Assembly (NCBI RefSeq): GCF_018131015.1
Contig: NZ_JAFCJJ010000007.1
Coordinates: forward strand, 186,001 to 250,000
DNA length: 64,000 nt
Reading direction: 5' to 3'
Source of the DNA: Bradyrhizobium diazoefficiens
GTDB taxonomy: Bacteria > Pseudomonadota > Alphaproteobacteria > Rhizobiales > Xanthobacteraceae
Position 1 is the first letter of the stretch; every line of letters begins with the position of its first letter. Of this stretch, positions 1 through 64,000 are shown piece after piece. Made by a program: the position numbers and the translations under genes. Below the pieces are notes generated by a model. That model did not search any database. It saw only the letters and a list, made by a program, of their open reading frames with translations, and was not told where the DNA came from.

Positions 1-2
1 CC

Positions 3-434
3 GAACTGCTCTATGTGATCGCCAGCGGCGCGCCGGGCTTCGACGTTACCAAGGGTTTTGCCTCCAACGGCTATGATGCGCATTCCCCCGGCCAGTATGG
101 GTTGCTGGCCTGCTTCCTCACCGAAGTGGTGATGACCATGATGTTCCTGTTCATCATCATGGGCGCCACCCACGGCCGTGCGCCGGCAGGATTTGCGCCG
201 CTCGCGATCGGCCTTGCGCTGGTGATGATCCACCTCGTCAGCATCCCCGTCACCAACACGTCGGTGAACCCGGCGCGCAGCACCGGCCCGGCGCTGTTCG
301 TCGGCGGCTGGGCGCTTTCGCAGCTCTGGCTGTTCTGGGTGGCACCACTGATCGGCGGGGTGCTCGGCGGGGTGATTTACCGCTGGCTCAGCGAAGAGCC
401 CGGAGGCGTCGTCGCGGGCGTCAAGACGGCGTGA
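3..434 (+). CDS. aqpZ: Aquaporin Z, C-terminal part (5' end outside window)
   Basis: Inner-membrane water channel of the MIP family. Only about 143 C-terminal residues are present; the frame is open from the left edge, so the start and the first NPA box lie upstream. The visible part shows the second half-pore: the second NPA box in the context SVNPARS, with the Arg that lines the selectivity filter, flanked by hydrophobic helices. NPARS is the aquaporin form, whereas glycerol facilitators usually have NPARD, so AqpZ is preferred over GlpF. The next gene (purK) is convergent, so this gene ends its transcription unit. Partial only because of the window edge. Confidence 0.93.
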
Positions 435-496
435 CCGGCGCGCGGGATCGGGGGACGATCCGGGATCGCGGACGATCGCGGTCCCTCACTGGCCCA

Positions 497-1603
497 TCAC
501 ATTTCCTTGGCAGGCAGGACCTCGGTGACATGGCCCATCTTGCGGCCGGGGCGCGGCGCGCCCTTGCCGTAGATGTGCACGGTGGCGCCGGGGACGCTCA
601 GCCATGTCTCGTAATCGTTGATCTCGTCGCCGATCAGATTGGTCATGGTGACGATTTCGCCGTGGCGCACGGGCTTGCCGAGCGGCCAGCCGGCAATGGC
701 GCGGATGTGCTGCTCGAACTGGGAGACCGAGGCGCCGTCGAGCGTCCAGTGCCCTGAATTGTGCACGCGCGGGGCGATCTCGTTGACCAGCACCTTCGGC
801 CCCGTGCCATTGCCGAGCACGAACATTTCCACCGCCAGCACGCCGACATAGTCGAGTGCGCTTGCGATCTTGCCTGCGATGCTGCGCGCCTCCTCGGCGA
901 GCACGTCCGGAATCGGCGCAGGCGCGCGCGACACCTTCAGAATGTGGTCGCGGTGCTCGTTCTCGGTGACGTCGAAACATTCGACCTGGCCTGAAGTCGA
1001 GCGCGCGGCGATCACGGAAATCTCGCGCTCGAACGGCACGAAGGCCTCGAGGATCGCCGATTTGGTGGCGAGGCTGGTCCAGACCTTTGCGATGTCGTCG
1101 CCCTCGCGGATGATGGCCTGGCCCTTGCCGTCATAGCCGAAGCGGCGGGTTTTCAGCACGGCCGGGAGGCCAATCCTGACAATGGCCTCGCGCAATGATG
1201 CGACCGAGGTGACGTCGGCATAGGCCGCGGTGCCGATGCCGAGCCGTGTGACAAAATCCTTCTCGGCGAGCCGGTCCTGGGTGGTCTCCAGGATCTTGCG
1301 GTTGGGCAGCACCGGGCGGCGCGCGTCCAGCACCATGGCGGCCGCGGAAGGCACGTTCTCGAATTCGTAGGTGATGACGTCGACGTCGTTGGCGAACAGC
1401 TCCAGCGCCTCGACATCGGCATATTCGGCGCAGGTCGCGTTCAGCACGACGTCGAAGGCGGGCGAATCCGGGTCGGGCGAGAACACCTGGCAGCGCAGGC
1501 CAAGCCGCGCTGCGGCCATCGCCAGCATCCGGCCGAGCTGTCCGCCGCCGAGGATTCCGATGGTGTCGCCGGGCTTCAGCTTCACCTGCCTGCTGTCGGT
1601 CAC
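497..1603 (-). CDS. purK: N5-carboxyaminoimidazole ribonucleotide synthase PurK
   Basis: ATP-dependent carboxylation of aminoimidazole ribonucleotide to N5-CAIR in de novo purine synthesis; cytoplasmic. 368 residues, normal for the family. The N-terminal pre-ATP-grasp fold shows [10 protein letters not shown] (residues about 17-26), followed by the ATP-grasp region with [12 protein letters not shown] and the metal-binding stretch [16 protein letters not shown], all typical of PurK. The start is a GTG whose GTGA overlaps the stop of purE by 4 bp, so the two genes are translationally coupled in a purE-purK operon. PurE converts the product to CAIR. Assignment is secure from motifs and context. 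Confidence 0.97.
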
Positions 1604-2088
1604 GCCTTGTCCTCCGGGCGCTCGGCAACCGCCTCGGTCTGGGCCTTGCGCCAGGCGGCGAGGCGATCGGACAGCGCGGCGTCGGACAGGGCCAGCACGG
1701 ATGCTGCAAGCAGCGCGGCGTTGATCGCACCCGCCTTGCCGATGGCCAGCGTCCCGACCGGGATGCCCGCGGGCATCTGCACGATCGAATAGAGCGAATC
1801 GATGCCCTTGAGCGTCCGTGATTCCACGGGGACGCCGAACACCGGCAGTTCCGTGAGCGAGGCGGCCATGCCGGGCAGGTGGGCCGCGCCACCGGCGCCG
1901 GCGATGATCACCTTGTAGCCGGCCGCCTTGGCGCCCTTGGCGAACGTAAACAGCCGGTCGGGGGTGCGGTGTGCCGAGACGATGCGGGTATCGGCGGCAA
2001 TGCCGAGCGCTGCGAGCGTGTCGGCGGCGTGCCGCATCGTCTCCCAGTCCGACTGGCTTCCCATGATGATGGCGATCGGCGCGGTCAT
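1600..2088 (-). CDS. purE: N5-CAIR mutase PurE (class I)
   Basis: Moves the carboxyl group of N5-CAIR to give CAIR, the step after PurK. 162 residues, the usual size of the class I bacterial mutase, which forms an octamer. The N terminus has the substrate loop [10 protein letters not shown] (Ser11, Asp14) and the catalytic SAHRTPDR with His40; the later [11 protein letters not shown] loop is also intact. It is first in the two-gene purE-purK operon. The 88-bp gap to the divergent diguanylate cyclase gene should hold its promoter, but I see no clear operator or riboswitch there. Confidence 0.97.
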
Positions 2089-2175
2089 GACGTCAATTGT
2101 GCTCGGAAAACAGAAAGATAGGCCAGATTATCGGTTCCGGCCGGTGGCTCGCAAGGCGGTGGCAAGGAGAAGGGA

Positions 2176-2976
2176 ATGCACTATCCTGTCTTGGTGAATC
2201 CCCGCAAGCCTTCATTGAGCAGGATGCCCATGAAGAAGCCGAAAAGGGCGACCGCCGCGAAGGCCAAAAAGGGCCGGAACACCAGCGGACGCCGGACCAG
2301 GACTGCCCCGAAAGCCGCCCCGAAGCGGCCGGTCGCGCCGGTGCGACGTGGCGCCTCGACGGCCGGTGCCAAAGGCAGCGCCAATGACGGCACCAAGGAT
2401 AACGCCAAGCAGACCATCCGCGGGCTGCGCAGCAAGCTCGCGGCGGCACAGCGCCGGGTCGCAGAACTCGAGGCGGCCGCGGACACCGATTTCCTGCTCG
2501 ACATTCCCAACCGGCGCGGCTTCGAACGCGAGCTCCAGCGCGCCATCGCCTATATGAAGCGCTACCGCGCCAGCGGCGCGCTCATTGTGCTCGACGTCGA
2601 CCGGCTGAAGCCGATCAACGACTCCTTCGGTCACGCCGCCGGCGACGAGGTGCTCAAGGCGATTGCGGCGACGCTGACGCGGCAGGTGCGCGCCTCCGAT
2701 GTGGTCGGCCGACTCGGCGGCGACGAGTTTGCGTTGCTGCTGTGGAATCTCAGCGAGACGGATGCGAAGGCGAAAGCCGCCATCTTCGAGCAGGCGATCG
2801 ACGAATTGTCCTTCGTCTTCCGCGGCCAGAACGTGACGGCGGGCGCCTCCGCCGGCGTTGCGCTGCTCGGTCCCCAGGCCGAGGCTGGCCGCGCCCTGGA
2901 GGAGGCCGATGCCGCGATGTATGTGCGCAAGGCGCACCGCCGCCACGAGCCTCGGATCAGGCTCGTCAGCAGCTAG
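2176..2976 (+). CDS. Diguanylate cyclase (GGDEF domain)
   Basis: Predicted to make cyclic di-GMP from two GTP; no membrane segment, so cytosolic. 266 residues. The first about 70 are a Lys/Arg/Ala-rich, probably disordered tail, then a short coiled coil (about 80-100) leads into the GGDEF domain. The active motif RLGGDEFALLL is intact (GGDEF at about 181-185), and an RASD motif five residues upstream matches the allosteric I-site, so product inhibition is expected. An AAGGAG sequence at the right spacing supports the ATG used here; an internal ATG 18 codons later is an alternative. No sensor domain is visible. The basic tail may bind nucleic acid or membrane, which is inference. Confidence 0.9.
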   Translation: MHYPVLVNPRKPSLSRMPMKKPKRATAAKAKKGRNTSGRRTRTAPKAAPKRPVAPVRRGASTAGAKGSANDGTKDNAKQTIRGLRSKLAAAQRRVAELEAAADTDFLLDIPNRRGFERELQRAIAYMKRYRASGALIVLDVDRLKPINDSFGHAAGDEVLKAIAATLTRQVRASDVVGRLGGDEFALLLWNLSETDAKAKAAIFEQAIDELSFVFRGQNVTAGASAGVALLGPQAEAGRALEEADAAMYVRKAHRRHEPRIRLVSS

Positions 2977-3072
2977 AGCATGATCCGGACCCGAAGGGCC
3001 GCGTCAGCGCAAAGTGTGCAGCGGCTTTCCCTCGCGACAAACGCGGAACGCGTTTGCGCGGAGATCATGCTC
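2976..3072. repeat. Palindromic intergenic repeat, GAGCATGATC family
   Basis: The element is bounded by inverted GAGCATGATC (2976-2985) and GATCATGCTC (3063-3072). The same ends bound a shorter element at 12608-12656. In both, the left edge overlaps the stop codon of the preceding gene. I recognise this as a repeat type common between genes in Bradyrhizobium-like genomes. Confidence 0.75.
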
Positions 3073-3084
3073 GAACAATAATCC

Positions 3085-3336
3085 CTACAGCGTGGCGAGG
3101 TCGTCCGGCACGTTGCCGAATTTGCGCAGCAGCGTGGCGTCGCCGAATTCGCCTGTCATGGGATCGCCGCTACGGCTGAATGCGACCGCGCCGATGTGGC
3201 CTGCGCCGCGCGACAAGGCCTCGGCGCGCCGCAGCGCGGCGGTCGAACTCTGGCATTCCTCGGCGGTGCCCGCGACCGGCGATCCGTCGGCATCGATCAG
3301 GAAGGGCATGGCAACGTAGTAGGTGACGTCCGACAT
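3085..3336 (-). CDS. Conserved hypothetical small protein
   Basis: 83 residues from the ATG at 3336, which has a GGAG nine bases upstream; a TTG nine codons earlier would overlap the stop of the upstream gene but has no better ribosome site. The protein starts MSDVTYYVAMPF and has no signal peptide, membrane segment or cysteine cluster beyond one Cys. The sequence looks like a compact alpha/beta protein, but I cannot assign a family. It follows the 71-residue gene at 3360-3575 with a 23-bp gap on the same strand, so the two are probably co-transcribed. Function unknown. Confidence 0.7.
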   Translation of the reverse strand: MSDVTYYVAMPFLIDADGSPVAGTAEECQSSTAALRRAEALSRGAGHIGAVAFSRSGDPMTGEFGDATLLRKFGNVPDDLATL

Positions 3337-3359
3337 GGCGTTGCGCTCCACTGCTGAAC

Positions 3360-3575
3360 TCAAGCGGCGCTGCTCGTGCCCCGCATCTTGCTGCGCGAGG
3401 TTTCCGGGATGCAGCCGGCCGAAATCGCCGCCTGCAATTCCGCGAGCTCGGCCTCCAGATATTCATTGGCCATGATCAGCGCCTTGATTGTGCTGCGCAG
3501 ATTGCCGTCACACATCGCGATCGCCTGATCGCAGGCCTGCTCGTAGTGGCTGTTGTCGAAAATGGTTGCCGACAT
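3360..3575 (-). CDS. Conserved hypothetical small helical protein
   Basis: 71 residues, predicted mostly helical and acidic in the middle (EYLEAELAELQAA). The start ATG has AAGGA about ten bases upstream. Two internal Cys (Cys15 and Cys22) and one at about 55 show no recognisable metal-binding pattern. It is upstream of the 83-residue gene on the same strand, probably as a two-gene unit. I do not recognise a family with a known role. It is kept as a real gene because of the good ribosome site, high-GC codon use and tight packing with its neighbour. Confidence 0.65.
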   Translation of the reverse strand: MSATIFDNSHYEQACDQAIAMCDGNLRSTIKALIMANEYLEAELAELQAAISAGCIPETSRSKMRGTSSAA

Positions 3576-3708
3576 CTGCGTTGTCCTTGGCCGTTTGCCT
3601 CGGGCGTTTCCCGGGGCGTTGGGGTCCTTTAATGTTCCTATTTTGTTCTTTTGGAGTCAAGCGGATTCGCGAAAGCGCCCAGCCGCCCGCGAGGAACGCC
3701 TCGGAGGA

Positions 3709-3915
3709 TCAGGCGATGATATCGGGTGTGATCTGGTCTTCGATGAAGGCGATACGGTCGCGCAACAACAGCTTGCGTTTCTTGAGCCGCTGTAACCGCA
3801 ATAGGTCGGGGGCAGGCGATTGATGCAATGCATCGATCGCCGCATCGAGATCTCGGTGTTCCTGCTGCAACCGGGCGAGCTCGGCTTCGAGTTCGCGCGC
3901 GTCTTCATGGGTCAT
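3709..3915 (-). CDS. DUF465 (YdcH-like) small coiled-coil protein
   Basis: 68 residues forming two charged helices separated by a short turn. The C-terminal half LKKRKLLLRDRIAFIE matches the conserved DUF465 helix (RLKKxKLxLKDxI). These are small cytoplasmic proteins of unknown function, often several per alphaproteobacterial genome. A second member is encoded on the opposite strand at 4239-4421, diverging from this one across about 320 bp. No clear Shine-Dalgarno sequence is visible for this start. Confidence 0.8.
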   Translation of the reverse strand: MTHEDARELEAELARLQQEHRDLDAAIDALHQSPAPDLLRLQRLKKRKLLLRDRIAFIEDQITPDIIA

Positions 3916-4179
3916 GCGGTGGCCGAAAATCCGATAGGCTTGGGATCAAGGCTGTGGATGCCCTGCGGAAATTATCGTCCTTGCGCGGCGTGATCGCAAG
4001 CGATCTGGAACGCCGCACACCGTCCCCTCGCAAGATATTTCGGTGGAACAGTTCGGCACCAGCGAGCGCATTGATATCACCGGATTTTTCTTACCTGTTC
4101 CTTACTCACGCTTCGTTACATATGAAAAGTCAAAAATGACGGTGCGACGATGGATACCCATCGACAGGAGGAATCGGTG
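3916..4179. other. Intergenic region between divergent DUF465 genes
   Basis: About 265 bp before the short leader ORF at 4180. The right part (about 4070-4140) is clearly AT-richer than its surroundings, for example the run TTTTTCTTACC and the stretch around ACATATGAAAAGTC, which fits a promoter for the rightward leader ORF and DUF465 gene. No terminator, repeat or RNA gene recognised. Confidence 0.4.
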
Positions 4180-4242
4180 ATGTACACTTCGTCGTCCGGA
4201 TCGAATTCTGAGGTTCACCCCCACCGAGGAGGTTTCGAATGA
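4180..4242 (+). CDS. Candidate 20-residue leader peptide coupled to DUF465
   Basis: ATG at 4180 is preceded by a full AGGAGG (4166-4171) at ideal spacing. It opens a 20-codon frame rich in Ser, His and Gly that ends in TGA at 4240-4242. That stop overlaps the ATG of the DUF465 gene at 4239 (ATGA), the arrangement of a translationally coupled pair. The DUF465 gene also has its own GAGGAGG. The peptide resembles no family I know. It could be a real microprotein, a coupling device, or a chance frame created by two ribosome sites in a row. Confidence 0.45.
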   Translation: MYTSSSGSNSEVHPHRGGFE

Positions 4243-4421
4243 CAATTCAGGCACATCTGGTTGAATTGGAACGGAAGCACAAAACTCTCGAAAACGAATT
4301 GCACGAAGCTCTCGTGCACCTTTCAACAGACGACCTGCAAATTGTTGAGTTGAAGCGCCGGAAGTTGATGGTCAAGGACCAGATCGAGCGTCTGAAGCAC
4401 GCCGACGACACGCTCCACTAG
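4239..4421 (+). CDS. DUF465 (YdcH-like) small coiled-coil protein
   Basis: 60 residues, two amphipathic helices. The signature LKRRKLMVKDQIERLK in the second half identifies DUF465. The start ATG follows GAGGAGG with good spacing and overlaps the stop of the short upstream leader frame. It is related to, but clearly diverged from, the 68-residue DUF465 protein encoded divergently at 3709-3915. Function of the family is unknown; small cytosolic helical hairpin proteins of this kind probably act as oligomers or partners of larger proteins (inference). Confidence 0.85.
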   Translation: MTIQAHLVELERKHKTLENELHEALVHLSTDDLQIVELKRRKLMVKDQIERLKHADDTLH

Positions 4422-4535
4422 TAATCCCGTAACAGCGTCAGGTTTGACCGATCCTTTCACGCAGGGATGTGCGCGTTTGCGCTCAACCCTGCGCCGACGG
4501 GCGAGCGTTGCTGCGCGACGTGTTGCCGTGCGACG

Positions 4536-5645
4536 TCAGGCCTGGATCTGCGCGAGTTCGGCGACGTGATCGGCGATCGCGAGCGACGAGGTCAATCCCG
4601 GCGATTCGATCCCGAACAGATTGACCAGGCCTTCGACGCCATGGTCGCGCGGGCCCTGCATCAGGAAATCCTGAGTGGCGACGGCCGGCGGCACGATCTT
4701 CGGGCGAATGCCTGAATAGCTCGGCATCAGCGCGCCATCGGGCAGCGTCGGCCAGTATTTGCGGATCGCCGGATAGAAGCGCTCGGCACGCGCGGGATCG
4801 ACCTCATAGTCGATGGTCTCGATCCACTCGACGTCCGGACCGAAGCGCGCCTGTCCCGCCATGTCCAGCGTCAGATGCACGCCAAGACCGCCGGGCTCGG
4901 GCACTGGATAGATCAGGTGCGAGAACGGCGCCCTCACGCCGCAGCTGAAGTAATTTCCCTTGGCGAGATAGGCCGGCGGAATCCGGTCAAGCGGCATCCC
5001 GTCGATGTTGCGCGCCACCGTCGTCGCCGAAAGTCCGGCGGCGTTGACGAGCAGGCCACATTGCAGCGTCATCGGCGTCTCGCCGCCGGCGTCGATCTCG
5101 ATGACGCCGCCCGCGGCCCTCGCGCGGATCAGCGGCGTGTGAAAGGCAAAGGCCGCGCCCGCCGCCTCCGCCTCTCCGCGCAGCGAGAGCATGTAGGCAT
5201 GGCTGTCGATGATGCCGGTCGACGGCGAGAGCAGCGCGGCATCACAGGCCAGTGCCGGCTCCAGCCCGCGCGCGGTCTCGCCCGCGAGCAACTGCATGTC
5301 GAGCACGCCGTTGGCCTCCGCATGGGCCTTGATCGATTGCAGCTTCTCGGTTTCCTTGGGATTGGTCGCGACGATCAGCTTGCCGCAATTCTTGTGGGGG
5401 ATGCCGCGCTCGGCGCAGTAGCGGTAGAGCGCGTGCTTGCCGCTGACGCACATGCGCGCCATCCAGCTCCCCGCGCGGTAGTAGATGCCGGCATGGATCA
5501 CCTCGCTGTTGCGCGAGGAGGTGACGGTGCCGATGGCTTCCGCGGCCTCGAGCACGATCACCTCGCGCCCGGCCTGCGCGAGCTTTCGAGCCACCGCGAG
5601 CCCGACCACGCCGGCTCCGATGACGACACAGTCGACTTTATCCAT
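4536..5645 (-). CDS. FAD-dependent oxidoreductase, L-2-hydroxyglutarate oxidase (LhgO)-like
   Basis: 369-residue DAO-family flavoprotein. The N-terminal FAD-binding fold has GAGVVG (10-15) and ends its second strand in [19 protein letters not shown] (about 43-56) is the stretch shared by L-2-hydroxyglutarate dehydrogenases/oxidases, and the C-terminal half has SYSGIRPK and [10 protein letters not shown] as in LhgO. Predicted reaction: oxidation of L-2-hydroxyglutarate or a related 2-hydroxy acid. It is about 50 residues shorter than E. coli LhgO, so the exact substrate is uncertain. No signal peptide. Monocistronic, divergent from the c-di-GMP gene at 5857. Confidence 0.85.
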
Positions 5646-5856
5646 GGCTGTGCGGGATTTTCGTGGGAGGTGCCGCTGGCGGGTGGGCCAATTTGCCCGA
5701 AAAGGCGGCCGCGCGGCCGTTTTCCGTTAAGGAAGCATTTATCATGTCAGGGCAATTGCCGTATTTCGCGTCACATTTTTCCGTTGCGCCTACAGGCGTT
5801 TACCCGATCCAAACCCGTGAAGCCAGACAATCCGCCATTGAAATCGCGGGTGGCTG

Positions 5857-8517
5857 ATGGCTGAGAAGAACTGGCACGCTGACAGCACTATTCTGATTGC
5901 TGTGCAGGGCGTCGCGTGCCTGGCCGGAACGATGACGCCTGCGCGCGCCTTCGCAAGCGAGCTCGGCGCGCTCGATCCGGGCCTGATCTGGGAAGGCCTG
6001 ATCGGCGGGATTGTCCTCTGCTCGCTGCTGGCGGCCGCCGTGCTCTGGATTCATTCCGCACTGCGGCGCGCCAGGCGGTTGCAGTTGCGGCGCAATGCCT
6101 TCGTCTCCTCCGCCATGAACAATCTCAACCAGGGCGTGGTGATGACCGATGCGCAGCGGCGCATCATGTTCTGCAACGACCGCTATCTCGAGATCTACGG
6201 CCTGTCGCGCTCGGACCTGTGGACCGGCATGAACGGCCATGACCTGCTCAAGCTGCGTCGCGACCGCGGTGTTCTCGGCGTCTCCGACGACGACTTCTAC
6301 GAGAAGGCCTCGAGCGCCAACGGGCTGATCACCGAGTTGCCGGACGGGCGCTCCATCCTGGTGAAGTATTTCGTGCTGCCGAACGGCGGTTCGGTGGCGA
6401 CCCATCTCGACGTCAGCGAGCAGCGCAAGCTGTCTCGCCAACTCGCCTCCACCAAGCAGTTCCTGGAATCCGTGCTGGACAGCGTGCCGGCCTGCGTCGC
6501 CGCCAAGAACATCGAGGACGGCCGCTACATCTTCGCCAACAGGGCCTATGAGCAGTTCTGGGGCTTTTCACGGGATCAGGTCGTCGGCAAGAGCGCGCGC
6601 GAGCTGTTCACGCCCACCTCTGCGGCCAGCATCGAGGCGAGCGACCAGGCGGCGCTCAAAGCCCCCGACGGCCAGTACCGCAACGAATTCGAGGTCGAGC
6701 GCGGGTCGGCGCGCGCCATGGTCGCCTCGATCCGGATCGTGGTCCGCAACGAGCGCAACGAGCCCGAATTCCTGCTGCTGCTGTTCGAGGACATCACCGA
6801 CCGCCGTTCGCTCTCGCAGGAGCTGGAGAGCACCAAGAAGTTCCTCGAACTCGTCGTCGACAACATCCCGGTGGCCTTGATCGTCGAACAGGTCAAGGAC
6901 GGCCGCTATCTGCTGGCCAATCGCAGCGCCGAGACGATCCTCAACCGCAGGCGCGAGGAAGCCACGGGCCTGACGGCTTCCGACATCTTCAATGCCAAAG
7001 AGGCGAAGCTGATCATCGCGCGCGACGAGGCCGCGATCAAGAAGCGCGGGATGATCACCGAGGAGCATCCGATCTCCACCAAGGACGGCCTGCGGCTGTT
7101 CCTCACCCGGCGCGCCACCGTGCTGAGCGATGCCGGCGAGCCGCAATATCTGATCAAGACCCACGAGGACGTCACCGACCGCCGGCAGACCGAATCGCGC
7201 ATGGCACATATGGCCTATCACGATGGCCTGACCGACCTGCCGAACCGCGCCGCCTTCCTGCAGGCGCTGACCCAGATGATCGAGGCCTGCGAGGGCACCG
7301 GTGAGGAGTTCGCGGTCCTCAGCATCGACCTCGACGGGCTCAAGGAGGTCAACGACGTCTTCGGTCATGCGCTGGGCGACAAGCTCCTGATCGAGGTGGC
7401 CCAGCGGCTCCAGGACGTCGCACGCGGCGGCGTGGTGGCGCGCCTGTCCGGCGACGAGTTCGGTCTCATCATCGACGGCAAGCAGCCGGAGGCAGGCCTT
7501 GCGCTGGCGCAGCGGCTCGGCGAGGCCGTTGCCCAGGAATTCCACATCGATGGCCGCGCGGTGCGCGCCGGCGTCACCACCGGCATGTCGATCTTCCCGC
7601 ACAACGGCGCCGACGGCGCCTCGCTGCTCGCCAATGCCAGTGCCGCGTTGTTCCGCGCCAAGCAGAAGTCGCGCGGCACGATCAGGCTCTATCAGCCCGA
7701 GATGGACCAGCAGATCCGCGACCGCCGGGTGCTGCACCAGGATCTGTCGAAGGCGATCAAGAACGGCGAGCTGTCGCTGGCGTTCCAGCCGCAAGGCATC
7801 GCGCGTACGAGCGTCGCGGAAAGCGAGATCATCGGCTTCGAGGCGCTGGCGCGCTGGCAGCACCCGGTGCGCGGCCAGGTCTCGCCGGCCGAATTCATTC
7901 CGATCGCCGAGGAAAGCGGCCTGATCGTCGAGATGGGCGAATGGATCCTGCGCGAGGTCTGCCGCGAGGCGGCGTCCTGGCCAAAACCGCTCCAGGTCGC
8001 GGTCAATCTGTCGCCGGCGCAGTTCATGCACGGCGACGTGGTCGGGCTGGTCCATTCGATCCTGCTCGAGACCGGGCTGGCGCCGGGCCGGCTCGAGCTC
8101 GAAATCACCGAGGGCGTGCTGATCGAGGATTTCGACCGTGGCCTCGCCCTGCTGCGCCGACTCAAGGCGCTCGGCGTGCGCATCTCGATGGACGATTTCG
8201 GCAGCGGCTACTCCTCGCTGAGCTATCTGCAGGCGTTCCCGTTCGACAAGATCAAGATCGACCGCACCTTCATCATCAATCTCGGCCGCAATCCGCAATC
8301 GGCGGCGATCGTGCGCGCCGTGATCGACCTCGGCCACGGCCTCGAAATGTCGATCATCGCCGAGGGCGTCGAGACCATCGAGCAGCTCACCTTCCTCGCC
8401 AGGGAAGGTTGCGATGGCGTGCAGGGCTATCTGCTCGGCAAGCCCCAGCCGATCGGCCATTATGCCGGCCTCGTCGGCCGCGCCGAGAAAATGGAGCTGG
8501 CGCTCAAGACCGGGTAG
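5857..8517 (+). CDS. Membrane-anchored PAS-PAS-PAS-GGDEF-EAL protein (c-di-GMP turnover)
   Basis: 886 residues. A hydrophobic N terminus ending in AFA (about 34) resembles a signal peptide or first helix; a transmembrane helix spans about 46-66. Three PAS repeats begin near 85, 205 and 330 (each with NR/ND-x2-Y/A-E-x-lY/FWG-like cores). Then come a GGDEF domain whose signature is SGDEF (about 531) and an EAL domain from about 640. The EAL side is complete: FEALARW (about 661), NLSPAQF, LEITEG, MDDFGSGYSSL, KIDRTFI and AEGVET. The protein is therefore a likely c-di-GMP phosphodiesterase, with a GGDEF domain that may be active or only bind GTP. The PAS array suggests redox or ligand sensing, but no ligand is evident. 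Only about 15% of the protein precedes the PAS domains, so sensing is probably cytoplasmic. Confidence 0.92.
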   Translation: MAEKNWHADSTILIAVQGVACLAGTMTPARAFASELGALDPGLIWEGLIGGIVLCSLLAAAVLWIHSALRRARRLQLRRNAFVSSAMNNLNQGVVMTDAQRRIMFCNDRYLEIYGLSRSDLWTGMNGHDLLKLRRDRGVLGVSDDDFYEKASSANGLITELPDGRSILVKYFVLPNGGSVATHLDVSEQRKLSRQLASTKQFLESVLDSVPACVAAKNIEDGRYIFANRAYEQFWGFSRDQVVGKSARELFTPTSAASIEASDQAALKAPDGQYRNEFEVERGSARAMVASIRIVVRNERNEPEFLLLLFEDITDRRSLSQELESTKKFLELVVDNIPVALIVEQVKDGRYLLANRSAETILNRRREEATGLTASDIFNAKEAKLIIARDEAAIKKRGMITEEHPISTKDGLRLFLTRRATVLSDAGEPQYLIKTHEDVTDRRQTESRMAHMAYHDGLTDLPNRAAFLQALTQMIEACEGTGEEFAVLSIDLDGLKEVNDVFGHALGDKLLIEVAQRLQDVARGGVVARLSGDEFGLIIDGKQPEAGLALAQRLGEAVAQEFHIDGRAVRAGVTTGMSIFPHNGADGASLLANASAALFRAKQKSRGTIRLYQPEMDQQIRDRRVLHQDLSKAIKNGELSLAFQPQGIARTSVAESEIIGFEALARWQHPVRGQVSPAEFIPIAEESGLIVEMGEWILREVCREAASWPKPLQVAVNLSPAQFMHGDVVGLVHSILLETGLAPGRLELEITEGVLIEDFDRGLALLRRLKALGVRISMDDFGSGYSSLSYLQAFPFDKIKIDRTFIINLGRNPQSAAIVRAVIDLGHGLEMSIIAEGVETIEQLTFLAREGCDGVQGYLLGKPQPIGHYAGLVGRAEKMELALKTG

Positions 8518-8546
8518 CGGTTGGCATCACCGCCTGCGGATGTGAG

Positions 8547-8849
8547 CTAGACGGGGTCGCGCGCGCCCGGCATTCCTCCGGGATCACGGGCCCTGTGACG
8601 GATGGCGTGGATGATGATTTCCTGGCTCCCAATCTCGTAGAAAATGAGAAACGGATAGGGTGTCGTGGTCAGTCTCCGAATGTCCGGATCGTCGGTTCGG
8701 AGGCCTATCTCGGGATGTGCCAGCAACAGGCCGATGACGTCCTGAATGCGCTTTTGAACGCGCGCCGCTCCCTGCGGCGATGTAGCTGAAATGTAGGCCA
8801 ATATAGAATCGAGATCGGCCAGCGCCGGAAGCGTCTAGCGGATATTCAC
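8547..8849 (-). pseudogene. ParE/RelE-type toxin gene with amber stop at codon 5
   Basis: Read from a GTG at 8849 (which overlaps the antitoxin stop as GTGA), the frame gives V-N-I-R-stop-TLPALADLDSILAYI and then a full ParE-like body to 8547, about 100 codons in all. Family members usually have Trp at codon 5 (xxRWTxPALxDL), so TGG to TAG at 8835-8837 is the simplest reading. The conserved C-terminal part (YPFLIFYEI, IHAIRHRARDP) is intact. An internal TTG at codon 17 could give an 84-residue product lacking the first helix residues, but no good ribosome site precedes it. The toxin is probably inactive or strongly reduced. Confidence 0.75.
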
Positions 8850-9076
8850 AGGCCGTGTTTGGCCCAAGTCGCGCGGACTTGAGCCTCGGTTGCGAATTCG
8901 CCTCGCTTGGCTGCCTCCTTGGATACGGCAATCGCCGATCGTTCGTCACCTGAGAGAGGGACGGGAGAGGCCGCCTCTGCGCCTGCAAGTTGCAGCACGA
9001 TCCGCGCGATGTCGTCCTGCGCGTCCGAAGGCAGACTGCGTGCAATTTCCAGAGCCTGATCCAGCAGTTTGGTCAT
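8846..9076 (-). CDS. Antitoxin of a ParD/ParE-like type II toxin-antitoxin pair
   Basis: 76 residues, acidic and helical in the first half. The C-terminal RGEFATEAQVRATWAKHGL matches the toxin-binding tail of short addiction-module antitoxins that precede ParE-type toxins. The gene lies directly upstream of the toxin frame with a 4-bp GTGA overlap, the classic antitoxin-first order. The start ATG has only a weak ribosome site. With the toxin gene carrying a nonsense codon, the antitoxin is the only intact member and may survive as a leftover or a trans-acting antitoxin (inference). Confidence 0.75.
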   Translation of the reverse strand: MTKLLDQALEIARSLPSDAQDDIARIVLQLAGAEAASPVPLSGDERSAIAVSKEAAKRGEFATEAQVRATWAKHGL

Positions 9077-9197
9077 GCCGTAATCATACGCCGTTTGACG
9101 CCCGGCCTGAAGGCCAATTTGGGACGATCCACGCGAACCGGTTGAGCAAAGACCGATCCGCCGCTAGCGTGCGCCGGAATCGGGGTTGGCAGGTAAC

Positions 9198-10364
9198 ATG
9201 GCTGGACAGTTGCCCGGAACGGACATTGCCGCCGAAATGGCGGGCGTCAACGCGCATCCGGCGGCGGGTCAGCCGCTGCTGCGCATCGAGGGCGTGGCGA
9301 AGACGTTCGGGACCTTCCGTGCCGTGGACGGCGTCTCGCTCGACATCCGGGCCGGCGAGTTCTTTGCGCTGCTCGGGCCGAGCGGCTGCGGCAAGACCAC
9401 GCTGCTGCGCATGTTGGCCGGCTTCGAGGCGCCGGACGAAGGGCGCCTCCTGCTCGGCGGCACCGACATCGCGCAGGCGCTGCCGCATGAGCGTCCGATC
9501 AACATGATGTTCCAGAACTATGCGCTGTTTCCGCATCTTTCGGTGCGCGACAACATCGCCTTCGGCCTGAAGCGTGCACGGCTGGCGCGCGAGGAGATCG
9601 CCACCCGCGTTGCGGAGATGGTCGCGCTGGTGAAGCTCGAGGGGCTGGAGCAGCGCAAGCCCGACCAGCTTTCCGGCGGCCAGCGCCAGCGCGTGGCGCT
9701 GGCACGCGCCTTGGCGCGCAGGCCGCAGCTCCTGCTGCTCGACGAGCCGCTCGCAGCGCTGGACAAGAAGCTGCGCGAGAGCACGCAAGGCGAGCTGATG
9801 GAGCTGCAGCGCCGGCTCGGCATGACCTTCATCGTCGTCACCCACGACCAGGAAGAGGCGATGACGATGGCAAGCCGGATCGGCGTGATGAACGCCGGCA
9901 AGCTCGTCCAGGTCGCGACCCCGCGCGAGCTCTACGAGGCGCCGCGCTCGCGCTGGATCGCGCAGTTCGTCGGCGACATCAACCTGTTCGACGGCGAGCT
10001 GACGCAGCGCGACGGCGATCGCCTGGTCATCGCCACGGGGGGCGCGGGCACGCTGATAGCCGCGGCGGCGCGCGAGCCCGCGGGCGGGACAAGATTGTCG
10101 GTCGCGGTCCGCCCCGAGAAGATCAGGCTGTCGCGCCGCGGCACGGAGAGTGAGCATGCGGCGCCGATCAACCGGCTGGACGGCGTGGTTGCTGACGTCT
10201 GCTATCTCGGCGGCACCACCACCTACAAGGTGAGGCTCGATGCCGGCGGCATGGTGCAGGCCTCGCTCGCCAACAGCGCGCGGCGCGATGCCGATGCCTA
10301 CGGCCCGGGCCAGCCTGTCGTGGCCGCCTTCGCGCCCGACGACTGCGTGGTGCTGGAACGATGA
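9198..10364 (+). CDS. Spermidine/putrescine-type ABC transporter ATP-binding protein (PotA-like)
   Basis: 388 residues from the ATG at 9198; a TTG four codons earlier is less likely. Nucleotide-binding domain: Walker A GPSGCGKT (about 60-67), signature LSGGQRQRVALARAL (about 158-172), Walker B LLLLDEPLAALD and the switch His in VTHDQEEAM. A C-terminal TOBE region (about 290-388) is typical of the PotA/FbpC group. It energises the two downstream permeases, with the first of which it overlaps by 4 bp (ATGA). No binding-protein gene is adjacent, so the substrate (polyamine, other small cation or opine) cannot be read from the locus. Confidence 0.92.
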   Translation: MAGQLPGTDIAAEMAGVNAHPAAGQPLLRIEGVAKTFGTFRAVDGVSLDIRAGEFFALLGPSGCGKTTLLRMLAGFEAPDEGRLLLGGTDIAQALPHERPINMMFQNYALFPHLSVRDNIAFGLKRARLAREEIATRVAEMVALVKLEGLEQRKPDQLSGGQRQRVALARALARRPQLLLLDEPLAALDKKLRESTQGELMELQRRLGMTFIVVTHDQEEAMTMASRIGVMNAGKLVQVATPRELYEAPRSRWIAQFVGDINLFDGELTQRDGDRLVIATGGAGTLIAAAAREPAGGTRLSVAVRPEKIRLSRRGTESEHAAPINRLDGVVADVCYLGGTTTYKVRLDAGGMVQASLANSARRDADAYGPGQPVVAAFAPDDCVVLER

Positions 10365-11275
10365 GCGCGCGCCGCATCTTCGCGCGACCGGCGCGCTTTG
10401 CCGCGATCGCCCCCTATGTCTGGATGGTGCTGTTCTTCCTGGTGCCGTTCGGCTTCGTGCTGAAGATCAGCCTGTCGCAGACCGCGATCGCGCAGCCGCC
10501 CTACGAGCCGGTGTTCGACCTGACGGCGGGATGGGCGGCGATAAGAGCGGCCTTCGCCGCATTGGGAATCGACAATTTCAGGCTGCTCGTCTCCGACGAC
10601 CTCTATGTGTTCGCCTATCTGCGCAGCCTCACCGTCGCCGTGATGTCGACCGCGCTGCTGGTCCTGATCGGCTACCCCATCGCCTATGGCATGGCGCGTC
10701 TGCCTCGGCGCTGGCACGCGGTGGCGATGGTGCTGGTGATCGTGCCGTTCTGGACCTCGTTCCTGATCCGCATCTACGCCTGGATCAACATCCTCCAGCA
10801 CGACGGCCTGCTCAACCAGATCCTGATGGCGCTGCACCTGGTCAGCCAGCCGGCGGTGTGGCTCTCCACCGACGCCGCGATGTATATCGGCATCGTCTAT
10901 TCCTATCTGCCGTTCATGATCCTGCCGCTCTATGCCACGCTCGCCAAAATGGAGCCGGCGCTGGAGGAGGCGGCCGGCGATCTCGGCGCACCGCCCTGGC
11001 AGGTGTTCTGGCTCGTCACCTTCCCGCTGTCATTGCCGGGGGTCGGCGCCGGCGTGCTGCTGTGCTTCATCCCGATCGTCGGCGAGTTCGTCATTCCGGA
11101 TCTTCTGGCCGGCTCGAATTCGCTGATGATCGGCCAGACCCTGTGGCTCGAATTCTTCACCAACAAGGACTGGCCGGTGGCTTCCGCCGCCGCCATCGTG
11201 CTGCTGCTGGTGCTGCTGGTGCCGCTGCTGCTGTACGAGCGGCTGCAGAAGCGTCAGCTCGAACAGGGGCGGTGA
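10361..11275 (+). CDS. ABC transporter permease, PotB-like
   Basis: 304 residues with six predicted transmembrane helices, the first at about 16-38. The cytoplasmic loop EEAAGDLGAPPWQVFWLVTFPL carries the EAA motif that docks on the ATPase. Large N-terminal periplasmic loop, as in PotB. The start overlaps the ATPase stop by 4 bp, and the stop is 3 bp before the next permease, so the three genes form a tightly coupled operon. Likely heterodimer with the downstream PotC-like protein; substrate not determined. Confidence 0.92.
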   Translation: MSARRIFARPARFAAIAPYVWMVLFFLVPFGFVLKISLSQTAIAQPPYEPVFDLTAGWAAIRAAFAALGIDNFRLLVSDDLYVFAYLRSLTVAVMSTALLVLIGYPIAYGMARLPRRWHAVAMVLVIVPFWTSFLIRIYAWINILQHDGLLNQILMALHLVSQPAVWLSTDAAMYIGIVYSYLPFMILPLYATLAKMEPALEEAAGDLGAPPWQVFWLVTFPLSLPGVGAGVLLCFIPIVGEFVIPDLLAGSNSLMIGQTLWLEFFTNKDWPVASAAAIVLLLVLLVPLLLYERLQKRQLEQGR

Positions 11276-11278
11276 AGG

Positions 11279-12091
11279 ATGCACAAACCCGCCCGCCTGT
11301 CCCGCTTCAACATCGCCTCGCTGGCGCTGGGCCTTGCCTTCCTCTATCTGCCGATCATCGTCCTCGTCATCTTCTCCTTCAACGCCTCGCGGCTGGTGAC
11401 GGTGTGGGGCGGCTGGTCGCTGCGCTGGTATCACGAGTTCTTCAACGACCGCGCCATGATCGAGGCATCCTGGATGAGCTTGCGGGTCGCCGTCACCTCC
11501 GCGACGTCAGCCACGTTGCTCGGCACGCTCGCGGCCGTCGCGCTGTCGCGCGGCGAGCGGTTTCGCGGACGCACCCTGTTCTCCGGCATGCTCTATGCGC
11601 CGCTGGTGATGCCGGAGGTGATCACCGGGCTGTCGCTGCTGCTGCTGTTCGTCGCAACGAACGCCGCGCGCGGTTTCTGGACGGTGACGATCGCCCACAC
11701 CACGCTGACGATGTGCTTCGTCGCGGTGGTCGTGCAGTCCCGCCTCGGCTCGCTCGACCGTTCGCTGGAGGAGGCGGCGATGGATCTCGGCTGCGACCCG
11801 GTCCGCGCCTTCCTGGCGGTGACGCTGCCGCTGATCGCGCCTGCGATCGTCGCGGGCTGGATGCTGGCCTTCACGCTGTCGCTGGACGATCTCGTGATCG
11901 CGAGCTTCACCACCGGTCCCGGCTCGGCGACCCTGCCGATCCGGATCTATTCCGAGGTGCGGCTTGGCGTGAAGCCCGAGATCAACGCGATCTGCACGCT
12001 GGTGATCGCCCTGATCGCGCTCGTCATCGTCGGGGCCTCGCTCGCCTCGAAACTGTCGAGTTCGCAGGGAGAAAGCGCGGCGCCGCTTTAG
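11279..12091 (+). CDS. ABC transporter permease, PotC-like
   Basis: 270 residues, six predicted helices. The EAA loop is EEAAMDLGCDPVRAFLAVTLPL, and the motif FTLSLDDLVIASFTTGPGS in the fifth helix region is characteristic of PotC/YdcV permeases. Third gene of the ATPase-PotB-PotC operon, with a 3-bp gap to the upstream gene. The operon differs from most polyamine systems in lacking a periplasmic binding-protein gene at either end; the binding protein must be encoded elsewhere or be shared. Confidence 0.92.
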   Translation: MHKPARLSRFNIASLALGLAFLYLPIIVLVIFSFNASRLVTVWGGWSLRWYHEFFNDRAMIEASWMSLRVAVTSATSATLLGTLAAVALSRGERFRGRTLFSGMLYAPLVMPEVITGLSLLLLFVATNAARGFWTVTIAHTTLTMCFVAVVVQSRLGSLDRSLEEAAMDLGCDPVRAFLAVTLPLIAPAIVAGWMLAFTLSLDDLVIASFTTGPGSATLPIRIYSEVRLGVKPEINAICTLVIALIALVIVGASLASKLSSSQGESAAPL

Positions 12092-12105
12092 AGGGGCGAC
12101 GAGGC

Positions 12106-12609
12106 GTGAAATTTGCCTATCAGATCCTGATCCACACCCCGCTTTGGGTCTGGATTCTGCTCGCCTATCTGGTCTGGCAGGGCATCAAGTCGATGCAGCC
12201 GCGCCGGGCAACGGTCTGGCGCGCGCTGATCGTGCCGGTCGTGTTCATCGTCTGGGGCGTCTCGCGGATCGGCCTCGGGCATCAGGCCGTCTCGTGGCCG
12301 CTCGTCGCGTGGATGACGGCCGCGCTCGCGCTCTTGCCGCTCGGCGTGCTGACCCCACGCCCCTTCGATGTTGATCACGCGACGGGCGAGATCGTCCGCC
12401 CCGGCAGCATTTTCGGCCTGATCCGCAACCTGATCGTCTTCGCCGCGCAATATGCGGTCGGCGTGATCTCGGCGATCGACGCCGGCGACCGCGCGCTCGC
12501 CATCACCGCCGGCCGCGCCATCTCGGGCGCGACCGCCGGCTACTTCATCGGCTCGACGATCGCGCTCCTGGTCGCCTACCGCAGGAAGCGTGCGGCCGCT
12601 CAAGTTTGA
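12106..12609 (+). CDS. Small polytopic membrane protein, unknown function
   Basis: 167 residues from a GTG preceded by GAGGGG. Five hydrophobic segments (about 7-25, 39-57, 63-83, 113-131, 140-160) make it an inner-membrane protein. Short charged loops include QPRRATVWRA between helices 1 and 2. It lies 14 bp after the PotC-like gene and may be co-transcribed, but similar proteins are usually free-standing, so a transport role is not implied. I do not recognise a characterised family. Its TGA stop lies at the left edge of a palindromic repeat. Confidence 0.75.
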   Translation: MKFAYQILIHTPLWVWILLAYLVWQGIKSMQPRRATVWRALIVPVVFIVWGVSRIGLGHQAVSWPLVAWMTAALALLPLGVLTPRPFDVDHATGEIVRPGSIFGLIRNLIVFAAQYAVGVISAIDAGDRALAITAGRAISGATAGYFIGSTIALLVAYRRKRAAAQV

Positions 12610-12656
12610 GCATGATCTATTCGGAATACCGCTTCACACTTTTCCGGATCATGCTC
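12608..12656. repeat. Palindromic intergenic repeat, GAGCATGATC family (short copy)
   Basis: Inverted ends GAGCATGATC (12608-12617) and GATCATGCTC (12647-12656) fill the whole gap between two convergent genes. The left end includes part of the TGA stop of the membrane-protein gene, and the right end touches the TAG stop of the permease on the other strand. It can form a long hairpin and may act as a bidirectional terminator (inference). Confidence 0.75.
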
Positions 12657-13522
12657 TAGGACTTCACCGCACCCGCCGTGAGGCCGCCCACCATGTAGCG
12701 GCGGAAGGCGTAGTACACCGCGGCCGGCGGCAGCGCGTAGATGAAGCCGGTCGTCATCAACAGCTCCCAGGGCGAATCGTCGGCGGCGAGGAAGTTGCCG
12801 AGCGCGACGGGAAGCGTGATCTCGCGGTCGTTCGAGAGCAGCAGGAAGGCGTAGAGATACTCGTTCCAGGCGAGCAGCACCGCATAGGTGCCGATCGCGA
12901 CCAGCGAGGGCATCATCAGCGGCACATAGACCAGGCGGAAGATCTGCAGGGTGGTTGCCCCGTCCATCACCGCGGCCTCGTCCAGCTCCACCGGCAGCTT
13001 GTCGGAGGCCTGCTTCAGCACCCAGATCGCGTAGGGGCTGGCGATCGTCACCATCGCCAGGATCAGCGACCAGTGATTGTTGAGGAGGCCGTAATTGCCC
13101 ATGGTGCGATACATCGGCACCGCGAGGAACGCCGCCGGGATGAAGTAGGTGAAGAGCGCGAGATTCATCACGATGCGCCCGCCGGGCACCCGCAGCCGCG
13201 AGATCGAGAATGCGGCGGCGGTGGCAACGACCAGCGTCAGCACGCCGACGGAAGCCGCGATCACCGTCGAATTCCAGAACTGGACGTAGAAGTCGCGCAG
13301 GAAATAGTGCTGCTGCTTGAACACGATCCCGAAATTGTGCAGCGTCGGATGGTCCGGCCACAGCTTGCCCGAGAACGCGTCCTCCTTCGGGGAGATCGCG
13401 AACAGGAACATGTGGTAGATCGGGATCATCGTCCACAGGAAGACGGGAATCCCGATCAGCAGCAGCCGCGCTTCGGTCGCGACGTCGCGCCAGGAAAATT
13501 CGCTCAACCCGGGAAGCTTCAT
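12656..13522 (-). CDS. Carbohydrate-type ABC transporter permease (MalG-like)
   Basis: 288 residues from the ATG at 13522, which overlaps the stop of the upstream permease (ATGA). The open frame continues upstream, but that part is only the shadow of the neighbouring gene. Six predicted helices. The EAA loop reads DEAAVMDGATTLQIFRLVYVPLMMP, the CUT1-family form with DGA. The C terminus ends in VGGLTAGAVKS, as MalG-type permeases do. It forms a pair with the upstream MalF-like permease. No ATPase gene is present at this locus. Confidence 0.93.
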   Translation of the reverse strand: MKLPGLSEFSWRDVATEARLLLIGIPVFLWTMIPIYHMFLFAISPKEDAFSGKLWPDHPTLHNFGIVFKQQHYFLRDFYVQFWNSTVIAASVGVLTLVVATAAAFSISRLRVPGGRIVMNLALFTYFIPAAFLAVPMYRTMGNYGLLNNHWSLILAMVTIASPYAIWVLKQASDKLPVELDEAAVMDGATTLQIFRLVYVPLMMPSLVAIGTYAVLLAWNEYLYAFLLLSNDREITLPVALGNFLAADDSPWELLMTTGFIYALPPAAVYYAFRRYMVGGLTAGAVKS

Positions 13523-14391
13523 CGCGACAACCGTTTCATCATGAAATACACGAGCGGCAGGACGAACGGCATCGCACAGACGATGGAGGCCATCGCGAGC
13601 GAGAGCTGGTCGAGCCGGAGATAGCGGATGCCGAGCGTCGCCAGCACGTGCGTGAGGTCGGCCGGGCCGCCGCCGGTGAGCAGATAGACGCTGTTGAAGT
13701 CGCCGAGCGTCCAGATCATCGAGAGCAGCGTGCAGGTGACGTAGAGCGTCTGCATCGACGGCCAGGTGATGAAGCGGAATTTCTGCCACCAGCTGGCGCC
13801 GTCGACTTCGGCGGCCTCGAACAAATCATGCGGGATCGCGAGGCGTCCGGTGATCAGGATCAGTGTCCAGAACGGCAGCGACTTCCAGATGTGGACGCCG
13901 ATCGCCATGGTCAGGGCCACGGTCGGGTCGTTCAGCCAATTCGGGCCGTCGTCGCCGGTGAAGGAGAAGATGAGGTGATTGATCACGCCCCATTCGGGAT
14001 TGAGCATGAAGCGCACCGACAGGATGGTCGGGATCGACGGCACCGCCCAGGGCAGGATGAAGATCACCGAAAGCCATTTGATCCAGGGGCGCTGCTGGGC
14101 GAAGAAGCCGGACAGGAACAGCGCGATCAGCATCTTGATGTTGATGCCGATGACCAGGAAGATCAGCGTGTTGATCGCGGCGCGCGCGAAGATCGGGTCG
14201 TTGTAGAGCGCGACATAGTTTTCCGGTGCGCGCGCCAGCCACAGCCCGTAGCAGACGGGGTAGACGACGAAGGCGAGGAAGACGAGCAGATAGGGCGCGA
14301 GCAGCACGATGCCCCAGACCTGCGCCGGGGTCAGCCGCGACGACAAAGGCGGGGCGGGCATCGCGGAATCGCCGGAGAGCGTGATCGCCAT
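13519..14391 (-). CDS. Carbohydrate-type ABC transporter permease (MalF-like)
   Basis: 290 residues from the ATG at 14391, with GAAGAG upstream. Six predicted helices and the CUT1 EAA loop FEAAEVDGASWWQKFRFITWP. The conserved LTGGGPADLTHVLAT stretch near the C terminus is typical of MalF/UgpA-like permeases. It is downstream of the binding-protein gene, from which it is separated by about 100 bp holding two hairpins, and it overlaps the next permease by 4 bp. Substrate probably a sugar or polyol from family membership only. Confidence 0.93.
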   Translation of the reverse strand: MAITLSGDSAMPAPPLSSRLTPAQVWGIVLLAPYLLVFLAFVVYPVCYGLWLARAPENYVALYNDPIFARAAINTLIFLVIGINIKMLIALFLSGFFAQQRPWIKWLSVIFILPWAVPSIPTILSVRFMLNPEWGVINHLIFSFTGDDGPNWLNDPTVALTMAIGVHIWKSLPFWTLILITGRLAIPHDLFEAAEVDGASWWQKFRFITWPSMQTLYVTCTLLSMIWTLGDFNSVYLLTGGGPADLTHVLATLGIRYLRLDQLSLAMASIVCAMPFVLPLVYFMMKRLSR

Positions 14392-14416
14392 TCTTTCGGT
14401 CTCTTCAAAAGGAATT

Positions 14417-14437
14417 CCGGCCGCGCGAGGCGGCCGG
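14417..14437 (-). terminator. Hairpin between binding-protein and permease genes
   Basis: Perfect 8-bp stem CCGGCCGC/GCGGCCGG with a 5-base loop. On the minus strand it is followed by AATTCCTTTTG. It fits a leaky terminator that lowers permease expression relative to the binding protein. Confidence 0.5.
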
Positions 14438-14449
14438 TCTTGGTCTGCT

Positions 14450-14480
14450 TCCCTCTCCCCATGAAGCACGGGGAGAGGGA
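14450..14480. repeat. Inverted repeat TCCCTCTCCCC
   Basis: Perfect 11-bp inverted repeat TCCCTCTCCCC/GGGGAGAGGGA with a 9-base loop, directly after the binding-protein gene. The same arms occur in the larger repeats at 30256-30421 and 35512-35650, so this is probably a remnant of that family. It may also stabilise the 3' end of the binding-protein mRNA. Confidence 0.6.
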
Positions 14481-14490
14481 GCTATAAAGC

Positions 14491-15876
14491 TTAACCTGCG
14501 ACCTGCTTGATGCGGGCGATCAGCTCGTCCACGGCCTTGTCGACCGGGACCTTCTCGCTGACGATCCGGTTCATCGCCTTGGCCCACACGTTCTCGTTGT
14601 TGAGAATGGTGAACTTCCAGTTCTTGGTGAAGTCGAACGCGGCGGTGCCGCCCTTGAACTGGGTGTAGACCGCCTTGCGGTGCTTGTCGGCCTGCCAGAA
14701 CGGGCTTTCCTGGCTTTCCTTGGTCACCGGGAACCAGCGGCCGAGCGCGCCTTCGATGTAGGGGCGGACGTTCTCTTCCTGGAGCAGGAAGGCGATGAAC
14801 TGCTTGGCCTCGGCCTTGTTCTTGGCCGCGGTGAACACCAGTCCGGTCTTGACGTCCGAGCGGTAGCGGATGGTGGAGCCGTCCGGCGCCTTCGGGAAGG
14901 ACGCGGTGATGATGTCCTGCTCATAGGCCTTCTTGCCGGCGTCGCGCTGCTCCTGGGTGAGCGCCTGGTTCGTGGAGTCCTCGAACCACTTGGCCGCGAT
15001 CGAGATCGTGAAGTTGTGGGTCATCACGATCGTCTTGTTGTGGAAGGCGACGTTGTTGTCGGGATCCTTCCAGGTCGTGGACGACGGCGGGGTGCAGCCC
15101 TTGATGTAGGTGTCGGTGTAGTCCTTCAGGGCGAGGATCAGGTTTTCGCGCACCTTGGGATCGTCCACCAGGAGCTTGCCGTCGTCGTCGACCAGCTTGA
15201 CGTGGTAGGCGTCCATGAAGGTGTAGAACGACTGGAAGCTGTCGGTAGATTCCACGCCCATCGGCTGGCCGACGGCATAGATGCGCTGGCCGGTCGCCTT
15301 GCGGATCGCCGGCTGCACCTTGTCGCACCAGAACGTCCAGTAGCCGGTCCAGTCATTCGGAATGTCGCTCACCTTGAAGCCGGCCTTCTCCAGCATGTCG
15401 TTCCAGATCTGGACGTGCATGCTCTGCTGCTTCAGCGGGAAGCCGTAATAGGCCTTCTTCTTGGCGACGTCGTTGTAGAGGATCGAGGCGTCCAGGGTGT
15501 TCTGCACGAACCGGCCCTTGATCGGCTCCATGATGTCGGAGAGGTCCTCGAGCTTGCCCTCATAGGCCCACTTGCCCTGCGCCTGCACGTCGTAGCTGTC
15601 GGAATAGGCAACGTCGGGCACGGTGCCGGCGTCGAGCGCGGCGACCGTCTTCGGAATCATGTCCTGGATCGCGTATTGCGACAATTCGACCTTGATGCCG
15701 GTCTTGGCTTCGAACTTCTTGATGGTCTCGATCAGCGCGTCGTCTTCGGAGCGATAGAAGCCCTTGCCCCACCAGACCGTAATCGTCTTCTGCTGCGCAA
15801 ATGCGGGTGCAGCGGCTGCGAACAGCCCGGCCGCAGCGACCGCCAGTGTGACTGCGCCAATAACCTTGGATCTCAC
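14491..15876 (-). CDS. ABC transporter substrate-binding protein, family 1 (sugar type)
   Basis: 461 residues from a GTG at 15876, preceded by GAGGGAG; an upstream TTG five codons earlier would sit inside that ribosome site. The N terminus is a signal peptide ending AAPAFA-QQ (about 28). Mature protein begins KTITVWWGKGFY, followed by a MalE-like two-lobe body (VWNDMLEKAGF-like stretch near 165, TNQALTQEQRDAG near 315, DKAVDELIARIKQVAG at the end). Periplasmic receptor for the two downstream permeases. Sequence alone does not give the ligand. No ATPase gene follows, so a shared MsmK/UgpC-type ATPase must be assumed. Confidence 0.93.
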   Translation of the reverse strand: MRSKVIGAVTLAVAAAGLFAAAAPAFAQQKTITVWWGKGFYRSEDDALIETIKKFEAKTGIKVELSQYAIQDMIPKTVAALDAGTVPDVAYSDSYDVQAQGKWAYEGKLEDLSDIMEPIKGRFVQNTLDASILYNDVAKKKAYYGFPLKQQSMHVQIWNDMLEKAGFKVSDIPNDWTGYWTFWCDKVQPAIRKATGQRIYAVGQPMGVESTDSFQSFYTFMDAYHVKLVDDDGKLLVDDPKVRENLILALKDYTDTYIKGCTPPSSTTWKDPDNNVAFHNKTIVMTHNFTISIAAKWFEDSTNQALTQEQRDAGKKAYEQDIITASFPKAPDGSTIRYRSDVKTGLVFTAAKNKAEAKQFIAFLLQEENVRPYIEGALGRWFPVTKESQESPFWQADKHRKAVYTQFKGGTAAFDFTKNWKFTILNNENVWAKAMNRIVSEKVPVDKAVDELIARIKQVAG

Positions 15877-16071
15877 GTTTTTCTCCCTCAAGCCGCCGGA
15901 ATTTTAACCGGTCGGATAAAACACTAGCGCATGCTCGCCAGCCGATCTAGCGGCATGTTGTCAGACCAATGTCGTGGGGTATGCGTCCCGGGAGATGCTT
16001 AACACGCGCATCGATGCAATCGCCGCATCAATTCGCCCCGATCAATTCGCGCAGGCGGCGAACGCGAGCCG

Positions 16072-17985
16072 TTAGTTCGACTTCGCGTTTTCCTTGGCGC
16101 CCTCTTTGGCGTTCTCGGCCGTCGGCGAGCCGTCCTGCGCGGCAGGCTTTTCGCCGATGATGCGCCGCTTCAGGAGGTCGAGGAAGGGAGATGCCGCGGG
16201 AGACTGACGGATCAGGGCTTCGGGATCGGGAAAGATCAGCGGATCGTCCCAGGGACCCTGCACCATGAAGGGCAATTGATAGCCGGACGTGGTGTTGAGG
16301 CTGGCCACGCCCTTCATGTCGTATTCGCGCGTCGGCACCGAGGCCGTGCCGGTCAGCGTGATCTTCGCCGCCGGTCCTTCGATGCGGATGTCCTCGGCGG
16401 TGGCGATGCCGTCGGAGAACTTCACCGCGATGACGAGGTTGTCGTAAGGAGTCGAGCCGTTGCGAAAATTGCCGCCGCCCGACAGCGGACGCCGCTCGAG
16501 CCGCTTGAGCAACTGCTCGGCATTGAAGCCCGCGATCGCGCCATTTTGCCCGGTCACCGTGGCGGTGCCGTCGAGCGACTGCACGAGGCCGAACGGGCTC
16601 GATCCGGAGGCGAGCAGGGAGACGTTGATGTTGCCGCGGCCGGACAGCTTGTTGAGGCCGAACAGTTCGGTGGCGCAGGCCTGCAGGTCGACGTCGATGA
16701 ACTGGAACTGCGCCTTGACGTCGGCGACCGTGTCGGATCGCGCGATCCCGAACGAGCCCTTGGCGATGCCGCCATAGACCTGGGCCTCGCCAACCGAGAG
16801 CGCCAGCGTGCCGTTGCGCAGGTTCGCGCCGATCGCGGTGCGGCCGAGCTTGGTCGGCCCGACCGTCAGCCTGGCCGCCGACAGGCGCATGTCGAGGTCG
16901 GTGGTCGACAGCCCGTTGAGATCGAACAGCTGCCTGTTCCAGTCGCGGGCGCCGCTCGCGAGCAGGCGAAAGGTCGAGATGTAGGGCGTGAAATCGAGCG
17001 TATCGGCCGCAAGCGTCGCCTGCAGCGTCTGCCGCCCGTTGTTCGCATAGGTCATCACGCCCTCGGCGGCATTGCCGTCGAGCTCGACATTGACGTTGGT
17101 GAGCGCGATCGAGGCGCCGACGACGTTGGCGCGCGCCTTCAGCGCGAAGCGGCCGAAGCCGCCGCTGCCGGGCTGCGGTTGGCCGGTCCAGCGCAGCGCG
17201 TTGCGCAGCGACGGGCTGTCGATGGTGAGCGTACCCTCCATCATCGGGCTGGTGCGATTGGCGACGCTGCCGTCGAAGGCGAGCTTGAGCGGGGCGCTGG
17301 CGAGCCGCGCCTTCAACCCCGAGCGCTCGCCGGAGAGTGCGGCGACGAAATCGGCAAAGCTGATCGAGCCGTCGACGCGCTCGCCGCGCCAGTCGAACTG
17401 CCCGGTCGCGGCGAAGGAGCGCGAGATCGACGGCCAGGCCAGCGACAGGTCGATATCCTCGATCTTCTCGGTGGCGTGGGTGGCGGCATCCTCGTAATCG
17501 AGCACGCCGTCCTGGATCCTGATCTCGGAGAACGAGACCTGGTTCTCGGCGCCGGGCTTCATGGTTCGCGCGATGGTCTGGATGAACGGCGTCCAGTTGC
17601 TCTCGCCATCCGGCTGCAGGCTGACATGGATCCGCGGCCGCAGCAGCGTCAGGTCGGCAATCTCGAACCGTTGCAGCAAGAGGGGCAACAGCCGCAGATT
17701 CGCGGTGAGCACGTCGACATGGAGCGCGGGGACGCTGGTGCCTCCGTCCTTCAGGCCGACGTCGTGGAACGAGATGTAGCTGGCCGGGAGGATCGAGATG
17801 TCGATGCTGCCGGCGACATTGAGCTCGAGCCCGGTGACGTCGCGGATCTGCGCCTCCACCGCCTGGCGCAGCGAGTCGCGGTTGATGAGCCAGGATGTCG
17901 CGATCAGGGCGATCAGCGCGACGCCGAGCAACGCCGCGATCGGCGTCCCGAGGCGCTTCATTCCTTGGGCCATGGTCAATGGCAT
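16072..17985 (-). CDS. AsmA-family protein
   Basis: 637 residues. One N-terminal transmembrane helix (about 13-33) anchors a large periplasmic region. NRDSLRQAVEAQIRDVTGLEL (about 35-55) is the characteristic N-terminal AsmA stretch, and the long beta-rich body with a C-terminal AsmA-like domain (LLKRLERRPLSGGGNF, then YDMKGVASLN) fits the family. Members are bridge-like proteins linked to outer-membrane assembly or lipid transfer between membranes. The last about 25 residues are a charged low-complexity tail. The gene stands alone between an ABC operon and a divergent CoA-transferase operon. Start could also be the Met four codons later. Confidence 0.88.
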   Translation of the reverse strand: MPLTMAQGMKRLGTPIAALLGVALIALIATSWLINRDSLRQAVEAQIRDVTGLELNVAGSIDISILPASYISFHDVGLKDGGTSVPALHVDVLTANLRLLPLLLQRFEIADLTLLRPRIHVSLQPDGESNWTPFIQTIARTMKPGAENQVSFSEIRIQDGVLDYEDAATHATEKIEDIDLSLAWPSISRSFAATGQFDWRGERVDGSISFADFVAALSGERSGLKARLASAPLKLAFDGSVANRTSPMMEGTLTIDSPSLRNALRWTGQPQPGSGGFGRFALKARANVVGASIALTNVNVELDGNAAEGVMTYANNGRQTLQATLAADTLDFTPYISTFRLLASGARDWNRQLFDLNGLSTTDLDMRLSAARLTVGPTKLGRTAIGANLRNGTLALSVGEAQVYGGIAKGSFGIARSDTVADVKAQFQFIDVDLQACATELFGLNKLSGRGNINVSLLASGSSPFGLVQSLDGTATVTGQNGAIAGFNAEQLLKRLERRPLSGGGNFRNGSTPYDNLVIAVKFSDGIATAEDIRIEGPAAKITLTGTASVPTREYDMKGVASLNTTSGYQLPFMVQGPWDDPLIFPDPEALIRQSPAASPFLDLLKRRIIGEKPAAQDGSPTAENAKEGAKENAKSN

Positions 17986-18253
17986 GTCCTGATCGGGTTG
18001 GTCGTTGGAGCTAGATTAAAGGCGGGCCGGGAGAGACCCTGCGCGCCCCACGCCCAACCCCCGCAACTTGATGGGTTTTCTTGTCGCTTTCAAGGCCGCG
18101 GTAGGGTTATGCCCACGGCGTGGGCAGCTTCTAGCACCGGCCTGCGGACCGGAGAAACCCGTATCATTGACGGCTTCGGACGATTTCGCCTAATAATCGC
18201 CGCCAATAAGGCGCGACGCCTGCAAGCCGAAGGTTCAGTCGAAGGTTTTTTGC
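17986..18253. other. Intergenic region upstream of CoA-transferase operon
   Basis: 268 bp between divergent genes. It contains a perfect 15-bp palindrome GCCCACGGCGTGGGC (18111-18125), about 130 bp before the CoA-transferase start, a possible operator. An AT-richer part near 18190-18215 may hold the promoter. Nothing else recognised. Confidence 0.35.
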
Positions 18254-18991
18254 ATGAACAAGGTCTATCCGGACGCCAAGTCGGCCCTCTCCGGCATTCT
18301 GAAAGACAACATGATGATCATGTCAGGCGGCTTCGGCCTCTGCGGCATCGCCGAGGAACTGTCCGACGCGATCCGCGAGTCCGGCGTCAAGGGCCTGACT
18401 GTGGTCTCCAACAATGCCGGTGTCGACGGCATCGGGCTCAGCCGCCTGCTGGAAACCAGGCAGATCAAGAAGATGATCTCGTCCTATGTCGGCGAGAACA
18501 AGCTGTTCGCGCAGCAATTCCTCGCCGGAGAGCTGGAACTCGAGTTCAATCCGCAGGGGACTCTGGCCGAGCGCATCCGCGCCGGCGGCGCCGGCATCCC
18601 GGCCTTCTACACCAAGACCGGCGTCGGCACGCTGATCGCCGAAGGCAAGGAAGTGAAGGAGTTCGACGGCGAGAAGTACCTGATGGAACGTGGCCTGTTC
18701 GCCGACCTCGCCATCGTGCACGCCTGGAAGGGCGACACCGCCGGCAACCTGATCTACCGCAAGACCGCGCGCAACTTTAACCCGATGATGGCGACGGCCG
18801 CGAAGATCACGGTCGCCGAGGTCGAGCACCTGGTTCCTGCCGGTGAACTCAATCCCGACCACATCCACACGCCCGGCATCTTCGTGAAGCGCATCGTCGA
18901 GGTCGGCACGGCCAAGAAGCGCATCGAATTCCGCAACACTCGCCCGCGCACGGATCGCGCGCCCGCGGCCGGAACAGGAGTTGAAATCTGA
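18254..18991 (+). CDS. scoA: 3-oxoacid (succinyl-CoA:3-ketoacid) CoA-transferase subunit A
   Basis: 245 residues, the usual size of the alpha subunit. The N-terminal [14 protein letters not shown] and the [15 protein letters not shown] stretch identify the SCOT/AtoD family; the [14 protein letters not shown] region is also conserved. With subunit B it moves CoA from succinyl-CoA to acetoacetate or a related 3-oxoacid, feeding ketone-body, PHB or aromatic degradation products into acetyl-CoA. TGATG overlaps the subunit B start by one base, so the pair is coupled. No beta-ketothiolase or regulator gene is adjacent, so acetoacetate versus 3-oxoadipate cannot be settled with certainty; similarity favours scoA. 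Confidence 0.9.
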
Positions 18992-19641
18992 TGGCCTGGA
19001 CCCGTGAACAGATGGCTGCGCGCGCGGCGAAGGAGTTGCGTGACGGCTACTACGTCAACCTCGGCATCGGTATCCCGACGCTGGTCTCGAACTTCATCCC
19101 CGACGGCGTCGACGTCAGCCTGCAGAGCGAGAACGGCATGCTCGGCATGGGCCCGTTCCCCTATGAGGACGAGGTGGACGCCGACCTCATCAACGCCGGC
19201 AAGCAGACCGTGAGCGAGCTGCCGTCGACCTCGTATTTCTCCAGCGCCGATTCCTTCGGCATGATCCGCGGCGGCCACATGGACCTGTCGATCCTCGGCG
19301 CCATGCAGGTGGCCCAGAACGGCGATCTCGCCAACTGGATGATCCCCGGCAAGATGGTCAAGGGCATGGGCGGCGCGATGGACCTCGTCGCCGGCGTCAA
19401 GCGCGTCGTGGTGGTGATGGAGCATTCCGCCAAGGACGGCTCGAAGCTGCTGAAGAAATGCAACCTGCCGCTGACCGGCGAACGCGTGGTCGACATGGTC
19501 GTCACCGATCTCGCCGTATTCACCATCGACAAGCACGGCGACGGCGGCATGGCGCTGATCGAGCTCGCCGACGGCGTCACGCTCGACGAGGTCAAGGCCA
19601 AGACCGAGGCCGAATTTCGCGTCGCGCTGAAGAACACGTAA
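18991..19641 (+). CDS. scoB: 3-oxoacid CoA-transferase subunit B
   Basis: 216 residues. Carries the catalytic glutamate in the [10 protein letters not shown] motif (Glu47), which forms the glutamyl-CoA thioester intermediate, and [14 protein letters not shown] just before it. The C-terminal [12 protein letters not shown] and [14 protein letters not shown] are typical of the beta subunit. Start codon overlaps the subunit A stop by one base. The subunits form an alpha2beta2 enzyme in the cytoplasm. The GNAT gene follows after 22 bp and may be co-transcribed. Confidence 0.92.
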
Positions 19642-19663
19642 GGTCGTCGCAACGGGGGCGCGC

Positions 19664-20299
19664 ATGACGATACGGTCTGCGCGTCCCGAAGACGCCAGTT
19701 TCATCGCAGCAATCATTCTGTCGTCGATGCGCGGCTACCGGCCGTGCGGCTGGTTCGACGTCGCGCTCGGCTGGCCCGAAGACCAATGCCTGGATTTCAT
19801 CGCGCGCGTCTCGACGGCGCGCGCGGTGTCGATGTGGCACGTCTCGCAGTTTTTGATCGCCGAGACCGACGGCAAGCCCGCCGCCGCGCTCTGCGCCGTG
19901 CCTGCAGCAGGCACCGGCCCCGCGGCGTGGGCCGCGATCGAGGAGGTCGGCGCCGCGGTCGGGCTCGCAGCGCCGGAGCTGGACTCCATTCGCCGGCGTG
20001 GCGCCTATTCGCGTGCCTGCTGGGTTCAGGGCGGCGAGGGCGACTGGATGATCGAGCATGTCGCAACCGATCCGCAGCATCGCGGCCGCGGTCTGGTGCA
20101 GGCGCTGATCGCGCACGCGCTGGAGAAGGGGCGGGACGCGGGCTTTGCCCGGGCCACGATCTCATTTTTGATCGGCAACGAGCCCGCCGAGCGTTGCTAT
20201 GCCAAGGCCGGCTTCGCCTTCGCCGACGAGAAGCGCGACCCGGCTTTCGAGGCGCTGATCGGCGCGCCCGGCTTCCGCATGTTCGCGCGCAGGATTTGA
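19664..20299 (+). CDS. GNAT-family N-acetyltransferase
   Basis: 211 residues. The acetyl-CoA-binding motif A is clear near 130-145: VATDPQHRGRGLVQALI, giving the Q/R-x-x-G-x-G/A signature. ERCYAKAGFAFADEKRD toward the C terminus is motif B. The first about 100 residues hold the variable acceptor-binding part. Acceptor unknown. It follows scoB by 22 bp with GGGGGC upstream of the ATG, so co-transcription is plausible but gives no functional clue. Immediately downstream is a decayed fragment of nirV on the other strand. Confidence 0.85.
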   Translation: MTIRSARPEDASFIAAIILSSMRGYRPCGWFDVALGWPEDQCLDFIARVSTARAVSMWHVSQFLIAETDGKPAAALCAVPAAGTGPAAWAAIEEVGAAVGLAAPELDSIRRRGAYSRACWVQGGEGDWMIEHVATDPQHRGRGLVQALIAHALEKGRDAGFARATISFLIGNEPAERCYAKAGFAFADEKRDPAFEALIGAPGFRMFARRI

Positions 20300-20343
20300 G
20301 TTTCTGTCATGCCCCGGGCGATGACATCGTGTGTGTGGGGACC

Positions 20344-20531
20344 TCACGACCGCACCGTCCAAGCCTTCTCCAGCCGTGCCATCAAGGACGGCTCTTCGCG
20401 CACCAGGCGAAAGCCGATATTGGTAGGCGGGACACCCGCCGCGCAGCCGCCGGCCCTTGCGTCGCGGATGAAGTCGGTGATGTAGGCGCGGTGGAGCCCT
20501 TGCGCCGTCAGGCTGTTTCTGCTGCAGTTCC
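20344..20531 (-). pseudogene. 3' fragment of a nirV-like (formylglycine-generating-enzyme family) gene
   Basis: Encodes only the C-terminal about 62 residues of a SUMF1/FGE-fold protein, including HRAYITDFIRDARAGGCAAG and GFRLVREE, and ends in a stop. It is a near copy of the end of the intact nirV at 26271-27155. Over 20396-20495 against 26335-26434 I count 7 mismatches in 100 bases. No start codon, signal peptide or N-terminal part is present, and homology stops near 20531. It is a remnant of a duplication that now bounds a two-gene cassette. Confidence 0.85.
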
Positions 20532-20573
20532 ACGCATGGCTACGTCCAAAGATTGCAGGCTTGGACTCGACCG

Positions 20574-22100
20574 ATGAGCTGGAACGCGGGCTATGTCGCC
20601 GACATCGGCTACACGGCCGGATTCTATCGCGAGACCGCGCCCGGCCACATGGCCTTCGCGGCGCTCGCGACCGGCCGCTCGCCGGGCCGCGCGCTGCGCC
20701 CGCGGCGCGTGCTGGAGCTCGGCTTCGGCCAGGGATTTGGGCTGGCGCTGCTCGCCGCGGCAAACCCCGACGTCGCCTTCGAGGGGTTTGATTTCAATCC
20801 GGAGCACGTCGCCAACGCGCGCAAGCTGATCGAGGGTGCGCAGCTTTCTAATGTCATGGTCACCGAGACCGGGTTCGAGGAGGCCGCCGCGCGCGGCGGC
20901 GCCAATGATCTCGACATCGTCGCGGCGCACGGCATCTTCAGCTGGGTGGCCCGGCCAGTCCAGGACGCCATCGTCGCAATCCTGCGTCAGCGGCTGCAGC
21001 CGGGCGGCCTCGCCTATGTCTCCTATAATTGCATGCCGGGCTGGGCGCCGCTGCAGCCGATCCGCCAGCTGATGATGCAGGTCAAGCGCCGCAATCCCGG
21101 CCACTCGGACCGCCAGCTCGCGCTCGGCCTCGATTTGCTTTCGAAGCTGCGGCAGAGCAACGCCGGCTATTTCGCCGCCAACCCGGCCGCCGCAAGACAT
21201 GTCGACGCGATGCTTGCGATGGACCGCGTCTATCTCGCCCACGAATATCTCGATGAGCATTGGGACCTGTTTCAGTTCGCCGAGATCGCCGCGCGGTTGG
21301 CCGACGCCAAGCTCGCTTTTCTCGCATCCGCCACCCTGTCGGAGAATCTCGACCGCTATGCCGTGCCCGCCGCGCTGGCGCCGTTGCTCGCCGGGATCGA
21401 CGACCCCGAGCTGAAGGAGACCGTGCGTGACTATGCGGCCAACAAGCAGTTTCGGCGCGATCTGTTCGCGCGCGGCAGCGGTGAACTGACCGCGGGCGAA
21501 CACCTGCGCCTGCTGGCGCAGTTGAGCTTCGTACTCGCGGTGTCGCGCACGCGGGTGCGGTTCATGTTCCAGGGCCCGGTGGCTCAACTCAACGGCATGC
21601 CCGAGCTCTACCAGCCGATCGTCGACCTCCTGGCAAAGGGCATCGCCACCTTCGACGCGCTGCTGGCGTTGCCGGTGTTCGGCCCGAGCAATGCCGCGAT
21701 CCTGCTCGATTGTCTCACCCTGCTGGTCGAATCCGGCCAGGTGCTGCCGGTGATCGGCCCGGCGGCCGACGTGGCGCCCGCAAAACGCTTCAACCGTATG
21801 ATCGTCGCCCAGGCCCGCGCCGGGCGCGTGCACGGCAGCCTCGCTTCGCCGGTGGCGCGGACCGGGATCCCAGTGAGCGATTTCGGATTGCTCGCGCTCG
21901 CTGCCCTGTTCGATGGCATGGAGGACGCTGGGGCCGCGGCGGAGCACGCGATGTCGATCCTCAAAGCCCTCGGCCGGCGGCCGTTCAGGGAAGGCAGGCT
22001 GATCGAGGACGATCGCGAAGCAACTGGCTTCCTCGCCGAGAATTTCCAGCCTGTCCTGGAGGAGGCCGTGCCGGTCTGGCAGCGCCTCGGGATGATCTAG
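20574..22100 (+). CDS. SAM-dependent methyltransferase with regulatory domain (protein-lysine methyltransferase-like)
   Basis: 508 residues from the ATG at 20574. An N-terminal class I methyltransferase fold has the SAM loop RVLELGFGQGFG (about 45-56), the acidic FDFNPEHV after strand 2, and AAHGIFSWV (about 123-131), a motif I associate with methyltransferases followed by a 'methyltransferase regulatory domain' (PF10119 type). Residues about 220-508 are helical and contain that middle and C-terminal part. As I recall, the rickettsial enzymes that methylate lysines on the autotransporter OmpB share this architecture. The next gene, same strand, encodes an autotransporter, so a protein substrate on the cell surface is a reasonable hypothesis. 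No signal peptide: it would act before export. Family assignment is fairly sure, substrate is inference. Confidence 0.82.
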   Translation: MSWNAGYVADIGYTAGFYRETAPGHMAFAALATGRSPGRALRPRRVLELGFGQGFGLALLAAANPDVAFEGFDFNPEHVANARKLIEGAQLSNVMVTETGFEEAAARGGANDLDIVAAHGIFSWVARPVQDAIVAILRQRLQPGGLAYVSYNCMPGWAPLQPIRQLMMQVKRRNPGHSDRQLALGLDLLSKLRQSNAGYFAANPAAARHVDAMLAMDRVYLAHEYLDEHWDLFQFAEIAARLADAKLAFLASATLSENLDRYAVPAALAPLLAGIDDPELKETVRDYAANKQFRRDLFARGSGELTAGEHLRLLAQLSFVLAVSRTRVRFMFQGPVAQLNGMPELYQPIVDLLAKGIATFDALLALPVFGPSNAAILLDCLTLLVESGQVLPVIGPAADVAPAKRFNRMIVAQARAGRVHGSLASPVARTGIPVSDFGLLALAALFDGMEDAGAAAEHAMSILKALGRRPFREGRLIEDDREATGFLAENFQPVLEEAVPVWQRLGMI

Positions 22101-22328
22101 CGCTACTGCCACCGCAACGTTGCGCTGCGACCCTCCCCCTCCGGTGCGCTCCAGGGGACGGTGCCAGCGGCGCCCGTTCAGCGCGATTTTCCGCCTTACG
22201 GTGTGGCATATCCGTGACTCCGGGCGGGATTCCGGCGGGGGTTCCCAAGACCCGCTACCAAGCGGTCGGGCCCGCCGTTAGGCTGGAACCCCGGGAGCGC
22301 GACAACGCGCCAAGACGGGGTTGGGGAG

Positions 22329-25300
22329 TTGGAGGCGCGGGTCGCACATCGGGCTGGCGTCGGCGGCAGCTGGGCGGATGATCCGCGCCAGGCCCGGCTG
22401 ATTGCTATTGTCCGGCCGCAACTGCAGCCCGCCTCCCGCCGCCGCACGGCGTGGCTCACCGGGGCCTCGCTTGGCATTATCGCGCTCACCGGCGTTCCGC
22501 CCCGCGCGTTTGCCGCCTGCCTCGGCGAGAATAGCGCGAGCGTTACCTGCGACGCGACGAACCAGGCGAGCGCTGGCACGCTGGTCACGAGCTTCGCCGG
22601 CACCACCATGGTCAACGTCAATGCGGGCGGCAAGATCGACACCGGCGGCGCCAGCGCGACGGTGAGCGCGGCCGGCTCGCTCACCTTCAACAACAACGAT
22701 CCCACGTTCGGAATCACCAACCAATCCGGCACCGGCGTCGCGCTTGCCAATGATTTCGGCGCGATCACCTATGCGGGATCGGGAGCGGTGACGGCAACCA
22801 GCACAGTGCCGGTCGCAGGCTTGAGCGCGACCAGCAATGCCGCCACTGGCGGCATCAATCTGACCACCGGCGGCCCCATCAGCGTGACGACCTCGTTTGG
22901 GGCGACTGCCATCAGCGCCGCGATCAACAACGCCGCCAACGCCAGCGCTATCTCCGTTCAGATCGACAATAGTGTCAACGTCACGTCATTGTCCAAGAAC
23001 ACCGCCGTGGACGTCAGTACGAGCGGCCTTGGCGGCATCACCGTGACCGACAACGGCGTTATCACCACCAATTTCAATGCCATCAATGCCTGGATATCCA
23101 ATTCCGCCAACGCCAGCGCGCTGACCGTTCATGTCAACAACGACACCTCGGGCTTCATCAGAGCACAACACGACGGAACCGGCAGCCTGCTGATCGACAG
23201 CACGGGCTCTGTCGGCGGCATCTTCGCCCTGGGCAACGGAGATGTCACGGTGAAGGTCTCGAACGACGTCAGCGGAGCGCCCAGCGATGCGGTAAGCGCA
23301 CTCATTGGTTCGTCCACCAGTACCGGCACGCTCGCCGTCAGTGTCACCAAGGGAAACATCACCGCAGGTCTCGGCGCCGGCAAAGTCTTCGGTCCGGGTA
23401 ATGGAATCCTCGCCAGCACGGCGGGTCTCGGGACAACCAGTGTGACGTTGTCGTCGGCCCCTGTGGTAAGCGGGGCGATCGGCATCCTGGCTTCGGCCAC
23501 CAACGCGTCCAGTACCGCCGATATCATCGTTTCCTCGGATGCCACGATCACGGGGATTGCGAGCGGCGGCGGCAAAGGCGGCAAAGGCGGCAAGGGCGGC
23601 TTTGGGGGAAGTCCGTACCATGAATTCGACGCTGCGGGCCTGGCGACAACAGGCGTCGGTATCGGCGTGTCGCATTCCGGCACCGGCAATATCAGAGTCA
23701 CCACCGGCGCCAGTTCGGCGATTGTCGCGGATTCTGTCGGTATCCAGCTCCTGAGCGGCGGGGCGGCGATGCAAAGCGGCGGCAACATCAGCGCCACCAT
23801 CGGCGGGACCGTGAACGCCGGCGGCAGCATAGGCTCGGAGGTCGGCGTCCTGTTCTACGGCGGCACCGCCAACACGCTGACCAATACCGGTCTGATCAGC
23901 GGCGCGACCGGCGTTCGGACGATCGGCGGCTCCGTCACCGTTGACAATGCTGGCCTGATCACCACGTCGAATGTCATTGCCGTGCAGCTCGGCGGGTCCG
24001 GCAACGTCTTCATCATGGATGGCCCGAACGCGGCACTGGGCGGTCTCGCGGTCGGCAGCGGCAACGACACCTTCCGCCTCGCCGGCACCGGCGCCAACAC
24101 TTTTGACGTCAGCCGGATCGACACCGGCTGGACGTCGCTGGAGAAGACCGGGTCGTCGACCTGGACGCTGACCGGCACCAGTGCCTACTCGGGCAGCCTC
24201 GTCGTCTCAGCAGGCACGCTGTTGCTGACGGGCGCGGGTAACCTTGGCGCCGTGACCAACACGCTGACCATCTCCGGGGGCACGCTCGATCTCGGCGGCA
24301 CCACGCAGACTCTTGCAGCCCTGAGCCTTGCCGGCGGCACACTTCAAAACGGCAATCTGAATGCCCCGGTGAACTCAACCGGCGGCACCATCAGCAGCAT
24401 CGGCGGCAGCGCGAGCCTCACGACCACAGCTGGCATCACCACGCTGTTCGGAATCAACGCCTACACCGGCGCGACCACCGTCAATGGCGGCGTGCTCGAT
24501 GTCGAAGGCAGCATCACCGGGACCTCGTCGCTGTCAGTCAATGCCGGCGGCGTCCTGATGGGTGCTGGTATCATCGATCCATTGACCGTCACGTTGGGCA
24601 GCGGCGCGACCTTCGCCCCAGGCAACGGCGCGCCGGGGTCCTCGACAAAGATCATCGGCGATCTCGCCTTTCAGGCCGGTGCGGCCTATTTGGTGCAGGT
24701 CAATCCGTCGGCGGCGAACTTTGCCGGCGTCACCGGCACCGCGATGCTTGGCGGCGCCACGGTCGATGCCGTGTTTGCCAGCGGCAACAGCATTTCAAAG
24801 CAATACACGATCCTGACAGCGAGCGGCGGCGTGTCCGGCACCTTCGGCTCGCTCGTCAACGTCAATCTGCCGAAGAATTTCAGCGACACGCTCGGCTACG
24901 ACGCCACCCACGCCTATCTCAACCTGACACTCGATTTCGGCAACTCGAACAATCTCAATCGTAACCAGCAGGCCGTCGGCAATGGCCTGAGCAGTTTCTT
25001 CAACGCAAACGGCAGCATCCCGCTAGTGTTCGGCACGACGACACCTGCTGGATTGACGCAATTCTCCGGCGAAAGCGCGACCGGCTCGCAGCAGAGCACG
25101 TTCCAGGCGATGAGCGAGTTCATCAACCTGCTCACCGATTCCTTGTTCGGACGCGGCAACCGCTTCAACGGCGCGAGTTCACCTGCGGGCTATGCGGACG
25201 AGGAGAGCGCCAGCAGCTACGCCGCAACGAAGCGGCTGGCGCGCGAGCGCGGCGCCTACATGGCATTCACCAAGGCGCCGCTGGCAAGAAGCTACGAGCC

Positions 25301-26147
25301 GCGCTGGAGCGTGTGGGTATCGCCTTTTGGCGGCGCGCAATCGACGAGCGGGAACGCGAGTCTGGGCTCCAACGACGCCTCCAGCCGCATCGCCGGTATG
25401 GCGGTCGGCGCCGACTATCTGTTCTCGCCGAACACACTCGCAGGCTTCGCGCTGGCGGGGGGTGGCACCAGCTTTGCCGTCAACAATCTCGGCTCGGGCC
25501 GCTCCGACCTGTTCCAGGCAGGTGCTTACGTACGCCACGCCAGCGGCCCCGCCTACGTCTCGGCCGCGCTGGCCTATGGCTGGCAGGACATCACCACCGA
25601 TCGCACCGTGGCCATCGCCGGCTTCGATCGCTTACGCGCCGAGTTCAACGCCAATGCGTGGTCGGGGCGGGTGGAGGGCGGCTACCGTCTGGTCGCTCCG
25701 GTTGCCGGCGGCATCGGCGTCACGCCCTATGCGGCGGCTCAGTTCACCTCATTCGCTCTGCCGGCCTATATTGAGCGGGCCGTCGTCGGAACCAACCTGT
25801 TCGCCCTAGGCTACAATTCGCGAACGGTTACCGACACGCGCAGCGAACTCGGCGTGCGCAGCGACAAGTCCCTCGCGCTGCAGACGGCGATCCTGACGCT
25901 GCGCGGCCGCTTCGCCTGGGCCCACGACTTCAACCCGGATCGCGCGATCGCCGCCACGTTCCAGACGCTGCCCGGCGCGTCCTTCGTTGTGAACGGCGCT
26001 CGCCAGGCCAGCGATGCCGCGCTGACCACCGCTGCGGTCGAGGCGAAATGGCTGAACGGCTGGTCCGCGGCGGCAAGCTTCGAAGGCGAGTTCTCCTCGG
26101 CCACGCGATCCTACGCGGGCAAGGGCGTTGCCCGCTATCAGTGGTGA
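22329..26147 (+). CDS. Autotransporter (type Va secretion), large beta-helical passenger
   Basis: 1272 residues from a TTG at 22329; no ATG occurs in frame until after the signal peptide and no good ribosome site precedes the TTG, so the start is uncertain. A long basic N region precedes a signal peptide (about 38-62, ending RAFA-ACLG). The mature N terminus has two Cys (about 64 and 74). The passenger (about 63-950) is Gly/Ser/Thr/Asn-rich with repeated short strands, fitting a beta-helix. Three Gly-Gly-Lys repeats lie at Lys416, 419 and 422. LEKTGSSTWTLTG and SGGTLDLGGTTQTLA are passenger-associated repeat motifs. The barrel (about 990-1272) starts WSVWVSPFGG and ends in the aromatic VARYQW. 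Likely a surface adhesin. Follows the methyltransferase gene by 228 bp. Confidence 0.88.
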   Translation: MEARVAHRAGVGGSWADDPRQARLIAIVRPQLQPASRRRTAWLTGASLGIIALTGVPPRAFAACLGENSASVTCDATNQASAGTLVTSFAGTTMVNVNAGGKIDTGGASATVSAAGSLTFNNNDPTFGITNQSGTGVALANDFGAITYAGSGAVTATSTVPVAGLSATSNAATGGINLTTGGPISVTTSFGATAISAAINNAANASAISVQIDNSVNVTSLSKNTAVDVSTSGLGGITVTDNGVITTNFNAINAWISNSANASALTVHVNNDTSGFIRAQHDGTGSLLIDSTGSVGGIFALGNGDVTVKVSNDVSGAPSDAVSALIGSSTSTGTLAVSVTKGNITAGLGAGKVFGPGNGILASTAGLGTTSVTLSSAPVVSGAIGILASATNASSTADIIVSSDATITGIASGGGKGGKGGKGGFGGSPYHEFDAAGLATTGVGIGVSHSGTGNIRVTTGASSAIVADSVGIQLLSGGAAMQSGGNISATIGGTVNAGGSIGSEVGVLFYGGTANTLTNTGLISGATGVRTIGGSVTVDNAGLITTSNVIAVQLGGSGNVFIMDGPNAALGGLAVGSGNDTFRLAGTGANTFDVSRIDTGWTSLEKTGSSTWTLTGTSAYSGSLVVSAGTLLLTGAGNLGAVTNTLTISGGTLDLGGTTQTLAALSLAGGTLQNGNLNAPVNSTGGTISSIGGSASLTTTAGITTLFGINAYTGATTVNGGVLDVEGSITGTSSLSVNAGGVLMGAGIIDPLTVTLGSGATFAPGNGAPGSSTKIIGDLAFQAGAAYLVQVNPSAANFAGVTGTAMLGGATVDAVFASGNSISKQYTILTASGGVSGTFGSLVNVNLPKNFSDTLGYDATHAYLNLTLDFGNSNNLNRNQQAVGNGLSSFFNANGSIPLVFGTTTPAGLTQFSGESATGSQQSTFQAMSEFINLLTDSLFGRGNRFNGASSPAGYADEESASSYAATKRLARERGAYMAFTKAPLARSYEPRWSVWVSPFGGAQSTSGNASLGSNDASSRIAGMAVGADYLFSPNTLAGFALAGGGTSFAVNNLGSGRSDLFQAGAYVRHASGPAYVSAALAYGWQDITTDRTVAIAGFDRLRAEFNANAWSGRVEGGYRLVAPVAGGIGVTPYAAAQFTSFALPAYIERAVVGTNLFALGYNSRTVTDTRSELGVRSDKSLALQTAILTLRGRFAWAHDFNPDRAIAATFQTLPGASFVVNGARQASDAALTTAAVEAKWLNGWSAAASFEGEFSSATRSYAGKGVARYQW

Positions 26148-26270
26148 AGGCTCTCGCTGCAAGCATGCCAAAGGCCGGCAGCGGCACGGGCGCAGCGGAA
26201 CCTCGGACATCTTTTCCGCTCGCTGCGTTGCGGCTATGCTCGTAGTGCCTTTCAGGAACAGCAGCGAAAT

Positions 26271-27155
26271 TTACGACCGCGCCGACAGCGCCTTGCTCAG
26301 GCGCTGGGTGGCGCCGGCGACCCAGGAGGTCTCCTCGCGCACTAGGCGAAAGCCGAGATTGGTGGGCGGTACACCGGCCGCGCAGCCACCGGCCCTTGCA
26401 TCGCGGATGAAGTCGGTGATGTAGGCGCGGTGGACGCCCTGCGCGACACGGACGCCGCAATTGATCCTGTCGCGCGCGCTGTCACCGCGCTCGTCGAGCT
26501 GTGAGCGCACGAAGCAGGTCGAAGTCCATTCCCAGACATTGCCGGCGAGATCGGCGACGCCGTGCTCGTTGAGGCCGAAGCGGCCGAACGGGGAGGGCGC
26601 CGTGTCGGAGATGTCGCGGTCGGACTCGCGCTCGTAGCGGCTGATCCAGCGTTTTGCAGGATCGTTGGCGTCGACGGGTAAACCATCGTCCTTGAACCGG
26701 CTGCCCGCGGCATAGGCCCATTCCTCGTCGCTCGGCAACCGGTAATGCACGCCGGTCTTGCGCGACAGCCAGCCGGCATAGGCGTTGGCATCGTGCCAGC
26801 TCACCTGCACCGCCGGGCGGTCGAGCGCGATCACCACGCCGCGGTCGAAATCGCGGCAGGCGCCGTCCTGCACGCAGAGCTGATAGTCGGCGGACGACAC
26901 CTGGTGCCGCATGATGTGAAGCTGCTTCTTGAACTGCACGTTGCGAAGCGGCGCCTCCGCCTGGCGGCCGGCGCGGGTGAAGTCGCCCGCCGGGCGATAG
27001 ACCAGACGGCCGGGCTCGATCGCGACGACCGCGGGCTCGCTCGAGATCGCGCCGCTGCGCGAGGCGACGTCGGAGACCAGCGGGGCGACCGCGATCGGTC
27101 CGAACAGACCGGCGACGCAGGCTGCCGCAACCTTGAGCTTGAATGCGATCAACAT
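26271..27155 (-). CDS. nirV: NirV, formylglycine-generating-enzyme-family protein of the nitrite reductase locus
   Basis: 294 residues from the ATG at 27155, with GGGAG at good spacing. An N-terminal hydrophobic signal (about 5-25) is followed by the FGE/SUMF1 fold: VSWHDANAYAGWLSRKTG (about 140-157), YRLPSDEEWAYAAG, VADLAGNVWEWTSTC and the C-terminal GFRLVREE. It is 54 bp downstream of nirK on the same strand, the usual nirK-nirV order. Role of NirV is not established; a function in nitrite reductase maturation or electron supply has been assumed from linkage. A hairpin in the gap probably reduces read-through. Its 3' end is duplicated at 20344-20531. Confidence 0.9.
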   Translation of the reverse strand: MLIAFKLKVAAACVAGLFGPIAVAPLVSDVASRSGAISSEPAVVAIEPGRLVYRPAGDFTRAGRQAEAPLRNVQFKKQLHIMRHQVSSADYQLCVQDGACRDFDRGVVIALDRPAVQVSWHDANAYAGWLSRKTGVHYRLPSDEEWAYAAGSRFKDDGLPVDANDPAKRWISRYERESDRDISDTAPSPFGRFGLNEHGVADLAGNVWEWTSTCFVRSQLDERGDSARDRINCGVRVAQGVHRAYITDFIRDARAGGCAAGVPPTNLGFRLVREETSWVAGATQRLSKALSARS

Positions 27156-27175
27156 GGTGAACTCCCGAAAGAGGA

Positions 27176-27200
27176 AGGGGCCGGTGGTGTGCCGGCCCCT
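27176..27200 (-). terminator. Hairpin between nirK and nirV
   Basis: Perfect 9-bp stem AGGGGCCGG/CCGGCCCCT around a 7-base loop in the 53-bp nirK-nirV gap; on the minus strand it is followed by TCCTCTTTC. Fits a partial terminator or a stabiliser of the nirK message. Confidence 0.6.
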
Positions 27201-27208
27201 CGTCGTTG

Positions 27209-28306
27209 TCAGTTGGTCTTGACAGGTGGGATGTCGGCAGGCGCCTTCACCTGGGTCATCAGGTCGTCGTTCCACTTGCCTTCCACCTTGAAGTGCGCGG
27301 TGGCGCCGAGATTGACGGCCTCGATCAAATTATGCGTCACATAGGCGTAGATGCCCGGCTGCATGAACTTGTACATCGCAGCTCCCGCCGAACCGCCGCG
27401 GATGAACCAGGTCTCGAGCCCGACTTCCGGCGCGTTGCCGAACTTGCCGGTCTCCCAGACATAGTCGCCATGGCCGCCGATCAGGTGCGGACGGCTGTCG
27501 CGGTTGGCCTGCGAATGCACCAGCAGCACGTTCTCTCCGACGCTGGCCGTCAGGGCGTTCTTGCCGGTGAGCGAGCCGGCCTTGCCGTTGAACACGACGT
27601 GGGAGGGGATCAGCTTCTTCATCACCTCTTCGGTGTCGGTGTAGGCTTCGCCCGGCGAGTCGTAGGACTTGAAGTTGCCCTTCTCGTCGCGAGGCACGTA
27701 CATGTCCTGCTCGCCGATGTAGTAGACCTTGTCGTATTTCAGCGCCTTGCCCTTGCCGTCGTTCAGGCCGTCACGCGGCAGCACCATCACGGCGCCGTTC
27801 ATGCCGGAGACGACGTGCCAGGGGATCATCGGACCGCCCGGTGCGCAGTGATAGACGAACACGCCGGTCTTGGTCGCCTTCCAGCGCAGCACCACCTGCT
27901 CGCCGGGATTGACCAGCGTGAGCTCGGCGCCGCCGAGCGCGCCGGTCGCGGAGTGGAAGTCGACATTGTGCGGCATCGAGTTGGTGGACGGATTGACCAG
28001 CGTCACCTCGACATAGTCGCCTTCATGCACGACCATCAGCGGGCCCGGCATCGAGCCGTTGAAGGTCATGGCCTGGAAGGTCGTGCCCTTGTCGTCGATG
28101 ACGACCTTCTTCTCCTGGACGGTGAGCGTGAATTCCATGATCTTCGGCGACTGCTTGGTCGCCTGCTCGTGCGCATGCACGAAGGGCGGCGCGACCAGCT
28201 CGACCTTCTGGCGCGGCAGCTTGAGGTCGTCGGCGGCAAGCGCGGGAACCGCCAACATCAAGGAGGTCACTGCGGCGCTGATTAATGCGGCTCTGCGGGT
28301 GAACAT
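27209..28306 (-). CDS. nirK: Copper-containing dissimilatory nitrite reductase NirK
   Basis: Reduces nitrite to nitric oxide in the periplasm, the defining step of denitrification; a trimer with type 1 and type 2 copper. 365 residues from the ATG at 28306, which sits 8 bases after AAGGA; an ATG three codons upstream overlaps that site. The N terminus FTRRAALIS... is a twin-arginine-like signal ending ALAA. Ligands are all present: PHNVDFH gives type 1 His113, catalytic Asp116 and type 2 His118; [14 protein letters not shown] gives His153, Cys154, His164 and then Met169; later PSHVVFNG and [11 protein letters not shown] supply the substrate His and third type 2 His. Class I short NirK without heme or cupredoxin extensions. 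A FixK/NnrR-type site lies upstream at 28368-28381. Confidence 0.97.
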
Positions 28307-28367
28307 CGGAAGCATCCTTCATGCGTTTTTCGATGGATGCAGTGTGCGCCTTTCTCGGCAAGAGTGT

Positions 28368-28381
28368 TTGCGCTGCGACAA
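28368..28381. promoter_or_regulatory. FixK/NnrR-type site upstream of nirK
   Basis: TTGCGCTGCGACAA fits TTG-N8-CAA and the FixK2-like form TTG(A/C)-N6-xCAA except for A in place of T/G before CAA. Its centre is about 68 bp from the nirK ATG, compatible with activation from about -41. Confidence 0.65.
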
Positions 28382-28525
28382 GCTTCTGCCAAATTCGCCT
28401 CCGCGAAGATACTTAGAGATTTTCCGAAATGAATTCGGGCGGGGCGCATGCGCGACGTCGATCGCGACAACGGCAATCGGTCGCGCGTTCAGTCGCGCAC
28501 CCTGGCGAAAGTCAGGATATGTCGG

Positions 28526-28729
28526 TCAGAGCAGCCGGAGTGAAAGCCAGGCGAGCCCCCAGACCGCAAGCGACAGCGCCGCGAAGATCGCGCCGATGAT
28601 GGCGAGGACACGCGCGAGATGGCCGGCGGCGGTCGCGGGCGCTGGCAGAGGCGGAAACTCGTCGAAGTGCGGGATGTGGCCGCGAGCGCCGGCAAGCCTG
28701 AGAACGAGATCGACCGCGAACGATGCCAT
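28526..28729 (-). CDS. Small single-pass membrane protein near nirK
   Basis: 67 residues from the ATG at 28729, which has TTGGAG upstream. One C-terminal transmembrane helix (about 40-62: VLAIIGAIFAALSLAVWGLAW) after a hydrophilic, Pro-containing N-terminal half with HIPHFDEFPPLP. Similar short genes are, as I recall, found beside hemN in other Bradyrhizobium genomes, but I know of no function. It diverges from hemN across 173 bp that hold a consensus FixK-type site, so co-regulation with the denitrification genes is likely. Confidence 0.65.
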   Translation of the reverse strand: MASFAVDLVLRLAGARGHIPHFDEFPPLPAPATAAGHLARVLAIIGAIFAALSLAVWGLAWLSLRLL

Positions 28730-28744
28730 GGCCTTGCTCCAAGG

Positions 28745-28766
28745 GGGCAATTGATGGGCAATTGAT
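28745..28766. repeat. Tandem 11-bp direct repeat
   Basis: GGGCAATTGAT occurs twice without a gap, just upstream of the small membrane-protein gene and inside its probable leader or promoter. Possibly a replication-slippage duplication. Confidence 0.6.
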
Positions 28767-28802
28767 GGAACCGGATCATGGTCCCGAACCGGCGCCAGGA
28801 CT

Positions 28803-28816
28803 TTGCGCAAGCGCAA
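28803..28816. promoter_or_regulatory. FixK/FNR-type site between hemN and the small membrane gene
   Basis: TTGCGCAAGCGCAA is a near-perfect dyad and matches TTG(A/C)-N6-(T/G)CAA exactly. It lies 87 bp from the hemN start and 74 bp from the divergent gene, so it can serve either promoter. Confidence 0.8.
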
Positions 28817-28902
28817 GGTCGGCGGCCCGAAAACCGGTATTTCAGGTCTCAACGCGATTTGCCGCATCAATTGCGCGGCCAGGGTTTACCAAAGGGTAAG
28901 AC

Positions 28903-30255
28903 ATGAGGACCGATCTCACGGCAAGTTACGGTGAAGAGCGCCTGCCGCGCTACACCAGCTATCCGACCGCGCCGCACTTCTCGCCGGCGATCGGCGCCGA
29001 CACCTACGCAAAATGGCTGGCCGAGCTTCCGTCAAGCGCCAGCGCGTCGCTTTATCTGCACGTGCCGTTCTGCCGCGAGATGTGCTGGTATTGCGGCTGC
29101 CATACCCAGATCGTCCGCCGCGACGGGTTGATTGCGGCCTATCAGCAGACGCTGCGCAGCGAGATCGCGCAGGTCGCCGCAACCATCGGCCGCCGCATCA
29201 AGGTCGAGCACATCCATTTCGGCGGCGGCACGCCGACGATCATGGCGCCGGAGGCCTTCGCCGAATTGATGGCGGCGATGCGCCAGGCCTTCTTCGTGCT
29301 GCCGTCGGCCGAGATCGCGGTCGAGATCGACCCGCGCACGCTGACCGCCGAGATGGTGGAAGCCATGCGGCTCTCCGGCGTGAACCGCGCGAGCCTCGGG
29401 GTGCAGAGCTTCGATCCCGTCGTGCAGCGCGCCATCAACCGCGTGCAGAGTTTTGAGCAGACCGCAGGCGTCGTCGACATGCTCCGTCGCGCCGGCATCA
29501 ACGGCATCAATTTCGACCTGATCTACGGCCTGCCGCATCAGACCGTCGCCTCCTGCCTCGATACGGTGCGGCGCTCGCTCGAACTCAAGCCCGACCGCTT
29601 CTCGGTTTTCGGCTACGCCCATGTGCCTGATTTCAAGAAGCACCAGCGCATGATCAAGGAAAATCATCTGCCCGATGGTTCTGCGCGTCACGACCAGGCC
29701 TGTGCGATCGCCAACGCGCTGAAGGACGCCGGTTACGTCCAGATCGGGCTCGACCATTTCGCGCGTCCCACCGACGCCATGGCCGTGGCCTTCGAGGAGC
29801 GGACGCTGCGGCGCAATTTCCAGGGTTACACCACCGATCAGGGCGAGGTGCTGCTCGGCTTCGGCGCCAGCGCGATCGGTCATCTGCCGCAGGGCTATGT
29901 CCAGAACGAGGTGCAGATCGGCGCCTATTCGCAAAGCATTGCCCGGGGCCGCCTGGCCACCGCGAAAGGATACGGGCTCACCGACGATGACCGGCTCCGC
30001 GCCGACATCATCGAACGCATCATGTGCGAATTCAGCGCCGATCTCGGCGACATCTGCGCACGCCACGGTGCGGAGCCGGAGGCGATGCTGAAGTCGGCGT
30101 CGCGTCTGAAGCCGTTGATCTCCGACGGTGTCGTCAGACTGGACGGCGATCGTCTCGCCGTTGCGAACGACTCGCGCTTCCTGGTCCGCAGCGTCGCCGC
30201 CGCGTTCGACGCGCATCTCGATCCGGCGAAGCAGCTGCACAGCCGTGCGGTGTAG
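28903..30255 (+). CDS. hemN: Oxygen-independent coproporphyrinogen III dehydrogenase HemN
   Basis: Radical-SAM enzyme that converts coproporphyrinogen III to protoporphyrinogen IX without oxygen, needed for heme under microaerobic or denitrifying growth. 450 residues. The [4Fe-4S] motif is CREMCWYC (Cys57, 61, 64) followed by GC, and the GGGTPT SAM-binding stretch follows near 108. The N terminus PRYTSYPTAPHF and the C-terminal HemN domain (MCEFSADLGDI) identify true HemN rather than HemW. ATG has AAAGGG upstream. Expression probably depends on the FixK-type site at 28803-28816. The location near nirK matches a hemN2-type copy; a second copy may exist elsewhere. Confidence 0.95.
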   Translation: MRTDLTASYGEERLPRYTSYPTAPHFSPAIGADTYAKWLAELPSSASASLYLHVPFCREMCWYCGCHTQIVRRDGLIAAYQQTLRSEIAQVAATIGRRIKVEHIHFGGGTPTIMAPEAFAELMAAMRQAFFVLPSAEIAVEIDPRTLTAEMVEAMRLSGVNRASLGVQSFDPVVQRAINRVQSFEQTAGVVDMLRRAGINGINFDLIYGLPHQTVASCLDTVRRSLELKPDRFSVFGYAHVPDFKKHQRMIKENHLPDGSARHDQACAIANALKDAGYVQIGLDHFARPTDAMAVAFEERTLRRNFQGYTTDQGEVLLGFGASAIGHLPQGYVQNEVQIGAYSQSIARGRLATAKGYGLTDDDRLRADIIERIMCEFSADLGDICARHGAEPEAMLKSASRLKPLISDGVVRLDGDRLAVANDSRFLVRSVAAAFDAHLDPAKQLHSRAV

Positions 30256-30421
30256 TTCACCTCTCCCCGCCTGCGGGGAGAGGTCGGAATTTGCGTAAGC
30301 AAATTCCGGGTGAGGGGGTACGGGTCTCTCGACGATCTCATGCGCCGATAGAGGCCCCTCACCCCAACCCTCTCAGCGCGAGCGAAGCTCGTCGCGGCCC
30401 CGTAAGAACGGGGAGAGGGAG
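30256..30421. repeat. Intergenic repeat, CACCTCTCCCCGC / GGGGAGAGG family
   Basis: Starts with a hairpin CCTCTCCCCGCCTGCGGGGAGAGG, contains an internal AATTTGCGTAAGCAAATT palindrome and ends CCGTAAGAACGGGGAGAGGG. The element at 35512-35650 has the same beginning and end. The first hairpin is directly after hemN and may terminate it. Confidence 0.8.
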
Positions 30422-30433
30422 AAGCACGACAGC

Positions 30434-30447
30434 TTGCGCTTCGACAA
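30434..30447 (+). promoter_or_regulatory. FixK/NnrR-type site upstream of DUF1858 gene
   Basis: TTGCGCTTCGACAA fits TTG-N8-CAA with the same one-base deviation as the nirK site. Centre is about 55 bp before the ATG at 30496. Confidence 0.6.
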
Positions 30448-30495
30448 AGATTCCCACGTGCGCTCGTCTATCGTCATTTCGGAGGGGAGTTGCCC

Positions 30496-30693
30496 ATGCC
30501 TTTCCGATCCGACGATCTGGTCGATGACATCATGCGCGCCGCGCCGGACACCATCCGGGTGTTTCTCGCATTCAGGATGGCCTGCGTCGGCTGTCCGATC
30601 GCGACCTTCCACACGGTGGACGACGCCTGCCGCGAGCATGGCATCGACCGCGACAAGTTCCTCGCCGCGCTCAGTGATTGCGTGCCGGCGTGA
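30496..30693 (+). CDS. DUF1858 small redox-disulfide-type protein
   Basis: 65 residues from the ATG after GGAGGGGAG. Residues 5-60 match DUF1858, the domain found alone or fused to hybrid-cluster-protein-like enzymes: DLVDDIMRAAPDTIRVFLAF, then the CxxC pair MACVGCP (Cys30, Cys33), and two further Cys (45, 62). The CxxC suggests a redox or metal-binding role. It lies between hemN and nnrR, has its own FixK-like site, and is therefore probably part of the nitrogen-oxide response; hybrid cluster proteins are linked to NO handling, which fits. Precise function unknown. Confidence 0.85.
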   Translation: MPFRSDDLVDDIMRAAPDTIRVFLAFRMACVGCPIATFHTVDDACREHGIDRDKFLAALSDCVPA

Positions 30694-30722
30694 TGCTCAC
30701 AAGCAACGCGCCGTAGCCGTCC

Positions 30723-31433
30723 TCACGCCGGGCCGCTGTCCGCGGTCCGCTCCGCCAGGAGAACGATCCGGTGCGGATCGCGCAGGATGATGCGCTGGCG
30801 GCCGCTTTCGACCAGGCCTTGGCTCTCCCAGCCGCTCAGGATGCGGCTCACGGTATGCAGCGTAGTGCCGGTCATCTGCGCGATGTCCTGGCGGCTGATC
30901 GGGAAGTCGATCTCGATGCCATGGTCGAGCTTCTTGCCGGACTGCTTGGCGAGCCGCAGCAGCGCGTGCGCGACGCGTTGCTCGACCTGCTGGGTCGACA
31001 TTTCCAGGATGCGGGTATGGCTCTCCTGCAGCCGCGTGCCGATGGTCTGGAGCATGTTGGCGGTGAGGGCCGGAAACCGCTCGACCAGCCGCGGCCAGGC
31101 GGCGGTGGGCAGGATCAGGACGACGCTGTCGTCCACCGCGGTCGCGGTTGCTGGATATTGCGCGAGCCCAATCGCCATCGCGAGACCGAAGGTCTCGCCG
31201 GGGACGACATAGCGCACCACGATCTGCTCGCCGGTCGGTGTGGTCTTGGTAGCGCGGACGTGGCCGTGCAGCAGCAGGAAGAAGGACTGCGCATCCGCGC
31301 CCTGCTCGAAAATGACGCTGTTCTTGGGATAGCGCGCCGAGCGAGCCTCGCGCAGGACTTCGTCGAGGTCCTCAGGCTTGACCCCACCGAACAGCGGCAA
31401 ATGTGCAATCAGCGATGGATCGACCTTGGCCAT
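30723..31433 (-). CDS. nnrR: Crp/Fnr-family regulator NnrR
   Basis: 236 residues from the ATG at 31433. The N-terminal cyclic-nucleotide-binding-type beta barrel (about 10-125: VIFEQGADAQSFFLLLHGHV, PGETFGLAMAIG), a dimer helix, and a C-terminal winged helix with ISRQDIAQMTGTTLHTVSRILSGWESQGLV (about 175-205). TVSRIL reads the TTG half-site. There is no cysteine at all, so it is not an FNR-type iron-sulfur sensor; NnrR proteins respond to NO. Encoded between DUF1858 and nnrS, divergent from nnrS. The shared site at 31492-31505 may give auto- or cross-regulation, for example by FixK2. Confidence 0.9.
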   Translation of the reverse strand: MAKVDPSLIAHLPLFGGVKPEDLDEVLREARSARYPKNSVIFEQGADAQSFFLLLHGHVRATKTTPTGEQIVVRYVVPGETFGLAMAIGLAQYPATATAVDDSVVLILPTAAWPRLVERFPALTANMLQTIGTRLQESHTRILEMSTQQVEQRVAHALLRLAKQSGKKLDHGIEIDFPISRQDIAQMTGTTLHTVSRILSGWESQGLVESGRQRIILRDPHRIVLLAERTADSGPA

Positions 31434-31491
31434 TCTGCCTCCTTGGCACGGCGCTCGGCGCTTGTGATGGCACCGGCAATCGCCCGGCAAT

Positions 31492-31505
31492 TTGCGATAG
31501 CGCAA
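31492..31505. promoter_or_regulatory. FixK/NnrR-type site between nnrR and nnrS
   Basis: TTGCGATAGCGCAA matches TTG(A/C)-N6-(T/G)CAA exactly. It is 63 bp from the nnrS start and 59 bp from the nnrR start. Confidence 0.8.
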
Positions 31506-31568
31506 AACGGGCCGGCCGGGCGGCAGTATTTTTCCAGATAACGGTCTGAATTCACAGGAGTTACCCCC

Positions 31569-32780
31569 ATGGCTGGCGCCCGATCCCGCAAATTTGCGGG
31601 CTGGCCGCTGTTTGCAAACAGCTTTCGGCCCTTCTTCCTCCTCGCAGGGATCCAGGCCGGACTGTCGATCCTCGCCTGGCTGCCGATGTTCTATGGCGAG
31701 CTATCGGTGAGCTCAGCCTTTGCGCCGCGCGACTGGCACGTGCACGAAATGCTCTACGGCTTCCTGCCCGCGGTGATCACGGGGTTCCTGTTCACGGCGA
31801 TCCCGAACTGGACCGGACGGCTGCCGATCCAGGGCACCTCGCTGGGCGTGCTGGTGGTGGTCTGGCTTTCGGGGCGTGTTGCCGTGACGCTGTCGGCGGA
31901 TCTCGGCTGGTCCTTCGCGCTGGCCGTCGACGCCGCATTCCTGGCCCTCGTCGTCGCCGCTGCGGCGCGCGAGATCATCGCCGGCGGCAATTGGCGCAAC
32001 CTGCCCGTGGTGGCCATGGTGTTCCTGCTGCTTGCCGGCAACGTCGCCTTTCATGTCGAAGCGCATTTTGAGGGTGCGGCCGATGTCAGCATCCGCCTCG
32101 GCATCGGCGTGGTCGTGCTGCTGATCTCGCTGATCGGTGGCCGCATCATCCCGAGCTTCACCCGCAACTGGCTGGTCAAGTTCAATCCCGGCCGCCTGCC
32201 GGTGCCGTTCGCGCGCTTTGACGGCGCGGTAATCGGATCGAGCGCGCTCGCGCTCGTCGCGTGGATCGCAGCGCCGCTGAGCGTGGTCACCGGTGTGGCG
32301 GCGGCGCTCGTCGGTGTCATGCATCTGGTGCGGCTGGCGCGCTGGGCCGGCGACCGCACCTCGCGCGAGCGGCTGCTCCTGATCCTGCATGTCGGCTATT
32401 TCTTCGTGCCGGTCGGCTTCCTGCTGCAGGCGTGTGCTGCCTTCGGCGTGCTGCCGCCGAGCGCGGGTATTCATGCCTGGATGACTGGGGCGGCCGGCAC
32501 CATGACGCTCGCGGTGATGACCCGGGCGAGCCTCGGCCATACCGGGCAGGCGCTGACGGCCTCGCCCGCGACGCAAGGCATCTACGTCGCGATCATCATC
32601 GCGGCGCTGGCGCGGGTCGGTGCAGTCGTGGTGCCCTTGCATGGCGACGCGCTGCTGCACATCGCAGCCTGCGGCTGGATCGTCGCATTCCTCGGCTTTG
32701 CGATTGCATTCGGCCCGCTGCTCGCCGGAAGCCGCCGGCGCGCACTTGCCATCGTCGGCGTGCCTGTCGCGGCGCGCTGA
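31569..32780 (+). CDS. nnrS: NnrS family membrane protein
   Basis: 403 residues with about 12 hydrophobic segments. The family signature is clear: SFRPFFLLAGIQAGL near 17-31, WHVHEMLYGF with conserved His (about 57-66), GFLFTAIPNWTGR, GRIIPSFTRNWL and MTRASLGHTGQ with His. NnrS is a heme- and copper-containing inner-membrane protein that protects cells during NO stress and denitrification, although its chemistry is unclear. ATG follows AGGAG. Placed under NnrR and the FixK-type site in the divergent promoter region. Confidence 0.94.
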   Translation: MAGARSRKFAGWPLFANSFRPFFLLAGIQAGLSILAWLPMFYGELSVSSAFAPRDWHVHEMLYGFLPAVITGFLFTAIPNWTGRLPIQGTSLGVLVVVWLSGRVAVTLSADLGWSFALAVDAAFLALVVAAAAREIIAGGNWRNLPVVAMVFLLLAGNVAFHVEAHFEGAADVSIRLGIGVVVLLISLIGGRIIPSFTRNWLVKFNPGRLPVPFARFDGAVIGSSALALVAWIAAPLSVVTGVAAALVGVMHLVRLARWAGDRTSRERLLLILHVGYFFVPVGFLLQACAAFGVLPPSAGIHAWMTGAAGTMTLAVMTRASLGHTGQALTASPATQGIYVAIIIAALARVGAVVVPLHGDALLHIAACGWIVAFLGFAIAFGPLLAGSRRRALAIVGVPVAAR

Positions 32781-33014
32781 GCCTGGACCGCGGCCCGTGG
32801 AAGCACGGGTGCGCTGCGGATGGGATATCGGCCATATCGGCCAGATGTCCCGAAAATCCAATTATTCTGTCCCGATCCGCCGAGTCCCGGACCAGGGCGG
32901 AACATAAATAAGAGAAACCAAAGCGCTGGCGCGAATGCCGGGCTTTGCGGCGGCAGGGCGCGATACGTCGGGCCGTCCCGGATCATTTGACCAAACCATT
33001 GCTGGAATCGGAAA

Positions 33015-33635
33015 ATGTCGGGAAACATGCTCTCCAAGCGTGAGGTATTCGTCATCGACACCGACGCTGCCTCCCGCGAACAACTTTCGACGGCGCTCCA
33101 GCAGAGCGCCTATGACGTCATCTGCTTTGCCGACAGCGCCTCTCTCCTGTCGGAGGCCAAGGCGCGGATGCCGGCCTGCGTGCTCCTGGACATGCCGCCC
33201 GATAGCTCCGGGCTGGACATGCTCAAGCAGCTGCGCGAGGAGAATTGCATGGCGCCGGTCCTGGTGACGTCGGCGAACGGCAGCATCGCCATGGCAGTCG
33301 ACGCGATCAAGAGCGGCGCCACCGACTTCATCGCGAAGCCGTTCTGCACCCTCGACATCGTGGAGCGGATCGACGCCGCGATCGACGAGCTGGTCCAGCC
33401 CGATTCCAGCCAGCAGCGCTGGTTGTCCGGCTGCGATCCCCTGACCGCGCGCGAAAGCCACGTGCTCACGCATCTCGCCGCCGGCCTCACCAACAAGGAG
33501 ATCGCCCGGAAGATGCAACTGAGCGCACGGACGGTCGAGGGCTATCGCGCCAACATCCTGAGGAAGGCCGGCGCCCGCAATGTGACCGATCTGCTCCGTC
33601 GCCTCTTCGATCAGGTGTCGCCCAGCCAGGTCTGA
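33015..33635 (+). CDS. Orphan FixJ/NarL-type response regulator
   Basis: 206 residues. Receiver domain: acidic pocket Asp15/Asp17 in VFVIDTD, phosphorylation site Asp59 in CVLLDMPP, the Thr/Ser in VTSANGS and Lys108 in AKPF. C-terminal LuxR-type helix-turn-helix about 143-200: LTARESHVLTHLAAGLTNKEI, then LSARTVEGYRANILRK. The layout and the linker resemble FixJ. No histidine kinase gene is nearby. Position next to nnrS and the denitrification genes makes a role in oxygen or nitrogen-oxide signalling plausible but unproven. Confidence 0.88.
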   Translation: MSGNMLSKREVFVIDTDAASREQLSTALQQSAYDVICFADSASLLSEAKARMPACVLLDMPPDSSGLDMLKQLREENCMAPVLVTSANGSIAMAVDAIKSGATDFIAKPFCTLDIVERIDAAIDELVQPDSSQQRWLSGCDPLTARESHVLTHLAAGLTNKEIARKMQLSARTVEGYRANILRKAGARNVTDLLRRLFDQVSPSQV

Positions 33636-33818
33636 GGCGCTGACCCCTTTGGCCACGGCGCGCCTCCCGCGCGTTCCGTGGCCACGGTGCTGCCGCAGCG
33701 GCGCCCCACGGAAACCCCAATCGAACCGGTTCCTTCCCTGCCGCGTCCAACCATGTTGGCGAGGCATTCGATCGCGCGCGTCCGGCTGGCGGCGCGGCGA
33801 TACGGCAGGAGGGACTTT

Positions 33819-35504
33819 ATGCGCATCACCGCAAGATGTCTGGCAACGACGAGCCTGGTTCTGGTGACCATCGCGGCGGCATCGCCATCATGGGCCGCCG
33901 ATCTCGACGCCAGTTCGGCCATCGATACCGTCACGGTCTATCCCGATGGCGCCACCGTCACCCGCATCGTCACGATCGACCTGCCGTCCGGTGACTCGAC
34001 ATTGGTCGCCAGGGACTTTCCGCTCGGGCTCGACACGTCCTCGATCCGGGTCGAGGGCGAAGGGGGCGCAAAGCTCACCATCGGCACGATCGACGCGCGG
34101 CCGCCGCGCGCCGCGCCGGTCAACCTGCCCGAGCTGGACAAGCGGATCGAGGCGCTGAACGACCAGCGTGCCGATCTCCAGGGCGCGATCGACTCGGCCA
34201 ACGCGCGCCGCAAGTTTGCGGAGCATTTTGCCGAGGCCTCCCCCGTCGGTATCGGGGAGAAAGGCGAGGCGCGGCCGATCGCCGAATGGCGTACGGCCTT
34301 TACCGCGGTCGGCGAGGAAATTGCAAACGCAGACAACGCCATCCGCGATGCCACGCGCAAGATGCGCGAGATCGACCGCCAGATCGCCCAGCTCGACGCC
34401 GAGCGCAAGGCCAAGCCGCCGAGCAAGCTCGAGGTGCGCATGGATGTCGCGGCGACGGCGGCGACCAAAGCGACGTTGCGGGTCACCTACAATGTGCGCA
34501 ATGCACGCTGGCTGCCGCTCTACGACGCCCGGCTCGACACCGGCGCCAAGGACCGCAAGCCGCAGCTCGAGCTGGTTCGCCGCGCCGAGATCACGCAGTC
34601 TACCGGCGAGGACTGGTCGAACGTGACGCTCGGCGTCTCCACGGTCCGCGTCAATCGCGGCGGCAGCGCCCCGGAGCTGGGCTCGCTGGTGGCGCAATAT
34701 CCCCAACCGCCGAAACCGATGATGCAGCAGCAGGATCTGGTGCGGCCTGCGCCTGCCGCTGCGCCCTTGATGCGAAAGATGGAATCCGCGGAGTACGTGA
34801 TGCGGTCGAGGGAAGACCTCAATGTGAGCCAGCGAGCCGACGAGCTGCAGGCCGTCGCCGAGATCGGCGACTTCCAGGCCACCTTCAGGATTCCCGGACG
34901 TGTCAGTCTCGGCGCCACCGAGGGCGCCAAGAGCCTGCGCATCGCCGCCATAACCGTGCCGGTCGATCTCGCGGTCCGCGCCGCGCCGGTGCTGGATCCG
35001 ACCGCCTATCTCGAAGCGAGCTTCAAGCAGGCCGACGACACGACACTGCTGCCGGGCAAGGTCGCAATCTACCGCGACGGCGTCTTTGTCGGTCGCGGCA
35101 AGCTGTCGGCCTCGGCCAAGGACGACATCGTGCGGCTCGGCTTCGGCGCCGACGACAAGGTCAAGGTCGAGCGCGCCGTGGTCAGGCGCAACGAAGGTTC
35201 GGCCGGTCTGCTGGTCACGACGTCGAAGACCGACGAGCGCTCGTTCAAGACCACGGTTCGTAACGGTCACGACTTCCCGATCAAGGTCGCGATCGAGGAC
35301 CAGCTTCCGGTCAGCGAGAGCGAGGACATCGTGGTCGAGATGCTGCCCGCGACCACGCAGCCGACCGCGAGCAACATCCGCGACCGGCGTGGCGTGCTGG
35401 AATGGTCGTTCGACGCCAAGCCCGGCGAGACCAGGGACATCAACTTCGCCTGGCGCATCCGCTGGCCGAAGGACAAGAGCATGGTGATCGTGCCTGCGGG
35501 GTAG
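33819..35504 (+). CDS. DUF4139 domain (mucoidy-inhibitor MuiA-like) exported protein
   Basis: 561 residues from the ATG at 33819 after GGAGGG; the frame is open for 47 further codons upstream but without a ribosome site. Signal peptide to about 25 (SPSWA-AD). An N-terminal DUF4140 part (VTVYPDGATVTRIVTIDLPSG), a helical coiled-coil stretch (about 95-180) and the C-terminal DUF4139 body, with TYNVRNARWLPLYDARLD near 230, TGEDWSNVTLGVSTVR and DINFAWRIRWPKDK at the end. The family is widespread and secreted; MuiA was linked to suppression of mucoidy, but the biochemical role is unknown. Free-standing gene. Confidence 0.88.
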   Translation: MRITARCLATTSLVLVTIAAASPSWAADLDASSAIDTVTVYPDGATVTRIVTIDLPSGDSTLVARDFPLGLDTSSIRVEGEGGAKLTIGTIDARPPRAAPVNLPELDKRIEALNDQRADLQGAIDSANARRKFAEHFAEASPVGIGEKGEARPIAEWRTAFTAVGEEIANADNAIRDATRKMREIDRQIAQLDAERKAKPPSKLEVRMDVAATAATKATLRVTYNVRNARWLPLYDARLDTGAKDRKPQLELVRRAEITQSTGEDWSNVTLGVSTVRVNRGGSAPELGSLVAQYPQPPKPMMQQQDLVRPAPAAAPLMRKMESAEYVMRSREDLNVSQRADELQAVAEIGDFQATFRIPGRVSLGATEGAKSLRIAAITVPVDLAVRAAPVLDPTAYLEASFKQADDTTLLPGKVAIYRDGVFVGRGKLSASAKDDIVRLGFGADDKVKVERAVVRRNEGSAGLLVTTSKTDERSFKTTVRNGHDFPIKVAIEDQLPVSESEDIVVEMLPATTQPTASNIRDRRGVLEWSFDAKPGETRDINFAWRIRWPKDKSMVIVPAG

Positions 35505-35511
35505 GACGCGC

Positions 35512-35650
35512 TTCACCTCGCCCCGCTTGCGGGGAGAGGTCGGCGCGAAGCGCCGGGTGCGGGGGAGTTTCTGCGAGCCGCACTCTCTCCGTCTTCGTGA
35601 ATTGAGCCCCTCACCCCGCCCTCTCCCCCGTAAGAACGGGGAGAGGGGGG
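35512..35650. repeat. Intergenic repeat, CACCTCTCCCCGC / GGGGAGAGG family
   Basis: Same start (TTCACCTCGCCCCGC...GCGGGGAGAGGTCGG) and end (CCGTAAGAACGGGGAGAGG) as the element at 30256-30421, with a different centre. Lies between convergent genes and can fold into two strong hairpins. Confidence 0.8.
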
Positions 35651-35664
35651 ACGAGGGAGCGGTG

Positions 35665-36567
35665 TTACTCCTTCACCGCGCCCGTCAGCGAGGAGACGTA
35701 GTAATCCACGAACAGCGAGTAGAAGATCGCGACCGGCAGGGAGCCGAGCAGCGATCCCGCCATCAGCGCGCCCCACTGGTAGACGTCGCCGGTGACGAGC
35801 TCGGTCAGGATCGCGACCGGCACGGTCTTGTTGGCGCCGCTCTGGATGAAGGCGAGCGCATAGATGAACTCGTTCCAGGACAGCGTGAAGGAGAAGATTC
35901 CGGCCGAGATCAGGCCGGGCACGGCGAGCGGCAGCGTAATCCGCCGCAGGATCTGCAGCCGCGTGGCGCCGTCGACCAGCGCGCATTCCTCGAGCTCGTA
36001 GGGGATCGACTTGAAATAGCCGATCAGGAGCCAGGTGCAGAACGGCACGAGGAAGGTCGGATAGACCAGGATCAGCGCCAACGGCGAATCGAACAGGCCG
36101 AACTGCACCACGACGGTCGCGAGCGGGATGAACAGGATCGACGGCGGCACCAGATAGGCGAGATAGATGCCGAGGCCGACATAGGGGCTGCCGCGGAAAC
36201 GCAGGCGCTCGATCGCGTAGGCGGCGAGCGTGGAGGCGAGCAGCGACAGCGTGGTCGAGCCGATCGCCACCAGCATCGTCGTCCACAGCCAGCGCGGATA
36301 GGCCGTGTCGAACAGCAGGTGCTTGATGTGCGCCAGCGTCGGCGAGGAGATCCAGAACGGATTGTGCTCCTTGAAATTCATCAGCTCCGCGTTCGGCTTG
36401 AACGAGGTGATCGCCATCCAGTAGAACGGGAACAGCAGGATCAGCACGAAGCAGCCGAGCGGCAGGTAGATCATCATCAGCCGCCGCAGCCCGGAATCCC
36501 AGGCCATGGTGTCGGGCGCCGCTTTCGCGTCGGCAACGGCGGCGGGTTGTGCGAGGGTGTCAGTCAT
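35665..36567 (-). CDS. Carbohydrate-type ABC transporter permease (MalG-like)
   Basis: 300 residues. N-terminal cytoplasmic extension of about 30 residues, then six predicted helices. CUT1 EAA loop: ECALVDGATRLQILRRITLPLAVPG. C terminus ends SSLTGAVKE as in MalG-type proteins. It overlaps the upstream permease stop by 8 bp, so the pair is coupled. Last gene of an operon reading hydroxyacid dehydrogenase, binding protein, permease, permease. No ATPase is encoded here, as in the other sugar-type system of this window at 12.6-15.9 kb. Confidence 0.93.
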   Translation of the reverse strand: MTDTLAQPAAVADAKAAPDTMAWDSGLRRLMMIYLPLGCFVLILLFPFYWMAITSFKPNAELMNFKEHNPFWISSPTLAHIKHLLFDTAYPRWLWTTMLVAIGSTTLSLLASTLAAYAIERLRFRGSPYVGLGIYLAYLVPPSILFIPLATVVVQFGLFDSPLALILVYPTFLVPFCTWLLIGYFKSIPYELEECALVDGATRLQILRRITLPLAVPGLISAGIFSFTLSWNEFIYALAFIQSGANKTVPVAILTELVTGDVYQWGALMAGSLLGSLPVAIFYSLFVDYYVSSLTGAVKE

Positions 36568-37516
36568 TGGCCTCTCCCTGCTGCCATTTGCGGCGCGCCA
36601 GGCCGAAATAGGAGAACAGCGTCGCGAACACCAGGAACGGGATCATCGACACCGCGATCGCGGCGCCCTCGCCGAGCTCGCCGCCGGCGATGCCGCGCTG
36701 GAAGGCGAGGGTGGCGAGCAGATGGGTCGAGTTCACCGGCCCGCCGCGGGTGATGGCGTAGACGAGCTGGAAGTCGGTGAAGGTGAAGATGATCGAGAAG
36801 GTCATCACGATGGCGAGGATCGGCATCATCATCGGGAAGGTGATGTAGCGGAAGCGCTGCCAGGCGCTGGCGCCGTCGAGCATGGCGGCCTCGTACAGCG
36901 AGGGCGAGATGGTCTGCAGCCCCGCCAGCAGCGAGATCGCGACGAAGGGAATGCCGCGCCAGATGTTGGCGGCGATCAGCGAGAAGCGCGCCGGCCAGGG
37001 CGAGCCGAGGAAGTCGATGTTGCTCGACCTCCAGTGCAGCACGTCGACCAGCAGATACGAGATGATCGAGAATTGCGGATCGTAGATCCACCAGAACGCC
37101 AGCGCCGAGAGCACGGTCGGCACGATCCAGGGCAGCAGCACGATGGCGCGCAAGAGGCTCTTGAACGGAAAATGGTTGTTCAGGAGCAGCGCGAGCCAGA
37201 AGCCGAGCGCGAATTTCCCGAAAGTCGCGATCCCCGTATAGACGATGCTGTAGAACACCGCGTTCCACCACAGGGGATCGGTGAGCAGATACTGGAAATT
37301 CTCCAGGCCGACGAAGACGCCTTTTCTGCCGATCGTGGTGTCGGTGAAGGCGAGCCAGATGCCGAGGCCGAGCGGATAGGTCAGGAATACCGCGAGCAGG
37401 CCGATCGCGGGAGCAAGGCACATCACGATCAGGAACGGCTTGTAGTCGAACAGGCGTACCAGCCAGGACGGCTGCGGCTGCGCCAGGGCGGGGGAGGAGA
37501 GGGTGGTTACGGACAT
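36560..37516 (-). CDS. Carbohydrate-type ABC transporter permease (MalF-like)
   Basis: 318 residues from the ATG at 37516 with AGGACA upstream; the open frame before it runs through a repeat element. Six predicted helices after a 25-residue cytoplasmic tail. EAA loop: YEAAMLDGASAWQRFRYITFP, followed by FTDFQLVYAITRGGPVNSTH, the MalF-like GGP motif. Works with the MalG-like protein downstream. The upstream gap to the binding protein is 125 bp and contains a palindromic repeat that may end most transcripts after the binding-protein gene. Confidence 0.93.
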   Translation of the reverse strand: MSVTTLSSPALAQPQPSWLVRLFDYKPFLIVMCLAPAIGLLAVFLTYPLGLGIWLAFTDTTIGRKGVFVGLENFQYLLTDPLWWNAVFYSIVYTGIATFGKFALGFWLALLLNNHFPFKSLLRAIVLLPWIVPTVLSALAFWWIYDPQFSIISYLLVDVLHWRSSNIDFLGSPWPARFSLIAANIWRGIPFVAISLLAGLQTISPSLYEAAMLDGASAWQRFRYITFPMMMPILAIVMTFSIIFTFTDFQLVYAITRGGPVNSTHLLATLAFQRGIAGGELGEGAAIAVSMIPFLVFATLFSYFGLARRKWQQGEAND

Positions 37517-37551
37517 CAGGGCGTTGTCCTGTCTATAAGGGTCACCACACC

Positions 37552-37638
37552 CGTCATTGCGAGGAGCGAAGCGACGAAGCAATCCAGGCTATAACCGCTG
37601 GGATAGATTGAATTGCTTCGCTTCGCTCGCAATGACGG
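37552..37638. repeat. Palindromic intergenic repeat, CGTCATTGCGAGGAGCGAAG family
   Basis: Ends are inverted: CGTCATTGCGAGGAGCGAAG on the left and CTTCGCTCGCAATGACGG on the right, with an inner AAGCAATCC / GAATTGCTT pair. A repeat type widespread in alphaproteobacteria. It fills the gap between binding-protein and permease genes. Confidence 0.8.
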
Positions 37639-37641
37639 CCG

Positions 37642-38985
37642 TTACTTCTGCCGCCGGAAGTACCGCTTGCAGCGCTGCTCGGCCTCCGCGGCCGCGGCTT
37701 CCGGCGTGGCGGCTCCGGTCGCAACGGACGCGCACATCTGGATCAGCACGTAGTCGGCGCTGACCGCCCCGGTCGCGGTCGAGATCGGACCGGCGTAGCC
37801 GTCATAGTAGGTGCTGTTCATCGTGTCCTTGAAGATCGCGACCTTGGGATCGCCCTTCCACACCGCCGCGTCGGCGTAGTTGGCCAGCGGCTGCGACCAG
37901 TAGCCGGAGTTGGCATTGAGCCACGGCTCGTACTGGTCCTTTTCCAGCATGTATTGCAGGAAGGCCTTTGCGGCGTTGGGGTACTGGCTGTGCTTGAACA
38001 CCATGGCGTTCAGGGTCAGGCCCGCCATCGGCGAGACCTTGGCGACGCCCTTCGGCAGCAATTGATGCTCGCTGTCGTCGGCGATCGCCTTGGTCGCCGG
38101 GTCGTTTTTCAGCGAGAAGTACAGCGAGACGCCGTTGGCGGTCAGCGCGATCTCCTGCGCGGAATAGGCGCGGTTGTTGCTGACGTCGTTCCACGACGTC
38201 GTGCCGGGGATGAAGGTCGGGTAGAGCTGCTTGACCCAGTTCAGCGCGGCGATCGTCTCCTTGCTGTTGATGGTGACGTTGCCTTCCTCATCGAGCAGCG
38301 CCGCGTTGTGCGACCACAGCGCCCAGCTCGCAAAGCCGTTGCCGTCGCCCTTGGCGTTGCCGAGCGCGAAGCCGGCCGGCTTGCCGGCCTTCTGGAGCTT
38401 CTGGCACAAATCGAGGATTCCGGCATGGTCTTCCGGGACCTTGTCGAAGCCGACCGATTGCAGGATCGACTTGCGGTAGATCAGGGGACCTGCGGTGGCG
38501 CCGAACGGCAATCCGATCCAGGTATCGCTCTTGTTCTTCTTGCCGTAGCGCTGCGCCAGCGGCAGCCAGCCGCCGTAACGCTTGCCGACATAGTCGGCGA
38601 CGTCGGAGAGCTCGATCAGCTTGTCGACATAGATGTGCGGGGCGTCGGAGAAGCCGATGATGATGTCGGGGCCGGCGCCGGAATTGGCGGTCACCGCGGT
38701 CTGCTGGTTGATGTCCTCCCAGCCGACGAAGTCGACCTTGACCTCGACCCCGGTTTCCTTGGTGAATTTGGCCGCATTGGCGCGGAACACGTCCTCGTCG
38801 GCCTGAACGAAGCGGACCGGCCGCAGCATGCGCAGGGATGCGCCTTTCTCGATCGCCAGTTTCGGGGCGGGCACGTCCGCGGCCTTGATCGCGGACTGGG
38901 CGCTCGCAGAAGTACCGGTTGCCGCGATCGTCGCAGCGGACAGGCCCAGCACCAAGGCATCACGACGTGTGATGTCGTTCCTCAT
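37642..38985 (-). CDS. ABC transporter substrate-binding protein, family 1 (sugar type), Tat-type signal
   Basis: 447 residues; ATG preceded by GGGAGGAA. Twin-arginine signal ITRRDALVLGLSAAT ending about SASA-Q (about 29). Mature body of the family 1 type: FTKETGVEVKVDFVGWEDINQQ (about 76-97, here split over two strands), AGPDIIIGFSD, IYRKSILQSVGF and a C-terminal EAEQRCKRYFRRQK. Periplasmic ligand receptor for the two permeases downstream. Tat export suggests the protein folds before export. Ligand not deducible; the adjacent 2-hydroxyacid dehydrogenase hints at a sugar-acid or related compound (inference). Confidence 0.92.
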   Translation of the reverse strand: MRNDITRRDALVLGLSAATIAATGTSASAQSAIKAADVPAPKLAIEKGASLRMLRPVRFVQADEDVFRANAAKFTKETGVEVKVDFVGWEDINQQTAVTANSGAGPDIIIGFSDAPHIYVDKLIELSDVADYVGKRYGGWLPLAQRYGKKNKSDTWIGLPFGATAGPLIYRKSILQSVGFDKVPEDHAGILDLCQKLQKAGKPAGFALGNAKGDGNGFASWALWSHNAALLDEEGNVTINSKETIAALNWVKQLYPTFIPGTTSWNDVSNNRAYSAQEIALTANGVSLYFSLKNDPATKAIADDSEHQLLPKGVAKVSPMAGLTLNAMVFKHSQYPNAAKAFLQYMLEKDQYEPWLNANSGYWSQPLANYADAAVWKGDPKVAIFKDTMNSTYYDGYAGPISTATGAVSADYVLIQMCASVATGAATPEAAAAEAEQRCKRYFRRQK

Positions 38986-39056
38986 CAGTTCCTCCCTATG
39001 ATGTTCCCCTCCCGGCGTTGATCGCCGGTGAAGGGGCCGTTCCGGTTGGTCGCCGC

Positions 39057-40100
39057 CTAGCTGTTAGGTCCGCGATCCATGCTGACGGGCTGCCAGCGGC
39101 GGAGCGCGGTGTTTTGCAGCACCGACGGATTCACGCAGCTTACCGGCCACATGCCCTGCAGCACCAGTGACAATTCGTAGCCCACCCGGCGCTTGCGCGC
39201 CTCGTCGAACCGTGCCGAGGCCGAGGCGACATGGGCGGTCAGGGTCACGTTCTCCATGCCGAGGAGGGGGTTGTTGTGCGACGGCGGCTCCTTCTCCAGC
39301 ACGTCGAGGGCGGCGTGCGCGATCCAGCCCTCCTGCAACGCCTTGATCAGGCTTTCCTCGTCCACCGTGGCGCCGCGGCCGGTATTGATGAAGACCGAGC
39401 CCTTCTTCATCTGCCGGAAATGCTTCTCGGTCAGCATGTGATGCACCTCGGGCCGGGCGGGCGCGTGCATCGAGACGAAGTCGGACTGCGACAGCACCTC
39501 GTTCAGCGTCGACGGGATGACGCCGTGGTCGTACATCAGCGTTTCCTGGATGAAGGGGTCGTAGGCCATCATGCGCAGGCCGAACGGCGCGGCGCGCTTC
39601 GCCACCGCGCGCGCGACGCGCCCGAACGAGATGAAGCCGAGCGTCTGGCCCATCAGCCGCGGGATCTTCGACAGCGCCGGCCGGCCCTCGGACCAGCGGC
39701 CGCTGCGCACGATCTTGTCCTGCTCGACCAGGCGGCGGAAGCCCGCGAGCAGCAGCATCATGGCGTGGTCGGCGACCTCCTCGATGAAGGTGTCGGGGAT
39801 GTTGGTCACGGGAATGCCGCGGGCGGTGGCCGCCTTCACGTCGACGCTGTCGACGCCGACCGAGCCGAGCGTGATGACCTTGCAGCTTTCCAGCGCGTCG
39901 ATGATTGTCTTGGTGATCGGGATGCCCTTGGCGTAGATGGCATCGGCGTTCTTCGCGGCGGCGATGAACCCGGCCTCGTCGGCCGGCGCCTCGACGATCT
40001 CGGCCTCGATCGGATCGAGCGCCTCGCGCTCGTAGGAATAGTCGCCGCTCGCGACCGTGAAGCTCGCGCCCTTCGGCGTCACCACCCTGTATTTCGGCAT
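39057..40100 (-). CDS. D-2-hydroxyacid dehydrogenase family protein
   Basis: 347 residues, NAD-dependent reduction of a 2-oxoacid or the reverse. Catalytic triad visible: Arg242 in NTGRGATVDE, Glu271 in VLEKEPP, His290 in LTAHVAS; Asp181 in MAYDP would bind the NAD ribose. The dinucleotide loop is unusual: LGFISFGRVARAV (about 154-166) in place of the common G-x-G-x-x-G, keeping only the middle Gly. Substrate loop GSVGVDSVDVKAA is normal. ATG has GGGAG upstream. First gene of a probable unit with the downstream ABC transporter (71-bp gap), suggesting it acts on the imported compound. Exact substrate unknown. Confidence 0.87.
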   Translation of the reverse strand: MPKYRVVTPKGASFTVASGDYSYEREALDPIEAEIVEAPADEAGFIAAAKNADAIYAKGIPITKTIIDALESCKVITLGSVGVDSVDVKAATARGIPVTNIPDTFIEEVADHAMMLLLAGFRRLVEQDKIVRSGRWSEGRPALSKIPRLMGQTLGFISFGRVARAVAKRAAPFGLRMMAYDPFIQETLMYDHGVIPSTLNEVLSQSDFVSMHAPARPEVHHMLTEKHFRQMKKGSVFINTGRGATVDEESLIKALQEGWIAHAALDVLEKEPPSHNNPLLGMENVTLTAHVASASARFDEARKRRVGYELSLVLQGMWPVSCVNPSVLQNTALRRWQPVSMDRGPNS

Positions 40101-40340
40101 TCCCTGCTCCCGATTTGGTTTGTCGGTTTTCGTTGTGACCCGGCCTTCGTTGGTGGGCCTTTGCGTCTTTTACGCGAAATCGGCGCGGATGCGTACAATT
40201 CCCGGTTGCCGAAACCGGCGGCGCTCCGGGGTTCTACGGGGATTTCACGTAATATGTTGCTAATGGGTCCCCCGTAAAAGTCGATTCAACTTGTATCGAT
40301 TCACTCGCGCGCCCTGTCGTCCCCCGCCCGGAGCCATCCC

Positions 40341-42026
40341 GTGAAGTTGAGCAATCTGAAGATCGCCCCCAAGCTCGGCATCCTTGTCGGCGTCACCCTG
40401 TTTGGCCTGTGCATCTCCGGTGTTCTCGCCGGCTATCTGATGAAGCGCGAGATGGTGAACGCGCGCATCGACCAGGCCAAGGCGATCGTCGAGATGGGCC
40501 GCAACTTTGCCGCTGCCCTGACGAAGCGCGTCAGTGCCGGCGAGATGACGAAGGAGGCGGCCTTTGCCGAGCTTCGCCGCTACGGCAACGCGATGACCTA
40601 TGACAACGGCGCGGGCTATCTGTTCGGCACCTCCTATGACGGCATCACCCAGCTCGCGCCCGATCCGAAGCAGATCGGCACCAACCGCATGGAGGTCGTG
40701 ACCAACGGCCGCAAGCTGTCCCAGGAGCTGATGAACGGCGCCAAGGCCAACGGCTCCATCCTGCTGTATTACGAATATGCAAAGCCCGGCCAGGAAGGGC
40801 TGATCCGCAAGCTCGGCTACGCCGTCGCCATTCCCGGCCTCGACATGTATCTCGGCACCGGTGCCTATCTCGATGACATCGACGCCAAGATGGCGCCGGT
40901 CTATTGGCTGCTCGGTCTCGCCATGTTCGGCATCCTGGTCGTCGCCGGCAGCGTCGCCTGGCTGCTCGGCCGCAGCATCAGCGCTCCGCTGGCGCTGCTC
41001 GGCGCGCGCATGAAGGATCTCGCCGACGGCAAGCTCGAGGGCGATATCCCCGGCGTCGGCCGCGGCGACGAGGTCGGGGCGATGGCGTCGACCGTTCAGA
41101 TCTTCAAGGACAATGCGGTCCGCATCCGCGACCTCGAGAAGACCGAGCTTGCCGCGCAGGAGCGCGCCGCGGCGGAACGTCGCAGCGCGATGGAGAACAT
41201 CGCCAGCGACTTCGAACGCAGCGTCAACGGCATCGTCCGCTCGGTCTCCTCGGCCGCGGCCGGCATGCAGTCCACGGCGCAGTCGATGACCGCGACCGCG
41301 AGCGATGCGTCCTCGCGGGCGGCGACCGTCGGCGCGGCCTCGCAGAAGGCTTCCGGCAATGTCGGCACGGTTGCCGCCGCCGCCGAGGAGCTGTCGAGCT
41401 CGGTGGCGGAGATCGCCCGCCAGGTGACCCGCTCGACCGAAGTCGCGACCAAGGCCGTCGGCGATGCCGAACGCACCAACGCCACGGTGCAGGAGTTGTC
41501 CACCGGCGCCGAGAAGATCGGCGAGGTGGTCAAGCTCATTCATTCGATCGCGGCGCAGACCAATTTGCTCGCGCTCAACGCCACCATCGAGGCGGCGCGT
41601 GCCGGCGAATCCGGCCGCGGTTTTGCCGTCGTCGCCTCCGAGGTCAAGGCGCTCGCCAACCAGACCGCCAAGGCGACCGAGGAAATCTCCGCGCAGGTCG
41701 CGGCGATGCAGACCTCGACCAGCGATGCGGTCGCGGCGATCGGCGGCATCACGAGAACCATCACCGAGATGAGCGAGATCACCGCGGGCATTTCCGCCGC
41801 GATCGAGCAGCAGGGCGGTGCGACCCGCGAGATCGCCCGCAACATCCAGTCGGTCGCGGCCGGCTCGAACGAGATCAACGCCCATATCGGCAGCGTCACC
41901 TCTGCCGCGGAAGCGACCGGCACCGCCGCCACCGACGTGCTCACCAACGCCCGCGAGCTGGACAACCAGTCCGGCGCGCTGCGCAGCGCCGTCGACGGCT
42001 TCCTGGCCAAGGTGCGCGCGGCGTAA
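40341..42026 (+). CDS. Methyl-accepting chemotaxis protein with small Cache sensor
   Basis: 561 residues from a GTG with GGAG eight bases upstream. Transmembrane helices at about 12-33 and 192-213 flank a periplasmic single-Cache domain ([21 protein letters not shown] near 90-110; [18 protein letters not shown] near 160-177). HAMP domain about 214-265, then the methyl-accepting coiled coil with the signalling tip [18 protein letters not shown] (about 410-427) and [14 protein letters not shown]. Senses a small extracellular ligand, often an organic acid in this sensor class, and signals to CheA/CheW, which are not encoded here. Ends KVRAA with no CheR-binding pentapeptide. Confidence 0.94.
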
Positions 42027-42045
42027 GCTCTCGCACCTATACTCT

Positions 42046-42136
42046 CGTCATGCCCGGGCTTGTCCCGGGCATCCACGTTCTTGGCGCCTGAAATCGCGGT
42101 AGCCCGTGGATGGCCGGGACAAGCCCGGCCATGACG
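42046..42136. repeat. Palindromic intergenic repeat, CGTCATGCCCGGGCTTGTCC family
   Basis: Left end CGTCATGCCCGGGCTTGTCC and right end GGACAAGCCCGGCCATGACG are inverted, with an inner ATCCACG/CGTGGAT pair. Located between the convergent chemoreceptor and Bug-protein genes; can form a long hairpin. Confidence 0.85.
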
Positions 42137-42164
42137 GAGAAGGTGTCGCGCCGACCCCCGCGTT

Positions 42165-43136
42165 CTACTGCTTCTCGATCCCGGCGTCGGTGATCAGCTT
42201 CTCCCACAGCACAAGCTGATCTTTCAGAAACTTCTCGAACTCCTCCGGCGTCTGGGCGAACGCCTCCATGCCGCGCTCGGCGAGCTGCGCCTTGACCTCC
42301 GGCCGCTCGACGATCTTGCTGATCTCCGCGTTCAGCTTCGCCACCATCTCCTTCGGCATGCCGGCCGGGCCGAAATAGCCTTGCCAGGAGGAGATGTCGA
42401 AGCCCCTGACGGTCTCGTCCATGGTCGGCAGCTCCGGCAGCAGCGCCGACTTCTGCTTGGTGGTGACCGCCAGCATCTTCAGCGCCTTGCCCTTGACGTG
42501 CGGCAGGCCGGTGAGGACGTCGACGAACATCATGGAGACGCGGCCGGCAATGACGTCGGTCAGCGCGGGCGGCGAGCTCTTGTAGGGCACGTGCAGGAGC
42601 TCAATGCCGGCGAGCCGCGCGAAGGTGGCGCCGGAGACGATCGCCGACGACGAGCCCGAGGCATAGGAGTATTTGCCCGGCTCCTTCTTGGCGAGCGCGA
42701 TCAGCTCGGCGACCGAATTGGCCGGGATGTCCGGATTGATCACCAGCATGAACGGCAGGTCGCCGGTGCGCGCGATCGGCGTGAAATCCTTCTGCGGGTC
42801 GTAGCTCAGCGACTTCAGCAGAAAGGGATTGGCCGAATGCGTGGTGTTGGTGGTCACCAGCAGCGTGTAGCCGTCGGGCGCGGAGCGGGCGACGAAGCTC
42901 GCGGCGATCGAGCCGTTGGCGCCGGCCTTGTTCTCGATCACCATGCCGGTGCCGAGCGCGGTGCCGAGCTCCTTGGAGATGATGCGCGTCGTGGTGTCGG
43001 TGCCGCTGCCGGCCGCGAACGGCAGCACCAGCGTGATGTTGCGGCTGGGCCAGGTATTGGCCTGCGCGGTGGATGCGGCGGCAAGACACAGCGCGGCGGC
43101 GCCGGCGGCGCGCAGGATCCGGATCAGTGACGGCAT
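42165..43136 (-). CDS. Tripartite tricarboxylate transporter (Bug family) binding protein
   Basis: 323 residues from the ATG at 43136 (GAGGGA upstream). Signal peptide to about 26 (STAQA-NT). The family start WPSRNITLVLPFAAGSGTD, the PDGYTLLV stretch and AGIELLHVPYKSSPPALTDVIAGRV are textbook for TctC/Bug receptors of carboxylates. No TctA/TctB membrane genes are adjacent, which is common for the many orphan Bug proteins. Ligand unknown, probably an organic acid. Confidence 0.93.
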   Translation of the reverse strand: MPSLIRILRAAGAAALCLAAASTAQANTWPSRNITLVLPFAAGSGTDTTTRIISKELGTALGTGMVIENKAGANGSIAASFVARSAPDGYTLLVTTNTTHSANPFLLKSLSYDPQKDFTPIARTGDLPFMLVINPDIPANSVAELIALAKKEPGKYSYASGSSSAIVSGATFARLAGIELLHVPYKSSPPALTDVIAGRVSMMFVDVLTGLPHVKGKALKMLAVTTKQKSALLPELPTMDETVRGFDISSWQGYFGPAGMPKEMVAKLNAEISKIVERPEVKAQLAERGMEAFAQTPEEFEKFLKDQLVLWEKLITDAGIEKQ

Positions 43137-43217
43137 GTTTGGACGTTCCCTCTTTTTTCGTTGGCGGGGAACGTAGCTGGTCCAGGCAAAAATCAAAAGA
43201 CGTGAGTCAATTTGGTC

Positions 43218-43375
43218 TCGTGCCCCGGACGCAGCGCAGCGCTCCTTCGCGGTGCGCTGCAGAGCCGGGGCCCATGCCGCGGCACGCTGGGTCCCGGTTC
43301 AGCAGCGCATCACCATAGCGCGTCGGAGACGCGCGTGAACGCGCTTATGGTGCTGCGCTGCGCCCGGGACACGAG
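43218..43375. repeat. Palindromic intergenic repeat, TCGTGCCCCGGACGCAGCGC family
   Basis: Left end TCGTGCCCCGGACGCAGCGC is the approximate inverse of the right end GCGCTGCGCCCGGGACACGA, and CGCGTCGGAGACGCGCGTGAACGCG-like inner arms occur between them (here described, not quoted in full). Typical Bradyrhizobium intergenic repeat, between two genes on the minus strand. Confidence 0.75.
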
Positions 43376-43401
43376 CCTTGTCGTGTGTCCGCGCCGCGGA
43401 A

Positions 43402-44337
43402 TTATTTCACCGCCGAGCCCTGCCGCGAGGCGATGACGACGCCGGCGAGCACCAGGGCGTAGCCTATGAGGTGAAACGGCTGGAGCTTTTCGCCGAGCAG
43501 CAGGATCGCCATCGCCGAGCCGAACACCGGCACCAGATGGAAGAACGGCGCGGCCCGGTTCGGCCCGATCAGCGCCACGCCGCGGTTGAAGAAGAGATAG
43601 GCGAGCGTCGAGGGGAAGATCAGGATGTAGCCGAGGGTTGCCAGCGTCACGGTGTCGAATTGCAGGACGTTGCCGCTCAAGGCCTCCCAGATTGCGGTCG
43701 GCAGCAGCATCGTCGCGCCGCAGCAGGTCGTGAAGGACAGGAAGGAGAGCTGATGCACCTTCGGCCGGCGCGGGATGAAGGCGGAGTAGATGCCGAAGGC
43801 CACCAGCGAGGAGGCGAACATGACGTCGCCCCGGTTGAGCGAGATGCTCGCCAGCGCTGCGAAATCGGCGCGCAGGATGATGATCAGCACGCCCGCAAGC
43901 GAGATCGCGATGCCGGCGAGTTGCGCCGCCGTCAGCCGTACCCCGAACAGCACCAGCGACCACAACGCCACGAACAGGGGACCTGCCGACTGGATCAGCA
44001 GCGCGTTCAGCGCCTCGGTATACTGCATGGCCCAGTATGAGATGGCGTTGTTGAAGGCAAAGCCCACCAGCGACAGGAACAGCATCAGCGGCAGGCTCCT
44101 GCGCAAGGCGGGCCAGTCGCGCTTCAGATGCGGCCAGGAGAACGGCAAAAGCAGCAGGAACACGCCGAACCAGCGGATCGTGGTCACCGTCAGCGGCGGG
44201 ACGTGCGCGCCGACATGGCGGGCGAGCACGATGTTGCCGGCCCAGAACAGCGAGCTCAGGCTGAGCAGCAGATAAGGCTGGTTATTGAGCCAATGGGCCG
44301 GGTTGGAGGCCGGTGGCGCGGGCGAAGCAATCGTCAT
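43402..44337 (-). CDS. EamA/DMT-superfamily transporter
   Basis: 311 residues from the ATG at 44337. Ten predicted helices in two EamA repeats: first repeat with SSLFWAGNIVLARHV and TIRWFGVFLLLLPF, end of second with PSTLAYLFFNRGVALIGPNR and PVFGSAMAILLLGEKL. Metabolite exporter of the RhaT/YdcZ-like drug/metabolite group; substrate unknown. A paralogue of the same length class lies at 49978-50910. Divergent from the DUF1330 gene, with which it shares a 92-bp promoter region. Confidence 0.92.
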   Translation of the reverse strand: MTIASPAPPASNPAHWLNNQPYLLLSLSSLFWAGNIVLARHVGAHVPPLTVTTIRWFGVFLLLLPFSWPHLKRDWPALRRSLPLMLFLSLVGFAFNNAISYWAMQYTEALNALLIQSAGPLFVALWSLVLFGVRLTAAQLAGIAISLAGVLIIILRADFAALASISLNRGDVMFASSLVAFGIYSAFIPRRPKVHQLSFLSFTTCCGATMLLPTAIWEALSGNVLQFDTVTLATLGYILIFPSTLAYLFFNRGVALIGPNRAAPFFHLVPVFGSAMAILLLGEKLQPFHLIGYALVLAGVVIASRQGSAVK

Positions 44338-44429
44338 GGCGTCGGATACGACCTTGCGCCGGATCGTCGTTGTGACACAAGTCACGCGCCCGCAGGGCTA
44401 CAATGCGCGCGTGATCGAGGGAGGCGTCA

Positions 44430-44831
44430 TTGGCGGTTAATATGTTGAACATCGAGGGCCTGGAGCGGCTCGATCCGGATGCGCCGGTGGTGATGCTGAA
44501 CCTGATGCGCTTCCACGCGCGCTCGCGCGACGGCGACGGTTCCGGCTGGGATGCCTATCTGCGCTACAGCGCGATCACCGTGCCGATGATCAAGGCGCGG
44601 GGCGGCACGCTGCTCTGGACCGGCGCGGCGAAGACCGTCGCGCTCGGTCCGCGCGCCGGCCAGGACTGGGATTTCGTGGCCCTGGTCTACTATCCCTCGG
44701 TCGCTTCCTTCCTCGACATGATGACGTCAGAGGCCTACGAGCGTGATGCCGATCCGCATCGCGTCAACGGCTGCGCCGAGCATGTCATCATCGCGACCGA
44801 GCAGGCCTACAGCAAGTTCAGCGCCGGCTGA
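44430..44831 (+). CDS. DUF1330 family protein
   Basis: 133 residues from a TTG at 44430; GGAGG lies five bases before it, while the ATG four codons later is too far from that site, so TTG is preferred. VVMLNLMRFH near 20-29, WDAYLRYS and FVALVYYPSVASFLDMMTSEAY are the ferredoxin-like, dimeric alpha/beta barrel features of DUF1330. No cofactor motif. Enzymatic role unknown; structurally related proteins include small monooxygenases and stress-responsive barrels, but that is only fold similarity. Free-standing gene divergent from an exporter. Confidence 0.85.
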   Translation: MAVNMLNIEGLERLDPDAPVVMLNLMRFHARSRDGDGSGWDAYLRYSAITVPMIKARGGTLLWTGAAKTVALGPRAGQDWDFVALVYYPSVASFLDMMTSEAYERDADPHRVNGCAEHVIIATEQAYSKFSAG

Positions 44832-45057
44832 TACCGCCGGTTTGCAACCGGAGGCGTGGGTCCGGGCCCCCATTGCAACCTTGTTCGGTGTGGCTGCGGC
44901 ACTGTTGCGCGCCAAATGTGAACTAATCGATTGCCCGGGGGTGCCAAAAATGGTGCCTTGGCCCGGTGAGTACGCATGTCGGGGCATTGCCGGCCCGGCA
45001 TGAGTGCTGCGGTGCTGTTTCCTGCTGGTCGTATATTGGGCTTCGTTAGGGGATCAG

Positions 45058-48000
45058 ATGCTTTGTGAGCGGTGCGACGGGGACAATCCGGCGACGAATC
45101 GCTTCTGTCACGGCTGCGGCGCGCCGCTGCCGATGGCCTGTCCCTCCTGCAATCATCTCAGCCCGCCCGGCTCCGGCTTTTGCGGGGCCTGCGGCGCGGC
45201 CCTGAGTGCCGCCAGCAGGCCAATCCCGGCTCCGGCGGGCCCGTCCACGCGGCCGCTCCGCGGCGAGTTGAAGCAGGTGACGGTGCTGTTTGCCGATCTC
45301 GTCAGCTCGACCGAGATCGTCGCCGGGCTCACCGCCGAAGATGCCATGCAGCGTCTCAAGCCCGCGCTCGATGCCATGTGCGACGCCGTGGCGCGGTTCG
45401 AGGGCACGGTGGTGCGAACGCTCGGCGACGGCATCCTCGCCTTCTTCGGCGCACCGCGTGCGCAGGAGGGTCATGCTTTGCTGGCCTGCGAGGCGGCGCT
45501 CGCCATCCGGGACGCGTTTCGCGCGCGCGATGACGCCATGTCGGTGCGCATTGGCCTGCATTCCGGCGAGATCGTCGCGGATGCACCGATCGTCGACACC
45601 GTCACCGAGCACGGCGCCTACGGCCTCACCATTCACCTCGCAAGCCGCCTGCCCGCCGAGGCGGAGCCGGACGAGATCTGCCTGACCGACGAGACCTACC
45701 GTCTGGTGCGCTCGTTCTGCGACGTCGGCCCGCTCGGCCGTCATCGCTTGCGCGGCGTGCCCGAGCCGATCGAGCTTTACCTTCTGAAGAACCTCAAGCC
45801 GGCGGTTGCCAGCCAGCAGTTCCGCGGCCTCGCCCTGACGACGTTCCGCGGCCGCGAGCGGGAGATAGCCCTGCTGCAGCGGACCCTCGCCGCGGTCGAG
45901 ACCGGCGGCTCGCGTGTCACCGGCATCGTCGGCGCGCCCGGCACCGGCAAGAGCCGGCTCTGCTACGAATTCGCGGAATGGTGCCGCGCGCGTCTCATTC
46001 CGGTGTTCGAGGCCCGCGCGCAGTCCTATGGCACTGCAACGCCGCTGCAGCCGGTGCTGGAATTCCTGCGCTCGACCTATTTCAACGTCTCGCTGGACGA
46101 CGAGCCCGACGTGGCGGTGAAGCAGATCGCCACGCACCTCGCCGAACTCGGTTCGACCTTCGAGGCGGACCTCTGGCTGGTTTGCGATTTCCTCGGCATC
46201 AGGCACGGTCAGGGGCCGCCCTCCTGGCTCAGTCCGCGCGCCCGCAATGTCCGTCTGCTCGACATCATCCGTCACCTGATCCGCCAGCGCGGGGCGTCGG
46301 CGTCGGTGATCATCATCGAGGATCTGCACTGGCTCGATCAAGCGAGCGAGGAGTTCGTCGCCACGCTGGTCGACGCGGTGGTCTCCACCAAGACGGTCCT
46401 GATCGTGAATTTCCGGCCGGCCTATTCCGCGCCCTGGATGACCGGGCCGCAGTACCAGCAGATCGAGCTCGCCGAGCTGTCTCCGACGGATACGGATGAC
46501 CTCGTCGATGAGCTGCTCGGCCCCGGAGACGATCTCCTTGACGTGCGGCGGCGCATCGCCGAGCGCAGCGGCGGCAATCCGTTCTTCGCCGAGGAGCTGA
46601 TCCGCTCCCTGGTCGAGCATCTGGCCATCGTCGGCGAACAGGGCGGCTATCTGCGCGGCATCTCCGGCGTCTCCGACGTGCTGCCGCCGACCGTGCAGGC
46701 GGTGATCGGTGCGCGGATCGACCGGCTGGCGCCCGGCGATCGCGACCTCCTGCAAACGGCGGCCATCATCGGCAAGGAGTTCGAGCTCGCCGTCCTGCAG
46801 AGCGTCGCGAGCCTGCCCGCCGTCACGCTCGAGGCGATTCTGGCCCGGCTCTGTTCCGGCGAGATGCTGCAGGCCCACAGCGGCAAGGACGGCCAGGGCT
46901 ACGGCTTCCGCCATCCCCTGATCCAGGAGGTCGCCTATTCGACCCAGCTCCGCGCGCGGCGCAGCCTGCTCCACGCGCGGGTCGCGCGGGCGATCGAGCA
47001 ATTCTATCCGGAACGGCTCGAGGAGTTTTCAGCGCTGCTGTCCCACCATTTCGAGCAGGCCGGCGACGCGGAAGCCGCGGCCGGATATGCCGCGCGCGCC
47101 GCGCGCTGGATCGGTTCGACCAGCCCGGCGGAAGCGATCCGGCATTGGCACAAGGTGCGCGCGCTGAAGGCGGGACAGGCGCGCAGCCCGGCGGGCGATG
47201 CGCTCAGGATCGCGGCCAGCAGCCAGATCGCCTGGCTCGGCTGGCGCGAGGGCATGACGTCGGAGGAGGCAAAGCCCTTCATTCAGGAAGCGCTGGAATG
47301 GGCCCAGGACATCGACGATTCCATGATCCCGCTGTTGCTGTTCGTCGAGGGCCGGATCGCGGGCGCGAGCGGCGGGCAGGCCGATGCCTATGTCAGCACG
47401 GTCAAGGAGGCGCTGGCGCTGACCGAAGCGCGAAAGCTCACCAGCCGCGCTGCGACGCTCAATGCCTCGCTCAGCCAGGCCTATGGCTGGGCGGGCCTGT
47501 TGCGCGAGGCGCTCGCCGCAAGCGATGCGGCGCTCGCCGGCGTCCCCGCCATCACCGATTTCGAGCACCAGTTCCTTGGCTACAATGTCGAGCACTGGAT
47601 CCTCAGCCTGCGCGGCCGGATCCTGGTTCGGCTCGGGCGTTTCGACGAGGCGCGGCTGTGCTTCGACCGCATCCTCGCCATCGAGCCGACGCTGATCGAT
47701 CCGACGGTGCAATTCATCGCCAATCTCGGGCACGTCGATCTCGCCTGGTGCCTCGGCGATTCCGCGATGGCCTCGAACCACGCCTGGCGCGTGGTCGAGC
47801 TGGCCTCGCGCCAGGCCAGCCCCTATCTGCGCGCCTACTCGCTGGCCTGCATCGGCACGGCGCAGGGCATCGCGAGGAACTACCAGGCGGCGATCCTGTC
47901 GTTGACGGAGGGCGTCGAGTTCGTGCGCGGGGCGTGCGTCGCCATGGAGATCGAGCCGGAGATGCTTGCCAGCATCGCCGACTATCAGCTGCGTTCCGGC

Positions 48001-48249
48001 GCCCGTACGGCTGCCATCGACAAGGCGCGGGAAGCGATCAAGGTGGCCCAGGAACGGCACGCGCGCCTGCCGGAATGCCGCGCCAACATCACCCTCGCGG
48101 CCGCGCTCGCCGCCGGGAATGAGCCGGATCACCTTGGCGAGGTCGGCCGCCTCGTCGATCGCGCGGAGGCTCTGATCGAACTGACCGGGGCCGACATCTA
48201 CCGGCGGCTGCTGGAGGAAGCGCGGCGGCGGCTCGCGGTCGGCGCGTGA
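45058..48249 (+). CDS. Zinc-ribbon / class III adenylate-cyclase / AAA ATPase / TPR protein
   Basis: 1063 residues from the ATG at 45058 (AGGGGA upstream). Residues 3-50: double zinc ribbon, four CxxC pairs (CERC, CHGC, CPSC, CGAC). About 80-250: class III cyclase domain with metal ligands FADLVSS and LGDGILAFFG, and VRIGLHSGEIV. The usual Asn of the VNLAxRL motif is His here (IHLASRL, His193), so activity needs testing. About 265-560: predicted ATPase with Walker A GAPGTGKS (about 291-298) and Walker B VIIIEDLHWLD. About 650-1063: helical TPR-like repeats. This cyclase-ATPase-TPR architecture is common in rhizobia; the input is unknown. No signal or membrane segment. Ends one base before a convergent gene. 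Confidence 0.9.
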   Translation: MLCERCDGDNPATNRFCHGCGAPLPMACPSCNHLSPPGSGFCGACGAALSAASRPIPAPAGPSTRPLRGELKQVTVLFADLVSSTEIVAGLTAEDAMQRLKPALDAMCDAVARFEGTVVRTLGDGILAFFGAPRAQEGHALLACEAALAIRDAFRARDDAMSVRIGLHSGEIVADAPIVDTVTEHGAYGLTIHLASRLPAEAEPDEICLTDETYRLVRSFCDVGPLGRHRLRGVPEPIELYLLKNLKPAVASQQFRGLALTTFRGREREIALLQRTLAAVETGGSRVTGIVGAPGTGKSRLCYEFAEWCRARLIPVFEARAQSYGTATPLQPVLEFLRSTYFNVSLDDEPDVAVKQIATHLAELGSTFEADLWLVCDFLGIRHGQGPPSWLSPRARNVRLLDIIRHLIRQRGASASVIIIEDLHWLDQASEEFVATLVDAVVSTKTVLIVNFRPAYSAPWMTGPQYQQIELAELSPTDTDDLVDELLGPGDDLLDVRRRIAERSGGNPFFAEELIRSLVEHLAIVGEQGGYLRGISGVSDVLPPTVQAVIGARIDRLAPGDRDLLQTAAIIGKEFELAVLQSVASLPAVTLEAILARLCSGEMLQAHSGKDGQGYGFRHPLIQEVAYSTQLRARRSLLHARVARAIEQFYPERLEEFSALLSHHFEQAGDAEAAAGYAARAARWIGSTSPAEAIRHWHKVRALKAGQARSPAGDALRIAASSQIAWLGWREGMTSEEAKPFIQEALEWAQDIDDSMIPLLLFVEGRIAGASGGQADAYVSTVKEALALTEARKLTSRAATLNASLSQAYGWAGLLREALAASDAALAGVPAITDFEHQFLGYNVEHWILSLRGRILVRLGRFDEARLCFDRILAIEPTLIDPTVQFIANLGHVDLAWCLGDSAMASNHAWRVVELASRQASPYLRAYSLACIGTAQGIARNYQAAILSLTEGVEFVRGACVAMEIEPEMLASIADYQLRSGARTAAIDKAREAIKVAQERHARLPECRANITLAAALAAGNEPDHLGEVGRLVDRAEALIELTGADIYRRLLEEARRRLAVGA

Positions 48250-48915
48250 CTACATCTTTCGCACGATCAGCGTGAACTCCATCATTCCATAGCCGTCGTG
48301 AACCTCGGCGATGGCATCGAAGCGGGTGGTGCAATAGCGCGCCCAGGACGCGGTGTCGGTGGTGTAGAGGCCGCGGCGGGCAGGCGTCCCTGCCGGCTGC
48401 TTCATGAAATTGACGGCGAAGCCGCGCCTTGTGGTGCGGTGCAAATCGTCGAGGCTCGCCGCGATGAAGCGCTCCCAGTCCGGGCGCGGCTCATCCTGCG
48501 CGACATTGAAGATGCCGCTTGCGACCGCATAATCCGCGATGCGGGGGCTGGCATGGCCGAGGGCGAAGGCGGTGTCGCGCCGGTCGCGCCACAGCCGCCG
48601 CGCCCGCCGCAGCATCGCAGCCGAGACGTCGATGCCGAGATAGTCGACGGCGCAGTCGCCATGCCGGCGCTCGAGATAGGCGATCAGCGCACCATAGCCG
48701 CAGCCGAGATCGTTCAGCGAGAAGGGCGATGCGAGATCGCACAGTTTCAGAAGCTGGACGAAGCGCATCTCCTGCGTGGCCTGGCAGGTCCAGTCGACGC
48801 CGGGTGGCGTCGTGCCGAAGCGCCGGACCTGAGCCGAATAATAGGCAGCGATGCCGGCGTAGATCGGTGTCAAGTCTCCGGCGGCGGCGCTGCGCCGCCC
48901 GACCGCGGCGCGCAT
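48250..48915 (-). CDS. Class I SAM-dependent methyltransferase
   Basis: 221 residues from the ATG at 48915. SAM-binding motif NDLGCGYGALIAYLERR (about 79-95) with the second-strand acidic residue in YLGIDVSAAML. VASGIFNVAQDEP follows as the motif near strand 4, then FAVNFMKQP. No metal or substrate motif reveals the acceptor. It begins 7 bp after the stop of the lysine-tailed protein at 48923-49444, and the AAG-rich codons of that tail occupy the place of a ribosome site. Translational coupling is therefore likely and a functional link plausible. Confidence 0.85.
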   Translation of the reverse strand: MRAAVGRRSAAAGDLTPIYAGIAAYYSAQVRRFGTTPPGVDWTCQATQEMRFVQLLKLCDLASPFSLNDLGCGYGALIAYLERRHGDCAVDYLGIDVSAAMLRRARRLWRDRRDTAFALGHASPRIADYAVASGIFNVAQDEPRPDWERFIAASLDDLHRTTRRGFAVNFMKQPAGTPARRGLYTTDTASWARYCTTRFDAIAEVHDGYGMMEFTLIVRKM

Positions 48916-48922
48916 CGCCGGA

Positions 48923-49444
48923 CTACTTCTTCTTCGGCTTCTTCTTTTTCTTGGCGACGCCCAGAGGCGGGAGGGTATTCCCCAACGGCAGCGAGATGAC
49001 CAGGTACGTCCTGCCGAGATAGGGGAGCGGAACCTCCTTGGTGACGATGACCTTCTTCCCGAGCGCAGCATCGTTCGGATCATGCGCCCTCATGAAGCAT
49101 GGCAACGGACGCGTCTCCAGGAAGTTCTTGACCAGGGCGGTCACGATACGCTCGTCACCGCTGACATCGGGCAGATCCGAACCGATCTTGCACAACCATT
49201 CCAGCACCTTGAGCCAGCGGTTTTTCAATCGGTTGTTGTAGATGCCGCCGAGCCCGAGCAGGCGGGCGCTGTCAGCGAATTTCCGTCCCTCCTTGAAGAT
49301 CTCGAATTCGTCCTGAAGGTACTTGATTTCGGAGATGCCGCCGGCGGCGAGGTCGGCTTCGCGCTGCTCAGGTCCAAATCTCAAATTGAACAATTCAAGA
49401 AGCGATCCGATGTAAAGATCGTCCTCGGCAACAATTGCGCCCAT
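48923..49444 (-). CDS. Conserved hypothetical protein with C-terminal poly-lysine tail
   Basis: 173 residues from the ATG at 49444, with GGGAGAG upstream. Mostly soluble, helix-rich; no signal peptide or transmembrane segment. Features: LLELFNLRFGPEQREADLAAG near the N terminus, NNRLKNRWLKVLEWLCKIG in the middle (about 70-88), and a final VAKKKKKPKKK. The tail is encoded almost only by AAG codons. I do not recognise the family. It shares a transcription unit with the methyltransferase gene that follows. Confidence 0.7.
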   Translation of the reverse strand: MGAIVAEDDLYIGSLLELFNLRFGPEQREADLAAGGISEIKYLQDEFEIFKEGRKFADSARLLGLGGIYNNRLKNRWLKVLEWLCKIGSDLPDVSGDERIVTALVKNFLETRPLPCFMRAHDPNDAALGKKVIVTKEVPLPYLGRTYLVISLPLGNTLPPLGVAKKKKKPKKK

Positions 49445-49748
49445 ATCGCTCTCCCTGATGATCAGAGTTGCGTAGCGTAGCCTGACAATGGGAACATTGA
49501 ACCTTGGCAATGGAAAATTTGCAAGCTGCAGACTTGAGGCTTCATCGCGCGGGTTTGCCCGCCGGGGGCATCAGCCGTCCCGGTCAACCGACACGTGTCC
49601 CGTCCGGCGCGACTGCGCCCGGCAAGGCAGGCCGCTTCGTTGACGCCACGCGTGCGCCTGACAGCGCCGGGGCAAAGACCTTGATCTTGATCAAAGGCGC
49701 ATCCACAGTGGCCGGCAAGCAATCAGGCTGCAAAATCGGGAGGAATTC
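49445..49748. other. Intergenic region with promoter of DUF3551 gene
   Basis: 304 bp between divergent genes. Holds a consensus FNR/FixK-type site (49681-49694) for the right gene. The part from about 49550 to 49670 is GC-rich, with the inverted pair GGGTTTGCCCGCC/GGGGGCATC-like features but no clear hairpin. No RNA gene recognised. Confidence 0.5.
49681..49694 (+). promoter_or_regulatory. Consensus FNR/FixK-type site upstream of DUF3551 gene
   Basis: TTGATCTTGATCAA is a near-perfect dyad (TTGATC-TT-GATCAA reads TTGAT-N4-ATCAA). Its centre is about 61 bp before the ATG at 49749, placing a -41 activator promoter about 20 bp before the start. It is the strongest site of this class in the window. 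Confidence 0.82.
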
Positions 49749-49973
49749 ATGCATCGCCTTGTCCTGGTCAGCCTGTCCGCCCTTGTCCTGTCGTGCGCGG
49801 TCGGGACGACCCCGGCCCATGCGGGGCGCTATTGCCTGCAGGGGGATCAATGGGGCTATCCGGGGAATTGCGCCTTCGACACCTATGAGCAGTGCAGGGT
49901 CACGGCGTCCGGCACGCGTGCCTCCTGCGGCATCAATCCGCAATACGCGCACAGGAAAAGAGTGACGCATTGA
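49749..49973 (+). CDS. DUF3551 small exported cysteine-containing protein
   Basis: 74 residues; ATG after GGGAGGAATTC. Signal peptide to about 25 (THA-type end TPAHA-GR). The mature about 49 residues match DUF3551: YCLQGDQWGYPGNCAFDTYEQC and ASGTRASCGINPQYA, with four Cys (about 29, 41, 49, 60) that probably form two disulfides in the periplasm. The family is abundant in Bradyrhizobium and has no known role. A consensus FNR/FixK-type site upstream suggests low-oxygen induction of this copy. Confidence 0.88.
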   Translation: MHRLVLVSLSALVLSCAVGTTPAHAGRYCLQGDQWGYPGNCAFDTYEQCRVTASGTRASCGINPQYAHRKRVTH

Positions 49974-49977
49974 AGCG

Positions 49978-50910
49978 TCAGCTCGCCTGCTTGCGCGACG
50001 CCACGAACACGCCCGACAGCACCAGTGCGAATCCGATGAAGTGGAAGGCCTTCGGGTGTTCGCCCAGGAACACCATGGCCATGATCGAGCCGAACACCGG
50101 CACGACGTGGAAGAACGGCGCGGCGCGGTTGGCGCCGATCAGGCGCACGCCGCGATTGAAGCAGAGATAGGCGAGCGTCGAGGGAAACACCGCGACGTAG
50201 AACAAAGTGAGCAGGTTCGGCCCGTCGAGCTTCATCACGGGACGCGCGGACAATTCCCAGATCTCGAGCGGAATGAGGCAGGCGGCGCCGCAGCCGAAGG
50301 TGAAGGCGAGGAACGACAGGCCGTGCATCGGCGGCCGCTTCAGGGTCAAGACCGAATAGAGCGCGAAGAAGATCAGCGCGACCACGAAGATGAGGTCGCC
50401 CTTGTTGAAGGCGATGTTCGACAGCGTGGTGACGTCGCCCTGTAGCAGGATGGTCAGCACGCCGCACATCGAGAGCAGCACGCCGAAGGCCTGGGCCGGG
50501 GTGATCCGGACGCCGAGGATGACCAGCGACCACAGCGCCACGATCAGCGGCGCGGATGATTGCAGCAGCAGCGTGTTGAGCGCCTGGGTATGTTCCAGCG
50601 CCCAGTATTGCAGGGTGTTGAAGGCGCCGATCCCGGTGATCGACAGGGTGACCATCAGGCCGAACCGGTCGCGGATCGCAGGCCAGTCCGACTTCAGATG
50701 TTTCCAGGCGAACGGCAGCACCAGCAGGAAGGCGAAGCTCCAGCGCAGGAACGACAGTGTCACCGGCGGGATATGGCCGGCGGCGAGCCGTCCGACGATG
50801 GCGTTGCCGGCCCAGCACAGCGCGGTGATGCTGAGCAGGAGATAGGGCTGGTTGGCGATCCAGTTGTGGCCGGACGATTCCGTGCCCGTGGTCTGGCCGG
50901 TGGCGGACAT
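49978..50910 (-). CDS. EamA/DMT-superfamily transporter (paralogue of 43402-44337)
   Basis: 310 residues from the ATG at 50910. Ten predicted helices, two EamA repeats. The same anchor motifs as the first copy: NQPYLLLSITALCWAGNAIV, LRWSFAFLLVLPF, PSTLAYLCFNRGVRLIGANR and PVFGSIMAMVFLGEH. The two copies align along their whole length with moderate identity, so this is an old duplication. Ends 5 bp from the convergent DUF3551 gene. Substrate unknown. Confidence 0.92.
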   Translation of the reverse strand: MSATGQTTGTESSGHNWIANQPYLLLSITALCWAGNAIVGRLAAGHIPPVTLSFLRWSFAFLLVLPFAWKHLKSDWPAIRDRFGLMVTLSITGIGAFNTLQYWALEHTQALNTLLLQSSAPLIVALWSLVILGVRITPAQAFGVLLSMCGVLTILLQGDVTTLSNIAFNKGDLIFVVALIFFALYSVLTLKRPPMHGLSFLAFTFGCGAACLIPLEIWELSARPVMKLDGPNLLTLFYVAVFPSTLAYLCFNRGVRLIGANRAAPFFHVVPVFGSIMAMVFLGEHPKAFHFIGFALVLSGVFVASRKQAS

Positions 50911-51066
50911 TGTGGTTGTTGTGGCCCCGCGTGGAATGCGCCGAGACCCCGGCCCGGCGACGCCCGGGCCGGCTCGCAACCCGGCCCGCCCAAAGACACG
51001 GAAACGTGCCCGATATCAATGGGCGGGGGCGCATCGCCATCATGCGTGACGGGAGGCGGAGGAACT

Positions 51067-52629
51067 TCAGGAAGCCGCCTGTCCGCCGTGCGATCCGGCG
51101 TCCGGGCGCATCGCCGCCCGTGCGGCCCATCCGCCGCCGAGAATGGCGCCGGTGAAGCCTCCGCCGCCCGTAAACGCCGATGCCAGATAGAGGCCGTCGA
51201 TGGCGGTGGCCGGTATCGGCATGAAGCCGCGCGTCTGCGGCGCGAAGCCGTAGATCGCGCCACCGGGCGTGTTGAGGTAGTGCGCGAAGGTTTCGGACGT
51301 CGACATCTCCCGCTGCATGATCGCGCCCGCGATGCCCGGATATTGCCGGTCGAGATCGCCAATGACGAGATCCATCCAGCGTTCCTTTCGTGAGCGTTTT
51401 GCTTCGCCCGAAAGTCCGGCCCAGTTCGTGAGCCGGTCGACCCCGACGAGCGCACCGAGATAGGGTCCCCGCTCATTCAGGCCGGAATCGATCTGGTCGT
51501 AGGCGACGAAGCCGTAAGGTGCGAGACGCGTCGGCGGATCCTCGCCAAGCAGCGCGCCGGCCTCGCGGAATCCGGACAGGCTCGTCAACCATTCCGGCAG
51601 CACGCTGGTCGAATAGTGCCTGACGCCGAAATCCCGCGACGGGCGGTCGAGGCCGATCGCAATGCTCCATAGCGAGATCGACGGGATGCGGCCTTCGTAG
51701 CGCGACAGGAAGGCGGAACGCTTGTCATGCGGCAACATCGACGCCAGCACGGAGGGTGCAGCGTTGCCGAGTACGATCGGCGCCAGCTCCTCACGGACAT
51801 CGTCGGTTCCCGGCGCGCGATGGCGCACGCCGCGGGTGCGGTTGCCGTCGACCAGGATGGCCTCGACCTCGCGCCCCGCCTCCACCGCGCCGCCGGCATC
51901 GCGAATGATGGCGACCAGGCGATCGCTGAGGGCCTGCGATCCGCCACGGACATAATGTCCGCCGCCGACGAGATAGGATGCCTGCGGAATCGCAAACGGG
52001 ATGAAGGGCATCGTGTCGGGATCGTCGGTGTAGTAGCCGAGATTCGAGGCGAGAGCGAGCTTGATCGCGTCGCTGTCGCCGAACAGGCGTGCGAGCACTT
52101 CGCTCAAAGTCGCGTGCCTGTCGCGGATCAGCGGCCACAGGCGCCACGGCAATGTCGGTGCATTCCAGAGCCACCAATCGCGATCGTCCTGATGCTCGCT
52201 CATCAGCGCCACCGCCTGCCTGACGGCGTCGATGCGCTCGAAATATTGCGCGATGCCCCTGGCCTGCGCCGGAAACTGTGCCTTCGCCGCGGCTGCCGCG
52301 GCGTCGAGGCCGTGCGGCATCACGAAGGGATGTTCGAACAGCGGGCTTCGTACCTCGTGCAGCGCGCCGACGTCCACGAAGGACAGATCGCGATCGATGC
52401 CGAGCGCGCGCAGGATCGGCAATTTGGGGTCGGATGCGTCCAGGCCGTCGATCTCGTGCAGCGACGCCTCGATCGCGAGCTGGCCATGACGATAGACCGT
52501 GGCCGCTCCGCCGAAGCTCCGGTTGCGCTCGAGCACCAGCACACCGTGACCGGCGCGGGCGAGCAGGGCCGCTGCGGTCAGGCCGCCGAGCCCCGATCCG
52601 ATGGCGATGGCGTCGAACTTGCGTGACAT
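51067..52629 (-). CDS. CrtI/phytoene-desaturase-like FAD oxidoreductase
   Basis: 520 residues from the ATG at 52629 (GAGAGGT upstream). FAD-binding N terminus IAIGSGLGGLTAAALLARAGH with GSGLGG at 11-16 and VLVLERNRSFGGAA. The C-terminal motif GLYLASAFTGGGGFTGAILGG is that of the carotenoid desaturase/retinol-saturase/CrtI-like group. No carotenoid genes are nearby, so the substrate is probably another lipid or isoprenoid. No signal peptide. A FixK-type site at 52724-52737 stands about 100 bp upstream, so low-oxygen control is likely. Confidence 0.87.
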   Translation of the reverse strand: MSRKFDAIAIGSGLGGLTAAALLARAGHGVLVLERNRSFGGAATVYRHGQLAIEASLHEIDGLDASDPKLPILRALGIDRDLSFVDVGALHEVRSPLFEHPFVMPHGLDAAAAAAKAQFPAQARGIAQYFERIDAVRQAVALMSEHQDDRDWWLWNAPTLPWRLWPLIRDRHATLSEVLARLFGDSDAIKLALASNLGYYTDDPDTMPFIPFAIPQASYLVGGGHYVRGGSQALSDRLVAIIRDAGGAVEAGREVEAILVDGNRTRGVRHRAPGTDDVREELAPIVLGNAAPSVLASMLPHDKRSAFLSRYEGRIPSISLWSIAIGLDRPSRDFGVRHYSTSVLPEWLTSLSGFREAGALLGEDPPTRLAPYGFVAYDQIDSGLNERGPYLGALVGVDRLTNWAGLSGEAKRSRKERWMDLVIGDLDRQYPGIAGAIMQREMSTSETFAHYLNTPGGAIYGFAPQTRGFMPIPATAIDGLYLASAFTGGGGFTGAILGGGWAARAAMRPDAGSHGGQAAS

Positions 52630-52723
52630 CTGCGGTGACCTCTCATCGAGGCAGGCGTCCGGCCGCATCTTGCGGCTCCGGGTCGATCACAGCTCATCCT
52701 GCGCGGACGCCGCGGGCATGCGG

Positions 52724-52737
52724 TTGACCTGCGTCAA
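52724..52737 (-). promoter_or_regulatory. FixK/FNR-type site upstream of CrtI-like oxidoreductase
   Basis: TTGACCTGCGTCAA matches TTG(A/C)-N6-(T/G)CAA exactly. Centre is about 101 bp from the ATG at 52629, giving a predicted leader of about 60 bases. Confidence 0.72.
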
Positions 52738-52797
52738 TCGCCGCCGGCGGAAATTCATGCAGGTCCGAAGCTCTTCGACATCACGTGGTCACGTCCT

Positions 52798-55297
52798 TCA
52801 GCGTCTGCGTCCGCTGCGGATCGCGAACGGCTTCAGCAATTCGGCGCAGGCGAGGTAAACGACGACCAGAAGCGCGATGGCGGCCATCATGACCGGCGGC
52901 GGCGCGACGAAGCCGAACCAGGGTCCAAGCGGGGTGAATGGCAGCACCATCGCGACGAGCAGGGCGGTCAGCGAGGAGATCGCGAGCGCGGGATCGGGCC
53001 AGTTGCGCCAGGGCCGTCCGTTGCTGCGGATGATGAAGATCACCAGGATCTGCGTAGCCATCGATTCGACGAACCAGGCGGTGCGGAATTCGTCCGGCGT
53101 GGCCTTGAACAGGAACAGCAAGGCGCCGAAGGTCACGAGGTCGAACACCGAGGACAACGGGCCCATGATGGCGGCGAAGCGCACCAGCCGCTGCATGCTC
53201 CACACCTGCGGCTGCGCGGTCGCCTGGGCCGAGACGCGGTCGAAGGGGATGCCGAGCTCCGAGAGATCGTAGAGCAGGTTGTTGAGCAGGATCTGCGTCG
53301 GCAGCATCGGCAGGAACGGCAGCGCGATCGAGGCGGCCGCCATCGACAGCATGTTGCCGAAGTTCGAGCTCCCGCCCATGCGGACATATTTGAGGATGTT
53401 GGCGAAGGTGCGCCGTCCTTCCTCGACGCCGTCGGCGACGACTTCGAGATCCGAAGCAAGCAGGATCATGTCGGCGGCGGCCTGCGCCACGCCGGTCGCG
53501 CCATCGACCGAAAGCCCGACATCGGCGGCCTTCAAGGCCGGCGCGTCATTGATGCCGTCGCCGAGGAAGCCGACCACCTCGCCGCCGGCCTGGAGCGCCT
53601 TCACGATGCGCGCCTTCTGGTCCGGCGCGAGCCGGCCGAACGCATCGGCGGACCGGACCCGAACGGCCAGCGCCTCGTCGCTGAGCTCGGCAATGTCGGC
53701 CCCCGACAGCACGCGTTCGGGATTGAGCCCGACCAGGCCCGCGAGGCGCTTCACCACCACGGGATCGTCGCCCGACAGGATCTTGAGGGCCACGCCGCTT
53801 GCCGCCAGGCGGGCGATTGCGGCTGCCGCGGTCGGCTTCGGCGGGTCGGCGAAGGCGCAAAACCCTTCGAAGACGAGATCGGTCTCGTCGTCCGTCTCGA
53901 CCTCGCGCAGCGCGGCGCTCCATGCCCGCGAGGCGACGGCCACGGTCCGCAAGCCGTCGCCCGCAAGCTGGTGCACGCAGGCCATCGCCGCGGCGCGTGC
54001 GGCCTCGTCCATCCTGCACAATGCGAGCACGGTTTCCGGCGCGCCCTTGACGATCAGGAGCGCGCCTTCGGGGCCGGTTGCGAGCACGGATCCCAGCCGG
54101 CGCGAGAAGTCGAATGCCTGTCGCCCGGCCAGGGTCCAGCCTTGCACGGCGTCCGGCTGGGAAGCGACGAGCGCGGCATCGAGCGAGCCGCGATCGCCGC
54201 CGAGCGATGCGGCGATGGCTCCCAGCTGCGCGGCCCGGACGCCGTCCCGGCCGGCGGCATCGAGGCTCCTGGCGAGCGTGATCTCGGCCGAGGTCAGCGT
54301 GCCTGTCTTGTCGGTGCACAGGACGGTCATGGCGCCGAGGTCGTGGATCGCGGCGAGCCGCTTCACGATCACCTTGCGGCCGGCCATGCGCAGCGCGCCG
54401 CGCGACAGCGTCACCGTGGTGATCATGGGCAGCAATTCAGGCGTCAGCCCGACCGCGAGCGCGACCGCGAACAGCAGGGAGTCGAGGACCGGGCGGCCGA
54501 ATACGACACGGACGGTGAGCACGATCAGCACCAGCGCCAGCGTGGCGCGCGCGACCACGAGGCCGAACTCGCGCAGGTCGCGCTCAAAGGGGGGACGCGG
54601 CCTGCGCTTCGGCCAGCGCGGCGGCCGCCGCCCCGAACACGGTGTTGCGGCCGGTCCGGACGACCAGCGCGGTCGCCTCGCCGGTCTGCGCCACCGCCCC
54701 CCGGAACAGCGCGTTCGAGCTGTCGTCGGGATCGGTGGCGGCGCCGGCGCGCTTCTGCACCGGATAGGGCTCGCCGGTCAGCGCCGCTTCGCCCGCGGTG
54801 AAGGCCGTGCTCTCCAGGATCAGCGCGTCCGCGGGGATGATGTCGCCTGCGCGGACTCGCAGGATGTCGCCGGGCACGACGTGGTCGACGTCGATCTCGC
54901 GGAACTCGCCGTCGCGCCTGACCTCGGCCTTGAGCGCCACCGAGCGGCGGAGGATCTCGGCGGCGCGGACCGCATGGCTCTCCTGGATGGTGTCGAGCCC
55001 GATCGAGAGCGCGAGGATCAGGACGATGATGAGCCCGCCGATGTCGTCGCCGGTCAGCATCGAGATGATGCCGGCCACCAGCAGGATCAGCGACAGCGGC
55101 TCGAGCAGCCGGCGCAGGATCGCGCGCGCCGCGCCCTCGAGGCGTGGCGGTGCGTCGCTGTTCGGCCCGAAGCGGTCGAGGCGTTCGGCGGCCTCGGCGG
55201 CGGTCAGCCCCTGCGGCGAACAGCCGAGCTGCGTGCAGAGAGCTTCGCTCGACAGGTGCCAGAAGGAGCCGGCTTGGCTGTTTGGTGGCTTGGTCAA
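52798..55297 (-). pseudogene. Mg-type (class IIIB) P-type ATPase gene with a frameshift
   Basis: Two overlapping frames together encode one class IIIB P-type ATPase of about 832 residues, related to MgtA/MgtB Mg2+ importers. The 5' frame has the actuator motif LTGEPYPVQK and stops at 54584. The 3' frame carries VGLTPELLPMI, the phosphorylation motif CTDKTGTLT, GDGINDAPAL and the C-terminal helices. The break lies at a run of six C on the minus strand (54589-54594). Removing one C joins the frames as SPFERDLREFGLVVARATL, exactly what related pumps have. Start: a TTG at 55297 fits the promoter predicted from the FixK-type site at 55386-55399. It may be a true knockout, a sequencing error, or restored by slippage at the C run. 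Confidence 0.85.
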
Positions 55298-55601
55298 GGC
55301 ATGTCCGGAAATGAGGGCCTGTGGCCGCGGAGGATAGGCTGCGACGGTGACAGCCATCCATTGGCGCAATTGCGCGGCGGAACGGTTGATGCGCGTCAAT
55401 TCCGCTGTCCCTGGGCCCGGACGGTTTCAAGATTTAATGGGATATCAAAGGCTTGGAGCGGCAACCACCCCCCGAAAAAGCCCGGTTCTTGCTTGCCTAG
55501 AGGGGCCGCTTCCTTTATCCGGTTGGGCTGCCTCGCGTGCGAACGGCCTTGGGCCGGGGATTGCGGGGCGAATCTAAAATTCTGCGAAGGATTACCCGCG
55601 A
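55298..55601. other. Divergent promoter region of P-type ATPase and purA
   Basis: About 300 bp. Contains a FixK-type site (55386-55399) for the leftward ATPase. The purA side has GAAGGATTACC before the ATG and an AT-rich AATCTAAAATTCTG as possible -10 region. No riboswitch or attenuator recognised. Confidence 0.5.
55386..55399 (-). promoter_or_regulatory. FixK/FNR-type site upstream of P-type ATPase
   Basis: TTGATGCGCGTCAA matches TTG(A/C)-N6-(T/G)CAA exactly. With activation from -41 the transcript would begin near 55351, upstream of the TTG start at 55297 but downstream of the other in-frame starts. Confidence 0.7.
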
Positions 55602-56894
<1,293 letters not shown>

Positions 56895-56931
56895 CGAATT
56901 CTTACCGGGACGTGCGTATAGTTGAGTTGAA

Positions 56932-58512
56932 ATGGCTGATTACTATCCGCTGATCGCCCGCGCTATTGCCGCCCTGGACCCCAACGCTCCCGGCGAAAGC
57001 CGTCGCGCGCTCTATGAGCGGGCGCGCACGGCGCTGATCGCGCAGCTCCGCAGCGTGCAGCCGCCTTTGTCCGAATCCGAGATCACCCGCGAACGGCTGT
57101 CGCTCGAAGAGGCCGTCCGCAAGGTCGAATCGGAGGCCGCCCAGCGCGCCCGCGAGGCCGCGCGCCCGGGTGGCGGCGGCGCCCGCAGCGGCGGCGATGC
57201 CCTGCGCCGGGCCGGTGCCCGGCCGGGTGACCCGCCCGCGCAAGGCGCTGCTCCGCCGCGCACCCGTCCGGCCCCGCCACCGCCCCGTGCCGACCGCCCG
57301 TCCATCAACGTCGATGACCCCGGTGATGCGCCGCGGGCCCCGCGCGCCCCGCGTTTCGACGCGCCGCGCCAGCCGTCCCCGCCGATGCCGGAGCCGCCGG
57401 GGTCTCCGCCAGCCGGGCGCGACCGCGCCGCCGTGCGCCGCTCGCCGGATCTCGGGCCGCCTCCGCCGCCGCAGGCCCCGGGCGTGCGCGGCTTCCGCGA
57501 CATCACGGCCGATGCCAACGATCTCGGCGGCGCCGCCGCGCAGGCCAGCCGTGCCGCGCGCCGCACCTATGCCAACGTGCCCTCGCCGACGCCGGAGTTC
57601 GAGCGGCTCGAGCCGAGCCTGGAGAACCGGGCCGGCGAGGCGGACGTGCCCTATTCCTACGACGAGTCGATGGAGGAGGCGGAGCGCTACACCCCGCAGC
57701 CGCCGTCGCCACGCCCGCGCATGCCGGTGCGCGACGTCAAGAAGACCCGCGGCGGCTTTCCTTTCAAGAGCGCCATCGCGCTCGGCATTGTGCTGGTCCT
57801 GATCGGGGTGGCGCTCGTCGCCGGCAAGTCGATCGTCCAGACCGTGAGCGGCCTGTTCAAGTCCTCGCCGACCCAGGTGGTGGAGACTCCGAAGGACGCC
57901 TCGCAGCCGCAGTCGAAGCCGAAGTTTTCGGATCGCGTCGGCCAGCCCTCGATCGACCAGCCGGTCGCGCCGGTGGCGCAGAAGGTCGTGCTCTATGACG
58001 AGGATCCGTCCGATCCGAAGGGCAAGCAATTTGTCGGCTCGGTGGTGTGGCGGCTCGAGCCGATCAAGGCGCAGGGCAACCAGAAGGCCGACGTCTCCGT
58101 GCGCGCCGACATCGAGATTCCCGACCGCAAGTTCAAGATGACGATGTCGTTCCGCCGCAACACCGACTCGTCGCTGCCGGCGAGCCACACCGCGGAATTG
58201 ACCTTCATCCTGCCGCAGGACTTTCCGGGCGGCAGCGTCTCCAACGTGCCGGGCATCCTGATGAAGTCGAACGAGCAGGCCCGCGGCACGCCGCTCGCGG
58301 GCCTCGCGGTCAAGGTCACGGACGGCTTCTTCCTGGTCGGCCTGTCCAATGTCGACGCCGACCGCTCCCGCAACGTCCAGCTCCTGAAGGAGCGCTCCTG
58401 GTTCGACGTGCCGCTGGTCTATGCCAACCAGCGCCGCGCCATCATCGCCATCGAGAAGGGTGCTCCCGGCGAGCGCGCCTTCAACGACGCCTTCGCGCAG
58501 TGGGGCGACTGA
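56932..58512 (+). CDS. Membrane protein with long proline/arginine-rich disordered region
   Basis: 526 residues. N-terminal about 70 residues helical (YYPLIARAIAALDPN, RRALYERARTALIAQLRS). About 75-240 is low-complexity, rich in Pro, Arg, Ala and Gly and very GC-rich, probably disordered. One transmembrane helix at about 282-302 (AIALGIVLVLIGVALVAG). The remaining about 220 residues are a folded, strand-rich domain (VVWRLEPIKAQG, MSFRRNTDSSLPASHTAELTF), presumably periplasmic. The N-terminal part resembles proteins found next to purA in related genomes, as far as I recall; no function is known. It follows purA by 37 bp and may be co-transcribed. Confidence 0.8.
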   Translation: MADYYPLIARAIAALDPNAPGESRRALYERARTALIAQLRSVQPPLSESEITRERLSLEEAVRKVESEAAQRAREAARPGGGGARSGGDALRRAGARPGDPPAQGAAPPRTRPAPPPPRADRPSINVDDPGDAPRAPRAPRFDAPRQPSPPMPEPPGSPPAGRDRAAVRRSPDLGPPPPPQAPGVRGFRDITADANDLGGAAAQASRAARRTYANVPSPTPEFERLEPSLENRAGEADVPYSYDESMEEAERYTPQPPSPRPRMPVRDVKKTRGGFPFKSAIALGIVLVLIGVALVAGKSIVQTVSGLFKSSPTQVVETPKDASQPQSKPKFSDRVGQPSIDQPVAPVAQKVVLYDEDPSDPKGKQFVGSVVWRLEPIKAQGNQKADVSVRADIEIPDRKFKMTMSFRRNTDSSLPASHTAELTFILPQDFPGGSVSNVPGILMKSNEQARGTPLAGLAVKVTDGFFLVGLSNVDADRSRNVQLLKERSWFDVPLVYANQRRAIIAIEKGAPGERAFNDAFAQWGD

Positions 58513-58513
58513 G

Positions 58514-58957
58514 CTAGCCCCCGGGGCCGTCCTTCATGATGTAGCCCATCAGGTCGTCCACGTTGTGCTCCAGATCCCGGATGATGTTCTTGACGACGTC
58601 TCCGATCGAGATCACGCCCACGACCTTGCCCGCGTCCAGCACGGGCAGATGGCGAAAACTGCGCCCGGCCATCATAGCCATGCAGCGGTCCAACTGATCG
58701 TCCGGCTTGACCGTCACCGGGTTGCCCGTCATCACCTGGCTTACCGGTGTCTGTTTCGCGTCGAGCCCGGGCAGCAGCACTTTGATGGCGCAGTCACCTT
58801 GGGTCACGATACCGACCAGCACGCCGTCGTCGATGACCAGCACCGATCGGACCCGGTTGTCGCGCATCCGGCGCAAGGCTTCGACGACCATGTCGCCGGA
58901 ACGAACATGGATCAGGGCGCCACTCTTCTGGGCCAGAGCGTTTTTTACTGTGCTCAT
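58514..58957 (-). CDS. Tandem CBS-domain protein
   Basis: 147 residues from the ATG at 58957, preceded by GGAGGGG. Two CBS motifs: about 12-70 (ALRRMRDNRVRSVLVIDD, GIVTQGD) and about 78-135 (CMAMMAGRSFRHLPVLD, GVISIGDVV). CBS pairs bind adenine nucleotides such as AMP, ATP or SAM and act as energy or ligand sensors. There is no catalytic partner domain, so it must act on another protein; comparable stand-alone CBS proteins are common in alphaproteobacteria. The gene converges on the proline-rich protein gene, one base from its stop. I found no FixK-type site before it. Confidence 0.9.
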   Translation of the reverse strand: MSTVKNALAQKSGALIHVRSGDMVVEALRRMRDNRVRSVLVIDDGVLVGIVTQGDCAIKVLLPGLDAKQTPVSQVMTGNPVTVKPDDQLDRCMAMMAGRSFRHLPVLDAGKVVGVISIGDVVKNIIRDLEHNVDDLMGYIMKDGPGG

Positions 58958-59094
58958 CGATATCCCCTCCCGGGCCCTGTCCTGTCCCACCCTCGATGGT
59001 CCGCACTGAAGGATAGTCGAAACTTCGTGCCTCGTCAGCACCGCGCCGATGTCGCGGGCGAAGAATGGATGTTCAGACGCGCAATTGCGCATCC

Positions 59095-59367
59095 CTATTG
59101 CGCCGCCGCTTCCCGCTTGCGGGCTGCTGCGGCGGCCGCTTCGCGGTCCATCACGGCGCGGCACCCGGGGCTGACATGCGCCTTGTTCCGCACCATGCAG
59201 GCCCTGATCCGGGGGATGTCGGGAATCTCGCTGAAGCAGAGCCGCATCGCATCGCCCGAGCACATTTGCTGCGCGTCGGACGAGAAGGCGTGGCCCGGCG
59301 ATGTCTGGAAGGCGATTGTGGGGAGGGTGAGGGCGAAGAGAGTTGCGATCGTCCGTTGGCGTTTCAT
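59095..59367 (-). CDS. Secreted four-cysteine protein, family shared with 59874-60128
   Basis: 90 residues. Signal peptide to about 27 (SPGHA-FS). The mature part has four Cys in the pattern C-x7-C-x12-C-x11-C (MCSGDAMRLCFSE, RACMVRNKAHVSPGC), followed by an Ala/Arg-rich tail. The gene at 59874-60128 has exactly the same spacing and similar residues (DAxRLC), so the two are paralogues. Probably two disulfides in the periplasm. Similar short proteins occur widely in rhizobia; function unknown. ATG has GGGGGA upstream. Confidence 0.8.
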   Translation of the reverse strand: MKRQRTIATLFALTLPTIAFQTSPGHAFSSDAQQMCSGDAMRLCFSEIPDIPRIRACMVRNKAHVSPGCRAVMDREAAAAAARKREAAAQ

Positions 59368-59625
59368 GCAGAATGCGTCCCCCGAAATTCCGCGGCCTTG
59401 AGCCGCTGTTCCTGGGGCGCCGCACGCGGCTTGATCTGCCGCATGTCACGGCCTTCACGCCGGGACCTTTCATCCCGCGTGTGGTCGCTCGATTTCCTGA
59501 TGTCCGAATCGAAAGTGCTGCGCCGCCCGACTCGAGTATGCGCGATTGTCATGCGGCCGCAATGGGCGAGGTGAAGGAATTCGCAATTGTTGCGCGCCCG
59601 TCACGACGACGCGGCGCACGATCGG

Positions 59626-59844
59626 TCAGCCGGCCGGCGATCCGTCCGTCCGTTCCTCGCCGGAACCGAGCGCTGCATGTTCCTCGACCGCCGTGACGCC
59701 CTTGGCGGTGAGCTCGAACAGGTCGCCGTCCTTCATGACGTAGCCGCTCGCGATCAGCTCGCCGATCTTCCCCTGCCGGTCGTCGGCAAAGGCCACCGAC
59801 TGGCTGATGTCCCGCAGGATCGAGAGTTGTTCGTCGCGCAGCAT
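59626..59844 (-). CDS. Conserved hypothetical small protein
   Basis: 72 residues from the ATG at 59844, which has GGAGACGACGAAC upstream; a GTG eleven codons earlier would overlap the stop of the upstream gene. Sequence: helix (EQLSILRDISQSVAFADD), then GELIASGYVMKDGDLFELTAKG, which looks like a compact winged-helix-like fold (short helices, YVxKDGDxFxLTxKG strand pair). No signal or metal motif. Could be a small DNA-binding or adaptor protein, but this rests only on pattern. Located between the two four-cysteine protein genes, same strand. Confidence 0.65.
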   Translation of the reverse strand: MLRDEQLSILRDISQSVAFADDRQGKIGELIASGYVMKDGDLFELTAKGVTAVEEHAALGSGEERTDGSPAG

Positions 59845-59873
59845 GTTCGTCGTCTCCGGCCGGCGGAAGAAGC

Positions 59874-60128
59874 TCACATGCCGTGGCTTGCGAACACCTT
59901 GCTGCAGGACCGCGAGAGCCTCGCCCGGTTGGCCTGCAGGCAGCCCTGCACGGCGCCGTCATTGCCGAGCTCCTTGCGGCACAGCCGCGAGGCATCCCGC
60001 GAACAGGCCTGCTGCTCCTGCGGCGAGCCCATGTGGCCTTGCGCGCGCGCGGGAGCGGTCGACAGGCTACCCAGAGCGCCGCCCAGGGCCATCAGCGTGA
60101 TCGTCGCCAGAACAAGCTTGCGGGTCAT
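59874..60128 (-). CDS. Secreted four-cysteine protein, family shared with 59095-59367
   Basis: 84 residues from the ATG at 60128 (GGGAGCC upstream); the frame continues upstream without a start signal. Signal peptide to about 29 (APARA-QG). Cys pattern C-x7-C-x12-C-x11-C, in ACSRDASRLCRKELG and GCLQANRARLSRSC, identical in spacing to the paralogue at 59095-59367. Small periplasmic protein, probably two disulfides, function unknown. Confidence 0.8.
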   Translation of the reverse strand: MTRKLVLATITLMALGGALGSLSTAPARAQGHMGSPQEQQACSRDASRLCRKELGNDGAVQGCLQANRARLSRSCSKVFASHGM

Positions 60129-60272
60129 CGGCGGCTCCCATCCGGCAGGGTGAAATTCAGGTCCTGTCTGAACTCGTCGACATGCCACTTGTTCCCCCCC
60201 TTGAGACCGCAAGGCCGCTATCCAAGGTTCCCGCCGCGCTGCTATAAACCCGCCCGAACATGAGGGTTCTTG

Positions 60273-60698
60273 ATGAAACGCTATCTGGTGTTTGCGCTTG
60301 TCGGTCCGTTCGTCGGCGGGTTCCTGCTGCTGCTGACGACGACCTATCAGTCGGGCTATTGGACCCACACCAACTGGGGCGAGGTCGGCAAGCTGTTTTC
60401 GGTGTTCTTCAAGTCGCTGCAATACAGCTACCTGTTCGGCTTCCTGCCCTCGCTGATGATCGGCGCCGTCGACGACATCCTGATCCATGTGCGGCGCATC
60501 GGCCCGGTGCTGCGCATGCTGCTGGTCGGCCTGTTCGCCTTCGTCCTGGCCTCGCTGACCTACGGCTCGCGCGGATCGGATTCGGGCGCGGTGCAGTTCA
60601 TCCTGTATGGCCTGGTGGGCTTCGTGCCGGCGGTGCTTTCATCCTGGCTCGTGTATCGATATGTCCAGGAGCCGCAGCCGGCGGCGGCGCCGACCTGA
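60273..60698 (+). CDS. Four-helix inner-membrane protein, unknown function
   Basis: 141 residues from the ATG at 60273 (GAGGG upstream). Four hydrophobic segments (about 4-24, 46-66, 78-95, 105-126). Charged loops are short; the third-helix region is followed by YGSRGSDSG. No transporter, enzyme or binding motif recognised. Similar proteins of unknown function occur in Bradyrhizobiaceae. It may share a transcript with the DUF4112 gene 60 bp downstream. Confidence 0.75.
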   Translation: MKRYLVFALVGPFVGGFLLLLTTTYQSGYWTHTNWGEVGKLFSVFFKSLQYSYLFGFLPSLMIGAVDDILIHVRRIGPVLRMLLVGLFAFVLASLTYGSRGSDSGAVQFILYGLVGFVPAVLSSWLVYRYVQEPQPAAAPT

Positions 60699-60758
60699 GC
60701 GCGTGACCTTCAGCCGCGGCGCAGCAACCTTGGCCGCGCATCGACGTTTCTTCAGGCG

Positions 60759-61316
60759 ATGACCATGCCCGACGATGACATTGCGACAGGAGGCGGGGCC
60801 CGTTCCGGGCGGACGTCGCGCGCGACCTTTTCCGGCCGCGAGGCGCGCGGGCCGATCATCGACCAGGAGGGCCACGAGATCCGGCCCGAGACGCTGGAGC
60901 AGGGGTTTCGCGAGTTTCGCTTCGAATTCGGCAAAGACGGTCAGTTCACTGGCAATCCCTTCGGCAATCCGACGCGGGAGCAGCGGCTGGCGCGGTTCGA
61001 GACGATCGCAAAGCTGCTCGACATCGCCTTCGTCCTGCCCGGCACCAATATCCGCTACGGCATCGATGGGCTGATCGGGCTGATCCCGGTCGTCGGCGAC
61101 ATCATCACCACCGCGATCTCGCTGTGGCTCGTGCGCGAGGCCCGCGCGCTCGGCGCGCCCTGGCACATCACCGCGCGCATGCTCGGTAATGTCGCCGTTG
61201 ACGGCGTGGTCGGCATGGTCCCGTTCGCGGGCGACGCCTTCGACGTCATGTTCCGCGCCAACATGCGCAACGTGCGCCTGCTGCGCCGCTGGCTGGACAA
61301 GCAGCCGCGGATCTGA
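60759..61316 (+). CDS. DUF4112 family membrane protein
   Basis: 185 residues. A 70-residue hydrophilic N-terminal region precedes the DUF4112 domain: LAKLLDIAFVLPGTNIRYGIDGLIGLIPVVGDIITTAISLWLV-type sequence at about 80-125 (quoted in pieces: PGTNIRYGIDGLIGLIPVVGD) and VVGMVPFAGDAFDVMFRAN near 150-168. Two or three membrane-embedded hydrophobic stretches each containing the repeated G-x-x-P-x-x-GD. Function unknown. Start could be the ATG two codons later, which has better spacing to AGG. Ends before a bidirectional hairpin. Confidence 0.85.
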   Translation: MTMPDDDIATGGGARSGRTSRATFSGREARGPIIDQEGHEIRPETLEQGFREFRFEFGKDGQFTGNPFGNPTREQRLARFETIAKLLDIAFVLPGTNIRYGIDGLIGLIPVVGDIITTAISLWLVREARALGAPWHITARMLGNVAVDGVVGMVPFAGDAFDVMFRANMRNVRLLRRWLDKQPRI

Positions 61317-61336
61317 GGCTCGATCCCAAAAAGCAA

Positions 61337-61368
61337 AAAGCGCGACGGCCGTTCGGCCATCGCGCTTT
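61337..61368. terminator. Bidirectional hairpin terminator
   Basis: Arms AAAGCGCGACGGCC and GGCCATCGCGCTTT pair over 14 bp with one mismatch and a 4-base loop, between convergent genes. On the minus strand the stem is followed by TTTTTGCTTTTTGG, a good rho-independent tail. Confidence 0.8.
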
Positions 61369-61394
61369 GAGCGCACATCGGAGGCTGGAAAAAC

Positions 61395-61685
61395 TTACGC
61401 CGCGTCGGCTTCGGTGCTGGCCTGCGCCGGCTTGGGGCGGCGGGGCAGCGGGAAGGCCTCGCTCTCATACAGCGAGCGGATTCCGTTCTGGTCGAAGCGC
61501 GCTTCCTCGACCTGCAGATAGGCGCCGTTCAGCGAATCCGTCGGCAATTGCTCCATGGCGAACTGCACCGCCTCGGCCGCAGTGCCGAACCGCCGATAGG
61601 TGAAGCCCGCGCGCTTCTTCTTGCGGATCGCGGCGGGAAACAGTTCGGCGGAGGTGTTGAAGTTGAACGGACGCATTGGACGCAT
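61395..61685 (-). CDS. Conserved hypothetical small protein
   Basis: 96 residues from the ATG at 61685 (GAGG upstream; a second ATG three codons later). Content: a basic stretch [19 protein letters not shown], then [25 protein letters not shown], then a Pro/Arg-rich tail. Soluble, no signal. Looks like a single alpha/beta domain conserved among Bradyrhizobiaceae, function unknown. Ends 26 bp before the bidirectional terminator. Confidence 0.7.
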
Positions 61686-61896
61686 GGTCAAAGACCTCGT
61701 GATCTTCTGTGGGCTTTAAGCGCGTGGGGTTTTGGAGGGCAAAGGCCGCAATCGGGCAAGCCTGCCGCTTCTCAGTTTCGACCTCTAATATAGGCCGATT
61801 TGACAGAAATGCGACCCCTGCGAACGGAGATGATGAATCCGCGCATGGCTGCCCCGCAACAGGGTTAACCGGAGCAATTTCAATAGTTTACGGCGG

Positions 61897-62061
61897 TTAT
61901 AATTTACCCAGAAGCAGCAGGACGATCAGCACCACGAGCACGACTCCGCCGATTCCCATGCCCGAATGGCCGAGGCCGTAGCCATAGCCGCCGAACCGGC
62001 CGGACATGCCGCCCAGCAGATAGATGATCACCAGGATGATCAGGATGGTCCCGAGTGTCAT
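61897..62061 (-). CDS. DUF3309-type small membrane protein
   Basis: 54 residues from the ATG at 62061 (MTLGTILIILVIIYLLGG). Two hydrophobic helices (about 2-18 and 33-53) connected by a Gly/Tyr-rich loop GRFGGYGYGLGHSG. The start and layout match the DUF3309 family of tiny inner-membrane proteins; the usual loop Pro-Trp motif is replaced here by Gly/Tyr. Function unknown. Good GGGAGG-like sequence just upstream. Confidence 0.75.
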   Translation of the reverse strand: MTLGTILIILVIIYLLGGMSGRFGGYGYGLGHSGMGIGGVVLVVLIVLLLLGKL

Positions 62062-62169
62062 GGCATCCTCCCTGGCGGCCGCCAAACTGCGATGATCGGC
62101 CGCACCGCCAAAGAAGAAAAGCACATCCCGCCGCCGGGTTCCATGCCGGAACCGCGGCGGCGCAGCCGG

Positions 62170-62589
62170 TTATTTGGGCTCGAGCTTCAGCGCGGCCGAG
62201 TTGATGCAGTAGCGCAGGCCGGTCGGGCCCGGACCATCCGGGAAAACGTGGCCGAGATGGCCGCTGCACTTGGAGCACAGCACCTCGGTGCGGATCATGC
62301 CGTGGCTGGTGTCCCGCTCCTCGTCGATATGGCTCTCGACGGCCGGCGCTGTGAAGCTCGGCCAGCCGCAGCCGGACTCGAACTTGGCGTCGGACTCGAA
62401 CAACACGTTGCCGCATCCGGCGCAGACATAGGTGCCGGCGCGGTGGTCGTGCTCATATTCGCCGGTGAAGGGACGCTCGGTCGCCTTCTCGCGCAGCACC
62501 GCGTACTGCATCGGCGTCAGTTCGCGCCGCCACTGCTCGTCGCTCTTGATGACCTTGTCGTCCGTATTTGTCGTCTTGCTGTCGGGCAT
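62170..62589 (-). CDS. msrB: Peptide-methionine (R)-S-oxide reductase MsrB
   Basis: Repairs the R epimer of methionine sulfoxide. 139 residues. Zn ligands Cys56/Cys59 (CAGCG) and Cys105/Cys108 (CSKC), catalytic Cys128 in [10 protein letters not shown], possible resolving Cys74 in ESGCGWPSF. No signal peptide, so predicted cytosolic. It follows msrA by 31 bp on the same strand as the second gene of a two-gene unit. Thioredoxin is the expected reductant. Confidence 0.97.
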
Positions 62590-62620
62590 GGATCTCCCGT
62601 TTTCTGAAATGATCTTTCGA

Positions 62621-63325
62621 TCAGTTGGTGACCTTGCTGGCGTTCACCAGAGTCGGCTTCTCGATGTAGTTATCGGCGAACAGCTTTTTCAGGTTCTCGA
62701 CCTTCGGAATGTCGTTGTAGGCGATGTAGGGCTGGTTCGGGTGCAGGGTCAGGTAGTCCTGATGATAGGCCTCCGCCGGGTAGAACGCCTCCAGCGCGCC
62801 GACCTTGGTCACGATCGGCTTCTTGAAGACCTTCGCCGCGTTGAGCTGGGCGATATAGGCCTCCGCGACCTTCTTCTGCTCGTCGGAGGTGGTGAAGATC
62901 GCCGAGCGATATTGCGGGCCGGTGTCCGGTCCCTGGCGGTTGAGCTGGGTCGGGTCGTGCACCACGGAGAAGTAGATCTGGAGAATCTTGCCGTAGGAGA
63001 TCTTCTGCGGGTCGTACTTGATCTCGACCGACTCGGCATGGCCGGTCCGGCCGCTCGAAACGGTCTCGTAATCGGCGGTCGCCTTGGTGCCGCCGGCATA
63101 GCCGGAGACCGCGTTGACGACGCCCGCAGTGTGCTGGAACACGCCCTGCACGCCCCAGAAGCAGCCGCCGGCGATCACCGCGGTCTGGGTGCCGCTCGCA
63201 GGCGCGGCGTCCACGGCCGGCGCGGGGATCACGACCGCGTCCTCCGCGGCCCAGGTCGGTGCGGCAAAGGCCAGCGTCACGGCGGTGGTCGCGGCGAGCA
63301 GGGACAAGATGGCAGGTCGGCGCAT
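62621..63325 (-). CDS. msrA: Peptide-methionine (S)-S-oxide reductase MsrA, exported
   Basis: Repairs the S epimer of methionine sulfoxide. 234 residues from the ATG at 63325; the longer open frame upstream lacks a ribosome site. Signal peptide to about 27 (APTWA-AE), so the enzyme should be periplasmic. Catalytic motif GGCFWGVQ with Cys55, then GYAGG, EVIYDP-like [13 protein letters not shown] and [16 protein letters not shown]. Operon with msrB downstream. The partner is predicted cytosolic, an odd split for a pair. Confidence 0.96.
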
Positions 63326-63570
63326 GGCGATCCTCTTTCGGAAGGTCTGACAGTCTAGGGCGGGCGGGGGCGGGCGAACAGCCCGTTCGGCCCCGTTTTG
63401 GCGTCGTCCGAGATACGGCCGCAGGCGGCGAATGTTACGGCGGGAGGGACACGAGTCTGTGAGTAAGCTTCCGGGTGGTCCGGCTTGGCGGGACGGGGAA
63501 CTCCGCGCTAGATGAACCCGCGCGATCGATGATCGACCCAAGGATTGATGGCTGGAGCTCGCCCGACAAC

Positions 63571-64000
63571 ATGCTGCGCGTCGTTTCCCTCGCCCTCCTC
63601 ATCCTGATCTCCGGCGCGGCGAGCGCCGCGGCGGAGCCGCCGGCCGGCGACGATCTTGCTTTGTGCCGGGACCGCCAGACGGAGGGGCCTGCGCGCGCGC
63701 AGGCCTGCGACAATTTGCTGAACGCCGGCAAGCTCAGCGGCAAGGACAAGGCGCTCGCCCTCGTCGTGCGCGGCAACGCGCTGATCGCCAAGCGCGACTA
63801 TGACCGCGCGATCGAGGCGCTGTCGTCCGCCCTCGAAGCCGATCCGGACAATGTCGGCGCCATGAATGTGCGCGGCATCGCCCATGAGCGCAAGGGCGAG
63901 GACGATCTCGCCATGGCCGACTACAACCGCGCGATTGGCAAGCGCGCCAATTTCGGCTTCGCCTATAACAATCGCGGGACCATCCAGTTGCGCCGGGGCG
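63571..64000 (+). CDS. Exported TPR-repeat protein (3' end outside window)
   Basis: About 143 residues visible; the frame runs off the right edge. Signal peptide to about 21 (SGAASAAA-EP). Two Cys (Cys32 in LCRDRQ and Cys45 in ACDNLL) lie in a stretch similar to that of other periplasmic TPR proteins of this group. TPR repeats begin near residue 60: ALVVRGNALIAKRDYDRAIE, then NVRGIAHERKGEDDLAMADY, then NNRGTIQLRRG. Probable periplasmic scaffold protein, partner unknown. Ribosome site weak (GGAG at 13 bases). Confidence 0.8.
   Translation, partial: MLRVVSLALLILISGAASAAAEPPAGDDLALCRDRQTEGPARAQACDNLLNAGKLSGKDKALALVVRGNALIAKRDYDRAIEALSSALEADPDNVGAMNVRGIAHERKGEDDLAMADYNRAIGKRANFGFAYNNRGTIQLRRG

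Follow-up and report, generated by a model that had tools for sequence, protein, structure and literature searches.

Whether a methyltransferase encoded directly upstream of an autotransporter modifies its neighbour is the question raised by a two-gene locus of Bradyrhizobium diazoefficiens, located in the 64,000-nucleotide stretch of DNA analysed here (the window; contig NZ_JAFCJJ010000007.1, positions 186,001 to 250,000). A preliminary description had proposed that the cytosolic enzyme methylates lysines of the autotransporter before export. The coordinates, lengths and strand that it assigned to both genes are borne out by the open reading frames (Table 1), and the motifs ELGFGQG and AAHGIFSWV are present in the methyltransferase. 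Both genes are on the + strand with 228 bp between them, a gap in which a promoter and terminator scan detected neither a sigma-70 consensus nor a terminator-like site. We give somewhat better than even weight to a mobile modification pair, in which an enzyme resembling the A-type protein lysine methyltransferases (PKMTs) methylates the adjacent autotransporter passenger before export.

Table 1. Positions of the features of the locus within the window.
Feature	Position	Strand	Basis or remark
508-aa PF10119 methyltransferase, OM PKMT-like and probably of A subtype	20574..22100	+	ATG 20574, stop 22100; Pfam, PDB sequence search, AlphaFold model, fold search
Proposed substrate, a type Va autotransporter of 1272 aa	22329..26147	+	First start TTG 22329, stop 26147, true start codon uncertain; PF03797 E 7.1e-47, PATR
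Autotransporter beta-domain, residues 995-1251	25311..26081	+	Pfam E 7.1e-47
Gly-Gly-Lys cluster of passenger, residues 416-422; 9-bp tandem repeat	23574..23594	+
Intergenic gap, methyltransferase to autotransporter	22101..22328	.	Promoter/terminator scan
Left copy of direct repeat, nirV-like 3' end; insertion boundary	20378..20505	.	Identity and nirV-like 3' end of relatives
Right repeat copy, within intact nirV-like gene	26317..26444	.	88-89% identity to 20378-20505
FGE-sulfatase domain protein (nirV-like) adjoining copper oxidase gene; insertion site	26271..27275	-	PF03781 E 1.7e-44, conserved in relatives

By its AlphaFold model (pLDDT 94.9), the first gene product is a protein of the outer membrane PKMT (OM PKMT) fold. 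PF10119 matches residues 217-300 (E 3.2e-25), as the preliminary description had anticipated, and class I methyltransferase domains lie N-terminal to it at about residues 45-155, which is the OM PKMT domain order. The best PDB sequence matches are rickettsial PKMT2 (E 5.5e-24) and PKMT1 (E 1.5e-22), and the model superposes on these enzymes over 452-454 of its 508 residues with Z 26.7-29.0. The best superposition, on 5do0 (453/508 residues, Z 29.0), includes the C-terminal half, and Foldseek matches the model to 5dnk with E 9e-25. Sequence and fold searches thus both support the architecture described earlier as common with rickettsial PKMT1 and PKMT2; the second half, described as long and helical, consists mostly of helices but also contains some strands. 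In the fold ranking, in which VIA-align re-orders only the Foldseek preselection so that an unlisted fold family may exist, Rv2067c (8hkr) follows the PKMTs with Z 23.2 and 344 residues aligned, ending at model residue 393, and the methyltransferases ranked below it have Z values of 17.8 at most, aligning mostly over residues 1-304 with a few rows extending to about 390.

The class I fold of the N-terminal domain is widespread, and an Azospirillum plasmid carries a relative of the enzyme among glycosyltransferase and gmhA genes, both of which would accord with O- or N-methylation of a small molecule or surface glycan. Such an activity is very improbable, as protein lysine methylases superpose on the entire chain whereas small-molecule enzymes attain only the lower, partial alignments; the closer kinship to protein lysine methylases expected previously therefore holds. 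The AdoMet-contacting Asp and His of RpPKMT1 (D102/H146; PMC11784438) correspond, by hand mapping on the PDB alignment, to D73 and H119 of the window enzyme; across 55 sequences the H119 position is invariant and the D73 position is retained in 90% or more. The enzyme would be a cytosolic, S-adenosylmethionine-dependent protein lysine N-methyltransferase.

While the rickettsial likeness suggested in the preliminary description extends to the whole architecture, it does not extend to the subtype. The Leu/Ile pair of R-type enzymes (L103/I130 of RpPKMT1) is replaced by F74/F101 on hand mapping of the alignment, with F101 invariant and F74 present in at least 90% of the 55 sequences, and Pfam detects no PF21782 match, the PKMT_2nd C-terminal domain, in the protein at E <= 0.01. 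PF21782 does match a paralog in the same genome (L033) as well as the relatives L317 and L319. The absence of both features rules out the rickettsial (R) subtype, and a long branch with support of 100/100 parts the window enzyme type from that subtype in the tree. The enzyme is probably of the KmtA-like (A) subtype; by its published description (PMC11784438), KmtA also lacks the rickettsial Leu/Ile pair. Relatives of the window enzyme type occur in Cyanobacteria and Rhodobacterales, cited as examples of groups confined to cluster A (PMC11784438). Residues D286, F293, R294 and D296 are invariant across the 55 sequences in the region that would correspond to the charged motif of KmtA.

The proposed substrate combines a C-terminal PF03797 domain with PATR repeats and a repetitive passenger and is thus a type Va autotransporter. 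The whole protein contains 17 lysines, 14 of them in the passenger, whose composition is 1.5% K and 1.4% R; the Gly-Gly-Lys cluster noticed previously consists of lysines 416, 419 and 422. GGK occurs four times in this protein and at most once in each of 33 others, but this highest frequency is the product of the 9-bp tandem repeat and was rejected as a signature. Passenger lysine content, which ranked first in an initial set of 14, fell to 4th of 34 homologous autotransporters after 20 were added. Lysine content is therefore not exceptional, and the lysine signature of the preliminary description was dropped as evidence; the lack of passenger enrichment counts against the pair.

Both genes lie inside a single 5.8-kb insertion at the 3' end of the FGE-sulfatase domain gene, which we take to be nirV-like. 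The insertion is missing from this site in 14/14 relatives examined. It is associated with a direct repeat whose copies are 88-89% identical, the left one matching the nirV-like 3' end of relatives. No signal of foreign base composition is observed, GC being 0.662 compared with 0.644-0.658 in the flanks.

Within the genus, the recurrent co-occurrence anticipated for the two genes is not found. The window enzyme type is present in 5/146 genomes whereas related autotransporters are present in 119/146, with two further ones in this genome, and only the window copy of the enzyme adjoins an autotransporter. No PF03797 match at E <= 1e-5 is detected in four enzyme-bearing genomes (G416, G297, G498 and G410). 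This disparity counts against the pair and would suit a history in which the genes merely travelled together, their adjacency being a by-product of insertion and the role of the enzyme unrelated, as would the other neighbours of most relatives and an intergenic gap of 228 bp across which the genes may not be co-transcribed. We regard this history as improbable given that, in two samples, members of the family are linked to autotransporters and surface-like proteins more often than expected by chance, and that this linkage is scattered over the enzyme tree, requiring at least 17 changes for 22/88 linked rows.

In a survey of 51 other PF10119 loci in Alphaproteobacteria, the gene directly upstream encodes an autotransporter or other surface-like protein in 9/51 cases versus 9/355 control genes at distances of 3 kb or more (p 8e-5), and an autotransporter is located within 1.5 kb of four loci, where 0.15-0.21 are expected. 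These loci derive from 55 places, with the window and contig-end fragments in G568 and G752 left out and two genes of G611 counted as one locus. The PF03797 domain of L074, found by Pfam, escaped a purpose-built beta-domain HMM, so autotransporter counts made with that HMM are low. In G752 an autotransporter about 8 kb from the enzyme was left uncounted, and in G795, of the genus of L296 and L297, the contig ends 2.2 kb beyond the enzyme, with no autotransporter in that stretch. The first sample, drawn differently and possibly sharing organisms with the class survey, is likewise enriched for surface-like genes upstream (16/83 vs 4/139, p 1.1e-4), with such genes somewhat common 4-6 kb upstream as well (6/96) and a far-downstream comparison set scored by composition only. 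A further 17 near-identical loci were dropped.

The linkage predicted for other genomes is thus real but partial. No surface-like or autotransporter gene lies within 1.6 kb in 40/51 loci of the class survey, 66/88 rows of the first sample are not labelled linked, and about three-quarters of relatives are without such a neighbour, which counts against the pair. The window enzyme and its nearest relatives, L110 (56% identity) and L079-L081 (44-47%), each have a repeat-rich surface-like protein encoded at a distance of 71-228 bp, and in two other genera the genes of the R-type enzymes L317 and L319 follow autotransporter genes after gaps of 68 and 93 bp. As relatives adjoin surface proteins above chance, the enzyme probably methylates its neighbour.

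Relatives also adjoin RTX and DUF4214 proteins and, in one case, an RsaA-type protein, partners of the kind that leave the cell by type I secretion, and T6SS genes occur near 5/51 loci of the class survey. In an annotated plasmid collection, 26/72,556 records match the enzyme, and eight of the 26 neighbourhoods were inspected. Besides the Azospirillum case, an RTX gene is directly upstream on a Ruegeria plasmid, together with type I secretion genes, a protein with an M10 C-terminal domain is encoded directly downstream on a Rhodospirillum rubrum plasmid, a DUF4214 gene lies 1.4 kb upstream on a Sulfitobacter plasmid, and an Aureimonas relative is within a T6SS cluster; the other three have no annotated surface-like neighbour within 1.3 kb. 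The RsaA-type case of Caulobacter segnis (L104) is isolated, as RsaA_NTD matches 0/385 class genomes. The varied neighbours, together with the genomes in which PF03797 is unmatched, suggest that the PKMT fold is not tied to autotransporters, and the type VI secretion and glycosyltransferase settings count against the pair. The main target could accordingly be another surface or secretion protein, with the autotransporter a secondary target or none, much as rickettsial enzymes methylate further outer membrane proteins (PMC11784438). We consider this rather unlikely, since enzyme and autotransporter share one insertion in this genome and a large surface-like protein is encoded beside each of the four nearest relatives.

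Methylation of the adjacent autotransporter is favoured because the top PDB matches and the full-length fold are those of rickettsial PKMTs, two samples are enriched, one insertion carries both genes, and a precedent exists. KmtA of Acinetobacter sp. Tol 5 methylates the trimeric autotransporter adhesin AtaA, the second outer membrane protein, after OmpB, for which methylation of multiple lysines has been shown (PMC11784438); action of such an enzyme on the autotransporter family outside Rickettsia is thus already published. Both systems join a PKMT-family enzyme with an autotransporter-family target, but AtaA is trimeric with 234 lysines whereas the type Va protein proposed as target here has 17, and the text of PMC11784438 reports no gene linkage of KmtA and AtaA for the terms sought. 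The rickettsial PKMT1/PKMT2-OmpB systems (5dnk, 5do0, 5doo, 5dpl) share the full-length fold, PF10119-type architecture, AdoMet-contacting Asp and His and an autotransporter partner, differing in the Leu and Ile near the cofactor, which are Phe here, and in PF21782. In Methylobacterium (DUF4214/RTX; Methylobacterium soli, L080, is one linked case), C. segnis (RsaA-type) and Ruegeria (RTX; Ruegeria sp. TM1040, L180), the same enzyme type adjoins a large secreted surface-like protein, of the type I secretion kind rather than an autotransporter. In Salmonella, fliB is located near the flagellin gene. By description, FliB, whose flagellin methylation is mentioned in PMC11784438, likewise methylates lysines on a surface protein, differing in its flagellin target. 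Rv2067c, the next-best fold, is titled an H3K79 methyltransferase (8hkr) and is described as entering macrophages by secretion, with histone H3 as its target.

In the proposed mechanism, the enzyme would bind the autotransporter while it is still unfolded and not yet exported, and may bind other surface proteins likewise. It would modify lysines at multiple sites rather than at a strict motif, after which the passenger, now methylated, would be exported and displayed; by analogy with AtaA the effect may be a tuning of the amount of autotransporter on the surface. More broadly, and with confidence falling a little short of even, OM PKMTs of both subtypes may provide general pre-export lysine methylation of surface-coat proteins (autotransporters, RTX/DUF4214 and RsaA-type S-layer proteins) independently of secretion route, often as linked mobile enzyme-substrate pairs, rickettsial OmpB being one specialised use. 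To our knowledge, little is known of the effect of outer membrane protein lysine methylation outside pathogens. Through gene linkage, the search for substrates yields testable enzyme-substrate pairs in harmless soil and water bacteria, with candidates extending to type I secreted and S-layer kinds of protein. Searches of the open-licence literature found no report of such lysine methylation for these two kinds of protein, nor, for a methylated T6SS part, a paper in which lysine methylation and a methyltransferase occur together with Hcp and type VI secretion. PF10119 is not named in the open-licence literature searched; the term methyltransferase regulatory domain does appear in one paper on a Dickeya genome.

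The pair investigated lies in a genome of 7.1 Mb and corresponds to the preliminary description, a methyltransferase followed on the same strand by an autotransporter, in coordinates, lengths and strand, the two genes being separated by 228 bp.

Features of the pair and its insertion site in the window, and of loci cut from other genomes (positions are those of each stretch or locus)
Feature	Position	Strand	Organism	Domains or neighbour
Methyltransferase, 508 aa	20574-22100	+		PF10119, E 3.2e-25 (Pfam)
Autotransporter, 1272 aa	22329-26147	+		PF03797 beta-domain, E 7.1e-47, and PATR repeats (Pfam)
Inserted unit	20506-26316			
nirV-like 3'-end copy, left	20378-20505			
nirV-like 3'-end copy, right	26317-26444			
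nirV-like gene	26271-27275	-		FGE-sulfatase domain; insertion site
L237, intervening genes	9706-12675			3.0 kb
L238, intervening genes	11535-13077			1.5 kb
L104, enzyme	8995-10515		Caulobacter segnis	
L104, neighbour	6866-8917		Caulobacter segnis	RsaA_NTD (E 3.1e-58), 78 bp upstream of enzyme
L079, L081			Methylobacterium planeticum	DUF4214 protein (Pfam)
L080			Methylobacterium soli	Surface-like protein, three RTX-like motifs
L110				Giant protein with cadherin domain
L071				Autotransporter; single DUF4915 gene intervenes
L074				Divergent autotransporter; PF03797 matched, overlooked by custom HMM
L114				Divergent autotransporter
L317, L319				Same-strand autotransporter 68 and 93 bp upstream of enzyme; enzyme of R subtype, PF21782 present
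L296, L297				Enzyme ~1.4 kb upstream of autotransporter, same strand; long frames run into PF03797 matches

Methyltransferase and autotransporter share one inserted unit of 5.8 kb, as none of the 14 relatives examined has anything resembling their DNA next to the nirV-like 3' end (blastn, E <= 1e-10) and copies of that 3' end, a direct repeat of ~121-128 bp, flank the unit on both sides. We take nirV and nirK to be the names of the FGE-domain protein gene and of the adjacent copper oxidase gene. The left flank is present in 13 of the 14 relatives, being missing in one whose contig is short (L230). In 11 of those 13 it reaches to ~0.5 kb or less from the nirV-like gene; in several, no alignment covers the GNAT gene. 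The repeat copies are 80-87% identical to the relatives and merely 88-89% to one another, suggesting that one probably arrived with the insert. Base composition of the unit equals that of its flanks, and no recombinase was seen on inspection of its frames of 100 aa or longer. In two relatives, L237 and L238, other genes separate the left flank from the nirV-like gene, and the site may thus be an insertion hot spot.

The enzyme is rare in its genus and order. It has matches in 24 of 146 genus genomes (E <= 1e-10), the closer, long-matching type occurring in five including this one (E <= 2.7e-51; 34-36% identity in the other four) and the remaining matches aligning over the N-terminal part at 26-30% identity. 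Across the order, with three candidates scored per genome, 22 of 397 genomes match at E <= 1e-40, the best at 38% identity excluding the genome's own copy. The closest relative among the best 80 of at least 586 loci, L110 from an alphaproteobacterial MAG, is 56% identical. Related autotransporters occur in 119 of the 146 genus genomes (E <= 1e-60), aligned mainly over the C-terminal half.

Top PDB sequence matches of the enzyme are Rickettsia PKMT2 (E 5.5e-24) and PKMT1 (E 1.5e-22) over residues ~11-300, the next chain reaching only E 0.0085. With an AlphaFold model (55 sequences; mean pLDDT 94.9, pTM 0.93), the eight best Foldseek chains were all rickettsial PKMT1 or PKMT2, and VIA-align matched 5do0 over 453 residues, covering model residues 13-508, with Z 29.0. 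Below the rickettsial enzymes came Rv2067c, titled an H3K79 methyltransferase (Z 23.2, 344 residues). Further methyltransferases, including many that act on small molecules, scored Z <= 17.8 and were mostly confined to residues 1-304, a few reaching ~390. The enzyme thus aligns better with rickettsial PKMTs than with small-molecule methyltransferases, and the rickettsial likeness originally proposed holds for the whole-chain fold but not for the subtype. Two clusters of outer-membrane-protein lysine methyltransferases (OM PKMTs), R (rickettsial) and A (KmtA), are distinguished in PMC11784438, according to which a Leu and an Ile important for OmpB recognition in R enzymes are unconserved in KmtA. 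By hand mapping on the PDB sequence alignment, the AdoMet-contact Asp and His are present (D73, H119) and the Leu/Ile positions are F74 and F101, KmtA likewise being without the R-type pair. PF21782 (PKMT_2nd) was not matched in the enzyme at E <= 0.01; it is present in this genome's second PF10119 protein (contig C33, locus L033). In a tree of 34 sequences, built without KmtA, a branch of 3.41 (support 100/100) separates the window type from the rickettsial PKMTs and the C33 type. Relatives from Cyanobacteria and Rhodobacterales, given as examples of groups confined to cluster A (PMC11784438), fall within the window type. Combined, these features suggest that the enzyme is probably KmtA-like.

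The fold, together with the two published systems, predicts that the enzyme would act in the cytosol and methylate lysines of an unfolded surface protein. Enzymes of this family are already known to methylate autotransporter-type surface proteins, namely OmpB and AtaA, with no consensus motif reported in either system (PMC11784438), so that the Gly-Gly-Lys cluster of the passenger, stressed at first, is dispensable; no lysine signature was found in the passenger. By analogy only, methylation may affect this passenger as it does AtaA, tuning how much of the protein is on the surface. A recent report describes OmpB as needed for the Rickettsia parkeri S-layer (PMC13337285), which fits a broader tie of OM PKMTs to surface coats.

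Linkage was investigated in two samples. Sample 1 comprised the best 80 of at least 586 loci from a genome-contig scan and 24 order or genus loci (104), which with the window gave 105 and, after removal of 17 near-identical ones, 88. Surface-like proteins were defined by a crude, composition-based rule (>=400 aa; G+A+T+S+N+D+V >=60%; R <8%). Surface-like proteins are encoded by the nearest upstream gene in 16/83 loci and by the nearest downstream gene in 4/83, compared with 4/69 and 0/70 for genes at least 3.5 kb upstream and downstream (nearest upstream vs far, p 1.1e-4). Upstream bins from near to far give 16/83 (<600 bp), 2/34, 4/54, 1/71, 6/96 (4-6 kb) and 1/115, downstream bins 4/84 nearest and 0/449 beyond; before removal of near-identicals (104 loci) the values were 24/306 near, 5/284 middle and 8/613 far. 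Pfam assigned nearest upstream genes to RTX (8/83), DUF4214 (6/83) and autotransporter (2/83) families, nearest downstream genes to DUF4214 (3/83) and far-upstream genes to RTX (3/69), DUF4214 and autotransporter both being absent among the 25 of 109 far-upstream families listed. The linked label, on 22 of 88 tree rows, requires at least 17 changes, indicating that linkage was gained or lost many times. The four nearest relatives of the window enzyme among the best 80 of at least 586 loci, L110 and L079-L081, all share with it a surface-like neighbour, which in the window is the autotransporter. Autotransporter neighbours in sample 1 are those of L071, L074 and L114. In Ruegeria sp. TM1040 the gene order is RTX protein, enzyme, DUF6447, type I secretion ATPase and HlyD. 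A second A-type gene (L093) lies ~42 kb from the L104 enzyme on the same Caulobacter segnis contig.

Sample 2 was chosen by PF10119, independently of similarity to the window enzyme. The domain occurs at 55 places in 42 of 289 Alphaproteobacteria genomes, of which 51 loci were counted, the genome's own paralog among them. In 9/51 the directly upstream gene (<600 bp) encodes a surface-like protein or an autotransporter, compared with 9/355 genes at least 3 kb off on either side (p 7.9e-5). Linkage in other genomes, as anticipated, is above chance, yet 40 of the 51 loci are unlinked, such a gene lying within 1.6 kb in 11. Four autotransporter neighbours (L317, L319, L296 and L297) were observed against a rough chance expectation of 0.15-0.21, a 7-10 kb span being assumed (p 2e-5 to 7e-5); taken as three independent cases p is 5e-4 to 1.3e-3, and for the two closest alone 0.01-0.02. 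The L296 and L297 genomes are from one genus.

Three points are apparently new: enzyme and autotransporter form a linked pair within one insertion, autotransporter linkage is seen for both subtypes, and in the A subtype linkage also extends to RTX, DUF4214 and a single RsaA-type protein. The literature yielded no report joining lysine methyltransferase, autotransporter and Bradyrhizobium, or protein lysine methylation, type I secretion and S-layer, and in PMC11784438 the terms searched returned no mention of enzyme-target gene linkage.

Of the 51 sample 2 loci, 5 have type VI secretion genes no more than 3 kb away. The L033 enzyme is 2.9 kb from a ClpV-type ATPase gene, and its genus relatives adjoin ClpV, TssF or Hcp (L034 and L037 by Pfam, others by eye). 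PF10119 enzymes in or near type VI secretion clusters, beside ClpV, TssG or TssF (L033-L038, L308, L310, L315, L323), belong to both subtypes, R in this genome and genus relatives and A in other genera; possibly, a type VI secretion component is methylated. On an Azospirillum brasilense plasmid (L181), a 40% identical enzyme lies in a glycosyltransferase/gmhA cluster with other methyltransferases, no surface protein directly adjoining.
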